Of a stretch of DNA of 64,000 nt, positions 1 to 64,000 are shown piece by piece. The DNA is from Bolinopsis microptera. Taxonomy: Eukaryota; Ctenophora; Tentaculata; Lobata; Bolinopsidae. Position 1 is the first letter of the stretch. Each line of letters opens with the position of its first letter. The notes under the pieces were generated by a model. That model saw only the letters and a list, made by a program, of their open reading frames with translations. It searched no databases and had not been told where the DNA came from. The stretch lies in contig NC_087072.1 of the NCBI RefSeq assembly GCF_026151205.1, forward strand, positions 20,426,103 to 20,490,102. The letters are read 5' to 3'. Both the position numbers and the translations under genes were made by a program.

Positions 1-1747
1 ATAACTGATGCTATAAAGGCACAGATCATTCTTTCTTTACAATCTGGTGATTTCGATGATGAAACCATGAAAATTCTCGAGGAAGAACTCGAAAAGATTG
101 ACTCTGTTGATGATGGTAAGATGGAAATCGCTGCTACAAAGAAAGATGGTACACCGATTAACTTGACGGTTAACATCAACAACATTGTCAAGAATATTGT
201 CCCTGTTCCTATGGATGAGGAAGAGGGTTACGAGCTCATTGAAAGTGCGCCAGTTCCAGTCCAATGTGATCTCAAAGTCGCCCTAGAAAGCCCGACTGAT
301 ATCACGGATATCCCTGTTACCGACGATATAAAGTCACAGATTGCTGATACTTTGAAATCGTCAGGTCATGATGAAGAGACGATTGATCTCTTACGAGAAC
401 AACTCGGCAAGTTGTTGAACTTAAATGGTGATACTGTTGAGCTGTCGACGTACAAAAAGGATGGAACTCCAATTGATTTTACGATCAATATTCATCGTAT
501 CACAAAAATAACTGTGCCAGTTTCCCTAAAAGAAGAGCCCCAAGAGGAGAGTCCTGACTCCAAAAAAGTTATCCCAATAACACTTGAAATCAAGGCTCAG
601 ATCGTAGACTCGTTAAAATCTGCTGATCTTGACGAGGAGACACTTGATCTGCTTGAAAAGGAAGTAGAGAAGCTCGACAATCTGGAGGGTCATAGCATCG
701 ACTTAAACATCGCTAAGAAAGACGGAACTCCGATCAGCCTTACTATCAACTTGGAGAACATTACCAAAAACATTGCTCCAACAACCCTTGAAAGTGAGGA
801 TGCTCCTGAGCTCCTGGAGTCTGTAGATATGGATCCGTGTGAAGATATAACTGTTGAGCAAGATATCAAAGAGAAGGTTCATCGTGCCCCTCTTGCACTT
901 GATATCCCTGTTTCACTTGCTTGTATCGGTAAAGACATTAAAGCTGTTCCAATTGGTATGGATGATTACGGATATGCCTTGGAATATCCCAAAGCTAAGA
1001 AAGAGGAACCCCTGGAGCCGCTTGGACAATTCTTGGCAGTCCATACTGAGATAACTGACAAGATTAAAGAAGCAATCATTGCATTGGATATTCCCAAACC
1101 TGCAAAAGAAGATCTGATCAAGGAGCTTGATAACGGAAATATGATGGCTTGTGGTGCAAATGGTCTTATAAAGACTACACTCGAAATTATTGAGCCTGTC
1201 GCTACGCTCGTCAACTTGACTCTTCCTGATACTCCTGTGAACCCAGGTGATATTGTCGTAGACTTTTCTCAGCCCAAAGAAGATACAGCTGAAATACCTT
1301 TGAAAGAAGAGGTTGCTCCTGAAGAGGGTGGTATTGAGGATATTCACGTTGAATCAGAGAAGGTACCCGAAGTTTTAGAAGAGCCTGGTGAGAAGAAGAT
1401 GGTTCCAGTTACCGAAGATATAAAAGCCCAGATCATGGATTCACTGAAAGGAGCAAATCTTGATGGTGAAACCCTTGATCTACTGGAGAAAGAAGTCGAC
1501 AAATTGGACAATCTTGAAGGTGACCAGGTCAAACTTATTACTGAGAAAGAAGACGGCACACCGATAGCTTTGACAATAAACGTATCGCATATTACCAAAC
1601 ATATTGCTTCAATACCTGTGTCAGATGAAGAGGAATATGAACTAGTAGAGCCTGCAGAAGAACCGAAAAAAGAAACCGGCGTCGAAGATTTACCCCTGGT
1701 GGAGGTGGTTGTTGATGTCTTAGATTACTGCAACATCGACGAAGATT
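1..1747 (+). CDS. Large exon of a modular repeat protein (5' end outside window)
   Basis: The frame is open from base 1, so the exon begins left of the window. It encodes about 582 residues with four clear copies of an ~80-residue unit (nt 1-210, 313-513, 571-783, 1402-1620) and one degenerate stretch between (about 846-1250). Each clear unit has an amphipathic helix pair of the type IKAQIxDSLKS..LDEETLDLLEKEVEKL, then a strand, the near-invariant turn KKDGTPI, a strand LTINI and ITKxI. Linkers are acidic and Pro-rich. The exon ends at GAT T|GTAAGT (donor at 1748, phase 1); beyond it the frame soon hits a stop. All downstream exons at 19926-27893 have phase-1 borders, so this is probably part of the same gene. 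No known family was recognised. Function is unknown; a structural or elastic protein is only a guess. Confidence 0.75.
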
Positions 1748-4350
1748 GTAAGTTTATTAGCTGATCATCATTAACTGAGAGCATTTTTACGGCCTTGATT
1801 GCCGAGTTTTAAGATATTTATTTATTGCCCGTACACTTATATTTTTAACATCTTTACGACGCAATAGTAAGTTATCAAGCTTTAGTTTAGTACGTGTTAA
1901 ACTTATCTTACAATTTGAGCTAGTCGTGCTCACTTTTCTGAGGTTCACAATCGTCTGAAAATAGGAATCTCCGCTATTTCTATTATCACCAAGGGTCCCG
2001 GTATATATGGTTAGAGAGAATTGTGGGGCAACATGTAAGTGACGAAGTCCTGTAATAAGGTTCTGTGCGGTACGTTATATTAACAGTGTGTGCACTGTGC
2101 GTGTGTAAGACCTGTCATGGTCCGAGTAATTTTAAGTTTGTCACAATTACATCCTAAACTTTCATCCTCGGATATAGGGTGTGCAGTGACGGTAATCGTA
2201 AATACAGAAAGCGTCGATCGTAAACTTAGGATTCTTTGACGTTGAAATGTTAATTTATGTAGATATAATTCTGTCAGACACAGTTAAGTTGACATAAAAT
2301 ATTGTTGTGATATACACATGCGTACTTAGTAAAGGGTGGGATTCTGTTCTAGAATCTCGTACAGGTGTCCTGAAATTCTGACAGGAGATTAGATCATTGT
2401 TCTGTGCTGATGTAAGGTTCCAGCGTTCTCCTGTTCCTTACTGTATTAGGGTTGTTTACTGTTTAGTGCACGTGTAAGCTGATGCGACGTACCTTTGACA
2501 TGAGGTAATCTAGCAAGGTCTATGATGACGTTAGAATGGTCCCGTCCCTCAGGAGTACCCAGGTAATGGTTACACGCACAGTGCATACGTATACGGTTAC
2601 AATTATTATATATTCTTCAGAATATACGCGACATCACACATCAATATTGGATTCAACGCTTTCTCATATAAAGTAAAATGTCAAATAATATATATATTAT
2701 ATTATATAGCGGGGTGTGGTGTGTTGGGAAGACCTCTAAAACTTTAGTGCCAGTTAAAATATCGAAACAATATGTAAAACAGCGAGTGTGTGCAGCGTTT
2801 AGCTCCATAGCAGCATCTGGTGGTGTGGGAGCAAGTATTACATGTTAATCTACCCTTTTCTGGAAACATGGCGGTTTATGGTTGAAAAAATTCGGCGAAA
2901 CTGTATTTTGAACTAGTGAAGTTAATTGTACGCAGCCGGTCATAAAACAAAAAGAAATATTCGAAGGTAGCTGTAGATTATACTAGGCTGTGACGGTTGG
3001 TCTCATAAAATGCCCAAACCAAACCCTGCATTATTCTCCAATTAAACACGGGCTGTTTAGCGTTGATATTAAACAAAAGCCTCGTGATTTAGACCATACA
3101 CCAAAACACCATAGCTCCATAGATTCAGGTGAAGTAGATGTATATGGGTAGAATCCTGGTGTTTGTATGCACTACTTCGTATCAACATTTTTATTCGCGC
3201 TGATTTGAGCGTCGTTGTGAGTGTTACATTCCTATCGGAAAGTAGGAAGATGTCGCGTCGTCCTCTTCAACATTCGCTAACCAAAGCGGTTGACCATCGT
3301 CGGATAGGCCAAGGTAAAAACGTCTGAATTCAAACAAAAGTATAACTATGCCAATTAAGGTTTGAGTGTATGAACAATAGAGCATTTCAGCAATCCTATT
3401 GTAAATTCTAATCTGCTGGTCGTAAGTGTTTGATCCGGATCGTCTCTTACTCTTGAAAAAGCCTTTAGCTGAGGAATACGTGTTTTACATTGTTGGATCT
3501 GTTGAGTTGTACGGGCTTCAGCGGTTCTTTGAAAATATACGAATGTTTAAGCGGTCGATCAAGCGGTCGATCACAGCAGAACGGATAATAACTCAAAGTA
3601 GGTTCAAAATATAAGAGTAGATCAAGTGAAACAAAGGTTTGTACAACCCAACTAAACTATTGTGTTAAGTTTGAATTTTGATGCGTTTGTCATTAGTAAG
3701 TTCATTTTTAGTATCCTATTATATATGTGTCTTATAGTATATTGTAAAACTCAAGTCGGGCATTGTATTAAATATGTTGGGTCAGTCGATTGTTCTTGCG
3801 TTTGCTTCAACCACTATTTGAGAGCAGACTGATGTTTCCTCAATTCCGTGCCCTTCTCCGGTCGATGACCGATGAACGGGTTGAGAGGCAAGGTAAGAAG
3901 TTCAAATTTAGACAAAAGTATCTACCTCAAGTAATAGCGTTCAGTGTCTACATCTAAACAAAAGTCTGCGAGCTTCACAGTTCTTCCAATCGTTTAGCAC
4001 ATAACATGTGAGGGCTACTACCGCCTAGGTAATAATATGTATCAAGTAACTGTATACACTCATCATCGGAACGTAACATCATTATTGGAGTGACTCAGGT
4101 CATTATCATCAAATATCAGGTAATAATAAGGATCTTTTGTTAGATGGTCGATGTGCCCCCTGGGCCACTCTCCGCTCTTACTTGTCATCATCACTGTGTG
4201 CTGTTGCGTTCTTTTTAGTTCGGCTTGTGTAAGGTAATACGGGACCGCAGCTGTTTTTTAGTGTCTTAGTTTTAGCTGTGTTGTTTGTAATGGATAGTTT
4301 TAAGTAGTGGTATGGAGGCTGTTGATTTGAAGTATTCGGACCCAGGTTTG
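1748..4350. other. Non-coding stretch, no gene seen
   Basis: Probably intron following the exon that ends at 1747. It is AT-rich with many stops in all frames. Short ORFs (e.g. 3426-3614) show no coding character or family resemblance. A short AT-rich run lies near 2685-2708. No RNA gene was recognised. Confidence 0.5.
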
Positions 4351-4457
4351 TGTTGTTCGTGTTGTTCTTTTTATTCGTGTTGTTCTTTTTATTCGTTTTG
4401 TTCGTGTTGTTCGTATTGTTCGTGTTGTTCGTATTGTTCGTATTGTTCGTGTTGTTC
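4351..4457. repeat. 9-bp minisatellite (GTGTTGTTC-type)
   Basis: About 107 bp of degenerate 9-bp units TGTTGTTCG/TATTGTTCG, interrupted by TTTTTATTC variants. On the minus strand it reads as an Asn/Thr-rich ORF, which is an effect of the repeat and not a gene. Confidence 0.85.
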
Positions 4458-4679
4458 ACATTTTTAGCTGGTCGGTATACAAGTATTACACTATATCCTG
4501 GGAGAGTTATATAGAACACTAAGGTTGTATGAGCTGGTTGCTGCTTCTTCAGACAGGTCTTTGGCGTGGTGAAAATTATGTACGTTTTAACAAATTAGCT
4601 GTTGAAATGTCGTGAGAGTTGCGGCTGACATCACAGCATGACTAATTGTCATGTGTGGGTGGTGACCTAACCTGTGAGT

Positions 4680-4907
4680 CAAGGTGATACCAGGTTGTCA
4701 AGGTTATACCAGGTTGTCAAGGTGATACCAGGTTGTCAAGGTTATACCAGGTTGTCAAGGTGATACCAGGTTGTCAAGGTGATACCAGGTTGTCAAGGTG
4801 ATACCAGGTTGTCAAGGTGATACCAGGTTGTCAAGGTGATACCAGGTTGTCAAGGTTATACCAGGTTGTCAAGACGATACCAGGTTGTCAAGGTGATACC
4901 AGGTTGT
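4680..4907. repeat. 19-bp tandem repeat, 12 copies
   Basis: Twelve head-to-tail copies of the 19-bp unit CAAGGTGATACCAGGTTGT, with variants GTTATACC (copies 2, 4, 10) and GACGATACC (copy 11). Spacing is exact, giving 228 bp. Low divergence implies recent expansion or gene conversion. Confidence 0.95.
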
Positions 4908-7475
4908 TCCCAGGTAGGTAGTAGGGGTTCCATCATAATTCCACTTTAAGACTAAACTAGGGGTTTAACTGGGGGTACTGCAGGTGCGGTGTTGATATTA
5001 TTTTATATAATACTGGATACTAATACAGGTTGCAGGGTGGGACCAGCTGACCATTAGTAGGGTGTGCATTTGCTCTGAATAATCCGCGTCTTTTACTGCT
5101 GAGTAGTCTGACGTCAACTTCACTATTTTACTTAGCAACACGTTTTGTGTTGCGACTAGGACAAGGGAGACTACTGTTTAAACTTTCGATAAATTAGTTT
5201 CAATCAAAACCTTTGTTTGAAATTTGAATAACCATCGCGATCGTTTTACTAATCAAATTTCGTGAGGTCAAATTTAATCGATTCCTGATAGGATGTGACT
5301 TAGACTGATTAGTGATGACGGCATCTCGACATCGAGATTAATTTTGTGAAACAGTCTAGTAGTGTTCCTTGTTCTAACCAGAAAATATGTTTGCAAAAAA
5401 CTAGCACATTGCACAATCTTGAGTGTCAGAAAATGCCTCTAGAAATTGTCCCATTATCTTTCTACAAAGTTCTTATTAAAAAAGCAACGTTCCGTTGCAT
5501 CATTGCATGACTCATAGATATCCCATATTCTCCAAAAGTGTGAAACGTCGGCAGGAGGGAGATATTTATATTCGGTGGCATTTTCTTTGTCATTTGTTCA
5601 ACAATCTGGAGTGGTATTCGCACTATGCTGGAGATTCGTGACGTGAAAACCCGGAGTCCATTGTTACTTTCCATTACAAGAAGTGAAGACGTCTCATCAT
5701 TATACCCGACATATTCTCGACGATTCCAGAAGTTCCAGACTAAGTAGAGATGTGTTCCCCTTAAGTAGACCAGCAAACGTCTGCTGTCTTAACACGACCT
5801 TTCAACAAGCTTGTCAGTTATTAAACCCTACCTAGAACAAGCTTGTTATTAAAACCCTACCCATAGCAACAGTTAATACTTGAGACTGTCAGAACTGGGA
5901 GGTTCCCAGCTCTGATATGGGCCTGTAGTGGAGCTGGGGGTTTATAAAAAACACAAAAACAATGTCTGTTCCACCCTGACTGTCCTTTTAACTTATTTTA
6001 GTTTTAATAGAATGGGTCAACTTGACAACAACTATCAATCAAGGTAGAACTATGAATCAAAGTAGAAGTTGCCATATTTTTACTTTAAAGTATGATAACT
6101 TTGGACGATTTGTCTGTTTTATAAGCACCATGTTTACAAGGGGCCCGTGTTTACAAAACCATGTTCACAAGGGCCGTGTTTGATAAAGGCGGATTACACA
6201 CTGTTTACTGTTATCTCAGCAGATAATGAAAATTTGATTAGGAGTGCATGTTACACAGTCTACCACTGTCACCAACAAGAACCCCCGTTTAATACAGCTC
6301 TGCCACACCTTACAATCTCAGCTGTTTTAAATTTATATTTTCTCGGTCCGGTATCCACTATCCAATATCCATTATCCGGAGTCTCAAGTCTATCCACTAC
6401 TTCACTAGGATCTTTTGACAGTCACTGATTAAGATTGAACAGTTGGTTGGTATCTGAAACATGGCTAAGTTAATCTCAGCACGTCTTTATACCGTACAAG
6501 GGGACTCAAGTGAGGATGGAAGAGTCCTGGAAGCCGGTCCTCTCTAAGTAGGTTATACCGGACTTGTGTCAGTTGTAATCAAATTTGTGCCGTGTACTCA
6601 CACTCACATATAAGATCTGATTTCTAACTCTCTATAGCTTTGTTACGGCACACAGACTCCTGGAATTCTTGTTATGTAACACAGTCTGGTCAACATTGTG
6701 AGAAATTACTCATGCTGAGGAATTTCTGTGTAATATAAAATTAAAGGCCGAATAATTAAAACTGGAATATTCACTGCCGGTATTAGATGAAATTAGAGTT
6801 TGATAAGGAGTGTATTTTTCAGTCAGCTCTCCCCAATTGTCATGTCGTTATCACGGCCCCGGTTAGGTCGTTATCACGGCCCGTACTCTAATTAGTTACA
6901 GGTAAGTGTCACAACACGTCTTATTACCACGTATTAGACCCTCTCGCCTTGCTGTAATCCTGTAATTTTATCATCAGGGCTCATGGAATGTCAGCAATCA
7001 AGTGTGTAAATTACCTTGGTATTGTTTGGTGTCAATGTTACATAATGAACCTTCATTGTAGACTCATAAAGGTTAACTATTAGACGTGTGGAAATATAGA
7101 CAGTTGAGAATGTAGACATATTATAGAAATGTAGAAATATTTCGTGTAAGTACCCTGGCGAGGAATGGTTTACTGTGCCGGCCTGTGTCATTATTAGAAA
7201 TCGTAATTTTTACTGTTCCCACGTGATTCATTCCAGAGTTTAAGGTTGGAAACCCCATTATAATATGTTTAGTGTGATATCATTAAACATTTAACAGGCT
7301 TTATTCTTCATAAATCTAAAAATAACTTGACTTTTTTGACATTTTACCCCTCAAATCATTCTAAAGCTGTAGGCGCTGTAGTGATTCATAACTTTATAAG
7401 GACATCACTGAATTTTACTGTCATGACCACGGAGGGTGTCAACGATATTTGCCCATTCTATACAGTGTACAGATT
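4908..7475. other. Non-coding stretch, no gene seen
   Basis: Only short ORFs without coding character. Local duplications are visible near 5805-5870 (ACAAGCTTGT plus TATTAAA..CCCTACC twice) and near 6128-6185 (CATGTTTACAAGGG-like, twice). Confidence 0.45.
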
Positions 7476-7517
7476 ACAAGGATTTAAGGGTCCGGTACAA
7501 GGATTTAAGGGTCCGGT
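7476..7517. repeat. 21-bp direct tandem duplication
   Basis: The unit ACAAGGATTTAAGGGTCCGG plus T occurs twice with no mismatch. Confidence 0.85.
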
Positions 7518-7641
7518 CTCACTCAGCTCCTGACTGTAACTGATCGTAATTGTTGTGCTCCAGACACAGGATAAAGAATGCTCCTTATCCAGAAGCCTGA
7601 CCGATGTCTGAGAGCAGTAGAAACCAGAGAGGGTAACTAAG

Positions 7642-7735
7642 ATGCCAACACGAGCTGTTGGATCTACCCTGGAGTATAAGGATCATAATCGTACCACACA
7701 ACAGGAGTTTAACAATAAATCACAACTATATCGGG
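7642..7735 (+). CDS. Candidate short first exon (weak)
   Basis: An ATG opens 31 codons (begins MPTRAVGSTLEYKDHN) that end at CGG G|GTATGT, a good donor in phase 1. Phase 1 matches the exons from 18515 on. There is no homology support and composition is not strongly coding, so this is only a candidate alternative start of the repeat gene. A chance ORF is equally possible. Confidence 0.18.
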
Positions 7736-8439
7736 GTATGTTCTGTCCTGTCATCAGCTGTAACCCCGGGCCCTGGCTCCCCCATTTCTGGTTTAGCTGC
7801 AGGATCTTTCAAAACGATGTTGGGGCCATGTTGGCATGTCATCACTTCGGTTCTGGATTGTTGTTATTTCACGCTACATCCACTGCTTTACTTGTTATAA
7901 TGTACTTTGTTTCTTAGTCTGGTATCCGTCACCATTTTTAGCTCGATTATCGGAACCGATTTCCCTGTCTATGTTATATGCGATTTCAGTGTAAAAAGCT
8001 GAAGGTAAAGACAATGCCTATTATCATCAATCCCTTTCTCTGGTTTCTGAAGAGAGGTTTGAATATAACATTATGTTTTACAATACGTTGGAATTTCACT
8101 GAGGTTAACAGAGTGATTTAAGATGTTCTGGAACATTCAGGCTGCTGTAACTGTGCCTGGTGGATGAGTCATATTATCATACTATTAAAGCATTGTCAGT
8201 CATCTGTGTAGGGCTTTACACATGTCTATTTTGTACCTTACAATATCTGAAAAGTCTTTCAAAATTAGGAGAGAGATGATTTCATTTCACAATAATATGG
8301 CCCTCTTAGTTCACTGCTGTCATCAGACCATACCGACGATTCTGTAAACAATTTAGTGGTTAAGAATTACAGCTGGTAGGTATTTCTTGTTCTGATGTAG
8401 GTAGTTCATGTTTAGCTCATATTATCATGAAGCTCGGCA

Positions 8440-8466
8440 ATGATGATGATGATGATGATGATGATG
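8440..8466. repeat. (ATG)9 microsatellite
   Basis: Uninterrupted trinucleotide run. Confidence 0.9.
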
Positions 8467-9371
8467 CGAACCTTTTACAGTTTGCCGTGATTCTTGAGAT
8501 TCATTCAAGTATATAGAAGAATTTGACATTTTTCATGTCTGCTTGTACGTGCTAACTGAACAGTCAAGAGAAGATGTATATTGATATCAATAGTTTTCGC
8601 TCTCAGAACAGCTCAATCATTCTCAGTAACCGTGGTCCCGTGATTGTGAAACTAATAGATCTTCAAAGAGTAGTTTTGTTTGATACTACGACTGAACAAT
8701 AGACAATATCACATGGCTCTTCGAAAAATGGACACTTTGGAATAAGTACTGGAAATGCCGGGCTGCATACCTTCCCCGAGTATCAGCAGCTGACGTAAAA
8801 GCAGGTATATACCGATAATTAGAGAGAGTGTACATTGTATCTCCATCTAATTGTTCAGGTCTAGGTTCGCATAGTCGACCAATTAGCACGTCGACTCAAT
8901 ATCCCAGTTCCCCAAAAAAACATATTTAAAAAACTCATTGGTCCTTGGGTGGGTGACCCTCGGTAAAATTAGAGCTCTTCACTCCACGAGGACCTCCGAC
9001 TGATGGTTCGGTTGGTTCCAACTGGAGACAACCATTGGACTAACAACCTCACAGTCAGCCAGTGGTCCGGATCTTATCATTCCTTCACTGAGTCGCACTC
9101 TCCGATACCACTTTACCTAGTTAGGATAAATTCTTTAGGGTTTTAGAAAGTTAGAAGCTTTGTTGGCTTCTCTCTCTCTCTTGGCCAGATATCGATGACA
9201 TCTCTGACCGGATCTACGTTGTCGGATGCAGCAGGCCTATCTCACCATCTCTTGTTTTATGTGTTTTGGCGTATGTGTTTGCTTGATGGAACTTGACATG
9301 CAGCTCGCCTTGTGCTGTTCCCAGTAGTGTTGTTATTAGTGTGATGTGATTTGATCGGGGTGTAGTGTAAC

Positions 9372-9540
9372 ATGTACGGAGTGGACAGAGGGTGCAGGAA
9401 ACCCTGGAACAAGAGTTTAAGTAAGGTGGTGTCAGAGAGGAGGAAGTTTAGGCTTGTTGCCAAGTGTCAGACTGATCAGGAAGCAGGTTGTGAGGATGAT
9501 GTGGACCAGCTCATTGCAGACGAGCTCATAGCTCTAACGG
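9372..9540 (+). CDS. Candidate first exon with W-x-x-x-L-x-K motif
   Basis: An ATG opens 56 codons with coding-like composition. They include CRKPWNKSLSKVV, which resembles the PWKKxLKKT motifs of the 18523 exon, and an acidic helical end (DDVDQLIADELIAL). The frame reaches ACG G|GTACAT, a possible donor in phase 1 matching the acceptors at 18515 and 19926. Without splicing the ORF stops at 9575. The supports are motif similarity and phase; there is no transcript evidence. It could be an alternative first exon of the repeat gene or a small separate gene. Confidence 0.35.
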
Positions 9541-12500
9541 GTACATATCTCCGTTTAAACAGTGACTATATTTAGCACGTGGGCATGTGTGTCTGGCTTA
9601 TTTGATGACTTACGTGGATCATTTGATAGCACTTGAAACCTTTGAATTGCTTTAGTCGCACACGCTGCGCGCGTGTTACGCTAAATCGTTTTCTATTATA
9701 GACATTTTCTATAACAAATAGGGTTTAGGACAAAGTGCATATTATTACGTCATCATATTGGACGAGGACGCCTTATGAATTGAATCCAGAGATGGCTTCG
9801 TCAATTCAGCTCTGTAGTAGAATAAACTCATCTGTAAGGTTGATACTTGATATCCATCTAATTAAATTAATACACCTAATTAAATAAAACACAGCGTTAT
9901 TTTTATGACACAATCAAACAATATAGCAATAGGACATTCAATATGATATGCAGTATATTATGCAGGTATGGTTTACCTAGTTAACCTAGTTTACCCTGAC
10001 ACAAGAGAATATGAAGTCTGTCTGGAAATGACGTGACTAATCCGACCATATTGTACACTTCTGTTTAATGTTTTATCTAATCTTTTATACACGAATAAGC
10101 CATGGATGATTAAAACATAATATCAAGTAAACATCTAATGCCATGAATTAAATTCAGATAAGTACACGTTATATCGCTGATGATTTTGATTTTTCTCAAA
10201 AATCGTCTGTTAAATTCAAGCAAATATCTTATCTTAAGTGGGTGTCTCTTTGATTTTAGTACATAACTTGTAAGGTACCTGTTGAATAGTAAAGTTCTTT
10301 GTATTTGTCTGTGATTAGCTTGCACTACCTAAACACTCCCCCCACCAGCAGACGACAAAGAAAGGCTGCAGAAAAATCTGTAACATTCTGAATAATGAGA
10401 CATTTTGACGTGTCCTAGGATAAATATTATTTTATATTTTATACGGTTGGTTAAGCTCAACCGTCAACAATGTCTCAATGTATTGCACTGTATAGTAAAA
10501 CTAATTGTGCTACTATAAATGTACAGCTGTTGTGAATAGAAATGTGGCTGTTCCTTTAAAGGCTTAGTTCTCACCGAGTACAATGTTAATAACAGCAAGG
10601 CTTGTTACAATGTAACAATGTTAATAGCAAGGACAATAACACAAGGATAATGATTCTTTTACTGTCTAACATAGTTAGTGTTACACTTAACTGATTTAAC
10701 TATAATTATAATTATAGCTTTAAAGTTTACCACGTGACGGACTCAAAAGTTGGCTTCTAAATTTCTCAAACGTTTAGTGCAATTCAATTGTAAAGGCCAT
10801 CTTTTCACGGGCGCAGTTTAATAGAGCTATAACATAATCACTTTGTATTACTTCATTCTAAAAGGAATAATCGATATAATACTCGGCGCTATCGTAACGT
10901 GACTAATAGTTTAAGTGTGCAGAGAGAGGTAGAGGTAGAGAGTTAGATCTGTAGATTAGTACATTGTTACTGCTGTTAGTTGATTGGTAAGTAAGACCTG
11001 GATAGTGGTTATCTAGAATAGCATTATTATTAACTGTTATATGTTGTAAAAATAGAAGCAGATTCTGAGTTTAATTGCCATGGACCAGCCTCAAGGAGTC
11101 GGTGAGGTATTTTATGAAAATCTATGTCAACAACATTGGCAAATGTTTCATTAAACATGTAAATTGTGGGCTGTTTGGATTTCCTTACCACCTGTGTAAC
11201 TGACCTTACGAAAGCCATTTTCTTAGAGGGCTCAAGATTCATTGTAGCGGTACTCCTCGGTATTATATACAGTACACTCAAGTGTTCATATCCTGAGTAA
11301 GCAAGCACTAAAGTGTAATGTACTGATGTGTATAGTGTATTAGTGCCCCACATATAATGCTATTGACCTATTGTATATCTAGTGATAATGGAGTAAGCTG
11401 TTACCATCCATTATCTACAATCGGCACAGTAATCCAGGTATTACTACTAAAGTGTAGCTCAATTAATTTGGGTTTGACTGTACGAGATATAGTTGAGGGG
11501 ATGTAACTTGTGAAATGTCCAAATATTTTGAAATATTGTGAGTAACAACAACTTACAACACCCTTCAGTGTGGGGAATTTAGAGGGATCTGTCAGTGTCA
11601 TGCTCACTAAATATTATCGTGATAACATAAGATATTAGTAACAGGAAGTAGTGAAAATGAGTTTTGGGGTTGTAACTTGTAGATGGATCTAGTTGCGGGT
11701 AACTGCAGCTGATATCCGTGTAGTAGTTACAGTTGACTATTAGCTGTGTACGAGGCTGTATGATAATGATAGTTTTTAGAAATAACTAGAAACATTGTGA
11801 AACAAAGTATCAGCTATTTACACGCCACATGTAATTGTGTGTACATACTCTCTCCCCGGTGCCTTTCTCCTTAGTGTTCATTTATTAGAACATTGTTGCT
11901 CTTCTACAGTCCACAGGCCACAGGGCGGACTGTAGTGTTCACATTGACCTGAGCAAAAAAACAAGGACACAAATCCTGGACGCTAGACAGGAACCCTGGC
12001 AACTGTAGTTTTTATAATATATCGTTGTTGTCCTGGTCTCCTATTATGGTCATGTTCACGAGATTGTTAATCTAACGTTAATAACAATATCAACCTACTG
12101 TGAATTGTTCCTGAGTACGAGTTTGGTTGTAGTTAGTGACTAGTATAGTGTTGTTAGGTGCCAAGGAAGGTCAGTTACGGTCACGCACCGGCAATATCTG
12201 GGTCATGCACTGGCAAGGTCTTGGTCATTCACCTGTAAAATTGTTCGGAGCAAGGAGCTATATTAATATGTTTAGAGGGTAGGACTCAGCAAGGCCCATG
12301 TAATTTGTTTAGTCTCTTTATATTACATCATCAGGGATTCGAAACAGATGCTGCACTCTTCACCCTGCACTCACAGATTACTGTCTCTTTACAAGATTAC
12401 CGTAATGATAATGAGGTTGTGTTATGATAATGAAGTTGTGTCAAGACAAATGATCCCCAGATCTGCTGCTACAAGGACCCTTAATTTCACGCCCTGCACT

Positions 12501-15500
12501 AAGACCCTTACCTACCTTACATGCGTGAACAGTGAACAGCCTAATGTTATACTAGCAGTTCCTCCTGAAAGAAGTGAGAAAGAGTCTTGCTGCGTCCCTG
12601 AACTCTTCGTCCTGTGCACACTGCACATCTGCACATCTGGTATTGTATTTACTGAAACAGCGGGAATTATGCACGTTGCACGCTTACATATTAATTACAA
12701 GACCATTAGTATTTCCTTTGCTCGGATAAGCGTATAATATCATCATCAAATGATGGTTAAATACCAATCAGGCATTGGGTCTACTATCTTCGACCACCTT
12801 ATTTTGATCAGACCATTCTGGAGACTTCTGTTTAGCATATAATAATATGTTTAGCATATACTAATATGTACAGTAGAGAGACTGTATCATTCTGAATAAT
12901 ACTCCAGAGTCGACTTATGTATAATGCTCTATCCAACCAATAACCATACACGGTCTGAAAGCTCTTTCTTAAAACTTTAAAACAAAAATGAATTACTGCA
13001 ATTACGTTTTAAACATATATGTCCGGATTACTGAACTGGCGGTCCTTTGCAGTATTGGATATAAGTTACTGGTGAGACAGCCGCTACAGTGAGGTGCCAC
13101 CTCACAACTGTACATCACTGGAGGTCACTAAACTTGAATCTCGTGCTTGATAAGCCAGCTCGGCTCAAGTTCAAATCGATGTCGTGCTTGCAGACTGTGT
13201 GTTTTCACACTGGCTAGCAGCATATCAGCATGATGGACTTGCTATCTAGATTGCACGATAATTTACTGTACATGTATGGTAATAGAGTGGGACACAGTGT
13301 ATATAAATGCTATCTGAGAATGTAGTCCTGGCAACCACAGGGAGGGGGGTGCTTAATTTACAACCCTTGTAGTTGTAACAACCTTCAATCTGTGGTAGTG
13401 GAATTAGAGGAGATTATTTTAGCGCACTAAAAAAAATAACACGTTATGTGTAGAGCCAGCCACAGACCATACAGGTATTTAAAGTATTGAGATATTGGTG
13501 TTGCGGTTTTAAAGTCTCCATAGTTTTAAGTTTACGATACATAAGATCATATCTTTTTTACAGACTCATTGTACTTAATTGTACATTTTAATGGTATATT
13601 GTCCTTTTTAACAAAGGGGTCAGGGGAACAGCATTGTTCTATGACCGTCCTTTTGAAGTCTTGTCTATAGAAGCTAAACTAAGTGGTTAACTTCAACTAA
13701 AGACTGTAGACCTATACACAATGTACTACCACATGGTTTCAATGTACATACCAAGGTTGACTCCCACAATTAATGGCTAATAATGTCAACTCTACACGTA
13801 TTAGGTAACGAAGGTAGGTGCTAATATAAATATCATTTCCGCATGTAAATATATACCTCCTTCTCCAGCTATTTGCTCTTCTTTAAGTCTGGGAGGATTT
13901 AGCAAACAGCAACAATTACATACCACCTGATTATAGTGTAACCAGTGTTCAGGTGTGGTGTTATTTGAAAACGTGAAGTGGGTATGCGGAGATCAGGTGA
14001 TATTTAAATGCTACTTAACTAACTGGAACAAGATTTAGCGCGATCTCACCGCTAGATTTCCAGCGCGATCTCACCGCTAGATTTCCATTCTTGTAGTTAG
14101 CTGAGGAATGGAAAGTGAACAGGTCTTAGTCTGCTCGCCACTTCTCCTGATCGGATATCAAATATCATCAGTTTTGGGACAAAACTACTGGTAGATCATT
14201 ACCCCAGAAGAAAGTACCCGGCGAAACTAATCCATGAAAACTAGACCCTTGGCCCTTGGCCCAATACTATTAACGATCGCTAGGCTACGTGATTACGTGA
14301 AGTATAATAGAGAGGAACATCAATTACTATAAGACTGCTGATCAGATCGGAATATTCAAATATCACACTAGCAGTTACAGTATAGTACGACATTTTGTGT
14401 TCAGAGAGAGCTCAGTTTGGTTTGTTTAGATCTATCATTATACCGGCACCTCCTGCGGCACCTCCTGCGGAGAGCTACATGAACTTTGTACATTTCTCCT
14501 AATCACATTGAACACTTATTATAGGGAGCTAGTCATGATCCTGGTCCCACACATCTTTGACTCGTTCACATTCTAAATCTTGTTTGGAATATCTGTTCGT
14601 TTTGTTGTTTCCTGCTACTGTTGTTATATTGTTTACTGTGGGGAGGTCCATTGCCTGCGGTATTGGTAGGAGCATGTTGTGCTGGTCTTGTTGAGTTCTA
14701 AATCTGACCTGTATGAGTGCAGTGCCATTTTGTGTGCCCTAATTCGGTTTTAAATTCGTGTAAAATCCCATTGTGCGGAGTTATTCCTATAAACATTATT
14801 CAAATCTTATTGATGTTTACGTCACTATTGTAGCTCACCCAATCACACCTCTTTTATAGAATCACGTGACTCACACCAACCAATTAGAATGGCAGACAAG
14901 ACCCCGTAATCCAGTTACAAATGTAAGATTCGCTCAAGTGATCGGAGCTATTTCTAGTGCTCCACAGTAGTTCATAACATAGTTCTTCACAACATGACTT
15001 CAAAGTTCAATTAAGACTGTCTTAGAATTCAACTTACGTTTCCATACCTGTGATTATGGTTGGATTTGGAGGTTAGATCTACGCCTAAATGTGGTTTAGG
15101 GTTTTATTCTGCATAACATGGCGTGGTCACTGTGGCTGCTATGTATTTTCCTACTTCTTATATATTTGGTTAACTTGGCAAATCTCCAACAAGCCATGCT
15201 AGTAAACCCTACATAATAGAACCAAGGTCACACATTCCTAAACAAACACACAAGCTCCGCATTTGGTATGTGAAGTATTGTGCGTGTGTGTTAGACTGTA
15301 AGACTGTCAGATCGGAAGTTTGGGTGTAGTTCATTTAGGGAGATAATGAAACACTTTGTTCTGATCTGGTTCCAAAACAAAAGATTAGCTTATAGCTTAC
15401 GATACACGTTATATAGCTTGGGTACTAGATTGTGTATTGTTAAGAAGTCTTAAGTTGGTAATGTGTAATTATTTTATGAGGCTGTAAGTTATTAATATGT

Positions 15501-17865
15501 TACAATGATAAGTTGTTACGTTGTAATGGTGTTTAACTCATGTAAACGGAATTATTGCATATAATTCAGGAATATTATAATACAAAGGTTTAGCAGCAAG
15601 ATGTGAGATGTAACTTGACTGTATTTTCCCCCTAACAACGTTATATTAGAATAAGTATATTAATTCAGGAATATGATCAAGTCGAATAGGCCAGTATTCC
15701 GCGTAAATATTCCCAAACAATTCAAGGAACCCTCTCTCAAGAAGGGGCCCATTTTCTGTACACTACTTTTCTTCTGAAAAGATGCTGTTCTCCAGCGGCA
15801 GCAGCTATATTCTTATTCTACAACCCGTACATTATCATGTAATATAGCTGGAGGTGGTCCAGATGTTCCGTAAATTAATCCATTTACGGGGTCCCCATCA
15901 TTTACGGGAGTGCAGACTGTAGTTCAGCTTAATGACTGGGGTTCAGTTACAAGGTGATTCGTCTACTGTGTTTTTCTGGCCGACTGAGGGGCTGGGCTTT
16001 ACTATGCGGTGCAATAATATTATGCTGGATATGTTATGTATTTCGCTCTATATTCATAAGGGAGTACTACAGAAGATTATAATAATCATTCAACAATGAC
16101 AAGTATATTGTTGTGTCTGAGCCGGAAAATCGCTGTATCTTGTGCCGGATTGTCGTAATTAGTGCATACATAGTGGTGGTTATAAAAAGCAATCAATTTG
16201 TCATGCAATAGATAATCAGCACATGAGTACACCAAGCTGTGTATTAACGGCAGAGTCAATCCTTGTTATAAGGAAGGTTGAAGTCTGGGGGTGATAGTTA
16301 CGCATGAATAGATTCTGGATATATGATCTAAGGAATGATGATGAAATATGAATATATATATTTGAATGTAATAATATGTTGACTGTAGTTCAAATGTGTG
16401 TGTCTGTGAGCCACTGTAAGGGTTTTCAGAACACTCAGGAAGAGCGAGAACATGTTTTAACTGTCTCGTTGGTGGTTCGGCTGTTGACACGTCTTAGTCT
16501 TCATCACGAAAAATAATAGAATATTAAGACGATTAAAACTTTTTGCGAACCAGTGTTAAAAGTTGTATTGCTGGCTTTTTTGTATGCATTACTGAACAAT
16601 TTCTCTGCCAACCTTTTTTAAAACCTAGTTCGGATGCAACATTATTGTAAAGCATATTTATAGCAATTACACATGATAATGAAGCCAAACCACTGGATAC
16701 TTACTTTAACTTACCACGAAGTGATGTTAAATCTATCCACTTTATGTGCATTATAATTTCGTCAAGCAATTGCATTTAACGGAGTAATTCTGAATAAGAA
16801 TCACAAATAAAGATCTACTGTACGGCTCACGAATTCGTCAAATTGGATCCACAGATTTGATTATATAATAGTCACCGTTATACATATATCAAAGGGAGCG
16901 TTCATAGTGTAACAGGAATCAGGGGTCATGACGATCTCACGCAGGATGTGTAGCATGATTAGGCAGTTTCTCTCATTTAAATACATTCACTCGATTAATT
17001 GATTAATGTTACTGTTCTGTTGGAGCCGTCCAGCTTTTCCCAGGAGAATTGAAATTTCGATTTTACAAATTTTGATTCAAACGTAGCGCGCGATAGACAT
17101 TATAATCAATTTTTGTGCGCGCCACGCGCGTTCTAAATTGGAAATGCGTAGATTTAAGTAATTTTCCACGAGACATTCATGTAAATTCGCATGTTTTGAA
17201 GTTTGAGAAATAAAGAGATAGTTTTTATCTTTTCGAGTATATAAACCAATTATGGTAATGATCAAGTTACCATTTCTGCCGTGCAGTGTTAAAATTTTTG
17301 AAATGTATATTAATTTTGATTCTGATTTTTGTCCCCAATTTGTTTCTCGCTTATTCACATTAATTTCAGATTTTCAAAGAGATCTGATCATGATGCAATC
17401 ATCTCGCAATTTGATATAGCACAAGTGTGTTATGTGTTGCCATGTAAGGTCTAATGAATGATCGTTTGGCTTAAATTAGATCTTGGTTGATTTTCTTCCG
17501 AAGCCAAAACCAAGTATAATAATAATAATCAAGCGTTAATTTTTACGGTTGAATTTTAGTTTATACCTGCTAATTGTACGAAAATGTGATGAAGAAATAA
17601 AAGTATAATTCCAGTAAAACATGTACGCTCAAGATTCTTTTAGAACTTATGAATCGATGAATCTAATTTTCAGGTTAATCTAAAATTACTTTTCCCGTTA
17701 TTTTGACGGATAATTATAAAATGCGTTTACCAGTTGCCTTACACCACAGTCAATTAATACATTAGTGTGTCATGCAGTAAAATTTGACGGTGGACCACGA
17801 ATTTTGACGGTAATTAGCAGCCTTGTAGGTTTTCAGAAGGGTTAAAGCACAGCAACCAATCAGGA
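9541..17865. other. Gene-poor 8.3-kb stretch
   Basis: No convincing coding region on either strand. The longest ORFs (12348-12737 plus, 129 aa; 11030-11353 minus, 107 aa) have low-complexity or non-coding character and no recognisable domain. Content: a perfect 25-bp tandem duplication at 14037-14086 and scattered short AT-rich runs. Likely intron or intergenic DNA between the exon ending at 1747 and the promoter region near 17.9 kb. Confidence 0.45.
14037..14086. repeat. 25-bp tandem duplication
   Basis: Two identical adjacent copies of a 25-bp unit beginning AGCGCGATCTCACCGC. Confidence 0.9.
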
Positions 17866-17920
17866 CATATCTTCAAGATCACGTGCGACCACGGAACCAA
17901 ACACCCGCCGTCTATAAAAG
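17866..17920 (+). promoter_or_regulatory. CCAAT + E-box + TATA promoter
   Basis: CCAAT at 17866-17870, CACGTG near 17880 and a good TATA box (TATAAAAG) at 17913-17920, spaced as in a classical Pol II core promoter; the start site would be near 17945. The next ATG-led frame with a strong donor is 18020-18140, and the LKKT exon lies at 18515. A TATA promoter here would drive a short form of the repeat gene. Confidence 0.5.
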
Positions 17921-18019
17921 TAGACATGCTTCGTTGCAGCGTGGTAATGACTTTTTCCTCTTAACTATGTTAGTGATAAATAAAGCTTTTTTCTACCTTC
18001 GTGTCAACTGGCAGAGCCA

Positions 18020-18140
18020 ATGGAAAGGCCGGGTTTAAGAAACATGTGGTGTAGAATGCACTTATCAAACATCGGTTCTGTTTCATGCGAGCTTAGCCAA
18101 ACGTTTGCTCTACACTACTCTTTAGTGTTGTTCCAGTCTT
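18020..18140 (+). CDS. Candidate first exon downstream of TATA box
   Basis: An ATG opens 40 codons (begins MERPGLRNMWCRMH, Cys-rich) that end at CAG TCT T|GTAAGT, a consensus donor in phase 1. The phase fits the acceptors at 18515 and 19926. It lies about 75 nt after the predicted start site of the promoter at 17913. No family is recognised. An upstream ATG at 17949 would compete with it, so an untranslated leader exon is an alternative reading. Confidence 0.3.
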
Positions 18141-18514
18141 GTAAGTCGCAAGACGTCTATTTTGATGTGTCTAAACTAATCCTTTTAAAACCTTTTCAAA
18201 CAGAAAATTGTCTGTTTTGAATTTTCACACCTGCATTTTACATGCCCGCGTGGCTTTGATATCTTTAATATAAATTTGTCACCTAATTTATAATTGGACT
18301 TATGTAAAGTTTAATAAGATGTTGAAAAATGAAGTTCCTAAGGTGCAGGGTGCAAACCTTGAACTGACCAACATCCGCATTACGATTTATCCATTAGCTA
18401 CTGTATAGTGTATAGTGCATAGTGCATACAATGCTCTTAAGAGAATTGATACCCTCAAAAACTGCTTACAGAGTACAACATAATACATTTCAACAGTTCA
18501 CATAAGATATGTAG

Positions 18515-19162
18515 TGAGAGGAATGTCGTGGAAAGACCGACAGAAGACAAGCAGTGCTGGCTCAGTACCCTCCTGGAAACAAAAGCAAGGAGAGAGAGCT
18601 GCTGCTGCTGATAACGAGCCCCCTTGGAAGAAACAGCTTAAGAAGACTGGAGCAAGTACTACGGAGGATAATGTGCCTGCTTGGAAGAAAAACTTGAAGA
18701 AGACAGGACCAAAGAAGGGTGATGAGCCTGAACAGGAGGCACCGTGGAAAGTGAATCTGAAGAAGTCCCAGGCTGTCGAGAAAACTGCTGAAGAGAGTAA
18801 TCCTGACTGGAAAGATGCTAAATTGAAGAAAACAGAGGCCGAAAAGAGGGAAGCCGAGAAACAAAGTCTGAATTATACGCTAAAACCAGTAGAGGTTCAG
18901 GCCAGTTCAGCTTCAGAAGAAAGTCCAGAATGGAAAGATGCTCAATTGAAGAAAACAGAGGCTGAAAAGAGGGAGGCAGAGAAAAACAGTCTTGATTGCA
19001 ACCTGAAACCTGTGGAGAAAAACATTGTGGACCAACCTGTCGTTGAAGTCTCTTCTACGAGCAAAACAGTCGAAGTCTCTTCTACGAGCAGAACAGTTGA
19101 AGTTTCTTCTACGAGTAAAACAGATGTAATTGTTAACATTGGACAGGGTTCCAAACGTAACA
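18515..19162 (+). CDS. LKKT-motif exon (thymosin-beta/WH2-like repeats)
   Basis: From ATG 18523 (MSWKDRQKTSS) the frame encodes ~213 residues and ends at AAC A|GTAAGT (donor 19163, phase 1). It carries five W-[KR]-x-x-x-L-K-K-[TS]-like motifs, e.g. PPWKKQLKKTG, PAWKKNLKKTG, APWKVNLKKSQ, PDWKDAKLKKTEAEK and PEWKDAQLKKTEAEK. The last two are near-identical 40-residue repeats. LKKTE is the actin-binding core of thymosin-beta/WH2 peptides, so actin binding is a reasonable inference but unproven. The end has three VEVSSTSKT repeats. The frame is open upstream to a weak acceptor at 18513-18514 in phase 1, so the exon could be internal or could hold the start codon. Confidence 0.7.
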
Positions 19163-19925
19163 GTAAGTACCGGGCCTTTTTATGTTGCATTAATTTATCT
19201 GTCATGACTCTCCACCAAAGTTCATTCCTTATACATTCCATTAGTCGTTGTAATGTGCAGCCTGCAAACGGTAAAACTATTTATTTTTTTTCCCGTTCGT
19301 TTTGCTATCACCGAAAATCAATATGTCAAATACACATTGCATTCTTTATCCGGTTCCAATTATTAAACACTTCTGGGACAGAGTTTTATTAGATTAGCTG
19401 TCATGCGGTAAGATTTGCATCTTCAGACACAGTGCTGTCTTGTCACGAGGCCTATAGTTAGCAAGCTTCACACTATTTCAACCAATTGTAGCACTAAGTA
19501 GTTCGGCAAAGTGGCTTTGAAACGACTCTAAATTTTAAAGCCAATCACTGAAACGAGTTTTCCAATGTTCATTGCCTCTATTTTTACATGTCTCTGCAAT
19601 TACATAATACATCAACACCCACTATATAGTAGTATAAGTTTGGTACAAGTCAGGACACACAAATATCATGAATAATTCCTTTTGGTCGTGTTCTTTGGCT
19701 TCAGTTCCCAGTGCTTACTTGACGTTGTACAATGTTGATAACAGTAAACATTACTCCCTGCCTATAATGAACGTGTTTTGACGTGCTACTAGGTGTTAAG
19801 TTTGCTATTTATAATTGAGCTGTCACTCACATAATCATATCATTTAGTTACGGCCGGGTTTTGACTTGCTGTTTTGTAGTTGTTGTGTTGTACTTCACTT
19901 CTTTGCTCTGACGTTGTTCCCCCAG
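19163..19925. other. Intron, no other feature
   Basis: Between the donor GTAAGT at 19163 and the acceptor CCCCAG at 19925. The frame of the preceding exon remains open for about 230 nt into it by chance. Confidence 0.6.
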
Positions 19926-20138
19926 ATCAACAATCTACAGGTTTAGTTGTGGATGTTCAGATGGAGGTGGCCGCTCCCAAGCCCAAGACATTTGTTCTGG
20001 AGCTTACAGAGCAGGAGTGGAAGGATAACCAAGCTATGGGAGCTTTTGCTGGCATGAAGATTTCATACACCATGGAGGGAGAGAAGTATAAGATCGAGAT
20101 GACCGCTGAGCAGTACGAGAAATACAAGAAGAATTGCG
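19926..20138 (+). CDS. Repeat-module exon 1 (phase 1-1)
   Basis: Acceptor CCCCAG and donor G|GTTAGT, both phase 1. It encodes a linker plus one module: FVLELTEQEWKDNQ..GAFAGMKISYTM..EKYKIEMTAEQYEKYKK. The pattern is strand - LTxEQW helix - G-x-F-x-G-L-x-[IV]-x-Y - strand - LTxEQYExY. It defines the module repeated in the next seven exons. No known family was recognised. Confidence 0.75.
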
Positions 20139-20268
20139 GTTAGTGACAGCTCATAATTTCGATCCTCCCAAATTTTCACGGGGTCTGCAGACACCCTATC
20201 AGGTTTCATCAGTTCATCGCAATGTACAGTTGAGTTTGAATCGTCCGGTTGATTTGTTATGTTCCCAG

Positions 20269-20427
20269 AAAACCCGGGCTATGTACTGCGACTGAGTGAA
20301 GAGGAGTGGCAGGAGCACCAAGCTAATGCTATGTTTGCTGGCCTCAAGATATCTTACACCATGGACAATGGTACGTATGTGGTCAGACTCACTGATGAAC
20401 AATACGAGGAATACAAGAAGAATTCAG
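20269..20427 (+). CDS. Repeat-module exon 2
   Basis: Acceptor TTCCCAG, donor G|GTACGT, phase 1-1. It encodes NPGYVLRLSEEEWQEHQ..AMFAGLKISYTM..GTYVVRLTDEQYEEYKKNSG, the closest relative of the 19926 exon. Confidence 0.78.
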
Positions 20428-20593
20428 GTACGTGTTCGAATTTCATTAATTTTAGTTTTAATTTTTCTATTTCCGGTGCTCATTAACAATCTTTTCCGTA
20501 TCGAATTTTTGTGTATCATTTTGTATCTACCTTGATGACATACTACGTTGGTAATTATTTCTGGAATTGCTATTAGAAAAAGTAAATTGTAAG

Positions 20594-20797
20594 GTGGCTA
20601 CTCCCTGTGCCTCACAACGGAGCAGTACGAAGAACTCCAGAAGTACAACGTGTTCGTCGGGATAAACATCACCTACACAATGCAGAATGGCAACTACGTG
20701 ATCAAGATGACTAATGCTGAGTACCAGATATACCTGAAAAACAGACAAATAGCCGGTCCGATAACCTCAATGCAATATAACATTACTATGGCTGCAG
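20594..20797 (+). CDS. Repeat-module exon 3
   Basis: Starts after a weak acceptor (TTGTAAG); an in-frame stop just upstream forces this start. Donor G|GTAGGG, phase 1-1. It encodes GYSLCLTTEQYEELQKYNVF..INITYTM..GNYVIKMTNAEYQIYL plus a tail. Confidence 0.65.
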
Positions 20798-21009
20798 GTA
20801 GGGTTTCTGTACACGTCAGAGATTGTGTTCTCGAATAGTTTTATCTTCATGCAAGCATTGAAAGCATACAGTTACACATGTTTTCTTTAACCGCCTTAAT
20901 TGAATTTAGCCTGTGCCTGTGGTATTATTCGACCAAAAAGATTCATTCAACACTTCTATCAGTCACCATAAAACTGCTAGTTAATCAACATTTTTGTTTC
21001 AAAAATTAG

Positions 21010-21216
21010 ATGGCTGGTACAATGTACACCTGACCCCCGAGCTGTGGAATTCCATGCTGGATAACGGCAAGTTTTGTGGTCTTGAAGTGCACTACACTGT
21101 GGAGGAAGCTGGGGACTATGTGGTGAAACTATCCCAGCAGCAATATGAGCAGTTTGTAAGCTACAGATCCAAAGGGGAAGCCTCAAGCGATGTGTTTTCT
21201 GTCACAGTCGACCCGA
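21010..21216 (+). CDS. Repeat-module exon 4
   Basis: Acceptor AAATTAG, donor A|GTAAGT, phase 1-1. Module GWYNVHLTPELWNSMLDNGKF..GLEVHYTV..GDYVVKLSQQQYEQF, followed by a Ser-rich linker. Confidence 0.75.
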
Positions 21217-21325
21217 GTAAGTTAGGACAACCATTGTCTACCCCAGTGTTAAAGTTACTTGCTGCTTTATAACCATGGTGCAGTTAAATAAGTCATCATG
21301 TCTCCTAACAATGTCTCCTCATAAG

Positions 21326-21547
21326 GTGGCAAATACGTATTGGGTCTAGCTGAAGATCAGTATAAGACTCTTGTCTCCATCGGCTCCTTCAAGAACCTGG
21401 AGATCAAGGTATCAGTAGGCTCTGATAGGTCCCACACAGTGATCATGTCTAAAGAGGATTACAACACCTTTCTGACGAGACATTCTGGATCTGGAGGGTC
21501 TAATGAGGATGTTGGAAAACAGTTTAACATCGGTATTTGTCCCGAGA
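21326..21547 (+). CDS. Repeat-module exon 5
   Basis: Acceptor CATAAG, donor A|GTAAGT, phase 1-1. Module GKYVLGLAEDQYKTLVSIGSF..LEIKVSV..SHTVIMSKEDYNTF. The following intron (21548-26846) received the Penelope-like insertion. Confidence 0.75.
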
Positions 21548-22108
21548 GTAAGTTGCATGCTGGTCTGAAGTTTTTGTTTGAAAAAAGGCAGGTCTTATTA
21601 AGAGTCGCATGCTACCATCAAGATATTTTGTTTTGAAGAAAGATGAGTCTACATCGCATGCTATCGTCTGTATTTCTACGATATACGGCTAATAATCTGA
21701 ATGCATGATCCCGAACATCTTACCCGGGAATAGAAGGACGTTTCTCGCCGAATACTGGATGCTGATTTCACCCTGTTAATAGCAACTGTATTCTACCGTC
21801 GAATAAAGCCGAAATTCCTGAGATAAAGTTTAACATGTCTGCAGTCTATGAAAACTCACCTCAGATTTCTGTGTCCATTACCTTCGTAACAACTTTCACT
21901 ACATGTTTTATGTTCTTCATACATTTAAACACAAACCAACCAGACGGTTTCGCTGCAACAACCAGCTAACATTCCACATATTTGCGTGTCAAATAACGGA
22001 GTAGTTCGCTGTTTATTAGTCTCATGATTGAAATACTGATATCTGGATATTATCCGGTTGGAAGAGACAAGGACAAGTGAAACAAGGAAGTTAGGAGTAA
22101 GGGCAAAT

Positions 22109-22132
22109 TTTCGGCGTCAACGCCATCTTCAG
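22109..22132 (-). ncRNA. Hammerhead-like core, left copy
   Basis: Exact reverse complement of the 26603-26626 motif, in the 3' flank of the left element. Confidence 0.45.
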
Positions 22133-22328
22133 GCTAAAATTGTTATAAATGTTAGTATATAATAAATGCTTCTATACTAGTTAAAATGCTAAATTAAAAT
22201 TACACACACTGAATACAGGTTACATCAAATGGTATTGTACATTACATTGAAAATAGTGATGTACACACGTTTTACACTCTGTCCAAGTACATAATATCTA
22301 CTGAACAGCAGGGTCGTGTGCTATTTGT

Positions 22329-24428
22329 TTAAATTTGTCTTTGAATATGTTGTAAAAGAAATCCCTTAAGCTTCTCGCACTCTTCTTTGTTATTGATACT
22401 AGGTTTAAATAAATTAATGTAGTAAGCTTCTGTCACTTTACGTTTAATGGTGCTATATAAGTTAATTTCTAAAATATCGAAGGAAATATCTGGTTCTATG
22501 TTATCGTGAAACTCTGAATAATGAGCAGCCAACGCATTATCAGGATAGGTTAAAGGCCTGTTGACTGCTCTTCGATGCTCTGAAAATCTATCGTGTGCTG
22601 TTCTACTCGTTTCCCCTATATATAGCTCTTGACATAATTTACACGTAACTTTGTATATGACACATTTTGGTTTGCAGTCGTGATTTGTTGTGATGAGTGG
22701 ACATATGATACAGTTTGGTATGGTGCAGTGTGGTTTGTCGTGTGGTCGTGATGAACATAAGATCTCTGAGAGTTTCTTACCTGGTGTGAATATGAATTTG
22801 ACCGGTAAGTTGTGTGAGAGGGCAAATTGAGTGACTTCTTTGGAAAATGGCTCGTTGATGAATGGTAGAGTGCATGTTACGTGGTCGGTATCTTGTATGT
22901 TTGATGATGAAGGGTTATGACGTGTTGTAGGTGAGAGAGGGTGAAGTCGTCCTGTTTTGTTTATACGTCGTGGGTCTTGGTAACCGTTGTTGACCAACAA
23001 GTTGTCTACTATCTTCATGGACTCTTCTTTATACTCTGGTGTTGATGAGCAAAAAGCAGCCGTTTTGTAGAAGTTCTTGATGGTTGCTACTTTAGTTCCC
23101 TCATTGTGGTGGCTGTTGGCGTGCAGTGTGATATTCTTTTTCTGCTTCTTTCTGTAGAATTTGTGGTGTAGTGTTCCCTGTTCGTCGATCTTTATCTGGG
23201 TGTCGAGGAATGGGGTGAAATCCTGACGGCTTTCCGGATAGTCAATTTCCCATTTGAGCAACTGGTCTGGGTCCTCGTTTGAGATGGACTCCACTATCCT
23301 CAGAGCTTCTTCTTTGGAGCTGGCTAGACTCCCGGCATCATCCACGTATCTCCGGTAGAATGAGACGTGTAAATCAGTGTAAATCGATCTTCTCTCGAAC
23401 ATATATACTCGTACTATCGCTCCTATTGGTGATGGTTGGCACCCCATGAAGAGACCAATTTTCTGGAGGTAGAGTCTTGAGTGATATGTAAAATATGAGT
23501 TGGTGAAGACGAATTCAAGGATCTTGTGGATGTGCGTGAGTGTTAGACCCCAGGTGTCGAGGTCTTCCCAATGTTCTTCGGTGAGTGTAATGAGGTCTTG
23601 AATGCAGCCACTGATGTTGATGTTTGTGTACAGTGCTGTGACGTCAGCTGTGAAGAATGAGAGACCTGAGAGTTGTTGATGTGACATGTTTTGAAGGTCT
23701 TCTAGGTGAGTGTGTATATTGCTCAGGTGAGATGGAACATGATTAAGCAGAGGAGATAGAATAGATTTAACAATCCAAGCAAGCTTCTCAGAAGGGGAAT
23801 TTATACAAGACACAATTGGACGTATTTTACAATTAGAAATAATATCTACATCTGAAACTAAGACATTACAATCAAATTTATGAGTTTTCTGTATTAAATA
23901 AATAGTCGGTAGTTGGGTATTTTGTGATTTAAATAAGTCTACTGTTTTGCTGTCATAATTACACATCCTACTTATCTCTGTCCATAACACATTACTCTCA
24001 GTCTCTAGTCTCTCAGTAACCCTGTTGATGAGGCGGCTGTAGGAGACTTCTGAGGGGTTTGCTATTGGTTGGATCCGATTTTGTCGCGTGGTGGTAGGTG
24101 CAACGTAGGTGTACGCTTCTTGCGAGGTCATGTCTGACAGATGTTTCTGCGTAATCTGCTGTTGTACTCCACTGCTCATTATCACAAACTCACCCCCCTT
24201 GTCGCTTCTCGAGAAGTGGAGTTCTTCTTTTCTTGCAATCAAGGATTTGAGTCCCTCCCGTTGTTTTGCTGTTAGGTTAGAGGGTACTTTACTGTGTTCT
24301 AATCTGGTGTTAATGATGTAACACAGTTGGCGGAGGTGATGTTCCATGGCGAGGTTGGTGGTGGGTGGAGCACCAGCAAACGGTCGTTGAAATGGCACGT
24401 TTTTCGACTTAATAAATGCGAAGCTGGT
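22329..24428 (-). CDS. Penelope-like reverse transcriptase / GIY-YIG endonuclease, left copy
   Basis: Intact minus-strand frame. The open frame runs on to 24626, but upstream of 24428 it only reads the antisense of the other copy. The first Met in genuine element sequence is at 24347. RT motifs in order: LPTIYLIQKTHK, RPIVSCINSP, ADVTALYTNI (catalytic Asp), FMGCQPSP (usual MGSPLSP), RRYVDDAG (catalytic DD), TPFLDTQIK. After these come Cys pairs (a CxxC-type zinc-finger linker) and a GIY-YIG endonuclease: VIYKVTC, LYIGETSR, R and H of DRFSEHRRA, and the distal Asn in NLFKPSINN. This architecture defines Penelope-like elements with endonuclease. The N-terminus is probably incomplete. No frameshift or stop was seen. 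Confidence 0.9.
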   Translation of the reverse strand, partial: TSFAFIKSKNVPFQRPFAGAPPTTNLAMEHHLRQLCYIINTRLEHSKVPSNLTAKQREGLKSLIARKEELHFSRSDKGGEFVIMSSGVQQQITQKHLSDMTSQEAYTYVAPTTTRQNRIQPIANPSEVSYSRLINRVTERLETESNVLWTEISRMCNYDSKTVDLFKSQNTQLPTIYLIQKTHKFDCNVLVSDVDIISNCKIRPIVSCINSPSEKLAWIVKSILSPLLNHVPSHLSNIHTHLEDLQNMSHQQLSGLSFFTADVTALYTNINISGCIQDLITLTEEHWEDLDTWGLTLTHIHKILEFVFTNSYFTYHSRLYLQKIGLFMGCQPSPIGAIVRVYMFERRSIYTDLHVSFYRRYVDDAGSLASSKEEALRIVESISNEDPDQLLKWEIDYPESRQDFTPFLDTQIKIDEQGTLHHKFYRKKQKKNITLHANSHHNEGTKVATIKNFYKTAAFCSSTPEYKEESMKIVDNLLVNNGYQDPRRINKTGRLHPLSPTTRHNPSSSNIQDTDHVTCTLPFINEPFSKEVTQFALSHNLPVKFIFTPGKKLSEILCSSRPHDKPHCTIPNCIICPLITTNHDCKPKCVIYKVTCKLCQELYIGETSRTAHDRFSEHRRAVNRPLTYPDNALAAHYSEFHDNIEPDISFDILEINLYSTIKRKVTEAYYINLFKPSINNKEECEKLKGFLLQHIQRQI

Positions 24429-26406
24429 CAGATTAGAACACAGTAAAGTACCCTCTAACCTAACAGCAAAACAACGGGAGGGACTCAAATCCTTGATTGC
24501 AAGAAAAGAAGAACTCCACTTCTCGAGAAGCGACAAGGGGGGTGAGTTTGTGATAATGAGCAGTGGAGTACAACAGCAGATTACGCAGAAACATCTGTCA
24601 GACATGACCTCGCAAGAAGCGTACACCTACGTTGCACCTACCACCACGCGACAAAATCGGATCCAACCAATAGCAAACCCCTCAGAAGTCTCCTACAGCC
24701 GCCTCATCAACAGGGTTACTGAGAGACTAGAGACTGAGAGTAATGTGTTATGGACAGAGATAAGTAGGATGTGTAATTATGACAGCAAAACAGTAGACTT
24801 ATTTAAATCACAAAATACCCAACTACCGACTATTTATTTAATACAGAAAACTCATAAATTTGATTGTAATGTCTTAGTTTCAGATGTAGATATTATTTCT
24901 AATTGTAAAATACGTCCAATTGTGTCTTGTATAAATTCCCCTTCTGAGAAGCTTGCTTGGATTGTTAAATCTATTCTATCTCCTCTGCTTAATCATGTTC
25001 CATCTCACCTGAGCAATATACACACTCACCTAGAAGACCTTCAAAACATGTCACATCAACAACTCTCAGGTCTCTCATTCTTCACAGCTGACGTCACAGC
25101 ACTGTACACAAACATCAACATCAGTGGCTGCATTCAAGACCTCATTACACTCACCGAAGAACATTGGGAAGACCTCGACACCTGGGGTCTAACACTCACG
25201 CACATCCACAAGATCCTTGAATTCGTCTTCACCAACTCATATTTTACATATCACTCAAGACTCTACCTCCAGAAAATTGGTCTCTTCATGGGGTGCCAAC
25301 CATCACCAATAGGAGCGATAGTACGAGTATATATGTTCGAGAGAAGATCGATTTACACTGATTTACACGTCTCATTCTACCGGAGATACGTGGATGATGC
25401 CGGGAGTCTAGCCAGCTCCAAAGAAGAAGCTCTGAGGATAGTGGAGTCCATCTCAAACGAGGACCCAGACCAGTTGCTCAAATGGGAAATTGACTATCCG
25501 GAAAGCCGTCAGGATTTCACCCCATTCCTCGACACCCAGATAAAGATCGACGAACAGGGAACACTACACCACAAATTCTACAGAAAGAAGCAGAAAAAGA
25601 ATATCACACTGCACGCCAACAGCCACCACAATGAGGGAACTAAAGTAGCAACCATCAAGAACTTCTACAAAACGGCTGCTTTTTGCTCATCAACACCAGA
25701 GTATAAAGAAGAGTCCATGAAGATAGTAGACAACTTGTTGGTCAACAACGGTTACCAAGACCCACGACGTATAAACAAAACAGGACGACTTCACCCTCTC
25801 TCACCTACAACACGTCATAACCCTTCATCATCAAACATACAAGATACCGACCACGTAACATGCACTCTACCATTCATCAACGAGCCATTTTCCAAAGAAG
25901 TCACTCAATTTGCCCTCTCACACAACTTACCGGTCAAATTCATATTCACACCAGGTAAGAAACTCTCAGAGATCTTATGTTCATCACGACCACACGACAA
26001 ACCACACTGCACCATACCAAACTGTATCATATGTCCACTCATCACAACAAATCACGACTGCAAACCAAAATGTGTCATATACAAAGTTACGTGTAAATTA
26101 TGTCAAGAGCTATATATAGGGGAAACGAGTAGAACAGCACACGATAGATTTTCAGAGCATCGAAGAGCAGTCAACAGGCCTTTAACCTATCCTGATAATG
26201 CGTTGGCTGCTCATTATTCAGAGTTTCACGATAACATAGAACCAGATATTTCCTTCGATATTTTAGAAATTAACTTATATAGCACCATTAAACGTAAAGT
26301 GACAGAAGCTTACTACATTAATTTATTTAAACCTAGTATCAATAACAAAGAAGAGTGCGAGAAGCTTAAGGGATTTCTTTTACAACATATTCAAAGACAA
26401 ATTTAA
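24429..26406 (+). CDS. Penelope-like reverse transcriptase / GIY-YIG endonuclease, right copy (5'-truncated)
   Basis: Plus-strand copy with the same protein as the minus copy from LEHSKVPSNLTAKQ to the C-terminus, including all RT motifs (ADVTALYTNI, YVDD) and the GIY-YIG domain. It lacks the N-terminal part present in the left copy, because arm homology begins at 24429 and no good ATG precedes the RT region in frame. The stop at 26406 mirrors the stop of the left copy at 22329. Probably not expressed as a complete protein. Confidence 0.88.
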
Positions 26407-26602
26407 ACAAATAGCACACGACCCTGCTGTTCAGTAGATATTATGTACTTGGACAGAGTGTAAAACGTGTGTACATCACTATTTTCAATGTAATGTACAA
26501 TACCATTTGATGTAACCTGTATTCAGTGTGTGTAATTTTAATTTAGCATTTTAACTAGTATAGAAGCATTTATTATATACTAACATTTATAACAATTTTA
26601 GC

Positions 26603-26626
26603 CTGAAGATGGCGTTGACGCCGAAA
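26603..26626 (+). ncRNA. Hammerhead-ribozyme-like core in Penelope-like 3' region
   Basis: CTGAAGA, then a GGCG/CGCC hairpin with loop TTGA, then GAAA: the conserved core of a hammerhead ribozyme, which is known in Penelope-like elements. Stems I and III are short and not convincing in the flanks (GAAAATTT could give a minimal stem III). A mirror copy lies at 22109-22132 on the minus strand. Confidence 0.45.
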
Positions 26627-26846
26627 ATTTGCCCTTACTCCTAACTTCCTTGTTTCACTTGTCCTTGTCTCTTCCAACCGGATAATATCCAGATATCAAT
26701 ATTTGCGTGTGTTTTATTACTTTTATACAGCATTTTTTTGAAGCGTTGATTTGCATTTGCAAACAATTAATACATGTAGTTTTCATAATGCAACAAAGTT
26801 ATTAACATAGTAACACGAAGCCGTTGATGAGCCTGCTTCCCTCCAG

Positions 26847-27068
26847 GTGGGAGATACACCCTGGTTTTATCAGCACCCCAGTGGGCCTACCTCTCCAAGT
26901 TGGAGGTCCTGCACCAGCCTGGTGTTCAGGTGGACAAGCAGCCAGATGGCTCCATCATTGTCTACCTGACCCAGGAGCACTACAGCATATTCCTCAGCAG
27001 CATATCTGTCAACTCCAAGCCCCGTGTCAATGTTACCATCACGGATATTACTGTCGAGATGGGCTCCG
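26847..27068 (+). CDS. Repeat-module exon 6
   Basis: Acceptor CCTCCAG, donor G|GTGAGT, phase 1-1, so the host frame survives across the Penelope-like insertion. Module GRYTLVLSAPQWAYLSKLEV..GVQVDKQ..GSIIVYLTQEHYSIFL, then a linker. Confidence 0.75.
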
Positions 27069-27297
27069 GTGAGTCGAGTAGGGTCCCTCTAATCGCACTC
27101 CTCAGACCGGCTAACAGTCCAGGTGCTGGACGCTAATTCTGAGTTTCGTTTTAGCAGCACTCAGTGTAGCATGTACTTAGCAAATTACAACTCTGTTTCA
27201 ATAAGCTTACGAAGGTTTTTAAATCCATGAATGTAATATCTATGTTTGTCCAACCCTTCGTGTACCCCTAACAAACAGTTCGATATCTCCACTATAG

Positions 27298-27510
27298 GTG
27301 GTCAGTATATCCTAGTCCTGACATCACAACAGTGGATCACCCTCCGGAACCAGGGAGCCTTCGCTGGTCTGGACCTCCAAGTAGAGGAGCTAGGTAACGG
27401 AGACCACAAGGTCATCCTATCTGCTGAGGAGTATCAGATGTTCATGACCAGCCAAGCTCAAAGTAACACCAGCACTACTTCACTAGACTTCAAAGTGACC
27501 ATTACTCAAG
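27298..27510 (+). CDS. Repeat-module exon 7
   Basis: Acceptor CACTATAG, donor G|GTTAGG, phase 1-1. Module GQYILVLTSQQWITLRNQGAF..LDLQVEEL..GDHKVILSAEEYQMFM, then a Ser/Thr linker. Confidence 0.75.
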
Positions 27511-27707
27511 GTTAGGAAAACGTGATGAGAAATACTTGCTGTAAGTAATTTCCAATTTCATCAGAGGAGGTGAGAAGAAACGAATTTCACTCGCTACGTT
27601 TAACGAGACCTATTTTACTATTTTACTCCCTTAAAGTTTATTTAACGATAATATGTCACCACCCCGCCTCACACCCCACTCACACCATACTACCCACCCT
27701 CTTCCAG

Positions 27708-27893
27708 AGAACGACTACGTCATCCATTTGACGGTCGAACAGTTCGAGAAGATGAAGCAGAACGGTTCGTTTGGGGAGCTGGAGGTCAAGTGGGTTCACG
27801 GACCTAACAGGGAGATTCTGGTAACCCTTAACACTGCCGACTACGAAACTCTGCAAAGTAATATCTTCCAGATTACAGCGGAGACGGAAGCAG
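27708..27893 (+). CDS. Repeat-module exon 8
   Basis: Acceptor CTTCCAG, donor G|GTAGAG, phase 1-1. Module NDYVIHLTVEQFEKMKQNGSF..LEVKWVHG..REILVTLNTADYETL. Its phase-1 donor can join the short terminal exon at 28983 or the first shared plakin exon at 29716. Confidence 0.72.
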
Positions 27894-28982
27894 GTAGAGA
27901 CTAATATTCGCACCTAATGAAAGGGTAAATTTCGCGCTAATTCTGATATAATGCTTGTCTAATCCCGCGTACTCTGACCTTATATCACGGAGGATACGAG
28001 GGAAGTGTAGACAGGTGAAAACGTAAGCGTGAGCTGCGGAAAATTTTGCTTTGCGCGAAGTATTTTATATGCTTGCGGCCTGTAATTCGTTTTGACCACT
28101 GCGTTTTTGTGTGTGCAAATGTTTTATGAATTGTTATATGCGTTTCAGAGGCGACTTATATTTTCCCAATGCTTAGACTAACGTAACATCCGGAAATGAA
28201 CATTGTTTATGAGTCGCATTGTTGTGACTTTTCTGAAGACAATATCTGATATCTGACTTATGATCTCCCTGTCGCGAAAAAAAAATTGGAAATATTTCTG
28301 ACTCCTGGGAAAACTTTGGTCAGCTCATTGTTCAAACATTATGATGGTTAAGCTCCAATAATATTCGATACTTTAACTGTCTGCCAATTTGATTAAAATT
28401 CGAGTCCAATACGATCAATACCAATGACGAGAATTGATCACGTAGACAAGTGGACATCCTAGACGTAGAATTGTATGAATGAATGAGTCCATCCTCATTA
28501 ATGGGAATATCCAGTAATATCCAGTAATATCTTATTTTTCTATCATCTGCCCAGCCCTTTCCAACACACTGATATCACAAAATTTAGATCACACAAAAAG
28601 AGGCATGACACCCATCCAAAATACCGCAGGCATGGTATTTCTTTCTAAATTCTATTGAGCTCGGTTAATTGGGCCTAATTAAAAATGTCAGCCGGTTGCA
28701 GGAGTTGGTGATGTCTCTGCCCTCTCCTCGATGCTGCTTTAGACTAAGACTAATTTCTCATTAATTGAACGTCGCAGATCTTGAGACTTTATACGTTACT
28801 ATTGCAATCGCTCATATTTCTTGTTAAAAAGTTGTCGAGGCATAATTATTCTGGCGCCGACTCTCCGCTGGTCATTTATCGTTTTGCGCTGTGATTTTGG
28901 AAATTCTTGTTTGATTTTTCATCTGATTACGTATAATAAGCAGCGAGATATAACTGAATCATCGTTTGTTTGATTTACGTAG
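27894..28982. other. Intron / promoter region of the plakin-like gene
   Basis: No ORF of note. If the exon at 29078 is a first exon, its promoter should lie here or just downstream. No TATA box stands out. Confidence 0.4.
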
Positions 28983-29011
28983 AAGGGTCAGGATCAGCGC
29001 CTGAAGAGTAA
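28983..29011 (+). CDS. Candidate short terminal exon of the repeat gene
   Basis: After the acceptor TTTACGTAG the phase-1 frame reads EGSGSAPEE then TAA, in phase with the donor at 27893. It would end the repeat protein 66 nt before the ATG of the plakin-like gene. No AATAAA is visible before that ATG, so termination here is uncertain. The alternative is splicing on to 29716. Confidence 0.4.
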
Positions 29012-29077
29012 AAGACAGCTGCAGAAGAAGTTTTAACTTTGAGAGGAGGGTTATTTGGAGTATCTGCTGGAGTGAAT

Positions 29078-29147
29078 ATGGCTGACGTTCACAGTGACCA
29101 TGAACAGGAAGAGGACATCCTAAAGGGTCAAATCTCGGAATATATAT
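29078..29147 (+). CDS. Plakin-like gene: first coding exon of the CH-containing form
   Basis: ATG 29078 opens [19 protein letters not shown].., 23 codons ending at ATA T|GTACGG in phase 1, which joins the phase-1 exon at 29716. Short acidic N-terminal exons before the actin-binding domain are typical of plectin-type genes, where several alternative first exons splice to one shared CH exon. A second copy of the donor region follows at 29178-29200, but reading into it meets a stop. Confidence 0.6.
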
Positions 29148-32100
29148 GTACGGTTAACTATAAATAATATGAAGTATGAATATATATGTACGGTTAACTA
29201 ATAACTATAAGTAATATCATGTACGGATAAGGACTTGAACTACTTAGATGTATACAGTTCGAGAAGCGACAAAACTAGCATATCGATTCAAAATTCCGAG
29301 AACGTGTAATTTTGATTACTGTCTAAGATATGTTAACTATATCGAACTTGAGGGACATTTCGTCTCTCTAAGTTTTCGAATTGTTTAAATGTATAAGCGT
29401 ACTAAGTATGGTTTGCCAGGATCAGGAATTGGTACTGTTCAGGAAAGGTTTTTGTCCATTGCAGGTAGGCAAAAAGGTGTAAACCCTGTCAGGAATTGTT
29501 GTCAGTTAATTTCTTTTCGTCGTCAAAAATGTTTTATGTCGCCTACATCTGACCAATAGTTACAGTGCATCTTCGGTTTTAGTTTTCTCCAATTGCATGC
29601 CATGATTCGACCCCTCAAAACTGCACACCAGTTTTGAGGGCATTTAACAGCATATTATTGAATATTCTTTCGTTTTAAATCCGCACTCAAATTTTTAACA
29701 TCTTTCCGTTTTCAGTACAAAGGGATAACATCCAAAAGAGGACATTCACCAGATGGGCCAACGTTCAACTGAAACCGGTATTTAATTTGTATAAATTCAG
29801 TACCTTGATTTACCTAGTACATTAATTGTATTTTGATCCAACATCTGGGCCGGATTTAGAACCCAATCAAAATTTGGTCCAGACGTTTCATGACGTATAA
29901 ACCCTTTGATGATAGTTAACTTTAAATGTCTAATAAAATTTAATAAAATATACACGCTCCCGCCCTATAAAAACTGTCTCGCCAAATATGTTTAATTTTT
30001 CAAACCATCTGATAAAATTAATACACTAGTAGCAGTGCCAGTCCATAGGCTACACTGAACACTGAACTGGCCTCCAAGTCACACCGAACACTTTCTTGTC
30101 AGTGTAGAACGAAATGTATAAAATTTAACGTACTTGTCTCTTCTAATATGGCCGAAAAAGACTGGTACATGCCTATAGAACTCTTTAAAGTTCTCCAAAT
30201 TCCACTACAGTTGCTTGTAGGCACGTGTCTCGGATTTGGAACATTCTGGACTAATCCTTTGAAAGTATATCGCTAGTACTACACACACCCAGCCTGTGTA
30301 ACGTAACTATCTGTCGACAGTTTGACATTAAAAGAACAGATATATAAGTGTGTCGTCACTTCTTGTGTCGTCACTTCTGGTCCTTACTTCACCTTAGTTT
30401 GTGATGACAGCTGATATAACCGGCTTGTTAAAAGCTTCGGTAGCTGTTTGAATGTAGTAATAGGGTGGGTCACTGCTTTTGTGTGCTCCCCAAATTGAGT
30501 GCGAGGAAATAAAGTGTTGGGAAACTAATTTGGCTGGATATATCCAGGGTTGCTATATGTACATAATTACCAGACAAACATGACCTGTCAAATGTTATAA
30601 TAGAGTTATATAGAACGGGGGACAGAGGGATAGATAGTGCGGATGACAGAGTGGCAGCTGACAGTGGTTGCTTTCTTATCCTGTTTATCACTAATTATCC
30701 TACGTTTCCCATTCTTCTTCTTCTTAGGTTTCACTAACCAATCATACCTTCCCAGAGCCAGGTGGAGGTTGAGGATTTGTACGATGATCTGAAGGATGGT
30801 TTGAAACTTATTGCCTTGCTAGAAAATCTTTCTAAGAAGCCTATTGTAAGTCTTAAGTTCAACTTCATACGTGCATATCTTGATTGTGGAAATTGTATAC
30901 AATCGTGTTTTTGTGAAATTATTTAACTGTCATGCCAGTTTCTACAAATCAATTTTATCGGGTTTATCAGTTTGGAATAGTGAATCATTCCGCTGACAAT
31001 TAATCTCAATCTCAGAAAAAGACCCAGAGAGTAAAAATGAACATTCACAAACTACAGAACTTAGAATACGCTCTAAGACATCTCGAAAAAGAAGGGGTAA
31101 GTCGTCTTCCTCCGAATGATCTTACTTTATTTCACAGATTTGACATCATTACGTGGACACTGGACATCAAGTACAAACTAACGACTATTTTGTATATTGT
31201 TTATTGAATTATCTTAGCCCTGGTTGTGGGGACTTAGCCTTGAAAACACCAGACCTCTAATTCTGTGATAAAGCCGTCATAGCCTGATACCACCTACTCC
31301 AATACTTTAACAGATGTTTTAACACACTTACTAACTGTTATAGAAGGCTTACATTTATTGTTGAGATCCTGCAACATCTTTGCACGGCGATATCTCCAGA
31401 GGTATCTGGAGAATTATATCTGGATCAAGTCAGACCAGTTAAAAGTCACACCCAACAATCTTGTACCGCTCAACAGGTGGCTGTATAACCAGATGTAGAT
31501 GTGGAATAACAAACTAAACTCGATGTAACTATGCAGCTCCGTGAAGTTGTAGTTGTAGAGTAGGTCCTACAATTTGTTAGACCCTGTTGTATTATATTTG
31601 GTGTCATGAAGTATTCTTGTAGTCCTTGACCAGCATTGTTACGATGAGTGCCCCTGATAAAGAGGGTTATGTTAGCTTCGTGTACATCGGTTCCTGTAGG
31701 GAACACTTCGAATGCGTGTACACTACTACAATATGCACATTTTCTGAGCAAACGCTCACTTTCTTTAATGAAATTTCTCTAGACTTTTTGGCTTCACAAT
31801 CATCAAATCAACAGCATAAAAGATAGCCACAGCATGGTACAGCTGGAGGGTTTAAATCGCATTCAAATAACTTAATAACAGTTAATATGTTAAACTTTAC
31901 TGATTGAGAGCCATGTAAAGTTAAATCGCATTCAAATAACAGTTAATATGTTAAACTTTACTGATTCGGAGCCATGTAATATGGCTGCCACACTGGCTCA
32001 TAGCTTCCCGGGCGTGTACTAAATTCGCTCCAACAGATTTTCGGCTGTTTTTTCATTTGACCGAATTAGCAACCTAAAAATAAACTTGATTAGCTGAAAT

Positions 32101-35100
32101 GTTGGGTATCTGGCAGCAATTATATGTCGTTATATTACTTTTTTTCGTGGTATCGTTAATTTTTCACAAGGAATCTAATGAATAAATTCATAATTAATTC
32201 CACTTTCTTTTAACTTCAGAACCATCCACTAGCCAGTTTCCACTTCATTCTAGGAATTTAATAATTCGTTAGCTTTGTTCCTTGTTTAATGTTTATTTAT
32301 AATCACTCGGCTCATAACAATTACTATACCTGAAATTGCTATACCTGAAATTCACCCAGTTCTTCCATTACACAAGTCTGGATCATACCTGGTAGCATTA
32401 TATTGTCCAAATGACCTTCATCTGAGACGAACTTCCTGGATTGATCATTTACAATCGGTTACTAAATAGTAGCAGCCAGAGCTTGGGACGCAAAACTTAG
32501 GGAGCAGGACCCTATGAACCTTAATCTTTGTCATAGTACATTCGGCATATCATTGGTAATAATAAAAACGGTTCAATTATCTGGTCTTGATAAAGATACC
32601 GTTCATCACTAACTACTTGTACAGTGTACACCATGTATATTGTACTGTTCTACCTTCGTCTAGTGCTTTACAGTTGACTGAGCGTCAAGGAATGTGAGCT
32701 TCTGTGGCGTCCTGTCAAGTTCCGAGATCAATTATTGAATCTGACGGCTAATACTCGTGAGATACTGGCATTGATAGTTAATTAAGTGTTTAATTAAGTG
32801 CATTCAGAGATAATTATATGATTTAAATTACATGCTCTCCAGCCTATTTAAAGATAATGATGACTGGTTGCCTATTGTTTCAACGATCTATTCTGATTTC
32901 CTTGTTTGTATTTGCGGCTGTACTGAACTCATCACGATTCTCATAATCCTGCAGTACAAGCAAGTACAAGTACCTGAAGGGATTATTGTTATTTTACTAG
33001 TCTTCTTGGGTAGCTCCGTAGTTTTTTGCGGCTAATGAATTGCTTAATGCAGCTTTATGGTTGAACTAGCGCAGTGTACTGTGTAGCCTAGTGTACTATT
33101 ATTGCTGGAGCACTAGATAGCAGCTCACCTTCGTCTTCTCTGCGTCTGCCAAGTTATCATAAGGAACTGCCTAAGAGCTAGATCACTCTAAATAAACTGT
33201 TCCGCTGTCTTGTGTTCCGAGGACTTTACCACTGTTTATAAACATCCTTATTGTGTAAGGAAATAGCTCACTGTTTAGGAACTCTTGCGATGTTTTGTGA
33301 TCACTTCCAGGCTATTAGTATTATCAGAGAGCAATTACCTCTGAGATACTACAAATAATAACTTCCTCACTATAGGATAGTTCAGTAGTTCAGCAGTTAA
33401 CAATATTAACACTCATAGTCTGCAGGACTGCCTGGTCTACAGGAAGCTGATGGGCCCAATTAAACACTCAGTTACTCCTTTAACGAGACCTCTCTGTTCC
33501 TGTAGACAGTTTCTTTAACTCTGTAAACTACACTGAGCTCAGAGGCACTACACGCATCTAGTGCACGTAGTGCATCTAGTGCATGTAACAAATGTTAATA
33601 TTTCATCTTCTTGTTCCGATTGACAGTTGTTCAGTATGTTAGAAGTCATCAAGATCTGGATGTAGAAATTTGATCAGCTAGATTCTGTGAGGGTTCCGTC
33701 ACTATTCGTATAATATGATGCTATGTAAGCCGTCTGGTGTCTATTTTCGACAGAGTATGTAGTGCGTGATTTCAGTATAGACGCTTTTAATTGGGCCAAT
33801 TAAAAGCCGCATAATGGAGCTTTTAAGTTTGTGTCCAGCCAAGCGAGTCTGTAGATAATATGCGCATTGAGATTTCAGGAAACCACAAACCACCGTACAC
33901 TTTATTACGTAGTTGTACAAGAAACAACAATCTTTTCAATAATCGCCGGATCTTTCTGCCATTTGTTGAATACCTATGTTAGCTATTTCCCTTTACCAAT
34001 TGTAATTATTACTCCCACTCCTGTGCCGTTTGTTATCACCATCATGTTTCACAGAACCTTTACTTGGTTGAGTGAGATGAAACGCAGGAAACTGAGCCGC
34101 CCAAAACACCGTCCCTCAGGAGCAGATATAGGCTCTCTACCATCACCCAGCTCTCTACCATCACCCAGCTCTCTAATTTCATCTCCTGAACCTGGATTGG
34201 AGAAACTACCCACAAGTTTGACGGACTACATATCTCCAGATAAACCTCCGAAATCCCTTTATAAAAAGGTCACCTCGTCCTCTGCTTTGTCTCAAACCCT
34301 TTATAAAAAGGTCACCTCGTCCTCTGCTTTGTCTTCAAAGAGTTCTCACGCTGTTCCGAAACACAACCATCTCAATCTCCAGAATCCCGAGTGTTATGAC
34401 CTTTGTTTTAAAACCGAGGAAGATGATTATCAAATCATTCACGACAAGGGAACAGCATTGACGTCACAGAATAGTGATGACGTCATAACAGTGACGTCAC
34501 AAACCAATGGTTATCATCATGATGCACAGGGTGATAAAGGAGACACTTACCTGCCTCTATCTGATCATGATATACAGAAGATCTGTAGTGATATTGTCTC
34601 CACGCTGGGTAATCTAGGGGCTGATATATCTGATATCTCCAGATCTGGTAAGTATAAACGAGAGGATGTAAACTCAGCAAATCTCGCTGTAAGTAGCAGA
34701 ACTCCAACCCCAGCCTCAGAGGAAGGTGCTGTCTCTCCTGCTTCAACCAGGAACTGTTCCGTCCACACGTTAGAATCCAGTTCTGAACTCTCTCTAGAAA
34801 AACAAACAATGAACAACATTCCACACCAAGTACCCACACATACTTTACCCAGGCAGTTGGTAAACAAAGAGCAGATCAACATGAACTACACTGTTTCATT
34901 GTCAGCTCAACTGTCTGTTGCTCTCTCTACCTCTCTACCGAGCCCTGAAGTTAAGCCTGTCTTATCTTCCATACCTCCTGCTATCACTTCTTCAGATCAT
35001 CTTCCTGCTCATCCTCTCAGTTCCAGTTCAGATAGGTCGAGGTTTCCGCTTGATAAACCTCCTAAACACCCTCAAAAACCACTGAGGTACATCAGAAAAA

Positions 35101-38100
35101 GGTCCTTAAAGTTTAAACGAGTCAAGAGGAAAGTGAAGAAACATCAGCACATTGTTCATCCTTCGACTGTGGCTGATAATGCTTACAGGCATGCTTCTGA
35201 AAATGTTCACGGACAATCAAGATCACTTCTAATCAACAAGCTCATCAGTCTATATCGGAAGCTTCAGCAACGTTGCAAATCGTTGGAAGCTACGTCTCCA
35301 AAGCCAAAACTCGACAATCCGCTCAAATCTCAAGATGTCAGCAACTGCACTAATTTGAACGAAATTTCTTCGTTACAGCGGTACATGAACACGTGCTATC
35401 AGATGCTAAAACAACAGCTCAGTACCTACGAAAAGAAGATTTTTTTGGAGAAGGAATTGAAGGTGTTCCAAGTAAACGATATCCCTACACGAGTTGCCTG
35501 CTCTAGAGACGTGGTCAGAAGGAACAGTCTCCCTACTGATACACTGTTCGAGTATCTCTTTGGGAAGGAGCTAAAACCATCAGCTGTCTTCGTGAAATAC
35601 GACCGGCGTGTCAGGATTCCTAGTCAGGAAGTGTGCCGGAGGATTATTGGCGAGGTTCCACCTAGCACCAGGTCCAAAACTACCGTCATCCCACCAAAAC
35701 CAGATCAGACAATCTCCACTCCCCGCTCAGAGGGATCAGCAACTACTAGAAATAACTCTTCCCGCCTACCAGAAAAACAAAACACTACTAAAACTGACAA
35801 TAACCGTCAGTATCCAACCCTGGAGTTCAGTCGGCAGTGTTTCACCTCTTCAGACACAGCTAATCAGTGTAGATCTCAAGTAAAGACGTACAGAGTGACC
35901 GAGAGATTAGAGAGCTCTAATGGGGTGGTGACTGTGAAGGATCACTATGTGACTGCTGTGTCATGGATTAACAACAACAAGATATATGTGGGTGTTACTC
36001 TGACATTGACAACAATATGACTGACTTGGCTGTTATGATTCGTTAAGCTTGCCATTACAATATTATGAATCGATAATTTGTCTCCGATATCACACCCAAA
36101 ATAGAGAGTTTTGTCACTTAAATCTCTGCAGTTTCTAGAGTTTATCTAACCGATATTTTTTCAGGTGAAACTTGTTAACATCAGCAATGAAGATATCCTG
36201 AGTGGAAATCACAAGCTGACCCTAGGTCTCATATGGACCATAATTTGCAGATATCAATTCGAGGTAACTGTTTTTACTGCATGGTTTCCTTAATCCAATA
36301 TCAAATGTCCAAATATTTTGGACAGATGACAAGGCAAAATTCCTCGACATATCTTTAGATATTTCGGGTATTTTTAGGTTTTTTGGATACTTAAGACCCT
36401 TTCGGGTTGACTAACGTTTCCCCAACTTTCAGAACCTTTCTATGGGAAACGTGACAGGTGGCAAGTTGAAGAGCCTGCTCCTGGCTAAGTGTAACCAATC
36501 TATCATGATCGGGTGAGTGGGTGTATTGCTTATCTGAACAGTAGCATATTGATAAACTATCTTTAGGAGCACATTGATAATAATTTGTGATACAATTATT
36601 TTCATTCGTGTAAATCGTAAACGCCATTGTATCTTGTAATAAACTTGAAGCAGTAATTAGTCGAAGCCCTATATTCTTTAAGTGTGGAACTAGATTTTGT
36701 CCCCTCTGTTGTTTACCTGACCATGACTCACGATGAGCTGATTATGCTGGGGGTTTTAACCTGGATGTTTATCCTATCTTGTTTAGCTCTCAGTAACCAT
36801 CCAAATCACCTCAGGTAACAAAGTCGTAGAAACTCACTAAACTCACGTCATTCCATCCAGATGCTTAGTCTATTGGTGGCACAAAGTGTGGCTGTCATGT
36901 CTGATGTTACTCACAATCACCGCATATCGCCAAATCTAACCGATCAGCTGGATCCTACTTAAAAACCACTCTTATGCCCTGATAATACCGACACGGTCAC
37001 CCAAACTCCTCTATATCTCAATAATTTTACCTCGACCTCACTTCACCCTCGCCTCACCCTCACTTCTACCTTAACAATCACCAAAAGCCGGTTTGTTTGA
37101 AGCACGAGTGAAGCACTAAACCTCACCCTTCTCAAGAACCAGCTCATCCAGAATAATGCACGCAAAGAAGGCGGCTACAGTGTGGCGGATGAAGGGCAAG
37201 AGGAACGGTAACCACAAACCTAACCTGGGCAGTATAAGTGAAGCTGCTGATGATGATGATGATCAGAGTGGGTACATTGATCCGGACGAGCTGGCTAACG
37301 GGTTAGTCATGGTGTGAGAGCGGTGAAGTGGGAGATAACGGTGAAAGTTGTGAATAGTGCTGATGTGAGAATACTGAGAATGAAAAATGAGTGACTAGAG
37401 TGACTGGAAAGCAAGAATGCTATATTCTAATGACACCCGTTCGACTGTGCTGTGAGAGAAAGATGCCGATAGAAGAATGAGCAACTTGAACCAACGATAC
37501 CATAAACTTCCATTTTATATTAAATAGCTTTAAAACCCAGCACGCTTTTGTGGGAAAGTAAAGTGTATCCTGGCATGATTATGATTTTGTAAAGCCTTGT
37601 GAAATTAATTGTGCATATGTTTGCATGTTGAGAGTGATATAAAGTACGTCATGTGTTACCTGTTGTGTGATTAATTAGGCTATTAAGTATATATTGTGAT
37701 TGTGTGCTTATACTGTAAAGTAGTTTCTCTTGACTGACTCTATGCCTTCAGGTATCCTCCCGCGAAAGCACACAACTTCACCTCATCATTCCAAGATGGA
37801 ATGGCTTTCTGCGCGATGGTAAGTTATCATTACGGTTATTATGCGGTCACATTCCAGGATTTCGTAACTAAAACAGGTTGTCTGGTCTGCATGGCCACAA
37901 ATAGCGATGCACGAAAATTGTCGTCAGAAAAATAAGATCTCGGTTTACAAACTCCTCCCCTTTTCACAACCCTAACCCATGTCCCATGTAGATTGCTGCC
38001 CACGCTCCTGACGCTATCGACATTGAGGCGTGCAAAGAGATGGAACCAATCGCTCGACACGAGCTTGCATTTACAGTAGCAGAGGAGAGATTTGAGGTGC

Positions 38101-41100
38101 ACCAGCTGCTGGAACCCTACGATACAGTCCATAGCCCTGACGAGAAGAGTATCATGACGTACATTGCTGCTCTAACTGCTAAACTACCTGATCTGGGAGT
38201 CCATGTAGATGTGAGTTGTGTTTTGTTGAATATTCCTGCACGTGCAGATAATAGTAATACTGTGGCTATTTCTTGTTCTTGAAGCTCTATTCTGCTGAAG
38301 GAGTCCAATGAGAAATAGTTGTCTCCAAGCACGAGAAACAGCAATGAATGATATGAAATGCTTTCAACAAATTTCCGCGTTGCAGAAGGAATAACCTGCA
38401 TAGTTTTCATTAACGGCTTTTGTATGTTTCAATTGAAGACGGTTGAACTAATCAACCCTTCTGCGCTTTCACAAGGGAATACAAACCAAACGATTCCTCC
38501 GACAAAGTGAAGCGCTTAGCGCAACGATGAACCTAGCACTTGCTCAATGCTCACAGTACATATTGTATCACCGTGTGATATAATGCGGTTCAAACCAATT
38601 GGATGGGAAACGTATTTATAGTTTCCGATTGGTAGACGTTGCGTACTTTCGGGTCGGGTTAAAAAACACTCAGGACAAAAGAACAAGATACCAAGAACAA
38701 ATACCCATAATTTTTCCAGCATTCAATATCCCCTGCACAATGGTAGGTACATAACAAAGAGTGGCGGTCTCGCCCGTACTTACCCAGCCTTTTATACCTT
38801 TAGTGATCAGCCAACCAGTCACGACACTCATTATCTCGAAGCAATATTATCAAATCACCCTTTTTTCGTGACCAATGTGTTGCCTGCCTGTGTCAATGCT
38901 TGGGATCTGTCACTATTTCCGAAAACAATAGGAGCTTTTGTCCGTATCCGACGATTCGTCCTCGTTCCTAAATTTCGTTGGAAGTGTAGTGACTAAAGAC
39001 CATTCTTTTAGTCAGCTGTTTAGAGTTTGCTTTGTAAACTGTATTTCTGAGGAAATGAGTTGAATATTTGATCGCCGATAAGCACAATTTGAACGTGTTA
39101 CTTACTGGTTCCCATTACTGGTTTCCCATTCTTGAGCGTTGTCATGGATGATAAATTCGAGGAAGTCATCGAAATGATCGAGCGAACGATACGTACTCTA
39201 TTTGAAGAAGTAATGTCACACACATTAATCTTACCATAACGTATTTCACAATAGATCTTTTATATTGAAATGTTGAATTGATGCTAATTTCAATTCTTTA
39301 GTACTCTGCCATGCCTTGATAAAAGTTTAGTGTGCAGACAACATAAAACGTTGTGCAGATTCGATTCATATCAGTTTGTCCACAACAAATGTGGATGATG
39401 TGCAGTTAGAATTTGTGCAGGCCACAAGGGTACCGGGTTAAGAATATTTCTATAACCCATGCCTGGCATACCACGTGCTGATAGTTGAACTTTACCAGGT
39501 TGCGACAATAGACGACTATGCGACCCACGCTCGGGCAGTTAAACAGTTCCTGGGAGACAAGAAGAACAGTTGGGACACCGACCCATTACCCGTCACTGTC
39601 GGTACGTTCCATGTTGACATGATTTTCACAATGCACATAATATGCACATAATATGCACATAATATGAACATAATATACACATAATATGCAATTAACATGC
39701 AATCAATATGCACTTAATATGCAATTAATATGCACTTAATATGCACTTAATATGCACATTCACTAGAACTTCAAGTTCCACAACACTTAACTATCCCTGT
39801 TTAAAGAAAATTCACCCTCCCTAGCCCAAATTAGTGATGTGGATAACCTTGGAACATGCTCACTCATTACCATCAGTTGCATACTGAATGTTGCTTTGTT
39901 CTGCCCCCAAACCAATAATACCAAATAAAAGCTCTTAACTTAAAGTTTAAGCAGTAACCAGCCATTATAAGCTGATTAGCCCCTATTGAACTGTTGTAGT
40001 ATTGTACCTGGAGGGTATTATATCCTGAGTTTGAGCAGTAAGGTCTGTGTTGCTGCCCAATGCTTGCTATCCTGCATCAAGCATTTTTCATAGTCTGCTT
40101 TCATTGTTTCATCCGCCATAAGGCTCGTGGCAGCCACAATTTGCATTCATAAATGAAATGTTTATTGATAGGTATTTAATGATAGGTATTTTCAATTTAC
40201 ATGGGCATGATTTGACATATTTTGTGCATAGCCTCCATATATTTACATGTCTGAGATTATGATGACTATTGACAATTTGGAGCATATCCCAAGTACATTC
40301 CACCGGTAATTGGGACATTTTTGTGCTTGATTATTATTTGATAGCCTCTCCTGCACGTGACCAGAGTACCCTGATATACTCGTGCCCCATGTAACACTAG
40401 CAGCAGGAATGAGAAGCATGTTAAACCCGTTTACTAACCCTGGACCAGATTCACCTACAGAGACGATACAAGCTGAGATTGACGCCCTGAGAGCGTTCGG
40501 AGCCAACCAGATGCCTGATAAGCATAAGGAGATTGACTTGCTGGCTAAAGCTTACAAAGAACTTGAAGGTATGGGATGTGGAAGTAAAAATGTTATCACA
40601 GACTTTAACACCTACTGTAACACAGACGTTAACACCGACCTGGACTCAGTTTAGGGCAACTAAACAACAAAATGAAATTACCGGATCAAAGACCAAGTTT
40701 CTCTGCCTTAACACGTGTCGAGAGAATAACAACTACCACTTCTTTGAGGAGTAACAAACACGCGACTGCAACCGCTTGCCAACGACTACTGACCAACTCT
40801 GTGGGAACTACTGCCCTCCAAAACATCTTATACTGAAACATCGACCAACATGACCACTCGCCACTGACCACTATATATAATATAGAACATTTAATGGAAA
40901 ACAGTAAGGATAATAAGCAGTATTCAATATGCATGTATCTAGTTGATTATGTTATCATAACACATTTTTCCTTTTAGCAAAAACTGATTCGGACCAACTG
41001 AAGATCATCACGGACGAAGCGCTCACTCCCAAAGATTTGTCAGAGAGCTTCAACATTGCGCTGAACGCCAAGAAAGGACGAGAACAGAGACTCCTAAATC

Positions 41101-44100
41101 TCCTTAAAAAGTAAGTGTTAATTTGCCTGTGTGTCTATCTTTGTGGATCATTAGATTTTATAAGCTGCAGGAATGTTGCAGAATGGTGATATGTTTCTGT
41201 GAGTGTGTGGGTATGAACCTTACATTTAACTGCTTAAGTTTGCACGGTTCACATCATGTTTGGTACATGCGAGACAGTGCTGTGTTTGTGGTGACGTTTT
41301 GTTTGGCGGCCCAGGAGACATGGTAAGGTGTTGTTGTTGATACCCGGAATTAGTAACTTGAGAACTATGATACGGCTCGGAATGTAGGGCTTGATCTCCT
41401 GAAAATTTCAATTACTGCAGAGTTCAGTGTCAGTTCCGATCGAGAGTTTCTCGATTAGCGAAATCGCGGCTTGGATTCCCTTTGTGATTTCTTTGTAAAC
41501 TTTCGACGTTGTGTTTTTACATCAGAATCCAGCTACCATCGTATTTAAGGTGCTTCCCGTCGAAGCTTTCTTCTTTTCTTATCATTGCGTAATTGTACAT
41601 GGAATGCTGCGTGTCTGATATCGGAATATCACGTCAGCCTTCTCTTTTTATAATTATATTTCGATATTTTTGTTACCTTATTGTTTGTCCTGATTGTATT
41701 TGTAATGAACTCATACTCAAACAACACTGCTACTCCTAGAGAGATCAGTGAATATTTTCACCTCCCTTGGTTCGATAACCTTGTTTCATCTCAAAATCAC
41801 CTTATGGCTAATACTTCAATCCAATTACCCGATCAATATCTGATGATTTACATTCTTGACATATTCTAGTTTGTTCGTTTCCCATTGCCGCTTTCTGGCA
41901 GAAGGTTTTTCTGTTATTGTTATCTCCCTAAAAATGAACTCATGGTTCGCGCCTCTAAACATAGCGACGCCGCCGGCAGCTGCAGCCGGGTCTGGATCCA
42001 GCAGTTCCTCTAGATCCAGTTCGTTCTCTCTGGTTCGGAGACCCCTGATCAAGAGAACCAAGAGTTTGAGGAAGGCCTCTGTTCGAGCTGCTAAGAAGCT
42101 GAGACCCACCAGTATGATCGATGTACCGGCATGGTACAATAATTTGCTGTGAGGGCTTCCATTATTTGTTAATTTGCTTCGATCTTTTACACTTTCACAA
42201 GATTTGATAATTGTTTGGTTTTATTCAGCATGATTAGTGTTAATTTGTGAACGATCTGTTGTTTGTTCCACTTCGAGAAGCAGGACACCTAAAAATTGTG
42301 CCCTGAAAATATTTTGGTAATCGGTATAGAAGAATGTGAATCAAATTCAAAGAATGGGGATACGTATCTTAGCTCCTGTAACTGTAAAGTTGAGTGTTGA
42401 CAAATTGGCATGCTAAGACAGATCAGGGTTGAATTTGAGTTATACTTCTTCAAGATCATGTTCAGATTCGGATGGTAGTCAGCTTTGTTACTATTCCGAA
42501 TTGTCACAAACGTGTTTGTCACCCAAAGGTAGCTTAGTTAAAGGTATCAAGGCTTTGTAACCTTGTAACGTGTATCAGATTTCTTTGAAATAACAAGAAT
42601 AACTTTGGCCATTGGCCAATGATCGTTGAAATATGTATAGATGTATCTGCTTATCTGAGTGCACAGGGCACACTATTTTTCATCCTAGTTCAGTAGATGC
42701 GCTTAGTGATGTTGATGTTCATTCTTTGCACTGCTGTGACTTGACCGTGTCCATGAACTGCTTATCAGTCAGCGATGTTTGTCGCTGCTTCCTTCCTAAT
42801 GTCTTTCCTCAAGTAAATACCTCAGTCAAACCGTGCCTTGTTTACATTGATGTGCAGATGTAACCAACTTGTTTGTAAATATGTACATTGCACAATGCAC
42901 AATGTACCTTGTTGTTTGTAGTTTGTCCGTGAGAAGATTAAAGTGTGTAAGTTAACCCAGTACGCTATATCAGTGTACACTAGTAACTTCGTATTAACTT
43001 ATCTCACCCCCTTACAGGAAAGAGAACGAGGGTTCAGACCTAGAGAAGATAAGTGTTGACTGTGGTTCAGTCAAGGAGAAGCTCCGCCAGCTGGCTGGAG
43101 AAGTGAGCCGAGGCAAGGAGACTTGGCCGGATGCCAGCCAGCCCGAGATTAAGCGGGACTGTGACCGTATTGACGGTTTCATCGACGTGATCACAGCAGA
43201 TTTAGATAACATCACGAAGAAGTATAACGAGGTGGCACAGTATGCTACAGATACGGATACTATCACTCCCATTGCAGTTCTGATAGATGAGCAGAACACT
43301 GAGTTTGAGCAGATTGTTGAGGACTACCGAGCCTTCATATCTCAACATGTAAGTATTAATAACGTACAAATTACTTCGCTTAATTATCGGCTGTCGTTTT
43401 GTACTTTTTGTAAGAGACACCGAAACACGCACTTTTCCACTTTTTTCGATACGTTAAGTCGTTGTTGCGGTTGTTGTATGTACTCGTTCTAAATGGCGAA
43501 CTTAAAGTCTTCGCATACATGGATTAGAGGGCACAAAGTCGTGTTGACTCGCTCCACTTCTTCCACCAAAATCGTACGAAACGTTTATAGGGTTTGCGTT
43601 TGCCAATTTGTCAAATTATCTGTCTGATCTTGCAATTTCTAAAACAACCTATTTAATAATGCTCTGTCCCTGCTCCGATTTTCCTTACAAGCTCCCAACC
43701 CCCTCAGATGAAGGATTCAGAGGACTCTCTGCTGAACAAGATCAAGGATCTGAGCGAGAAGCTGGATGCTAAGAGGACAGGTCTGAGTAACATTCAGTGG
43801 ACTAACGACCTCGCTGTTCTCAAGTCTTGTCTGGAGGACGTTGAGAAGATTCAGAATGACATCAATACTCTCGAGGTACGTGGGTGGTTACCCTTTAATA
43901 TCGGCAACGTTTCTACCTAAAGTAAGTATTAGAGAACCAGGTGGTTACTTCGGGAGACATAATATGGTTCCCTCCCTGGTCTGGCTTCTAATGGTCTATT
44001 AATAGCTGGAATAGATTATAAGATTGCAAAATTGTCGAATGTTGTTATTATAGTATTATGTATCATACATGAAATTTGTGTTTTTTGTTTTCTGATAGAA

Positions 44101-47100
44101 AGTCATGGTATCGTCAAATAACCTGACTGTTCGTGGAGTTCCAAGTGAGGTGGAGAGGTACTGTTCGACAGTCTACCATATTTTCCTGTTCTTTTCTTCC
44201 ATAGTTGGGAATTCCATCATCTTGATCGCCTCAATAAAGTACGATACCATCAACCTCAATCGCTTCATCGTCGCCCTGATCCAACACATTGCTGTTGCCG
44301 ATATAATCACTTCCATATCCTACGTCATCTTGCCAGGCACAGTATCCCAGATCGCAAACAAATGGTTTCTCGGCGATTTCTGCCATATCAGTGTTCCCCT
44401 TTCATGGCTCTGTTATAGAGCTGCTGCATATCTTCTATGTGTTATGATAATCAGCAAGGTGTTTATATTGCGATACCCCCTTCGTTCAATCACCCTCTCA
44501 AAACTCAGGGCCCACAAAGTGGCAGCAATCATTTGGACTTGGAGTCTTTTTTATCCGGCTTACAATCTCATAGCACGTAATCATTCCTACTTCGACTATC
44601 GAGTTTATAACTGTACATACAGTGAGCTTGCATCTGGATGGAAATGGGTCAAAGTTGTAGCTGGGGGCTTCCTGAATATCACCATTGTCATGAGCACTGT
44701 TGTTCTACTGGTTATGGCAAAAAGGATGACTAGACGGAGAAATGATTTGAGATGGCAAGGTGTCTTGACCGTGGTGCTAACCTCAAGTGTACACTTTTTA
44801 TCAACTTTACAATACGCTGTCTACCTGGTTGCTGATTACCTTGTGACTGAGAAATATTTGGGTTACCTAGATCCTGTCTTCCGCAGAATATCCCTCAATA
44901 TGGCTTATCTGAACATTCTCTGGAACTTCTACGTTTATATCTTCACTATCAGCAGCTTCAGAGAGTTTGTACGGTCTAAGATACGGTCGCTTTTACGATT
45001 CATGCCGGTTCTGCATCCAAATTCTGTTGGTTCATTGCAGACTAACAACCACCAGTCACAGGAGTTATGAAGGACAACATGTTATGGAATAAAAAACAAA
45101 CTTGAATTTTCTTTACTCTTTCACTCGAACCAATTACGCGAACAAAAACTATTACTGGGTACCTTTCCTTGTATTGTGATGATGACATTATGTTGAGCTT
45201 ATTGGCCTTTATCTAAAACTCGGCAGCGCGTACAAATCAGAAGAGAGGATACATCAGGTGAAGGGTAAATATTACTTTCAATAGTGCTGAGGCATCCTTG
45301 TGTGATTACCGTGTTATTTGAGGTAAAAACGTTGATTATTTCAGGCGGATAAAAACGAGCTGAAAGCAAAGCACGAGAGTCTGGTACCCTCAGACCCTCT
45401 GTACGGCAAGTTTGACGCTGTGCTGGCTCGCTGTATCGAGAAGTTTGACGATACTCAGAAGCAGGCTGTCAGGTCCCACCACGATCTCAGCATTCTCAGG
45501 AAATTCCTTGAAGGTTGGTTTCTTGCGTGTGTGTATCTACTTACATATTTTCAAATATTCTCAGTATTGTCATTCATTTATCGGGTGTATGCTTTGATCT
45601 CCTCCTGGTAATATTATAATAGCTTGATAAAGCATTGTCATAAAGCTAAAGATATTATAGGTTCTATTGAACATTTTAATTGTTACGCAGACACAATTCT
45701 TCTTAATTACATACATATTATACCTCATGAATCAACCGCTTTGTCTTGTTCATGTCTCAAGTAAAAGTTGACTGAAGTAGTATGACAACTTCCCCAAGCC
45801 ATTCAATTGTATAAGCACATTTTATTAAACATATTGAGACAAATAAATTCTCTTCTGCCACGCCTATCGGAGGTATTGTTTTCCAAAAAATTTAAACATG
45901 AAAATCAAGTTCAGAACATGCGACTGGATGCCATAGATCATTTAGAGGGTAAGTGGGTGTGTGCATGGTTAAAAACCCGAACTTCGAACTCCGGAATTAT
46001 AAACTCCGGAGTACGGACTTCCGTCATTGTGAAATAGTCGTCTAAGTTTTTATGCACTGAAGCTGCTGCAGGTTCAGCAGTTGATGATTGAACAGTGTTG
46101 CAGGGAATTCTACGCTCTATAGTGTGGTTTTTGAGGAAAAAGAAAAACTTTTGGCTCACACACCCACAGACCCTTCTAGCCTCCACCTGAATATTTTTTT
46201 GAATTCCAGAATTTTGTTTTATGGTATCTGATATAAAGTTGTTAAGCTGCGTACGTTAACCATAGATGCCAGCTTCTTATTGATACCATGATGAGCGCTT
46301 TAACTTTAACAAAGCATCTAATAGTGCCTAGTGCCTATACCACCTAATTTGTACTGGCAACTATGGTGCGTGAGCTGATCGTTTTTTCTCTTACTTCCGT
46401 TTGTGTTGAGTTCTTAGCTATGTGTACCTAACAACGTTTTATGGATTTCCTGTATCGCCCACAATGTGTCATGATGAAGAACTGAAAGTCGTATGGATTA
46501 TTGTTCGTGTGGTACAGTCAACGAATATTTAACGAAAATGCTACAATTAAACACAAACCACATCACATTATCACAGTTTCCATAATCCGATCGCGACCAC
46601 AGTTACCAAAATACTGTTAATTTGGTCTGAACAACATTTAATATTTGCAGGAGTATTCCAAGAGCTGCCCTGGATCAAGAAACAGGAACAGAACGAGATC
46701 AAGAGAAGGTGGCACATTGTAGTGGACCCCTCTGCTATGCCACCCTGCTCTCAAGTAGAGTACCAGGTGTGTACCACGTGAATATTTGTACCACGTGATT
46801 ATTACTTATCATCTTCTTATCTTGTGTTTTTATGCGAACTTCTTATCTTTAGTTCCTGGACCGTGGGATCAGTTTTGTCGTATCTGTAAAGTTTATTTCG
46901 TTACAGTATCCTGGTCTTTACATTTTGTTAGTAATCGAGTGAATAACAGCCTATTGTTTGAGGCTATTTCCTCCTCCATCAGTGTTTGCCTATAATGGAC
47001 CACTCACAAGATAGATGACTTTGCAATGTGCACATTGTGTACCTGTTATCGTTCTAAGCTAACAAACCCTCAGTTTAAGTACCTGGTGATAAGTACCTAA

Positions 47101-50100
47101 ACTGTATTTTCTCACGTGGCAATCTCTACCTCTCTCCGCTAAGAACCTATTACAATAAAAGTTGGCCACATTTTACATTTTGATAGCATTGTTACATGTG
47201 CTATACCGTTGCCCAAATATGTCCCGTAAAACACTATAACCTCTGTAGTGCACAGTGCTTCACTGCCTTCATTCAGGCAGGTTTTAGCCATAAGTTTATA
47301 AACAAAATGTCTATTGGATATAGAATCTTAGAATTCTAGGACTGCTCCCGTAACGTATAAATACATTTCCGGGCAGTATCCAAGAAGCCTGACCCAGTCT
47401 GAGGACTGGTCCGCGTACTACTTATGACATGATGGTAAACACATCATGAGAATGGTATAACGGATGCAATTAGTTACGACTAGCATTAATTGACATGCCA
47501 CATTTAATTAGTACATAGTAATCGTTGACTTCATGCAACGTTATAATTAATGCTAGTATATGATCTGTTTACCATAATGTCATAAGTAGTCTGCAGACTG
47601 GTCCACGGATTGGTCAGCGGACTGGGTCGGGCTTCGCGGTGAAGAAATTTCACATCTACAAATTTCAAATCACAAACGATGCATTGCCAGTTTCTTTCAA
47701 TAGTTTCTTTCAATAGTTAATTTGATTTGAAACAAAGAATGTTTAATGTTATGCTGGGGAAATGCTCGGACTGGTTAGGGCAGGCACAAGTAAGCAGAAT
47801 TTGACTGTACTTTATGATCGGGGAAACTAGTAACATCCATGTTAAAACACATGTGCTCTGGACGCCTACTCTTGCCCTCATAAACATCGCCACATCTACT
47901 TAATAAGTTAACTGGTAGCAATCCCAGAGTTATAATATATGCGCATTTTTATTCATTAGAATAATATTATTTTTAATTAGACATGGAAGTCACAGACAAA
48001 TGAAGCTATTGATATTTCTGGCATGACATGTGGAGTCAATTAATAATCTGACACATCTTCCGTTTGTAGTTATTTGCATCATGATTCACTTTGTCTCTTG
48101 CCTTTCATAATCAATACCGTTTTTCTGGCAACTATTATCGTCATTAGACTCACGAAAAACATCAATAAAACTTAAATTAAAATATTTTTCTAGGTTCTCC
48201 ATACATAGTTCATTTTCGTAATTGTTGCCTACCGTTTTCATGGTTCTTCTTCCCAAGGGTGATGTAAGGATTAATGTGATTTACCACTAGCAGATCTTAC
48301 CTACACTAACTGATTTACGGATCTGGTCATGTGATCAGCCCATTTGGGCCGCCATGCGGTTCACTATCAGTATAGTTAGATTAATCTTCCTTCGAGCCTT
48401 ACCTGCGGTCACTATTGTCCGTAATGAAAAAGTTGAGGACGAAAATATGGTATGTTTAAGTGGTGGAGTTATTGAAATAAGTTCACCTCACTCGTTGTCA
48501 GGGGTTCTGTCTTGTTAACACCCCTTCTCCTCCTCCACCCTCACAACTATTATTTCAGGCTGAGCTAGCGAAGCTGACGCAGCACGAGAGCAGCATAACC
48601 CAGCTGATAAAGGTAGCAAAGAACCTGATCAAGGAGTCTCCTGAGCTGGACGTCCTGGTTCAAGAGCCCATGTTCAGACTGGAAGTAGAGTGGAAGAGAC
48701 TCTACAACCTGATGCAGTGCTGTAACACCCAGCTGAAGATCTACGAGGAGAACCTGCCCTTCTACAGAATACTCAACTCTATTACTAAGAACACTAATGA
48801 TATCAACGAGGCTTTGCTCCATCCTAACAAGGAGGACCCGACCAAGTACAAGCAGCTGTTAGAGCAACATAACAAGAATATTGAGATTGGACTGAACCAG
48901 CTGGAGAAGTTGGATAAGTACCCCTCTACTGGATACTTCATTGATAGGTCCATCCTTCCATCTGATGTTAACGGACTTGGAGATGTCTACCTCAGAGGTA
49001 AGTGTCGTAGTACACTTTAGCATATTTTGAATGAAGTATTATATTGCATCTTTTTACAATTAATAAAGAAATTGTTTAGTTAGGAAAGCGCTATTTATAA
49101 GAAATCCGTACCTTTTACGTACTCGTAAATTGCCGTCTAGCTAGAACAAATCCATCTCGAAATCAATTACGTGACGCGTTACGTGCCGTTTGGCTGGGGT
49201 CTGACTGTCATAAATAAAAAATGTTAATTAATTTGCAGGAGAGAAGATCCTGCGCCCAGGTGACACAACCCAGATCACCCGTGTTGGTGATAACCTGGTA
49301 TGTGAGGTGAAACTAGACTCCGGCAAGAAGGAACTTCTTCCCATTGTTTACTTCACCAGACCTTACGAACCCCCAATACTCAAGAAGGTATGTCTGGTAT
49401 TGTTATTTTAATCAAGATCTCTAGTTATACCCTTTTTTGTTGTTCCTGTTGTGGTTGTGATATCCACTTAACCTCGTTGGGTCTACGTATGTCTAGACGT
49501 GTATAGGGGTCCCTTAATGTAGGACATGGTGTAGTTAACCCACCCCTAACCCTTAATACCCTGGGATATAACATTAATTGACCCCCTCATTGTATACCCA
49601 CGGGGAATCAGAGTTTGGTGGACGTATCAAATATAATTGAGCTCCCTAAATACTCGGCTTGCTTGGGTTGCATGAAACTATTTGTCCACTAATTTATTTA
49701 ATGGGGGCTTATTGTGTAGCATCTAGCTTCACTTGCCAGCAATTCTGCTAATCATCTTGTGAAGCTTTAGTTTCGGCTTTAGTTCTGGTTTTATTTCTGG
49801 CTCTAGTTTTTACACCGTATTTGGATTGTTGCACCACGCTTAAAACCATGCTCGTTATTCATTCCATCCTAATGAGGGAACAGCCTCTGAAAGTAAGAAA
49901 CATTTTGCTGATCTAGAAACACCGAATTAGTTAGTCAGTAGTCTGATAATCAAAATTCATGTTACTGACAATGTTCATGAATTATCTAGCATTCATATAA
50001 CTTGCTACCTTGCTAATTAATTACTTTTTGATTCAATTTTAAAATATAACCTTGCGTTTCAGTTCATCATCCACCACAAGCAAAGAGTGGAGGAGATCAA

Positions 50101-53100
50101 TGTGAAGGTGGAAGCACTGACCAAGGATCTCATCTCTCAGAAGATATTCGAGGATATGGAGGATGTTCTCATGTGGGAGGACCTTCCTGATGAGGTGATT
50201 TGTTTACTTAATCACGTGACAATAACATCATTTTCCCTAAGGACTCTTTCCAAAATGTGTAATTCTTATTAACCGGAGAAATAAACAACAAACTAACTCA
50301 ATTCCCTCTTACAGTTGAGCGAAGACGAAATTGGAGTGATCAAAGCTGAGTGTGAAGCTGCTGTCAAAGCTTGCCAGGAGAGAGGAGATCAGGAGACTGC
50401 TGATGCTCTGACTCTCAAACTTAACCTCGTCATCAGACACACTGCTGATCTCGCAGAAAAAGCTAAACTTTCCAGTAAGTTGGCTTTTACAAGCACTTTT
50501 ATATTAGAGTAATTAGCGAGTTAGAGGCTAATAATCTAGACATTTTGTCTTATTTTCTAAATTCCATAAACAAGGCTTGTTTTTCGTCCAACTCCTTGTC
50601 GGCATTTTTATTTCAATGTCTTATTGTGCGTAACCTGCTAATATCTTACTCTCAACTTCTCTCCTTCCACATCAGAGGATATTGGAGATGAAGTTGATGG
50701 AGTAGAGGAGGATATCAAGGTTGAGATGGACTGGGCACATACCACCGAGAAGACAATAGATGATCTTCTGGTGAAGGTGCCAGCCAAGGACCCTCAGGAG
50801 ATCGAGATGAATGTCAGGATCTATGATGTAAGTGCTGTCTTTCTGCATTTCCACCGATTAGTTTTAACTACAGTTTAGTTCTCCCGCTGCAAATAGTTTT
50901 AGCATCCTCGTGCATTTTCCCATTTGCTGATTTCTATCAGAGCTATAATAGAAGCAGAATTGTTTATTATTAATAAGCATGAGCTGTAAGCAAACAAACC
51001 AAACTTTTCTCTGAGTATCTTAGCAAATAATTTCATTGAAACTGAATCTTTTCTTTGATAATATTTATCAGCTGCCACAAGTGAGTTGCTTTACATCTTA
51101 GCTTTCAATGCATTTCATCTTCAAAAATATAACTTAAAAGCTTGTTTTTCTTTTTAATAATTAAAATATCTACAGCTTTTAACAGCCAAATTTAAGCTGC
51201 AGCTGCATCCTTTTGAAGACATTTCAGCATGATTTTCCGCCCTTCATGGAACCTGAAATCGTCGTACATAACGTACGGCGCATTATGCATCCGGCGTGCA
51301 TCCCAAAGAAGCAAGAGTGAAGCATGATTTTGATACGTTTTATGATATCTTCAGATTCAACCTTATCAGGAGATAGCTTCCGAGTTCCCGGGTCACGAGA
51401 TGAAACAGAAGGAGATAGTTGTCTCATGGCAGAACATCAAGGTGAGACAGAATGTACAGTGTACATTGTACTTGTATTATTGTACACTTGCAGCTGTGTA
51501 TATTTAGAGAATTTGATTAATTGCTTTTCCATCGAAATTGTGGCGGTCTTTCAAATCTTATGCTGAGACGGTGAAGTTAGCTCTCAGCTTCTGAGATATC
51601 ATATGCTTTTAATCTTACGCTTATATTTAAACATTTCGCGGAATTTTTGTGGAGTCGCGGGCACGCGTATCTTGATGACCACTTTCCTGCTATCAGTTGA
51701 GTAATATTGAGCTATAATTTACAGCATTTAAACCATCTGCCTCAATAATAATGGACGAATATTCTCGAATATTCTCGACTAATAATGACAGTAGTGTGTT
51801 GACTCCCCTCTCTCTCTCCCTGTTGTGTAGAATGACCCGCGAGTAACTGTAATAGATTGGACTGATGACGGGAGCGACAGTGAGGAGGAGGAGGAAGAGG
51901 TTCTGATTGAGCGTTATAACAGTGTGCATGATGTAGAGTACTTTAGAGTAACTTATTAGAGAGTGTTTTAGAGAGTGTGGCAATTTGAGCATGATCGCTG
52001 AGATACCTGAGCCGAGTTGTTTGAGAGAAAGTAATCAGGATTAAACACTGATTAGTGTTTGTCCTGAGTCATGTTGTACGGGTAACACGATACACCATCA
52101 TTGCTGCTCGGGACTATAGAGCAGTTAGTTCTCACTAGTAAACCCTGTTGTTTGGGCATGTTGTTGTTTGGTAAACAGCTCTAGAGTTGCTTTACTTACA
52201 AAGAGACTGTTATTATCCTGCGTGGTTAGCAATATAAGAATATTTATTAGATATCACGTGACAGAATTTAAATTTCATAGCCAGTCAGTACACTGTATTG
52301 AGTGGCCGTGAAATTTAAATTTTGTTTTATTTATTATTTGATTAAATAAGGCGGATAGTTCTCCGTATCCTACTCCGTGTTTTTTACAGTTGCTATAAAC
52401 GTTGCTTAGGCACAGGGACAAAAGGATTTCGCGGCATGTACGAAATCGCGAAATTTCCCATTCTCCACGACAAATTTTATGTGTAGTTTAATGTATAGCC
52501 TGTTAAATTTCGCGGTATCGCGAAATTTGGCCAAAATAATCGCGAAATCCTTTTGTCCCTGCTTAGGCATAACTTCTGTATCTGCTAAGAGATAGATCAG
52601 TTTCTGTATGATTAACAGAGTCAATAGAAGTAGATATCTGTGTGTTTATCAAAATGCAGTTAACCCTGCAGAGGTGGCCGCCTCTATTAGCAGCTCATAT
52701 CCCACATGGTGCTGTAAACCACTACCACAACTAGATCCTAATCATACCCTCGTTCCAGGACAAGAACCTCAAGTTGGACAAGGACCTAGATCCCGAGATA
52801 TCTGATATGCAAGATATCATGAGGAATATCAAGAAAAAGAAGAACGATCTCTACGATAAGACCACCATCGAGTTTGTTGACGTAAGTTCCTCTTTAGAGC
52901 TACTAGGATGTTTCCACTTGAGATATTAGAAATATGAGATTCAAAATGTATTTTGAAATCTGAAAATTGAACGTTGAATCCACTTCAAGGTGGTCTGTAT
53001 TGCTATCAAAACTTTATTTCTATTTCAGCATGAAATGAAGCCTCTTGAGGTTTGGGTTGACGTAGCACGAAAGAGGGTTGATCAGATCGATGTTGACGGA

Positions 53101-56100
53101 GACCTACCCAAACTCCAGAAAATTATTGCAGAAGTAAACGTAAGTTTCTTATTCTGAGTTAAACTTTTGAGATATGTAGTGATGTAAATACTAGATGTTA
53201 GATACCAGATAATAGATGTTGTCTTATCTAAGATATTATGGTAATAGATAAGTTCTGCCCATACTTCCTCGTGTTATGTTCAAAGTTTTGAAGTGTCATG
53301 TTGTCCTCAAATTATTTTTTCGGCTTGCGATTTATGTTGGTTCAGAACTGTTCTCAAATATTGGACCACAAAAGAATGTCATAAACTGTCCTATTTACAG
53401 ACAGCCTAGCTATGATTGATTGATAAAGGAATGGCAATATAATTATAATGACTTTGGTGATAAAGAAACACATTTAGGATATACGAAGACACTTTCTTTT
53501 TTTTTGAATATTCATTATCAGGTCATAAAAATCAATCATTTAGTTAAGCGTAGTAAAGATAAACACTGCCACTCACACACACACACACACACACTCTACT
53601 TTTTGTTTACTTCGTGCCAACTGTTATTGTTTGTCTGCCTAGTGCTTGTCGTTGTCGGTGTACTTGCCTTTGAAGGAATATGCCACATGTTGAAATTTAC
53701 CCGGATCTGAAACCAGATGTAGGAACTTTAAGTTTAATAATTTCCGAACCTGCTTGCAAATTGCGTTTAGACTAGTACCGTAGCGCCAAAACGTTGTATC
53801 CTCTGATTTAATAAAGTTTATTAATATCAACCTCTAAATTTTTCTCGATAAAACTTATTCGACCCCATCAGTAACTCCTCCTCTGAGTAACTCCTCTTCT
53901 TCAGGTGTTCCTCGAGGACATGAAGGAGAAGGAGAAGGACATGGACCGTCTCAACAGCAAATGGGAGGAGGGAGTTAGCCTGGGTCTCGAGAACCCTGAC
54001 ATTGAGAGAAGGATTGCCAAACTGAACTGTGACTGGGATGAGCTTTGTGACCTGACTGAGAACAAAAGCAACACTGCCAATACCGCCCTGCAGAACATGG
54101 AGGATTACGATGTAAGTTTCAGCTTTAAAGTAGGGTTGGTTGCGCGGTGGAGACTCCTTTGCGTGGATATCGCACGCTTGCTTAATTGTTAATGTTCCCT
54201 GAGTTATGAAGAGATTTTGGATTGTGCCATGATGTGCCCATTTTGGGATGTGCGACTGATTGAGGGTACATTTTAAATCATATTCTTGATAATGATTTAA
54301 ATTATACATTTTTTTGACTTGTTGTGATCGAAATGAATTTTAACAGACCGATTGGATTGATCAGAAGGTATGTCATGAATGCCGGCGGCTCGCTCAATCG
54401 CCCCTCTTTAAATTTTTTGGATAAAATATTCTCAAATAATGCATGATTGATTCAAAAGCTTTTGTGATTAAAAGCTGCTCAGATCAACAAAATCAACAAA
54501 ATCGATTGTATGTGTCCATAATCACCTTCTAATCAAGACTGGTTTTATGATTCCCTTCAGCAAATCAGCACTTCTGCACCTTAGTTTCAGTCATATAACG
54601 ACTGTTTATTTATTTCCAAAAATCCTAAAAATCGCATATTCGCATATCATTTAACTCGTACTTGCCTATTAAATAACAAACCATGATTTGATTTGACACG
54701 TGTTCAACGTGAGCCGCGCGCTTACCTACCCCTATTCAGGCTGCTCTGGAGTCTGTGGACATATGGATAGCTGAAAAGCAGGACGTGTTGAAAGAGTTCG
54801 CTGAGATCCCAATGGATCGTGATAAGCTTGACAGAATGTTGGGTGAACACGAGATGACTATCCGGGATATTGAGGATAGGAAACCTAACATTGAGGCTAT
54901 CCTGGAGAAGGGAGGCTTGATAGTGGAGGCTCTCAAACACCCTGGTTAGTTGGACATTAGTGGAGTGTTTTTGGAGTGTTATTGGATTGTTTTTGTCTCT
55001 GCCTCTATGACGTGCTGAGTATAACTGATGAAAAAAAGTATATGTTAGAGGTATCCGATTATTTCTAAATGAAATCATTGATTACAATGTTGTAACAACG
55101 GGAAGTAGATATGTTACGATATTATAATTAATGATACAAATATTACAAACAACATGACGCACGTACACTGGAAAGTGAGAAGTGAGTAGTAACTGAGTAA
55201 TACCCACCACAGAGACAAAGAAAGCAGCATCTGACAAACTCAACGACCTGGATAAGAACTACATAGAACTGGAGATCAACTGTGCGGCCATCACCAGGAA
55301 ACTGAAAGATGCCCTTGGTGACATGTCCGATCTGGACGATAAACTAAAGGAGGTACGTTGTTTTTGTGATATAGTTAAAGGGTGGTACGTGGGGGGATGG
55401 CAGAGGTGTCTTTTACAATTTTTCAAAATGTTCAATTAATTAAGGTCAGGGGTCGGGAACAATTAAAATGCCTCTACTAAAGTCGTTACAGTACTATTTA
55501 GGGCTTGTGGCTAGAGATTACCCTTAATGTATTCACGAGTATTCGATCTTCCGGTCGGGTTATACTACAAGGCTTACTAGGCTGGTTTGTGGGTGATGTT
55601 TTAGTTGAGAATACCCTGTTCACATTTACATTGTGCTAGTCAGTGTTACTGCTAGTGTTTCGGAGCACTCCAGATACTCAATGATACGATCGCGCTAGGT
55701 GAATAATTGTATCAATTTTACTAATGATTAGCAGCTTTTCTGTAAAATGTAATATAGTATTCGCTACTTTAGTACTTTGTTGTGCTTTTTTAGACCTACC
55801 TGTGAATTGTGGTTATCTTTAAGAACTCTAATGCAACTTTTGTAAGTTGTAACAAATAGTAGTACCACGTGAGGTGGGTGCAATTATTCCGAGTAGAGCT
55901 GACATGGTGATCTACTCATCCCACCATTTTGAGATAGCACCAATGACTCAAACACCACGTGACACGTGTTTGACCACGTGGCTGTAGCCTACCTGATGCA
56001 CTCCGCGGTATACCACACCTTTAATAGTACGATCATAATTTCACTGCTATTGTCCAGCTACCTTTATAACCCACCCCCTGCTCCCCTGTATTGTGCATTA

Positions 56101-59100
56101 AACATTTTGCTCGTGATGAAATGATCGAAATCGTTATGTGTCCCCGGCATATGATCATTATCCCTTTTGCTGCCACTCGAAAACTTAAATCTTTAAATCT
56201 TCCCCCAGCTCCCCTGCTTTTATAGTTCACTGTCACAAATTGCTGTATCATAATAATCTTTCTGAAACACTGCTACTTGAGTCGTAATGTGGCCTTATGT
56301 TCAATGTGTTATTACATCATTCGTTACTTAATGTGTATATACATATAACGTGCTGCTGCGTCATGTTGGACATAATTTGAGATTAATTAATCTAGACGTG
56401 CTGGGGCTTGGTATTATAACTGATTTGTTTCAATTCTCGGGAATCAAATTCCAGTATTGATTCTCATTTCTCACGTCATTTGTTTTGAGGGCTCTGTGTT
56501 TGTAATTTGTATCCGTCTCGCTTTGTTACGGCTACAGTTACGAGATCATTGCTCAGATGTTCTATATTATGTTCATAATTTCCAAGTAAATTATGTTGAA
56601 TAATATGATATATATTTATTATATTCATGACGTTCGAAAATAATTATGTTATCTTTCTACTGTCGTTCACTTGTAGTTGCCCGCTCCGTTCATGAGTTCA
56701 GAGGAGTAACTTAAAGACTTAAGAACTCATTACATAATGTATCATTATATATGTATATATGCAGTCTGCGTTTACATGATTTCGTCAGTTTGGCTTTTAA
56801 TCGACCACAACGAGCAAAATTAGATCAACGATCTTAAATTTGTTATCTTATGGTCATAGAAATGTTAGTTCATTGAAATTTTGTCGGTTAAAAATTCTTG
56901 AGAATTCCCCATTGTCACCCCTTACTGACATTTCAAATCACAAATAACGATGAGTTGTCATATCGATAGTTTGTAAGATTTGCTCTATGTATTACTATGA
57001 GAACGGAGCAAAAATTACATTTCTTCCAAAATTAATCAGTCGAATTTAATAATTGGTCAAGCATGTAGCGTGACAGAATTACACGTTAACCCATGCTAAT
57101 TGATAAACTGATGGACCTGGTCTCCGTCTTGCCTGTCTTCTTATTTAAACAAGGAACTGTCACGGTCAAAAAGAGCAAAAGAATGCTCGCTGGGTAGTAA
57201 CTGCACGCAGTATGCATCACCTGCCCCCGCATCTTGAGCACGCACGTTGTTTGATTATAATTTCTTGTTGAAGTGTAGCGAGATTCTTCGTACGGCTTCC
57301 TTAACCAATTATTTCGAATCAACGGATAGATATTATTTTGCCAGTTGTATACCTTCGTTTTGAGCGCCACCTCATTTTTTGTTCGTTGATCGCTTTTGGT
57401 ACCGCCCGATATGCGTTGATAGTATCAGAGCGTTTTGAGATCGTTGTGTGGGGGAATGAGGGAAAATGAAGAGATTCAGAGAACACACGATGTCAAGAAA
57501 ATGGCACAACTGTTAGAGGAACTGTCGAGTGATACCGACATTGGTACTAACCAAATCAATAGCTCAATTGTCACGAACGATGTGCCGGGTAGAACGTTGC
57601 AGAGCAATTTGGTGACTAGAGCAAATACAATATATTCAATGACACCCAGAGTTATTCGACCAAGACAGAACTCCTTTGTAAAGTTTAAGGAGTTGGACCA
57701 CAATGATTTATTTGTAACGAAGTCCCATGATTCCTACTTTGACGAAAGGGGTGCTAGACTTAAAAAACGGGTGTCATTTAATTTTGAAATTCAGTCGGAC
57801 GACGGGGATACTTGGTCACCTACGGAGAGTAAGGGTGGGTTGAACGATTTTCAGCGAGCTGATTCCACTTTGAAAAGAATAGAAAAGCGATCACAAGTCA
57901 GCAAATCTTTCAAACCAATGCAATCTTTTGATGAATCCATTGAACAGATCGCTTCGCCTGATCAAAAACCTTATATTGTAAAGCCTTTGAAAAGAAAAAT
58001 TTCGTTTGTCTCTTTCGTCAAAAACATTCAAAGGGATAAAAATCGTTGTACTGCCAACTCGTCTTTAAAAGAGTGGAAGAATGGCCCTATCACCACGCGT
58101 CGTAATTCATTCATGAACTTCATCCAAAACCAAAAACCTTCCTCCAGCCGTCCTCCAGTCTGTCCTGCTTCTGCTATTAAAAACCGATCTCTCATCTGCA
58201 GGGATTTTGAGGGCGAGGACTCCCTAAACTCTATCTCTTCTTTCACCACTATGAAGAAACACAACATCAAATCTGATCAGAATTCACCGAACAGACCTCC
58301 TCCTTTGATACAACCCAGACTCAAGCGAAATTCCTCCCGAACATCAGTAACACTTATATTCAATAACCAATATGACAGTCAGTCTTTAAATTCATCATAT
58401 CAAGGATCTAGTTGGAGGAGTTCCAGCTCTTTTTCACGGTCCGACTCGGGTTACACTTCAAATCAGTCCCTCCCTCCGCCTACACCAATCACAGAAACCC
58501 ATCACCACCATCAGCCTTCAACTACTGCCAACCAGCGTCCCAGCATATCCCAAAGTACTGCCACAATAAAACGGCGGCTCTCTCAGATCCCATCCAACCC
58601 CATCTACGAAGATTTCCCCCATGCTCTAGAATCTATCAAGAAAACTAGCAATAGCGATGCTTGTGACCTTGAGAAATTACGTCACCGTACTATGAAATCA
58701 CCGGAAATGATTGATAAGTCCAAGAGGAAGGAGTCTAAGAGCACGCTGATGACGAAAACCAGACGGTTCTCACAGAACGTTTTAGGTCACATTGCCAAGA
58801 AGCCCCGCAAGTCTCAAACCAGGTCCACCAGGTTCATCGGGGTTAACAAATACAGGGCTTTTGAAAATTTGGTAAGTTGCTGACATTACATCATTTAATT
58901 TCGTTTTATCTGTAATATGCACTTACGCATTTTTGAATGTGGCCGGAAACAATATAACCGTGGAATATGATTTAACGGAAATACTGCAAAGTTAATAACA
59001 TGCAGCTCAGTGGATCATTTGGCCTGAAATATTGTTTTTAAAATATGCTCGTGGTTTAAATTACTGGAAGGAAAATACCTGCAGCTAGCATTATGACTGG

Positions 59101-62100
59101 CACCGTGATCTATCGGTCGGTACTTGGGCTGTCCTGTTATAATCTCTTTATCTGAATTTAAAGTTTCAAATTATCGCAATCAAATTAGGTCTCAAATTGC
59201 CCAGCCCCAGGCCCGATAATGGATTATGTTGTCACTTGCTAAGTGATCAATGCCACTATCAAAATATGTATCATTCATGCTATGCATACAATTAAATATA
59301 CCCCCTATGTACCCAGATTACCTCCCTCAGATCATTGTCCCTAGTATACCATCTAATGTGTCCCTCCCTTATCGTGCCCTAAAGTAGATCTGTGTCGCGT
59401 GTGTCGCGTGTGTCGCGTGTGTCGCGTGCTGTCTGCCGACCCGTCTGTCAGACCTCCGTCCGTGTTTCACCTTTCTTCACCCTTGTTTTTGTGTCGCTAC
59501 TACACAATATACACGTTATAATATTCTGTCATGAAAATAGGAAACATTTCCGTTACCCCTCGAACAGCCGGTGCTATCAGTTCTAGCTCGGATAGGGCGA
59601 TGATTTGCGACACCTGTGTCATATACTGTTACATCCCTCGTCTATTGGTACGTGTACATAACGTCACTGCTTTGTGTTTAACATTGTTTATCAAATTCCT
59701 TTGTGCCCTTTTTTGTTCGATTAAAATTAGCTGTTGCGATAACATTTTAAAATAAAACGACTTTTTAAACTTCGATGTTATCTAATATCTAATTTTCTGT
59801 ATCTTTTTTCAATCTGAAAATTTGGGCTTGACATAAGAAAAGTTGGCACATTTTTTGTTCTGTTATTGACGTCATGGAATTAAACTTGAATTAAACATCA
59901 AACCCGTCATGGGTATTGGGTATTTACCTAAAATAATTGCCAATTAATGAACCCATAACACTATCACCAACATAGCAAGAAATTTCATACTCCTTTTTCT
60001 TTAGAAATGTAGCTCGTTATTCTGCATCGCCCAATGGTAACGATCTGATATAATTGAGTACGGTTAATATCCTATGAAGGGGGCTGAGCATTCTCATAAC
60101 TTCGATTTAAGTGATAATTTCGTGTGAGGTCGGTTTTTAGATTTTAGAATGTCCTTACACTTCATAGTTTCTTATAAATTGATGCGTTAACTTTAATAAG
60201 CACAACCTGTTCGCCCACTTGACGTTTGGTGGTTACACTAACCACCTTTATCGCGGATGACCGAGGTCAGAATATTCTAAAAAGACATGATAAACCGACC
60301 ACCTGTTTGTTCGTATGGAAAATCTGGAGACCATTCTTCAGTTTGACCATCCAGACCTAGCCATCGTTTATCTTCGCTTGATTCCTATTTCAATCCTGCG
60401 GTTGCTGCCGTCGAAGTTCGTTCGATGGAGCCGTTGAAACGTTCTATTTCTATAGATTTGTTGATCGATTCTCGGGCTAGTCACAATTCTCTGGATAGCG
60501 GATACACCTCGGACACTTACCTGTTTTCTCCGGACACTTATCCAGATGTAACCTCTGACCGTAGTCTCACAACAACACTTTCCAATTGTAGTATCAGACC
60601 AGGAATCAAGTTTTCTCCCTCTCTGTTGGGTCGCTGTGTAGATAAACCAGTAGATACCCTCTCACGTGACACATCACGTGACACATCACCTACAGTTTCA
60701 GATAACACTACTCTCACTGAACCCTCCACTACAAACACTACTCCAGATCCTGCTGATGCTAGTTTAGATCCGATCAGCCTATATAGTCTTGAAGCTAAAG
60801 ATGTTTGCTTTTCCGTTCCTGTTCAGAAAGATGACGATAGTCCTGTTGAGACCGGGAAATTTTCGATTGATTCAACTTTTAATGCTGCTTCTTCAAGATC
60901 TTTAAGAGTATCGGTATCATCCCAAAACACTAAAAAGTTTTCAAACCTTGCTAATAAGTTTGAATCTTGTAGTACCCAAGATAAATTAGAGTTTGTTTCT
61001 TACTATGTCGCTACTAATGAACAACGTATAAAGAAGAGATCCATCGCCGAGAAGAGAGCCATCGCTGAAAAGGTTAAATGTGAAAAGGATGAAGTGATTG
61101 TTATGACTATTCCTAAAAAGATTTTTGGGGGAATTTCTGACAAACTAACTTATACCAAACCACTTTCCAAACTTATTGTCAGAATTGAGACCCCAACGTA
61201 TAACCTCGGTCTAAAACCTTATAGACGAAAGCATATGGAGCCTGATTCTTATAGAAGTAATCACGAAGAGCCTGATTCATGCAGTTTAAAGAAAATGCTG
61301 GAGTATGACGAAATCAGTTCACCTATGGTTTCAGACCGTGATAATGGTGAAAATGATAATGATAGCATGTGTAAAGAATATCAGCAACCTACCTCCCTCT
61401 TACTAGACTTCCACTCTTCGTTAGAATCCGTCTGTATTGAGAACTTTTTACTTCAGGGCTCTGAAAACATCTCAGATAAACTAAAAGTCGAGAAGACCCT
61501 GCACTTAAGTGAATGGGGCAGATGGAGAAAGAAATCGATAGATCTTCCAGAGGTTTTTCGTCAACGCAGACCAAATCCGTTGTCCTCTAGATATCTCGGA
61601 AGGGAGATCTCATCCACTACTCATCTCGAAAAACATCCTTGTAAGCTGTTTTTGTCTAAAAGAGAAGAACAAGAGGAGGAAGAAAGTCCTCTTTTGGGGA
61701 GTGCTTCTTATTCTCAACCTGTTTCTCTAGTTTCCGAATCCGTCTCTCCTGTGAAACAAAATTCTAAGAAGAAGAAGATGAAAAAGCGATAACCAATCGA
61801 TACTAGGTTTCTTGGGTTCAACCCACTCTCGTATCTTAAGCACATGGTAATTGGTAGTTCTAACTCCTGTTTTTCACCTCAGTCATTTCATTTTTACGTT
61901 TTGTTGGGTTTTAAGCACACTCCCACTAACTTTATTATTAAATGCGTGATCTGATTTCAGGTGTGGGTGAGCTGAAAGTATGTGATTTGCTTCATGAAAA
62001 TTAAAATTGATGGTACCGGAAAAGTTAATAAAATGCTGTGCATTCTTACAATTATATGAGAGGATACAACTTAGTGATCCTGGCCCAATTTACTGGCTGC

Positions 62101-64000
62101 TTAATTTACATGACAAGCATTGCTGGCTCTATAGTTAAATCTCGGGTTTAAATTAATTTTCAGCGTGTGTCCACTAATTGACGGTGCATTAATTCTCTAT
62201 GACAATGTTAACCGGAAACTTTGCCGTGCATTTACTATAGACTGCTTCTCTTTATCCAATTTGTCTCATTTTTAGCGTCAGATTAGGCCATGTGTTTGTA
62301 GATTTGTTTAAAGTTGGCATCTTTTCCACTATTATAGAGGTTCAGCAAAGTTGTGTATAGCGCAGAGGGCGCCTCTCCGCACCCCTCTTAGGAGCATCAT
62401 GCTCTGTGCTGTGATAAATGTTTCTGAGAGGTGAAACATACAAGAGTTCAGCAAATGTTTCCTCAACCACCCGGCCCAACTTCCATAAGTTCCTCTTCAA
62501 GGTTAAGAAAGGAGAGCAAGTTCAGTACAACCCTCCTCTTCGTACTATCGACTTGTCTAACGCTCAAGCTCTTCCCCATTTTCCAAAACCTGCCAAGAGA
62601 AAACAGTCAAAGGATGGAATCATCAAAAGATGGAGTCTCAAAAGATCGTCTAAAGGTAGGAGAAGTGTAGACTCTTCCCCGCCTAAAGTCTCTCGGAGCC
62701 CTTCAATCACATCTCCACCACAGAACTATGTTAAGAGGTGGAGCCTCAAACGTTCAAACAAACGGTTATCAGCTGTTACCAGTGACTGGAGCGCTCTGGA
62801 TGAGCCTGAAGAAGGTGGTTTATCTGAACAACTTGAAGCAAACACCGTTCATACTAGGGTCAGAAGATGGAGTACTGTTAGCAAGCAGAAATCTCTACCT
62901 GCATCCACCGAAAGGAAGCTCGAGGACGAAGATGTTATTGAAGAAAACGAGATGGTTAAGGTAAAGCAGACAAGATCACTACGTTTTAAACCCGTCAAAG
63001 AGGAGCGAGCTTCCTGGCGACTATCTCTCCAAGACGGCTGCAATGGAGCTAATAAAGCTTGTGTCTACCTCCAAGACACCGCGGAAGTATCTCCCTCTGA
63101 AGAATTCCAAGCTCTGAAGCGGACTCTGTCTGGAGCTCAGTTCTACAAGGATAACTCTGCTTTGATGTTTCTTTTTCCTGAGACTGATCCTACTCCGACC
63201 AGCAGATTGGGTTCTTTGATAAGGATGACCAGTTCAAGGAAGTCACAGTTGGTGAAGGAAGAGGAGAGGAAGCTGAAACGATGGAAAAAAATATTTATGG
63301 GAGTTAATAAAAAATTCGTGCTGAAACATTTGGTTAGTGGTCAGAAGTATTGTTTGATAATTTGAGCCTCAACAAATTCAGATAATTTACTTAGTATTTT
63401 TTATCGCCATGCCACTTTGTTAGTCTTATACCATCGGATAAGTTCTATGGTATGATAGCTATTAATAGAATTGTACTACATTATGTCCGACGAGCTCAGA
63501 AGCCATTTTACATTTTCTCCAATTGTAATTTTTCCTCAGTAAATACATCCGTGTGATAATGGTGTAAAATTGATTATTATTAACTGGGAAGTGGGAATCG
63601 GGAGGGGTACTATTTGGTAAATTTCTACTGTTTTCTTAATGCGAACTATACGTCCCCTTATATTGTTTGATCACACCATGATAATGTATTTCTCTCAGGT
63701 CGTCAGGTGGGAAGATGAAAGCAAGGACTACATCCAAAAACAGGAGCCTGTTAGTGAAGATCCTGAGAAACTCAAGGAACAGATTGCCAATCTCGGCGAG
63801 TTCAAAGAGGCTGTTGATGGTAAGTTATTCCAGAATAAATTTGTCTAGGAAACATTTCTAAAGAACTTTCCAATCCTAGATGCGATTGTTCAAATCTGAA
63901 AGATAATTGGAAAATGAGGAGCCCAAGTCAAAAGTTTTGTCGTGCTTGACTGGTTCAAAGTTATTGCTATTTCATCAACGTATCTATTCTCAGAGATGAG
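29078..64000 (+). CDS. Plakin/spectraplakin-like cytolinker gene (gene-level span; exons listed separately, 3' end outside window)
   Basis: Ordered coding exons give two tandem CH domains (actin-binding domain), spectrin-type helical repeats, an SH3-like segment inside the spectrin region (exon at 49239), then further spectrin repeats to the right edge. The CH1-CH2-spectrin-SH3 order is the plakin-domain layout of plectin, dystonin and MACF1, which link actin to intermediate filaments, microtubules or membrane adhesions. Splice phases are consistent throughout. Several introns contain ATG-led exons in matching phase and one terminal exon, implying many isoforms. Plectin versus spectraplakin type cannot be decided because the C-terminal half is missing. 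Confidence 0.85.
29716..29777 (+). CDS. Plakin exon: start of CH1
   Basis: Acceptor TTTTCAG, phase 1 in and 0 out. It reads [20 protein letters not shown], the first helix of a type-1 CH domain (compare the canonical VQKKTFTKWVN). The phase-1 entry also fits the donor of the upstream repeat gene at 27893. Confidence 0.85.
30756..30845 (+). CDS. Plakin exon: CH1, second part
   Basis: Phase 0-0. Contains [21 protein letters not shown], the DLxDGxxLxxLLExL signature of CH domains. Confidence 0.88.
31016..31096 (+). CDS. Plakin exon: CH1, third part
   Basis: Phase 0-0. [20 protein letters not shown].., equivalent to the RMRIHxLENVxxAL helix of CH1. Confidence 0.88.
31097..34043. other. Intron, repeats only
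   Basis: Mostly plain intron sequence. A ~65-bp tandem duplication lies at 31852-31979. A perfect 12-bp inverted repeat (GCTTTTAATTGG-G-CCAATTAAAAGC) lies at 33783-33807. An RTP-like gene or RNA gene was not found. Confidence 0.45.
31852..31979. repeat. ~65-bp tandem duplication
   Basis: TTAAATCGCATTCAAATAAC...GCCATGTAA occurs twice; the second copy lacks a few bases (TTAATAAC). Confidence 0.85.
34044..36020 (+). CDS. Large intron-resident ORF between CH1 exons (possible alternative first exon)
   Basis: The open frame starts at 33867 without ATG; the first ATG is 34044 ([16 protein letters not shown]). About 658 residues, Ser/Thr/Pro-rich and largely disordered, with a basic patch ([12 protein letters not shown]) near residue 365 and a more folded end (VFQVNDIP.., [19 protein letters not shown]). 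An internal 38-bp duplication gives [13 protein letters not shown] twice. It sits between CH1 exons 31016-31096 and 36165-36263. A phase-0 donor (TAT|GTGGGT at 35988) would join it to the 36165 exon, giving half of CH1, but the donor is weak. Otherwise it is an intronless nested gene with its own stop. No known family. Confidence 0.6.
   Translation: MFHRTFTWLSEMKRRKLSRPKHRPSGADIGSLPSPSSLPSPSSLISSPEPGLEKLPTSLTDYISPDKPPKSLYKKVTSSSALSQTLYKKVTSSSALSSKSSHAVPKHNHLNLQNPECYDLCFKTEEDDYQIIHDKGTALTSQNSDDVITVTSQTNGYHHDAQGDKGDTYLPLSDHDIQKICSDIVSTLGNLGADISDISRSGKYKREDVNSANLAVSSRTPTPASEEGAVSPASTRNCSVHTLESSSELSLEKQTMNNIPHQVPTHTLPRQLVNKEQINMNYTVSLSAQLSVALSTSLPSPEVKPVLSSIPPAITSSDHLPAHPLSSSSDRSRFPLDKPPKHPQKPLRYIRKRSLKFKRVKRKVKKHQHIVHPSTVADNAYRHASENVHGQSRSLLINKLISLYRKLQQRCKSLEATSPKPKLDNPLKSQDVSNCTNLNEISSLQRYMNTCYQMLKQQLSTYEKKIFLEKELKVFQVNDIPTRVACSRDVVRRNSLPTDTLFEYLFGKELKPSAVFVKYDRRVRIPSQEVCRRIIGEVPPSTRSKTTVIPPKPDQTISTPRSEGSATTRNNSSRLPEKQNTTKTDNNRQYPTLEFSRQCFTSSDTANQCRSQVKTYRVTERLESSNGVVTVKDHYVTAVSWINNNKIYVGVTLTLTTI
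36165..36263 (+). CDS. Plakin exon: end of CH1
   Basis: Phase 0-0. [20 protein letters not shown] then [13 protein letters not shown], the most conserved CH1 helix ([14 protein letters not shown]). Confidence 0.92.
36433..36512 (+). CDS. Plakin exon: start of CH2
   Basis: Phase 0 in, 2 out (ATC GG|GTGAGT). [20 protein letters not shown].., equivalent to the SAKEALLLWCQ helix that opens CH2, but divergent: the Trp is absent. Confidence 0.8.
37156..37301 (+). CDS. Alternative first exon entering the middle of CH2
   Basis: ATG 37156 opens [18 protein letters not shown].., a basic head followed by a Gly/Ser/acidic part with five Asp (GAT run) and [12 protein letters not shown]. It ends at AAC GG|GTTAGT, phase 2, the same phase and near-identical last bases as the 36512 donor, so it can replace CH1 and the first CH2 helix and join 37752. 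The product would lack a working actin-binding domain. Confidence 0.6.
37752..37818 (+). CDS. Plakin exon: CH2, second part
   Basis: Phase 2 in, 0 out. [20 protein letters not shown].., the NFTxSWxDGxAFxAL signature of CH2. Confidence 0.92.
37992..38210 (+). CDS. Plakin exon: end of CH2
   Basis: Phase 0-0, 73 codons. [14 protein letters not shown].., [18 protein letters not shown], and the hallmark [12 protein letters not shown]. Confidence 0.93.
39499..39601 (+). CDS. Plakin exon after CH2 (linker/spectrin)
   Basis: Acceptor TTACCAG, phase 0 in, 1 out. [20 protein letters not shown].., a helical linker into the first spectrin-like repeat. Confidence 0.78.
39630..39760. repeat. Degenerate 11-13-bp tandem repeat (ATATGCACATA/ATATGCACTTA)
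   Basis: About eleven imperfect units just after the donor at 39602. Confidence 0.85.
40401..40568 (+). CDS. Plakin exon, spectrin-like region
   Basis: Phase 1 in (acceptor CACTAG, or CAG three bases on), phase 1 out. [20 protein letters not shown].. then a helical stretch [28 protein letters not shown]. Confidence 0.75.
40978..41110 (+). CDS. Plakin exon, spectrin-like region
   Basis: Acceptor CTTTTAG, phase 1 in, 2 out (CTT AAA AA|GTAAGT). [16 protein letters not shown].., ending [13 protein letters not shown]. Confidence 0.8.
41111..41933. other. Intron, nothing else seen
   Basis: No supported feature. It may contain the promoter for the candidate first exon at 41934. Confidence 0.4.
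41934..42133 (+). CDS. Candidate alternative first exon (basic, Ser/Ala-rich head)
   Basis: ATG 41934 opens [20 protein letters not shown].., a poly-Ser/Arg stretch and [20 protein letters not shown], a basic phosphosite-like helix. The frame can leave at GCA TG|GTACAA in phase 2, which restores Trp and joins the phase-2 exon at 43018. Without splicing it stops at 42150. Coding composition (GC-rich third positions) stands out from the intron around it. The donor is weak. Confidence 0.42.
43018..43348 (+). CDS. Plakin exon, spectrin repeat
   Basis: Phase 2 in, 0 out, 110 codons. Long helices: [20 protein letters not shown].., [15 protein letters not shown].., [19 protein letters not shown]. 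Charge and heptad pattern are typical of spectrin-type three-helix repeats. Confidence 0.85.
43708..43875 (+). CDS. Plakin exon, spectrin repeat
   Basis: Acceptor CCCTCAG, phase 0-0. [20 protein letters not shown].., [20 protein letters not shown]: amphipathic helices. Confidence 0.85.
44105..45070 (+). CDS. Intronless rhodopsin-like 7TM receptor nested in a plakin intron
   Basis: 321 residues, seven membrane segments: TM1 [19 protein letters not shown] (GN of the class A motif), TM2 with VAD (Asp2.50), Cys at the top of TM3, TM4 with Trp ([11 protein letters not shown]), Cys in the second outer loop (YNCTYS), TM5, TM6 lacking CWxP, and TM7 ending [16 protein letters not shown]. The DRY site reads SKV ([13 protein letters not shown]) and NPxxY reads NFYVY, so the activation motifs are non-canonical. 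N-glycosylation sites NNLT and NCTY. Same strand as the host gene, between exons 43708-43875 and 45345-45513. A pyrimidine tract and AG (TTCTGATAG) 8 nt before the ATG suggest a spliced leader or 5' intron. Ligand unknown. Confidence 0.88.
   Translation: MVSSNNLTVRGVPSEVERYCSTVYHIFLFFSSIVGNSIILIASIKYDTINLNRFIVALIQHIAVADIITSISYVILPGTVSQIANKWFLGDFCHISVPLSWLCYRAAAYLLCVMIISKVFILRYPLRSITLSKLRAHKVAAIIWTWSLFYPAYNLIARNHSYFDYRVYNCTYSELASGWKWVKVVAGGFLNITIVMSTVVLLVMAKRMTRRRNDLRWQGVLTVVLTSSVHFLSTLQYAVYLVADYLVTEKYLGYLDPVFRRISLNMAYLNILWNFYVYIFTISSFREFVRSKIRSLLRFMPVLHPNSVGSLQTNNHQSQEL
45088..45093 (+). terminator. Polyadenylation signal AATAAA of the receptor gene
   Basis: AATAAA lies 18 nt after the receptor stop codon, implying a very short 3' UTR. 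It also shows that the receptor is a separate transcript inside the plakin intron. Confidence 0.6.
45345..45513 (+). CDS. Plakin exon, spectrin repeat
   Basis: Acceptor ATTTCAG, phase 0 in, 1 out (GAA G|GTTGGT). [20 protein letters not shown].., then [20 protein letters not shown]. Confidence 0.83.
45918..45948 (+). CDS. Candidate mini first exon (10 codons)
   Basis: ATG 45918 opens [10 protein letters not shown] and reaches G|GTAAGT in phase 1, matching the exon at 46651. The consensus donor is the main support. No in-phase acceptor fits upstream, which favours a first exon over an internal one. Confidence 0.33.
46651..46766 (+). CDS. Plakin exon, linker
   Basis: Acceptor ATTTGCAG, phase 1 in, 0 out. 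[20 protein letters not shown].. then a less helical part [14 protein letters not shown]. Confidence 0.78.
47384..47635. mobile_element. Foldback/MITE-like inverted repeat, 252 bp
   Basis: The ends GAAGCCTGACCCAGTC (left) and the complement of GACTGGGTCGGGCTTC (right) are inverted repeats. Symmetry continues inward: TACTTATGACAT-ATGGTAAAC against GTTTACCATAATGTCATAAGTA, and CTAGCATTAATT against AATTAATGCTAG. It is non-coding. No clear target duplication was seen. It lies in the intron before 48559. Confidence 0.7.
48559..48997 (+). CDS. Plakin exon, spectrin repeats (largest rod exon)
   Basis: Acceptor TATTTCAG, phase 0 in, 1 out, 146 codons. Helices [20 protein letters not shown].., [20 protein letters not shown].., [20 protein letters not shown]. 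It then leads into the SH3-like segment ([17 protein letters not shown]). Confidence 0.88.
49239..49387 (+). CDS. Plakin exon: SH3-like insert
   Basis: Acceptor TTTGCAG, phase 1 in, 0 out. [20 protein letters not shown].. then [19 protein letters not shown]. The strand-rich pattern ending in VPSVCF-like LPIVYF and a Pro-rich exit matches the SH3 domain embedded in the plakin-domain spectrin repeats. It is not helical, unlike the neighbouring exons. Confidence 0.72.
49388..50062. other. Intron, nothing else seen
   Basis: No supported feature. Confidence 0.45.
50063..50194 (+). CDS. Plakin exon, spectrin repeat
   Basis: Acceptor GTTTCAG, phase 0-0. [20 protein letters not shown].., [17 protein letters not shown]. 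Confidence 0.82.
50315..50474 (+). CDS. Plakin exon, spectrin repeat
   Basis: Acceptor CTTACAG, phase 0 in, 1 out. [20 protein letters not shown].., [20 protein letters not shown]. Confidence 0.85.
50676..50827 (+). CDS. Plakin exon, spectrin repeat
   Basis: Acceptor CACATCAG, phase 1 in, 0 out. [20 protein letters not shown].., with the buried-Trp position (MDWA) of a spectrin helix. Confidence 0.85.
51355..51441 (+). CDS. Plakin exon, spectrin repeat
   Basis: Acceptor CTTCAG, phase 0-0, 29 codons: [20 protein letters not shown].. VVSWQNIK. Two acceptors in phase 0 follow: the terminal exon at 51831 and the rod exon at 52759. Confidence 0.8.
51831..51959 (+). CDS. Alternative acidic terminal exon
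   Basis: After a long pyrimidine tract (CTCTCTCTCCCTG) and TGTGTAG the phase-0 frame encodes 42 residues, [20 protein letters not shown].. to DVEYFRVTY, then TAG. It has a run of Glu and a Ser-Asp-Ser acidic (CK2-like) site. Used as the last exon, it would give a short plakin with CH1-CH2, spectrin repeats and SH3 but no further rod. No perfect AATAAA was found downstream. Confidence 0.62.
   Translation, partial: NDPRVTVIDWTDDGSDSEEEEEEVLIERYNSVHDVEYFRVTY
52413..52561. mobile_element. hAT-type MITE, 149 bp
   Basis: Perfect terminal inverted repeats of 21 bp beginning CAGGGACAAAAGGATTTCG. The flanking 8-bp duplication CTTAGGCA lies at 52405-52412 and 52562-52569. CAGGG ends with an 8-bp target duplication are characteristic of hAT transposons. 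The interior is non-coding, with TTTCGCG/CGCGAAA motifs repeated in both directions. Confidence 0.9.
52759..52881 (+). CDS. Plakin exon, spectrin repeat
   Basis: Acceptor GTTCCAG, phase 0-0. [20 protein letters not shown].., [20 protein letters not shown]. Confidence 0.82.
53029..53139 (+). CDS. Plakin exon, spectrin repeat
   Basis: Acceptor ATTTCAG, phase 0-0. [20 protein letters not shown].., [12 protein letters not shown]; Trp at the spectrin helix-A position. Confidence 0.85.
53140..53904. other. Intron with CA microsatellite
   Basis: (CA)n at about 53574-53594. Nothing else supported. Confidence 0.5.
53905..54111 (+). CDS. Plakin exon, spectrin repeat
   Basis: Acceptor TCTTCAG, phase 0-0, 69 codons. 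[20 protein letters not shown].., [20 protein letters not shown]; two Trp as in spectrin repeats. Confidence 0.88.
54347..54367 (+). CDS. Candidate 21-bp microexon
   Basis: Pyrimidine-rich stretch, then TTTTAACAG|ACCGATTGGATTGATCAGAAG|GTATGTC: seven codons TDWIDQK, phase 0-0, so inclusion or skipping keeps the frame between 54111 and 54740. Trp at helix-A spacing fits the rod. Confidence 0.5.
54740..54944 (+). CDS. Plakin exon, spectrin repeat
   Basis: Acceptor CTATTCAG, phase 0 in, 1 out (CCT G|GTTAGT). [20 protein letters not shown].., [20 protein letters not shown], a clear spectrin repeat. Confidence 0.88.
55213..55352 (+). CDS. Plakin exon, spectrin repeat
   Basis: Acceptor CACCACAG, phase 1 in, 0 out. 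[20 protein letters not shown].., [20 protein letters not shown]. The next constitutive exon in phase is 63699, 8.3 kb away. Confidence 0.86.
55866..55980. promoter_or_regulatory. Cluster of four CACGTG E-boxes
   Basis: CACGTG at 55866-55871, 55956-55961, 55963-55968 and 55975-55980, about 1.5 kb upstream of the 57456 first exon. Possible bHLH-type enhancer; inference only. Confidence 0.35.
57456..58871 (+). CDS. Large alternative first exon (SFxxF / phosphosite-rich head)
   Basis: ATG 57456 ([20 protein letters not shown]) opens 472 codons ending at GAA AAT TTG|GTAAGT, a consensus donor in phase 0 that fits the acceptor at 63699 ([11 protein letters not shown]). The open frame starts slightly earlier at a TTG. 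The sequence is disordered, basic and Ser-rich, with four RxxS-F-x-x-F-like motifs ([33 protein letters not shown]), RRLS and RRFS sites, a DSGYTS motif (58443-58460), a Pro/His stretch and a C-terminal [11 protein letters not shown] that resembles the end of the 62418 exon. It would give a rod-only plakin with a unique head. No family recognised. Confidence 0.72.
58872..59530. other. Intron with 9-bp tandem repeat
   Basis: GTGTCGCGT is repeated four times at 59392-59427. No gene seen. Confidence 0.6.
59531..59647 (+). CDS. Candidate short alternative first exon
   Basis: ATG 59531 opens [20 protein letters not shown].., 39 codons with a Cys-rich end ([15 protein letters not shown]), ending at CTA TTG|GTACGT in phase 0, the same Leu codon and phase as the 57456 and 62418 exons. 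It can join 63699. The Cys pair might be lipidated or metal-bound, but this is a guess. Confidence 0.42.
60425..61792 (+). CDS. Large ATG-led ORF in plakin intron (DSGYTS-containing)
   Basis: 455 residues from ATG 60425 ([20 protein letters not shown]) to a TAA at 61792, ending in a Lys-rich tail. It is disordered and Ser/Thr-rich, with LDSGYTSD near residue 24 (60494-60511) matching the DSGYTS of the 57456 exon, and [11 protein letters not shown] repeats. Unlike its neighbours no strong in-phase donor is seen near the end, so it may be an intronless nested gene, a first exon with a hidden donor (TCT CCT|GTGAAA near the end is weak), or a decayed relative. The shared motif suggests origin by exon duplication. 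Confidence 0.62.
   Translation: MEPLKRSISIDLLIDSRASHNSLDSGYTSDTYLFSPDTYPDVTSDRSLTTTLSNCSIRPGIKFSPSLLGRCVDKPVDTLSRDTSRDTSPTVSDNTTLTEPSTTNTTPDPADASLDPISLYSLEAKDVCFSVPVQKDDDSPVETGKFSIDSTFNAASSRSLRVSVSSQNTKKFSNLANKFESCSTQDKLEFVSYYVATNEQRIKKRSIAEKRAIAEKVKCEKDEVIVMTIPKKIFGGISDKLTYTKPLSKLIVRIETPTYNLGLKPYRRKHMEPDSYRSNHEEPDSCSLKKMLEYDEISSPMVSDRDNGENDNDSMCKEYQQPTSLLLDFHSSLESVCIENFLLQGSENISDKLKVEKTLHLSEWGRWRKKSIDLPEVFRQRRPNPLSSRYLGREISSTTHLEKHPCKLFLSKREEQEEEESPLLGSASYSQPVSLVSESVSPVKQNSKKKKMKKR
62418..63332 (+). CDS. Large alternative first exon (RWSLKRS repeats)
   Basis: ATG 62418 ([20 protein letters not shown]) opens 305 codons ending at AAA CAT TTG|GTTAGT, phase 0, compatible with 63699. It is very basic: KRWSLKRS twice, [28 protein letters not shown], each a basophilic-kinase-like site. 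The end [11 protein letters not shown] parallels [11 protein letters not shown] of the 57456 exon, and both stop at TTG|GT. If unspliced it would stop at 63365. Likely head of a rod-only plakin isoform. Confidence 0.7.
63699..63819 (+). CDS. Plakin exon, spectrin repeat (shared acceptor for alternative heads)
   Basis: Acceptor TCTCTCAG, phase 0 in, 1 out (GAT G|GTAAGT). [20 protein letters not shown].., [17 protein letters not shown]. It follows 55352 in the long form and 57456, 59531 or 62418 in short forms. Confidence 0.85.
63994..64000 (+). CDS. Start of next plakin exon (cut by window edge)
   Basis: The acceptor ATTCTCAG ends at 63993. The 7 nt AGATGAG continue phase 1. Only the acceptor and the phase support it. 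Confidence 0.4.

Follow-up and report, generated by a model that had tools for sequence, protein, structure and literature searches.

Two long open reading frames in a rod intron of a Bolinopsis microptera spectraplakin gene as candidate alternative first coding exons

The window analyzed here is a stretch of 64,000 nucleotides from the ctenophore Bolinopsis microptera (C1:20426103-20490102), and the genome searches covered its assembly of 264.65 Mb in 232 contigs. For one ionotropic glutamate receptor of this assembly, the initial part of the ligand-binding domain has as its best match ML032222a iGluR, a name from Mnemiopsis leidyi (190 bits over 112 residues, against 108 for the next different protein), in line with a lobate ctenophore. 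Splice sites were scored with a generic metazoan splice-site matrix built for this analysis. The exon model was built with four stretches masked, which contain the long open reading frames (ORFs) discussed below. The window contains these parts of one large gene.

30756..31476, forward strand: CH1 exons (30756-30845, 31016-31096, 31400-31476); Pfam CH match at E 4.6e-9 in the spliced translation of the exon model
37752..38210, forward strand: CH2 exons (37752-37818, 37992-38210); Pfam CH match at E 1.7e-16
41934..42148, forward strand: a 71-codon ATG-led basic and Ser-rich ORF in the plakin region, a weak extra head candidate
53905..55352, forward strand: spectrin-rod exons of the exon model upstream of the intron of interest; the last ends in ..KLKE, in phase 0, at 55352
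55353..63698, forward strand: the host intron containing the ORFs, 8,346 nt, phase 0 on both sides, with donor gtacgt scoring 5.19 and an acceptor scoring 4.15
63699..63819, forward strand: the common acceptor exon, at the start of a spectrin repeat as judged by utrophin alignment

The tandem CH domains form an N-terminal actin-binding domain, and the CH2 region was matched again in the genome search at C1:20464097. The rod that follows consists of spectrin repeats, with a Spectrin match at E 5.7e-19 on the spliced stretch 48559-64784 and a further PF00435 match at E 1.1e-9. A C-terminal GAS2 domain lies on the same strand at C1:20570803, 81 kb past the window end (E 4.1e-26 in the genome search and 1.5e-28 in Pfam). 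Since CH1 and CH2, spectrin repeats and a same-strand GAS2 occur in one gene, the host gene is, on its predicted domains, a spectraplakin, of the giant actin–microtubule linker type. MACF1/ACF7, dystonin/BPAG1, Short stop and VAB-10 are likewise described as having CH-CH followed by a spectrin rod and then GAS2, all on one strand. Dystrophin and nesprin were considered as identities and rejected, as the same-strand GAS2 match rules against both; one SYNE model gave a weak match to the host gene (E 0.037). No Pfam or PDB match was obtained for the SH3 domain that the initial annotation had named, though coding exons occupy the plakin region, and Pfam found no EF-hand in the single ORF examined just before GAS2. 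The ORF at 41934-42148 is phase-matched to the exon at 43018, with a donor score of only 1.1, and it figures in the exon model as an internal exon. Farther along the same gene, upstream of the last spectrin repeats and GAS2, there is a 1,535-codon open frame at extended position 134114-138721. Elsewhere in the window, two long opposed ORFs, 22332-24626 on the reverse strand and 24391-26403 on the forward strand, have most of their sequence in common; they contain reverse-transcriptase-like and GIY-YIG-like stretches (labels assigned by eye) and resemble Penelope-like elements.

The host intron interrupts the rod at a defined place in a repeat. The upstream exon ends at 55352 (..KLKE|gtacgt) and the downstream exon begins at 63699 (cag|VVRWEDES), both in phase 0. 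When the rod segment spanning the junction is aligned with utrophin 3uul (query residues 107-212, E 1.7e-4), KLKE|VVRW is placed over ALEE|VLTW, which we take to be near the start of spectrin-repeat helix A. A second spectraplakin in the genome is predicted from matches on C1 to CH (2.312 Mb) and to GAS2 (2.433 Mb). Its alignment with query residues 161-309 is unbroken, at 22% identity, and it has no intron at the junction site, so it counts neither for nor against the reading of the intron ORFs proposed here. The region of this presumed paralogue at C1 2.410-2.436 Mb contains a 1,470-aa Ser/Arg-rich disordered ORF, an 803-aa coiled-coil-like ORF, GAS2 and, by eye, an EF-hand-like exon.

The features within the host intron are as follows.

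57456..58871, forward strand: first candidate for an alternative first coding exon, 472 codons, basic and Ser-rich, with donor gtaagt at 58872
59531..59647, forward strand: a 39-codon ATG ORF before gtacgt, at chance level and not accepted as an exon
60425..61792, forward strand: an ORF of 455 codons with its own stop and an AATAAA at 62027, 235 nt past the stop
62391..62417, forward strand: candidate spliced-leader acceptor; the stretch follows an acceptor-like site rich in pyrimidines (cctctccgcacccctcttag|GAG) that lies 26 nt ahead of the start codon at 62418
62418..63332, forward strand: second candidate for an alternative first coding exon, 305 codons, rich in [RK][RK]xS, with a weak donor gttagt at 63333

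Read to their own stops, the three large ORFs are 475, 455 and 315 codons long. Simulation of 400 introns matched to this one in length and order-3 composition gave longest ATG ORFs of 83 codons on average and 191 at most. These lengths make it very improbable that the open frames and their donors match by accident. Two observations lean toward accident. First, synonymous codon usage carries neither a coding signal nor a bias toward the usage of the rod, in 57456 (-0.060±0.036 per codon) or in 62418 (0.042±0.043 per codon); the control nested ORF at 44105 is also near zero (0.028±0.045 per codon). Second, the small 59531 ORF is truly at chance level, since an ATG ORF of at least 39 codons that runs into a phase-0 donor scoring at least 2.0 turned up in 30% of 300 simulated introns. 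An unmasked run of the gene finder chose parts of all three large ORFs as exons, two of them ending at the predicted donors; this gene finder has no start-codon state, and it chained the ORF parts as internal exons.

It had been proposed that ATG-led ORFs at 57456-58871, 59531-59647 and 62418-63332 have TTG as their last codon, followed immediately by gtaagt, gtacgt and gttagt, respectively, all in phase 0, and these coordinates are correct. An ATG-led open exon whose donor is in phase with the host acceptor is thus found in 57456 and 62418, and also in the chance-level 59531. The donor at 58872 scores 4.56, placing it in the top 1% of 9,500 GTs. It is the sole phase-0 donor scoring at least 1 in its ORF, and the stop follows 9 nt later in frame; when 902 stops in intron sequence were surveyed, 1 had an in-frame donor of that strength within 12 nt. 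At 63333 the donor is weak, with a score of 0.66 that 8% of model donors do not exceed (the model took in none below 0), and the stop follows 30 nt later in frame; an in-frame donor as strong lies within 33 nt for 55 of the 902 stops. A stronger phase-0 donor, scoring 3.5, occurs within the same ORF at 62961. At the other end, the ATG of 57456 falls within 12 codons of the start of its open stretch, which is true of 20% of 411 open stretches, and that of 62418 comes directly after a stop, as for 1.2% of 885 intron stops. The 62418 start context is poor (T at -3), and an out-of-frame ATG 19 nt upstream opens a short frame that overlaps the 62418 start.

The two large heads resemble each other at their ends. 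As the initial annotation noticed, they share a GVNK....L ending, and 6 of the last 14 residues are identical (F-GVNK------L). Among all 134,028 pairs of 14-mers that the two proteins allow, 48 show at least 6 identities, counting the end pair itself; none of 3,403 pairs of model exon ends does. The last triplet is TTG in both, as against 1 of 83 well-scored model exons. The features tested in these ORFs were chosen by eye beforehand, and the statistics are therefore partly post hoc. The further suggestion that the heads are tandem duplicates was not borne out, since no pair gives a significant Smith-Waterman alignment: the observed score was reached by 55 of 200 shuffles for 57456 against 62418, 18 of 200 for 57456 against 60425 and 101 of 200 for 60425 against 62418. 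The agreement between 57456 and 62418 is confined to the last 14 residues, and the end of 59531 matches each of them at only 2 of 14 positions.

The ends also bear on whether the ORFs are separate genes nested in the intron, each with ends of its own and unrelated to host splicing. Such genes are plentiful in the ctenophore Hormiphora, where they account for an estimated 12.24% of exonic bases (PMC8527503), and the host gene has other single-exon ORFs on the same strand. One of these, 44105-45067, is a 321-codon ORF in another intron; it has four hydrophobic segments in a simple scan and no Pfam match, and is possibly a nested gene for a membrane protein. A second is an intronless amine-oxidase ORF at extended position 106232, 42.2 kb past the window (Pfam E 7.8e-11). 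The intron between the CH1 and CH2 exons holds a 658-codon Ser/Thr-rich ORF (34044-36020) with no phase-matched donor at its end and no Pfam or NCBIfam match. Six ORFs of at least 300 codons lie outside the exon model, in the stretches masked when it was built; a phase-matched donor with a score above 0 is present in the last 75 nt of 57456 and 62418 and in none of the other four. Those end donors, together with the TTG and the shared 14-residue end, lead to the same acceptor and make independent genes a rather unlikely account of 57456 and 62418. For 60425-61792 we prefer it: with its own stop, an AATAAA downstream and no phase-0 donor scoring at least 1 (its only donor scoring at least 1, at 61641, is in phase 1), this ORF is more likely a nested intronic gene. 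The array of alternative first exons first envisaged at this locus thus shrinks to 57456 and 62418, for which length, donors, TTG and shared end speak; 59531 and 60425 drop out. DSGYTS is encoded by both 57456 and 60425, which about 2% of 500 shuffles also reach, and is a lead only.

A different use of the same donors would make the two ORFs very large cassette exons that keep the frame (57429-58871, for instance, with either 62502-63332 or 62724-63332), adding 203-481 residues to the full-length rod. In-frame acceptor-like sites are found at 57429 (-0.19), 62502 (0.70) and 62724 (1.77), and because all are in phase 0 the cassettes would be symmetric. The site at 57429 is only 2 codons into its open frame, as expected of a true acceptor, and the gene finder, which does not model start codons, took 62724-63332 for an internal exon. 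Long disordered ORFs also occur elsewhere, in the same gene (the 1,535 codons at extended 134114) and in the presumed paralogue (1,470 aa). Nevertheless, 57429 is weak as an acceptor, stops lie directly before the 62418 ATG, and a cassette would leave unexplained the 28-102 open codons ahead of 62502 or 62724. We consider cassette exons unlikely.

We give slightly better than even chances to the reading that one spectraplakin gene uses 57456-58871 and 62418-63332 as alternative first coding exons, never both in the same message. Each head would begin at its own ATG, and a phase-0 splice would join it to the exon at 63699. The ORFs, donor-like sites, phases, shared end and gene identity are observed; transcription, splicing and function are what we infer. 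The head would provide the first turns of helix A, giving ..RAFENL|VVRW or ..VLKHL|VVRW in place of the full-length ..DKLKE|VVRW. As either ending would complete helix A, the rod-only product would start with a whole repeat. It would consist of a long basic Ser-rich head, the remaining rod and the C-terminal, microtubule-binding GAS2, and lack CH1, CH2 and the plakin region. The idea of a plakin-type gene with putative products devoid of CH1 and CH2 is thereby upheld for the two large ORFs. Such isoforms may serve as microtubule-side or rod-side scaffolds without an actin grip.

The heads themselves are rich in potential phosphorylation sites. The pattern [RK][RK]xS occurs 8 times in the 57456 head, against a mean of 2.0 in 500 shuffles, none of which reached this count, and 6 times in the 62418 head, against a mean of 1.5, with about 0.2% of 500 shuffles reaching it. 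The clustered sites may be targets of basophilic kinases. RVxF and SxIP matches in 57456 were reached by about 1.8% and 34% of 500 shuffles, respectively, and are leads only. Calmodulin binding by the terminal peptide of one head was also considered. It was dropped because the 1-5-8-14 calmodulin-binding pattern with a charge of at least 4 and no acidic residue arose in 5.7% of 2,000 shuffles; in the other head the pattern occurs once, away from the end (2.6% of shuffles). PDB searches yielded no MLCK peptide, one giving a single match at E 1.4 and the other none. Neither head has a relative in Pfam or in NCBIfam, the latter a bacterial library. An origin of the heads from a repeat was rejected, as neither has a second copy in the genome; for 57456 the next best match was at E 1.77, with other matches on C11 at E 1.77 or worse. 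The 1,470-aa ORF of the paralogue was not among the matches of the genome searches run with either head.

The 5′ end of each head might come from an internal promoter, or a spliced leader might be trans-spliced to an acceptor ahead of the ATG. No TATA box was found in the 400 nt upstream of either head. In Hormiphora, at least 56% of Iso-Seq reads are reported to carry a trans-spliced leader (the authors' lower bound), and the leaders described from Hormiphora and Mnemiopsis mostly have the common end AATTTGAG. The acceptor-like site at 62391 scores 3.1, in the top 1.5% of 10,403 AG sites, and makes leader trans-splicing onto the second head plausible. Acceptor-like sites also precede the ATGs of the nested ORFs, scoring 2.1 at 6 nt for 44105 and 4.4 at 75 nt for 106232. 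Upstream of the 57456 ATG, the best acceptor-like site scores 1.1 and is 111 nt away. Since the first head has no close acceptor, trans-splicing is unsupported for it, and a promoter may serve.

A search of the genome for the leader pattern gave 44 matches (35 and 9), against 53 (16 and 37) for a reversed control. The control being as frequent as the pattern, only clustering on C13 and the flanking sequences carry weight. Seven leader-like matches (..ATTAATTTGAG and variants, with 1 to 3 mismatches) fall within about 98 kb at C13 12.797-12.894 Mb. The two of these that were inspected are followed by a donor, |GTAA, and adjoin a short inverted repeat (by eye; one perfect, one imperfect), and their flanks differ. 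Leader-RNA genes might show a donor, an inverted repeat and differing flanks, and the C13 cluster is a candidate for spliced-leader RNA genes. Dispersed TTAAACTATTTAATTTGAG copies, of which 8 were inspected, were rejected as leader genes; their flanks are nearly identical and repeat-like. We hold it doubtful, and on balance improbable, that the spectraplakin pre-mRNA is processed like an operon, with leader trans-splicing upstream of the intron heads making phosphosite-rich N-termini. If true, trans-splicing and not a promoter would choose between actin–microtubule linker and rod-GAS2 isoforms.

To call heads placed deep in the rod unusual, as was done at the outset, overstates the case. Spectraplakins are described as using alternative starts or splicing to make products without the actin-binding domain, as is predicted here; BPAG1e is such an isoform of dystonin/BPAG1. 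For mouse Macf1, three transcription starts are reported, and the actin-binding domain is missing from MACF1c and MACF1-4 (PMC8012552, PMC5979291). MACF1-4 is described as carrying N-terminal plectin repeats; here there would instead be heads of 305 and 472 residues, two of them in one intron, joining the spectrin repeat after the plakin region. Dystrophin, which belongs to a different gene family, is reported to have four internal promoters giving the N-terminally truncated rod forms Dp260, Dp140, Dp116 and Dp71 with unique first exons, and its dp427 forms to have 3-11 unique residues, not hundreds as here. Each short dystrophin form starts at its own place, not two heads per intron. In plectin, a dozen alternative first exons are described as setting isoform expression, and they encode short N-terminal pieces; they precede the actin-binding domain. 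Isoforms lacking the actin-binding domain and internal dystrophin starts with unique first exons are already in print, and therefore the finding is a variation on a known kind. What would be new is the length of the heads, their number in one rod intron and the possibility of leader-made 5′ ends. Our literature search returned no paper pairing spectraplakin with ctenophore.

A precedent for the last possibility is sma-9 of C. elegans, in which alternative trans-splicing is reported to yield a short transcript for a C-terminal isoform with a tissue-specific role (PMC2904332). The sma-9 trans-splicing was verified by RT-PCR; here the case consists of an acceptor-like site and candidate leader genes alone. 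If a leader makes the heads in Bolinopsis, an early-branching animal would be using trans-splicing to diversify its proteins; in trypanosomes, a study reports finding no sign that trans-splicing has a widespread role of this kind (PMC6821157). Ctenophores may be the sister lineage to the rest of the animals. If the alternative heads are real, then the removal of the actin grip by alternative starts would be as old as the spectraplakin family or would have arisen more than once.
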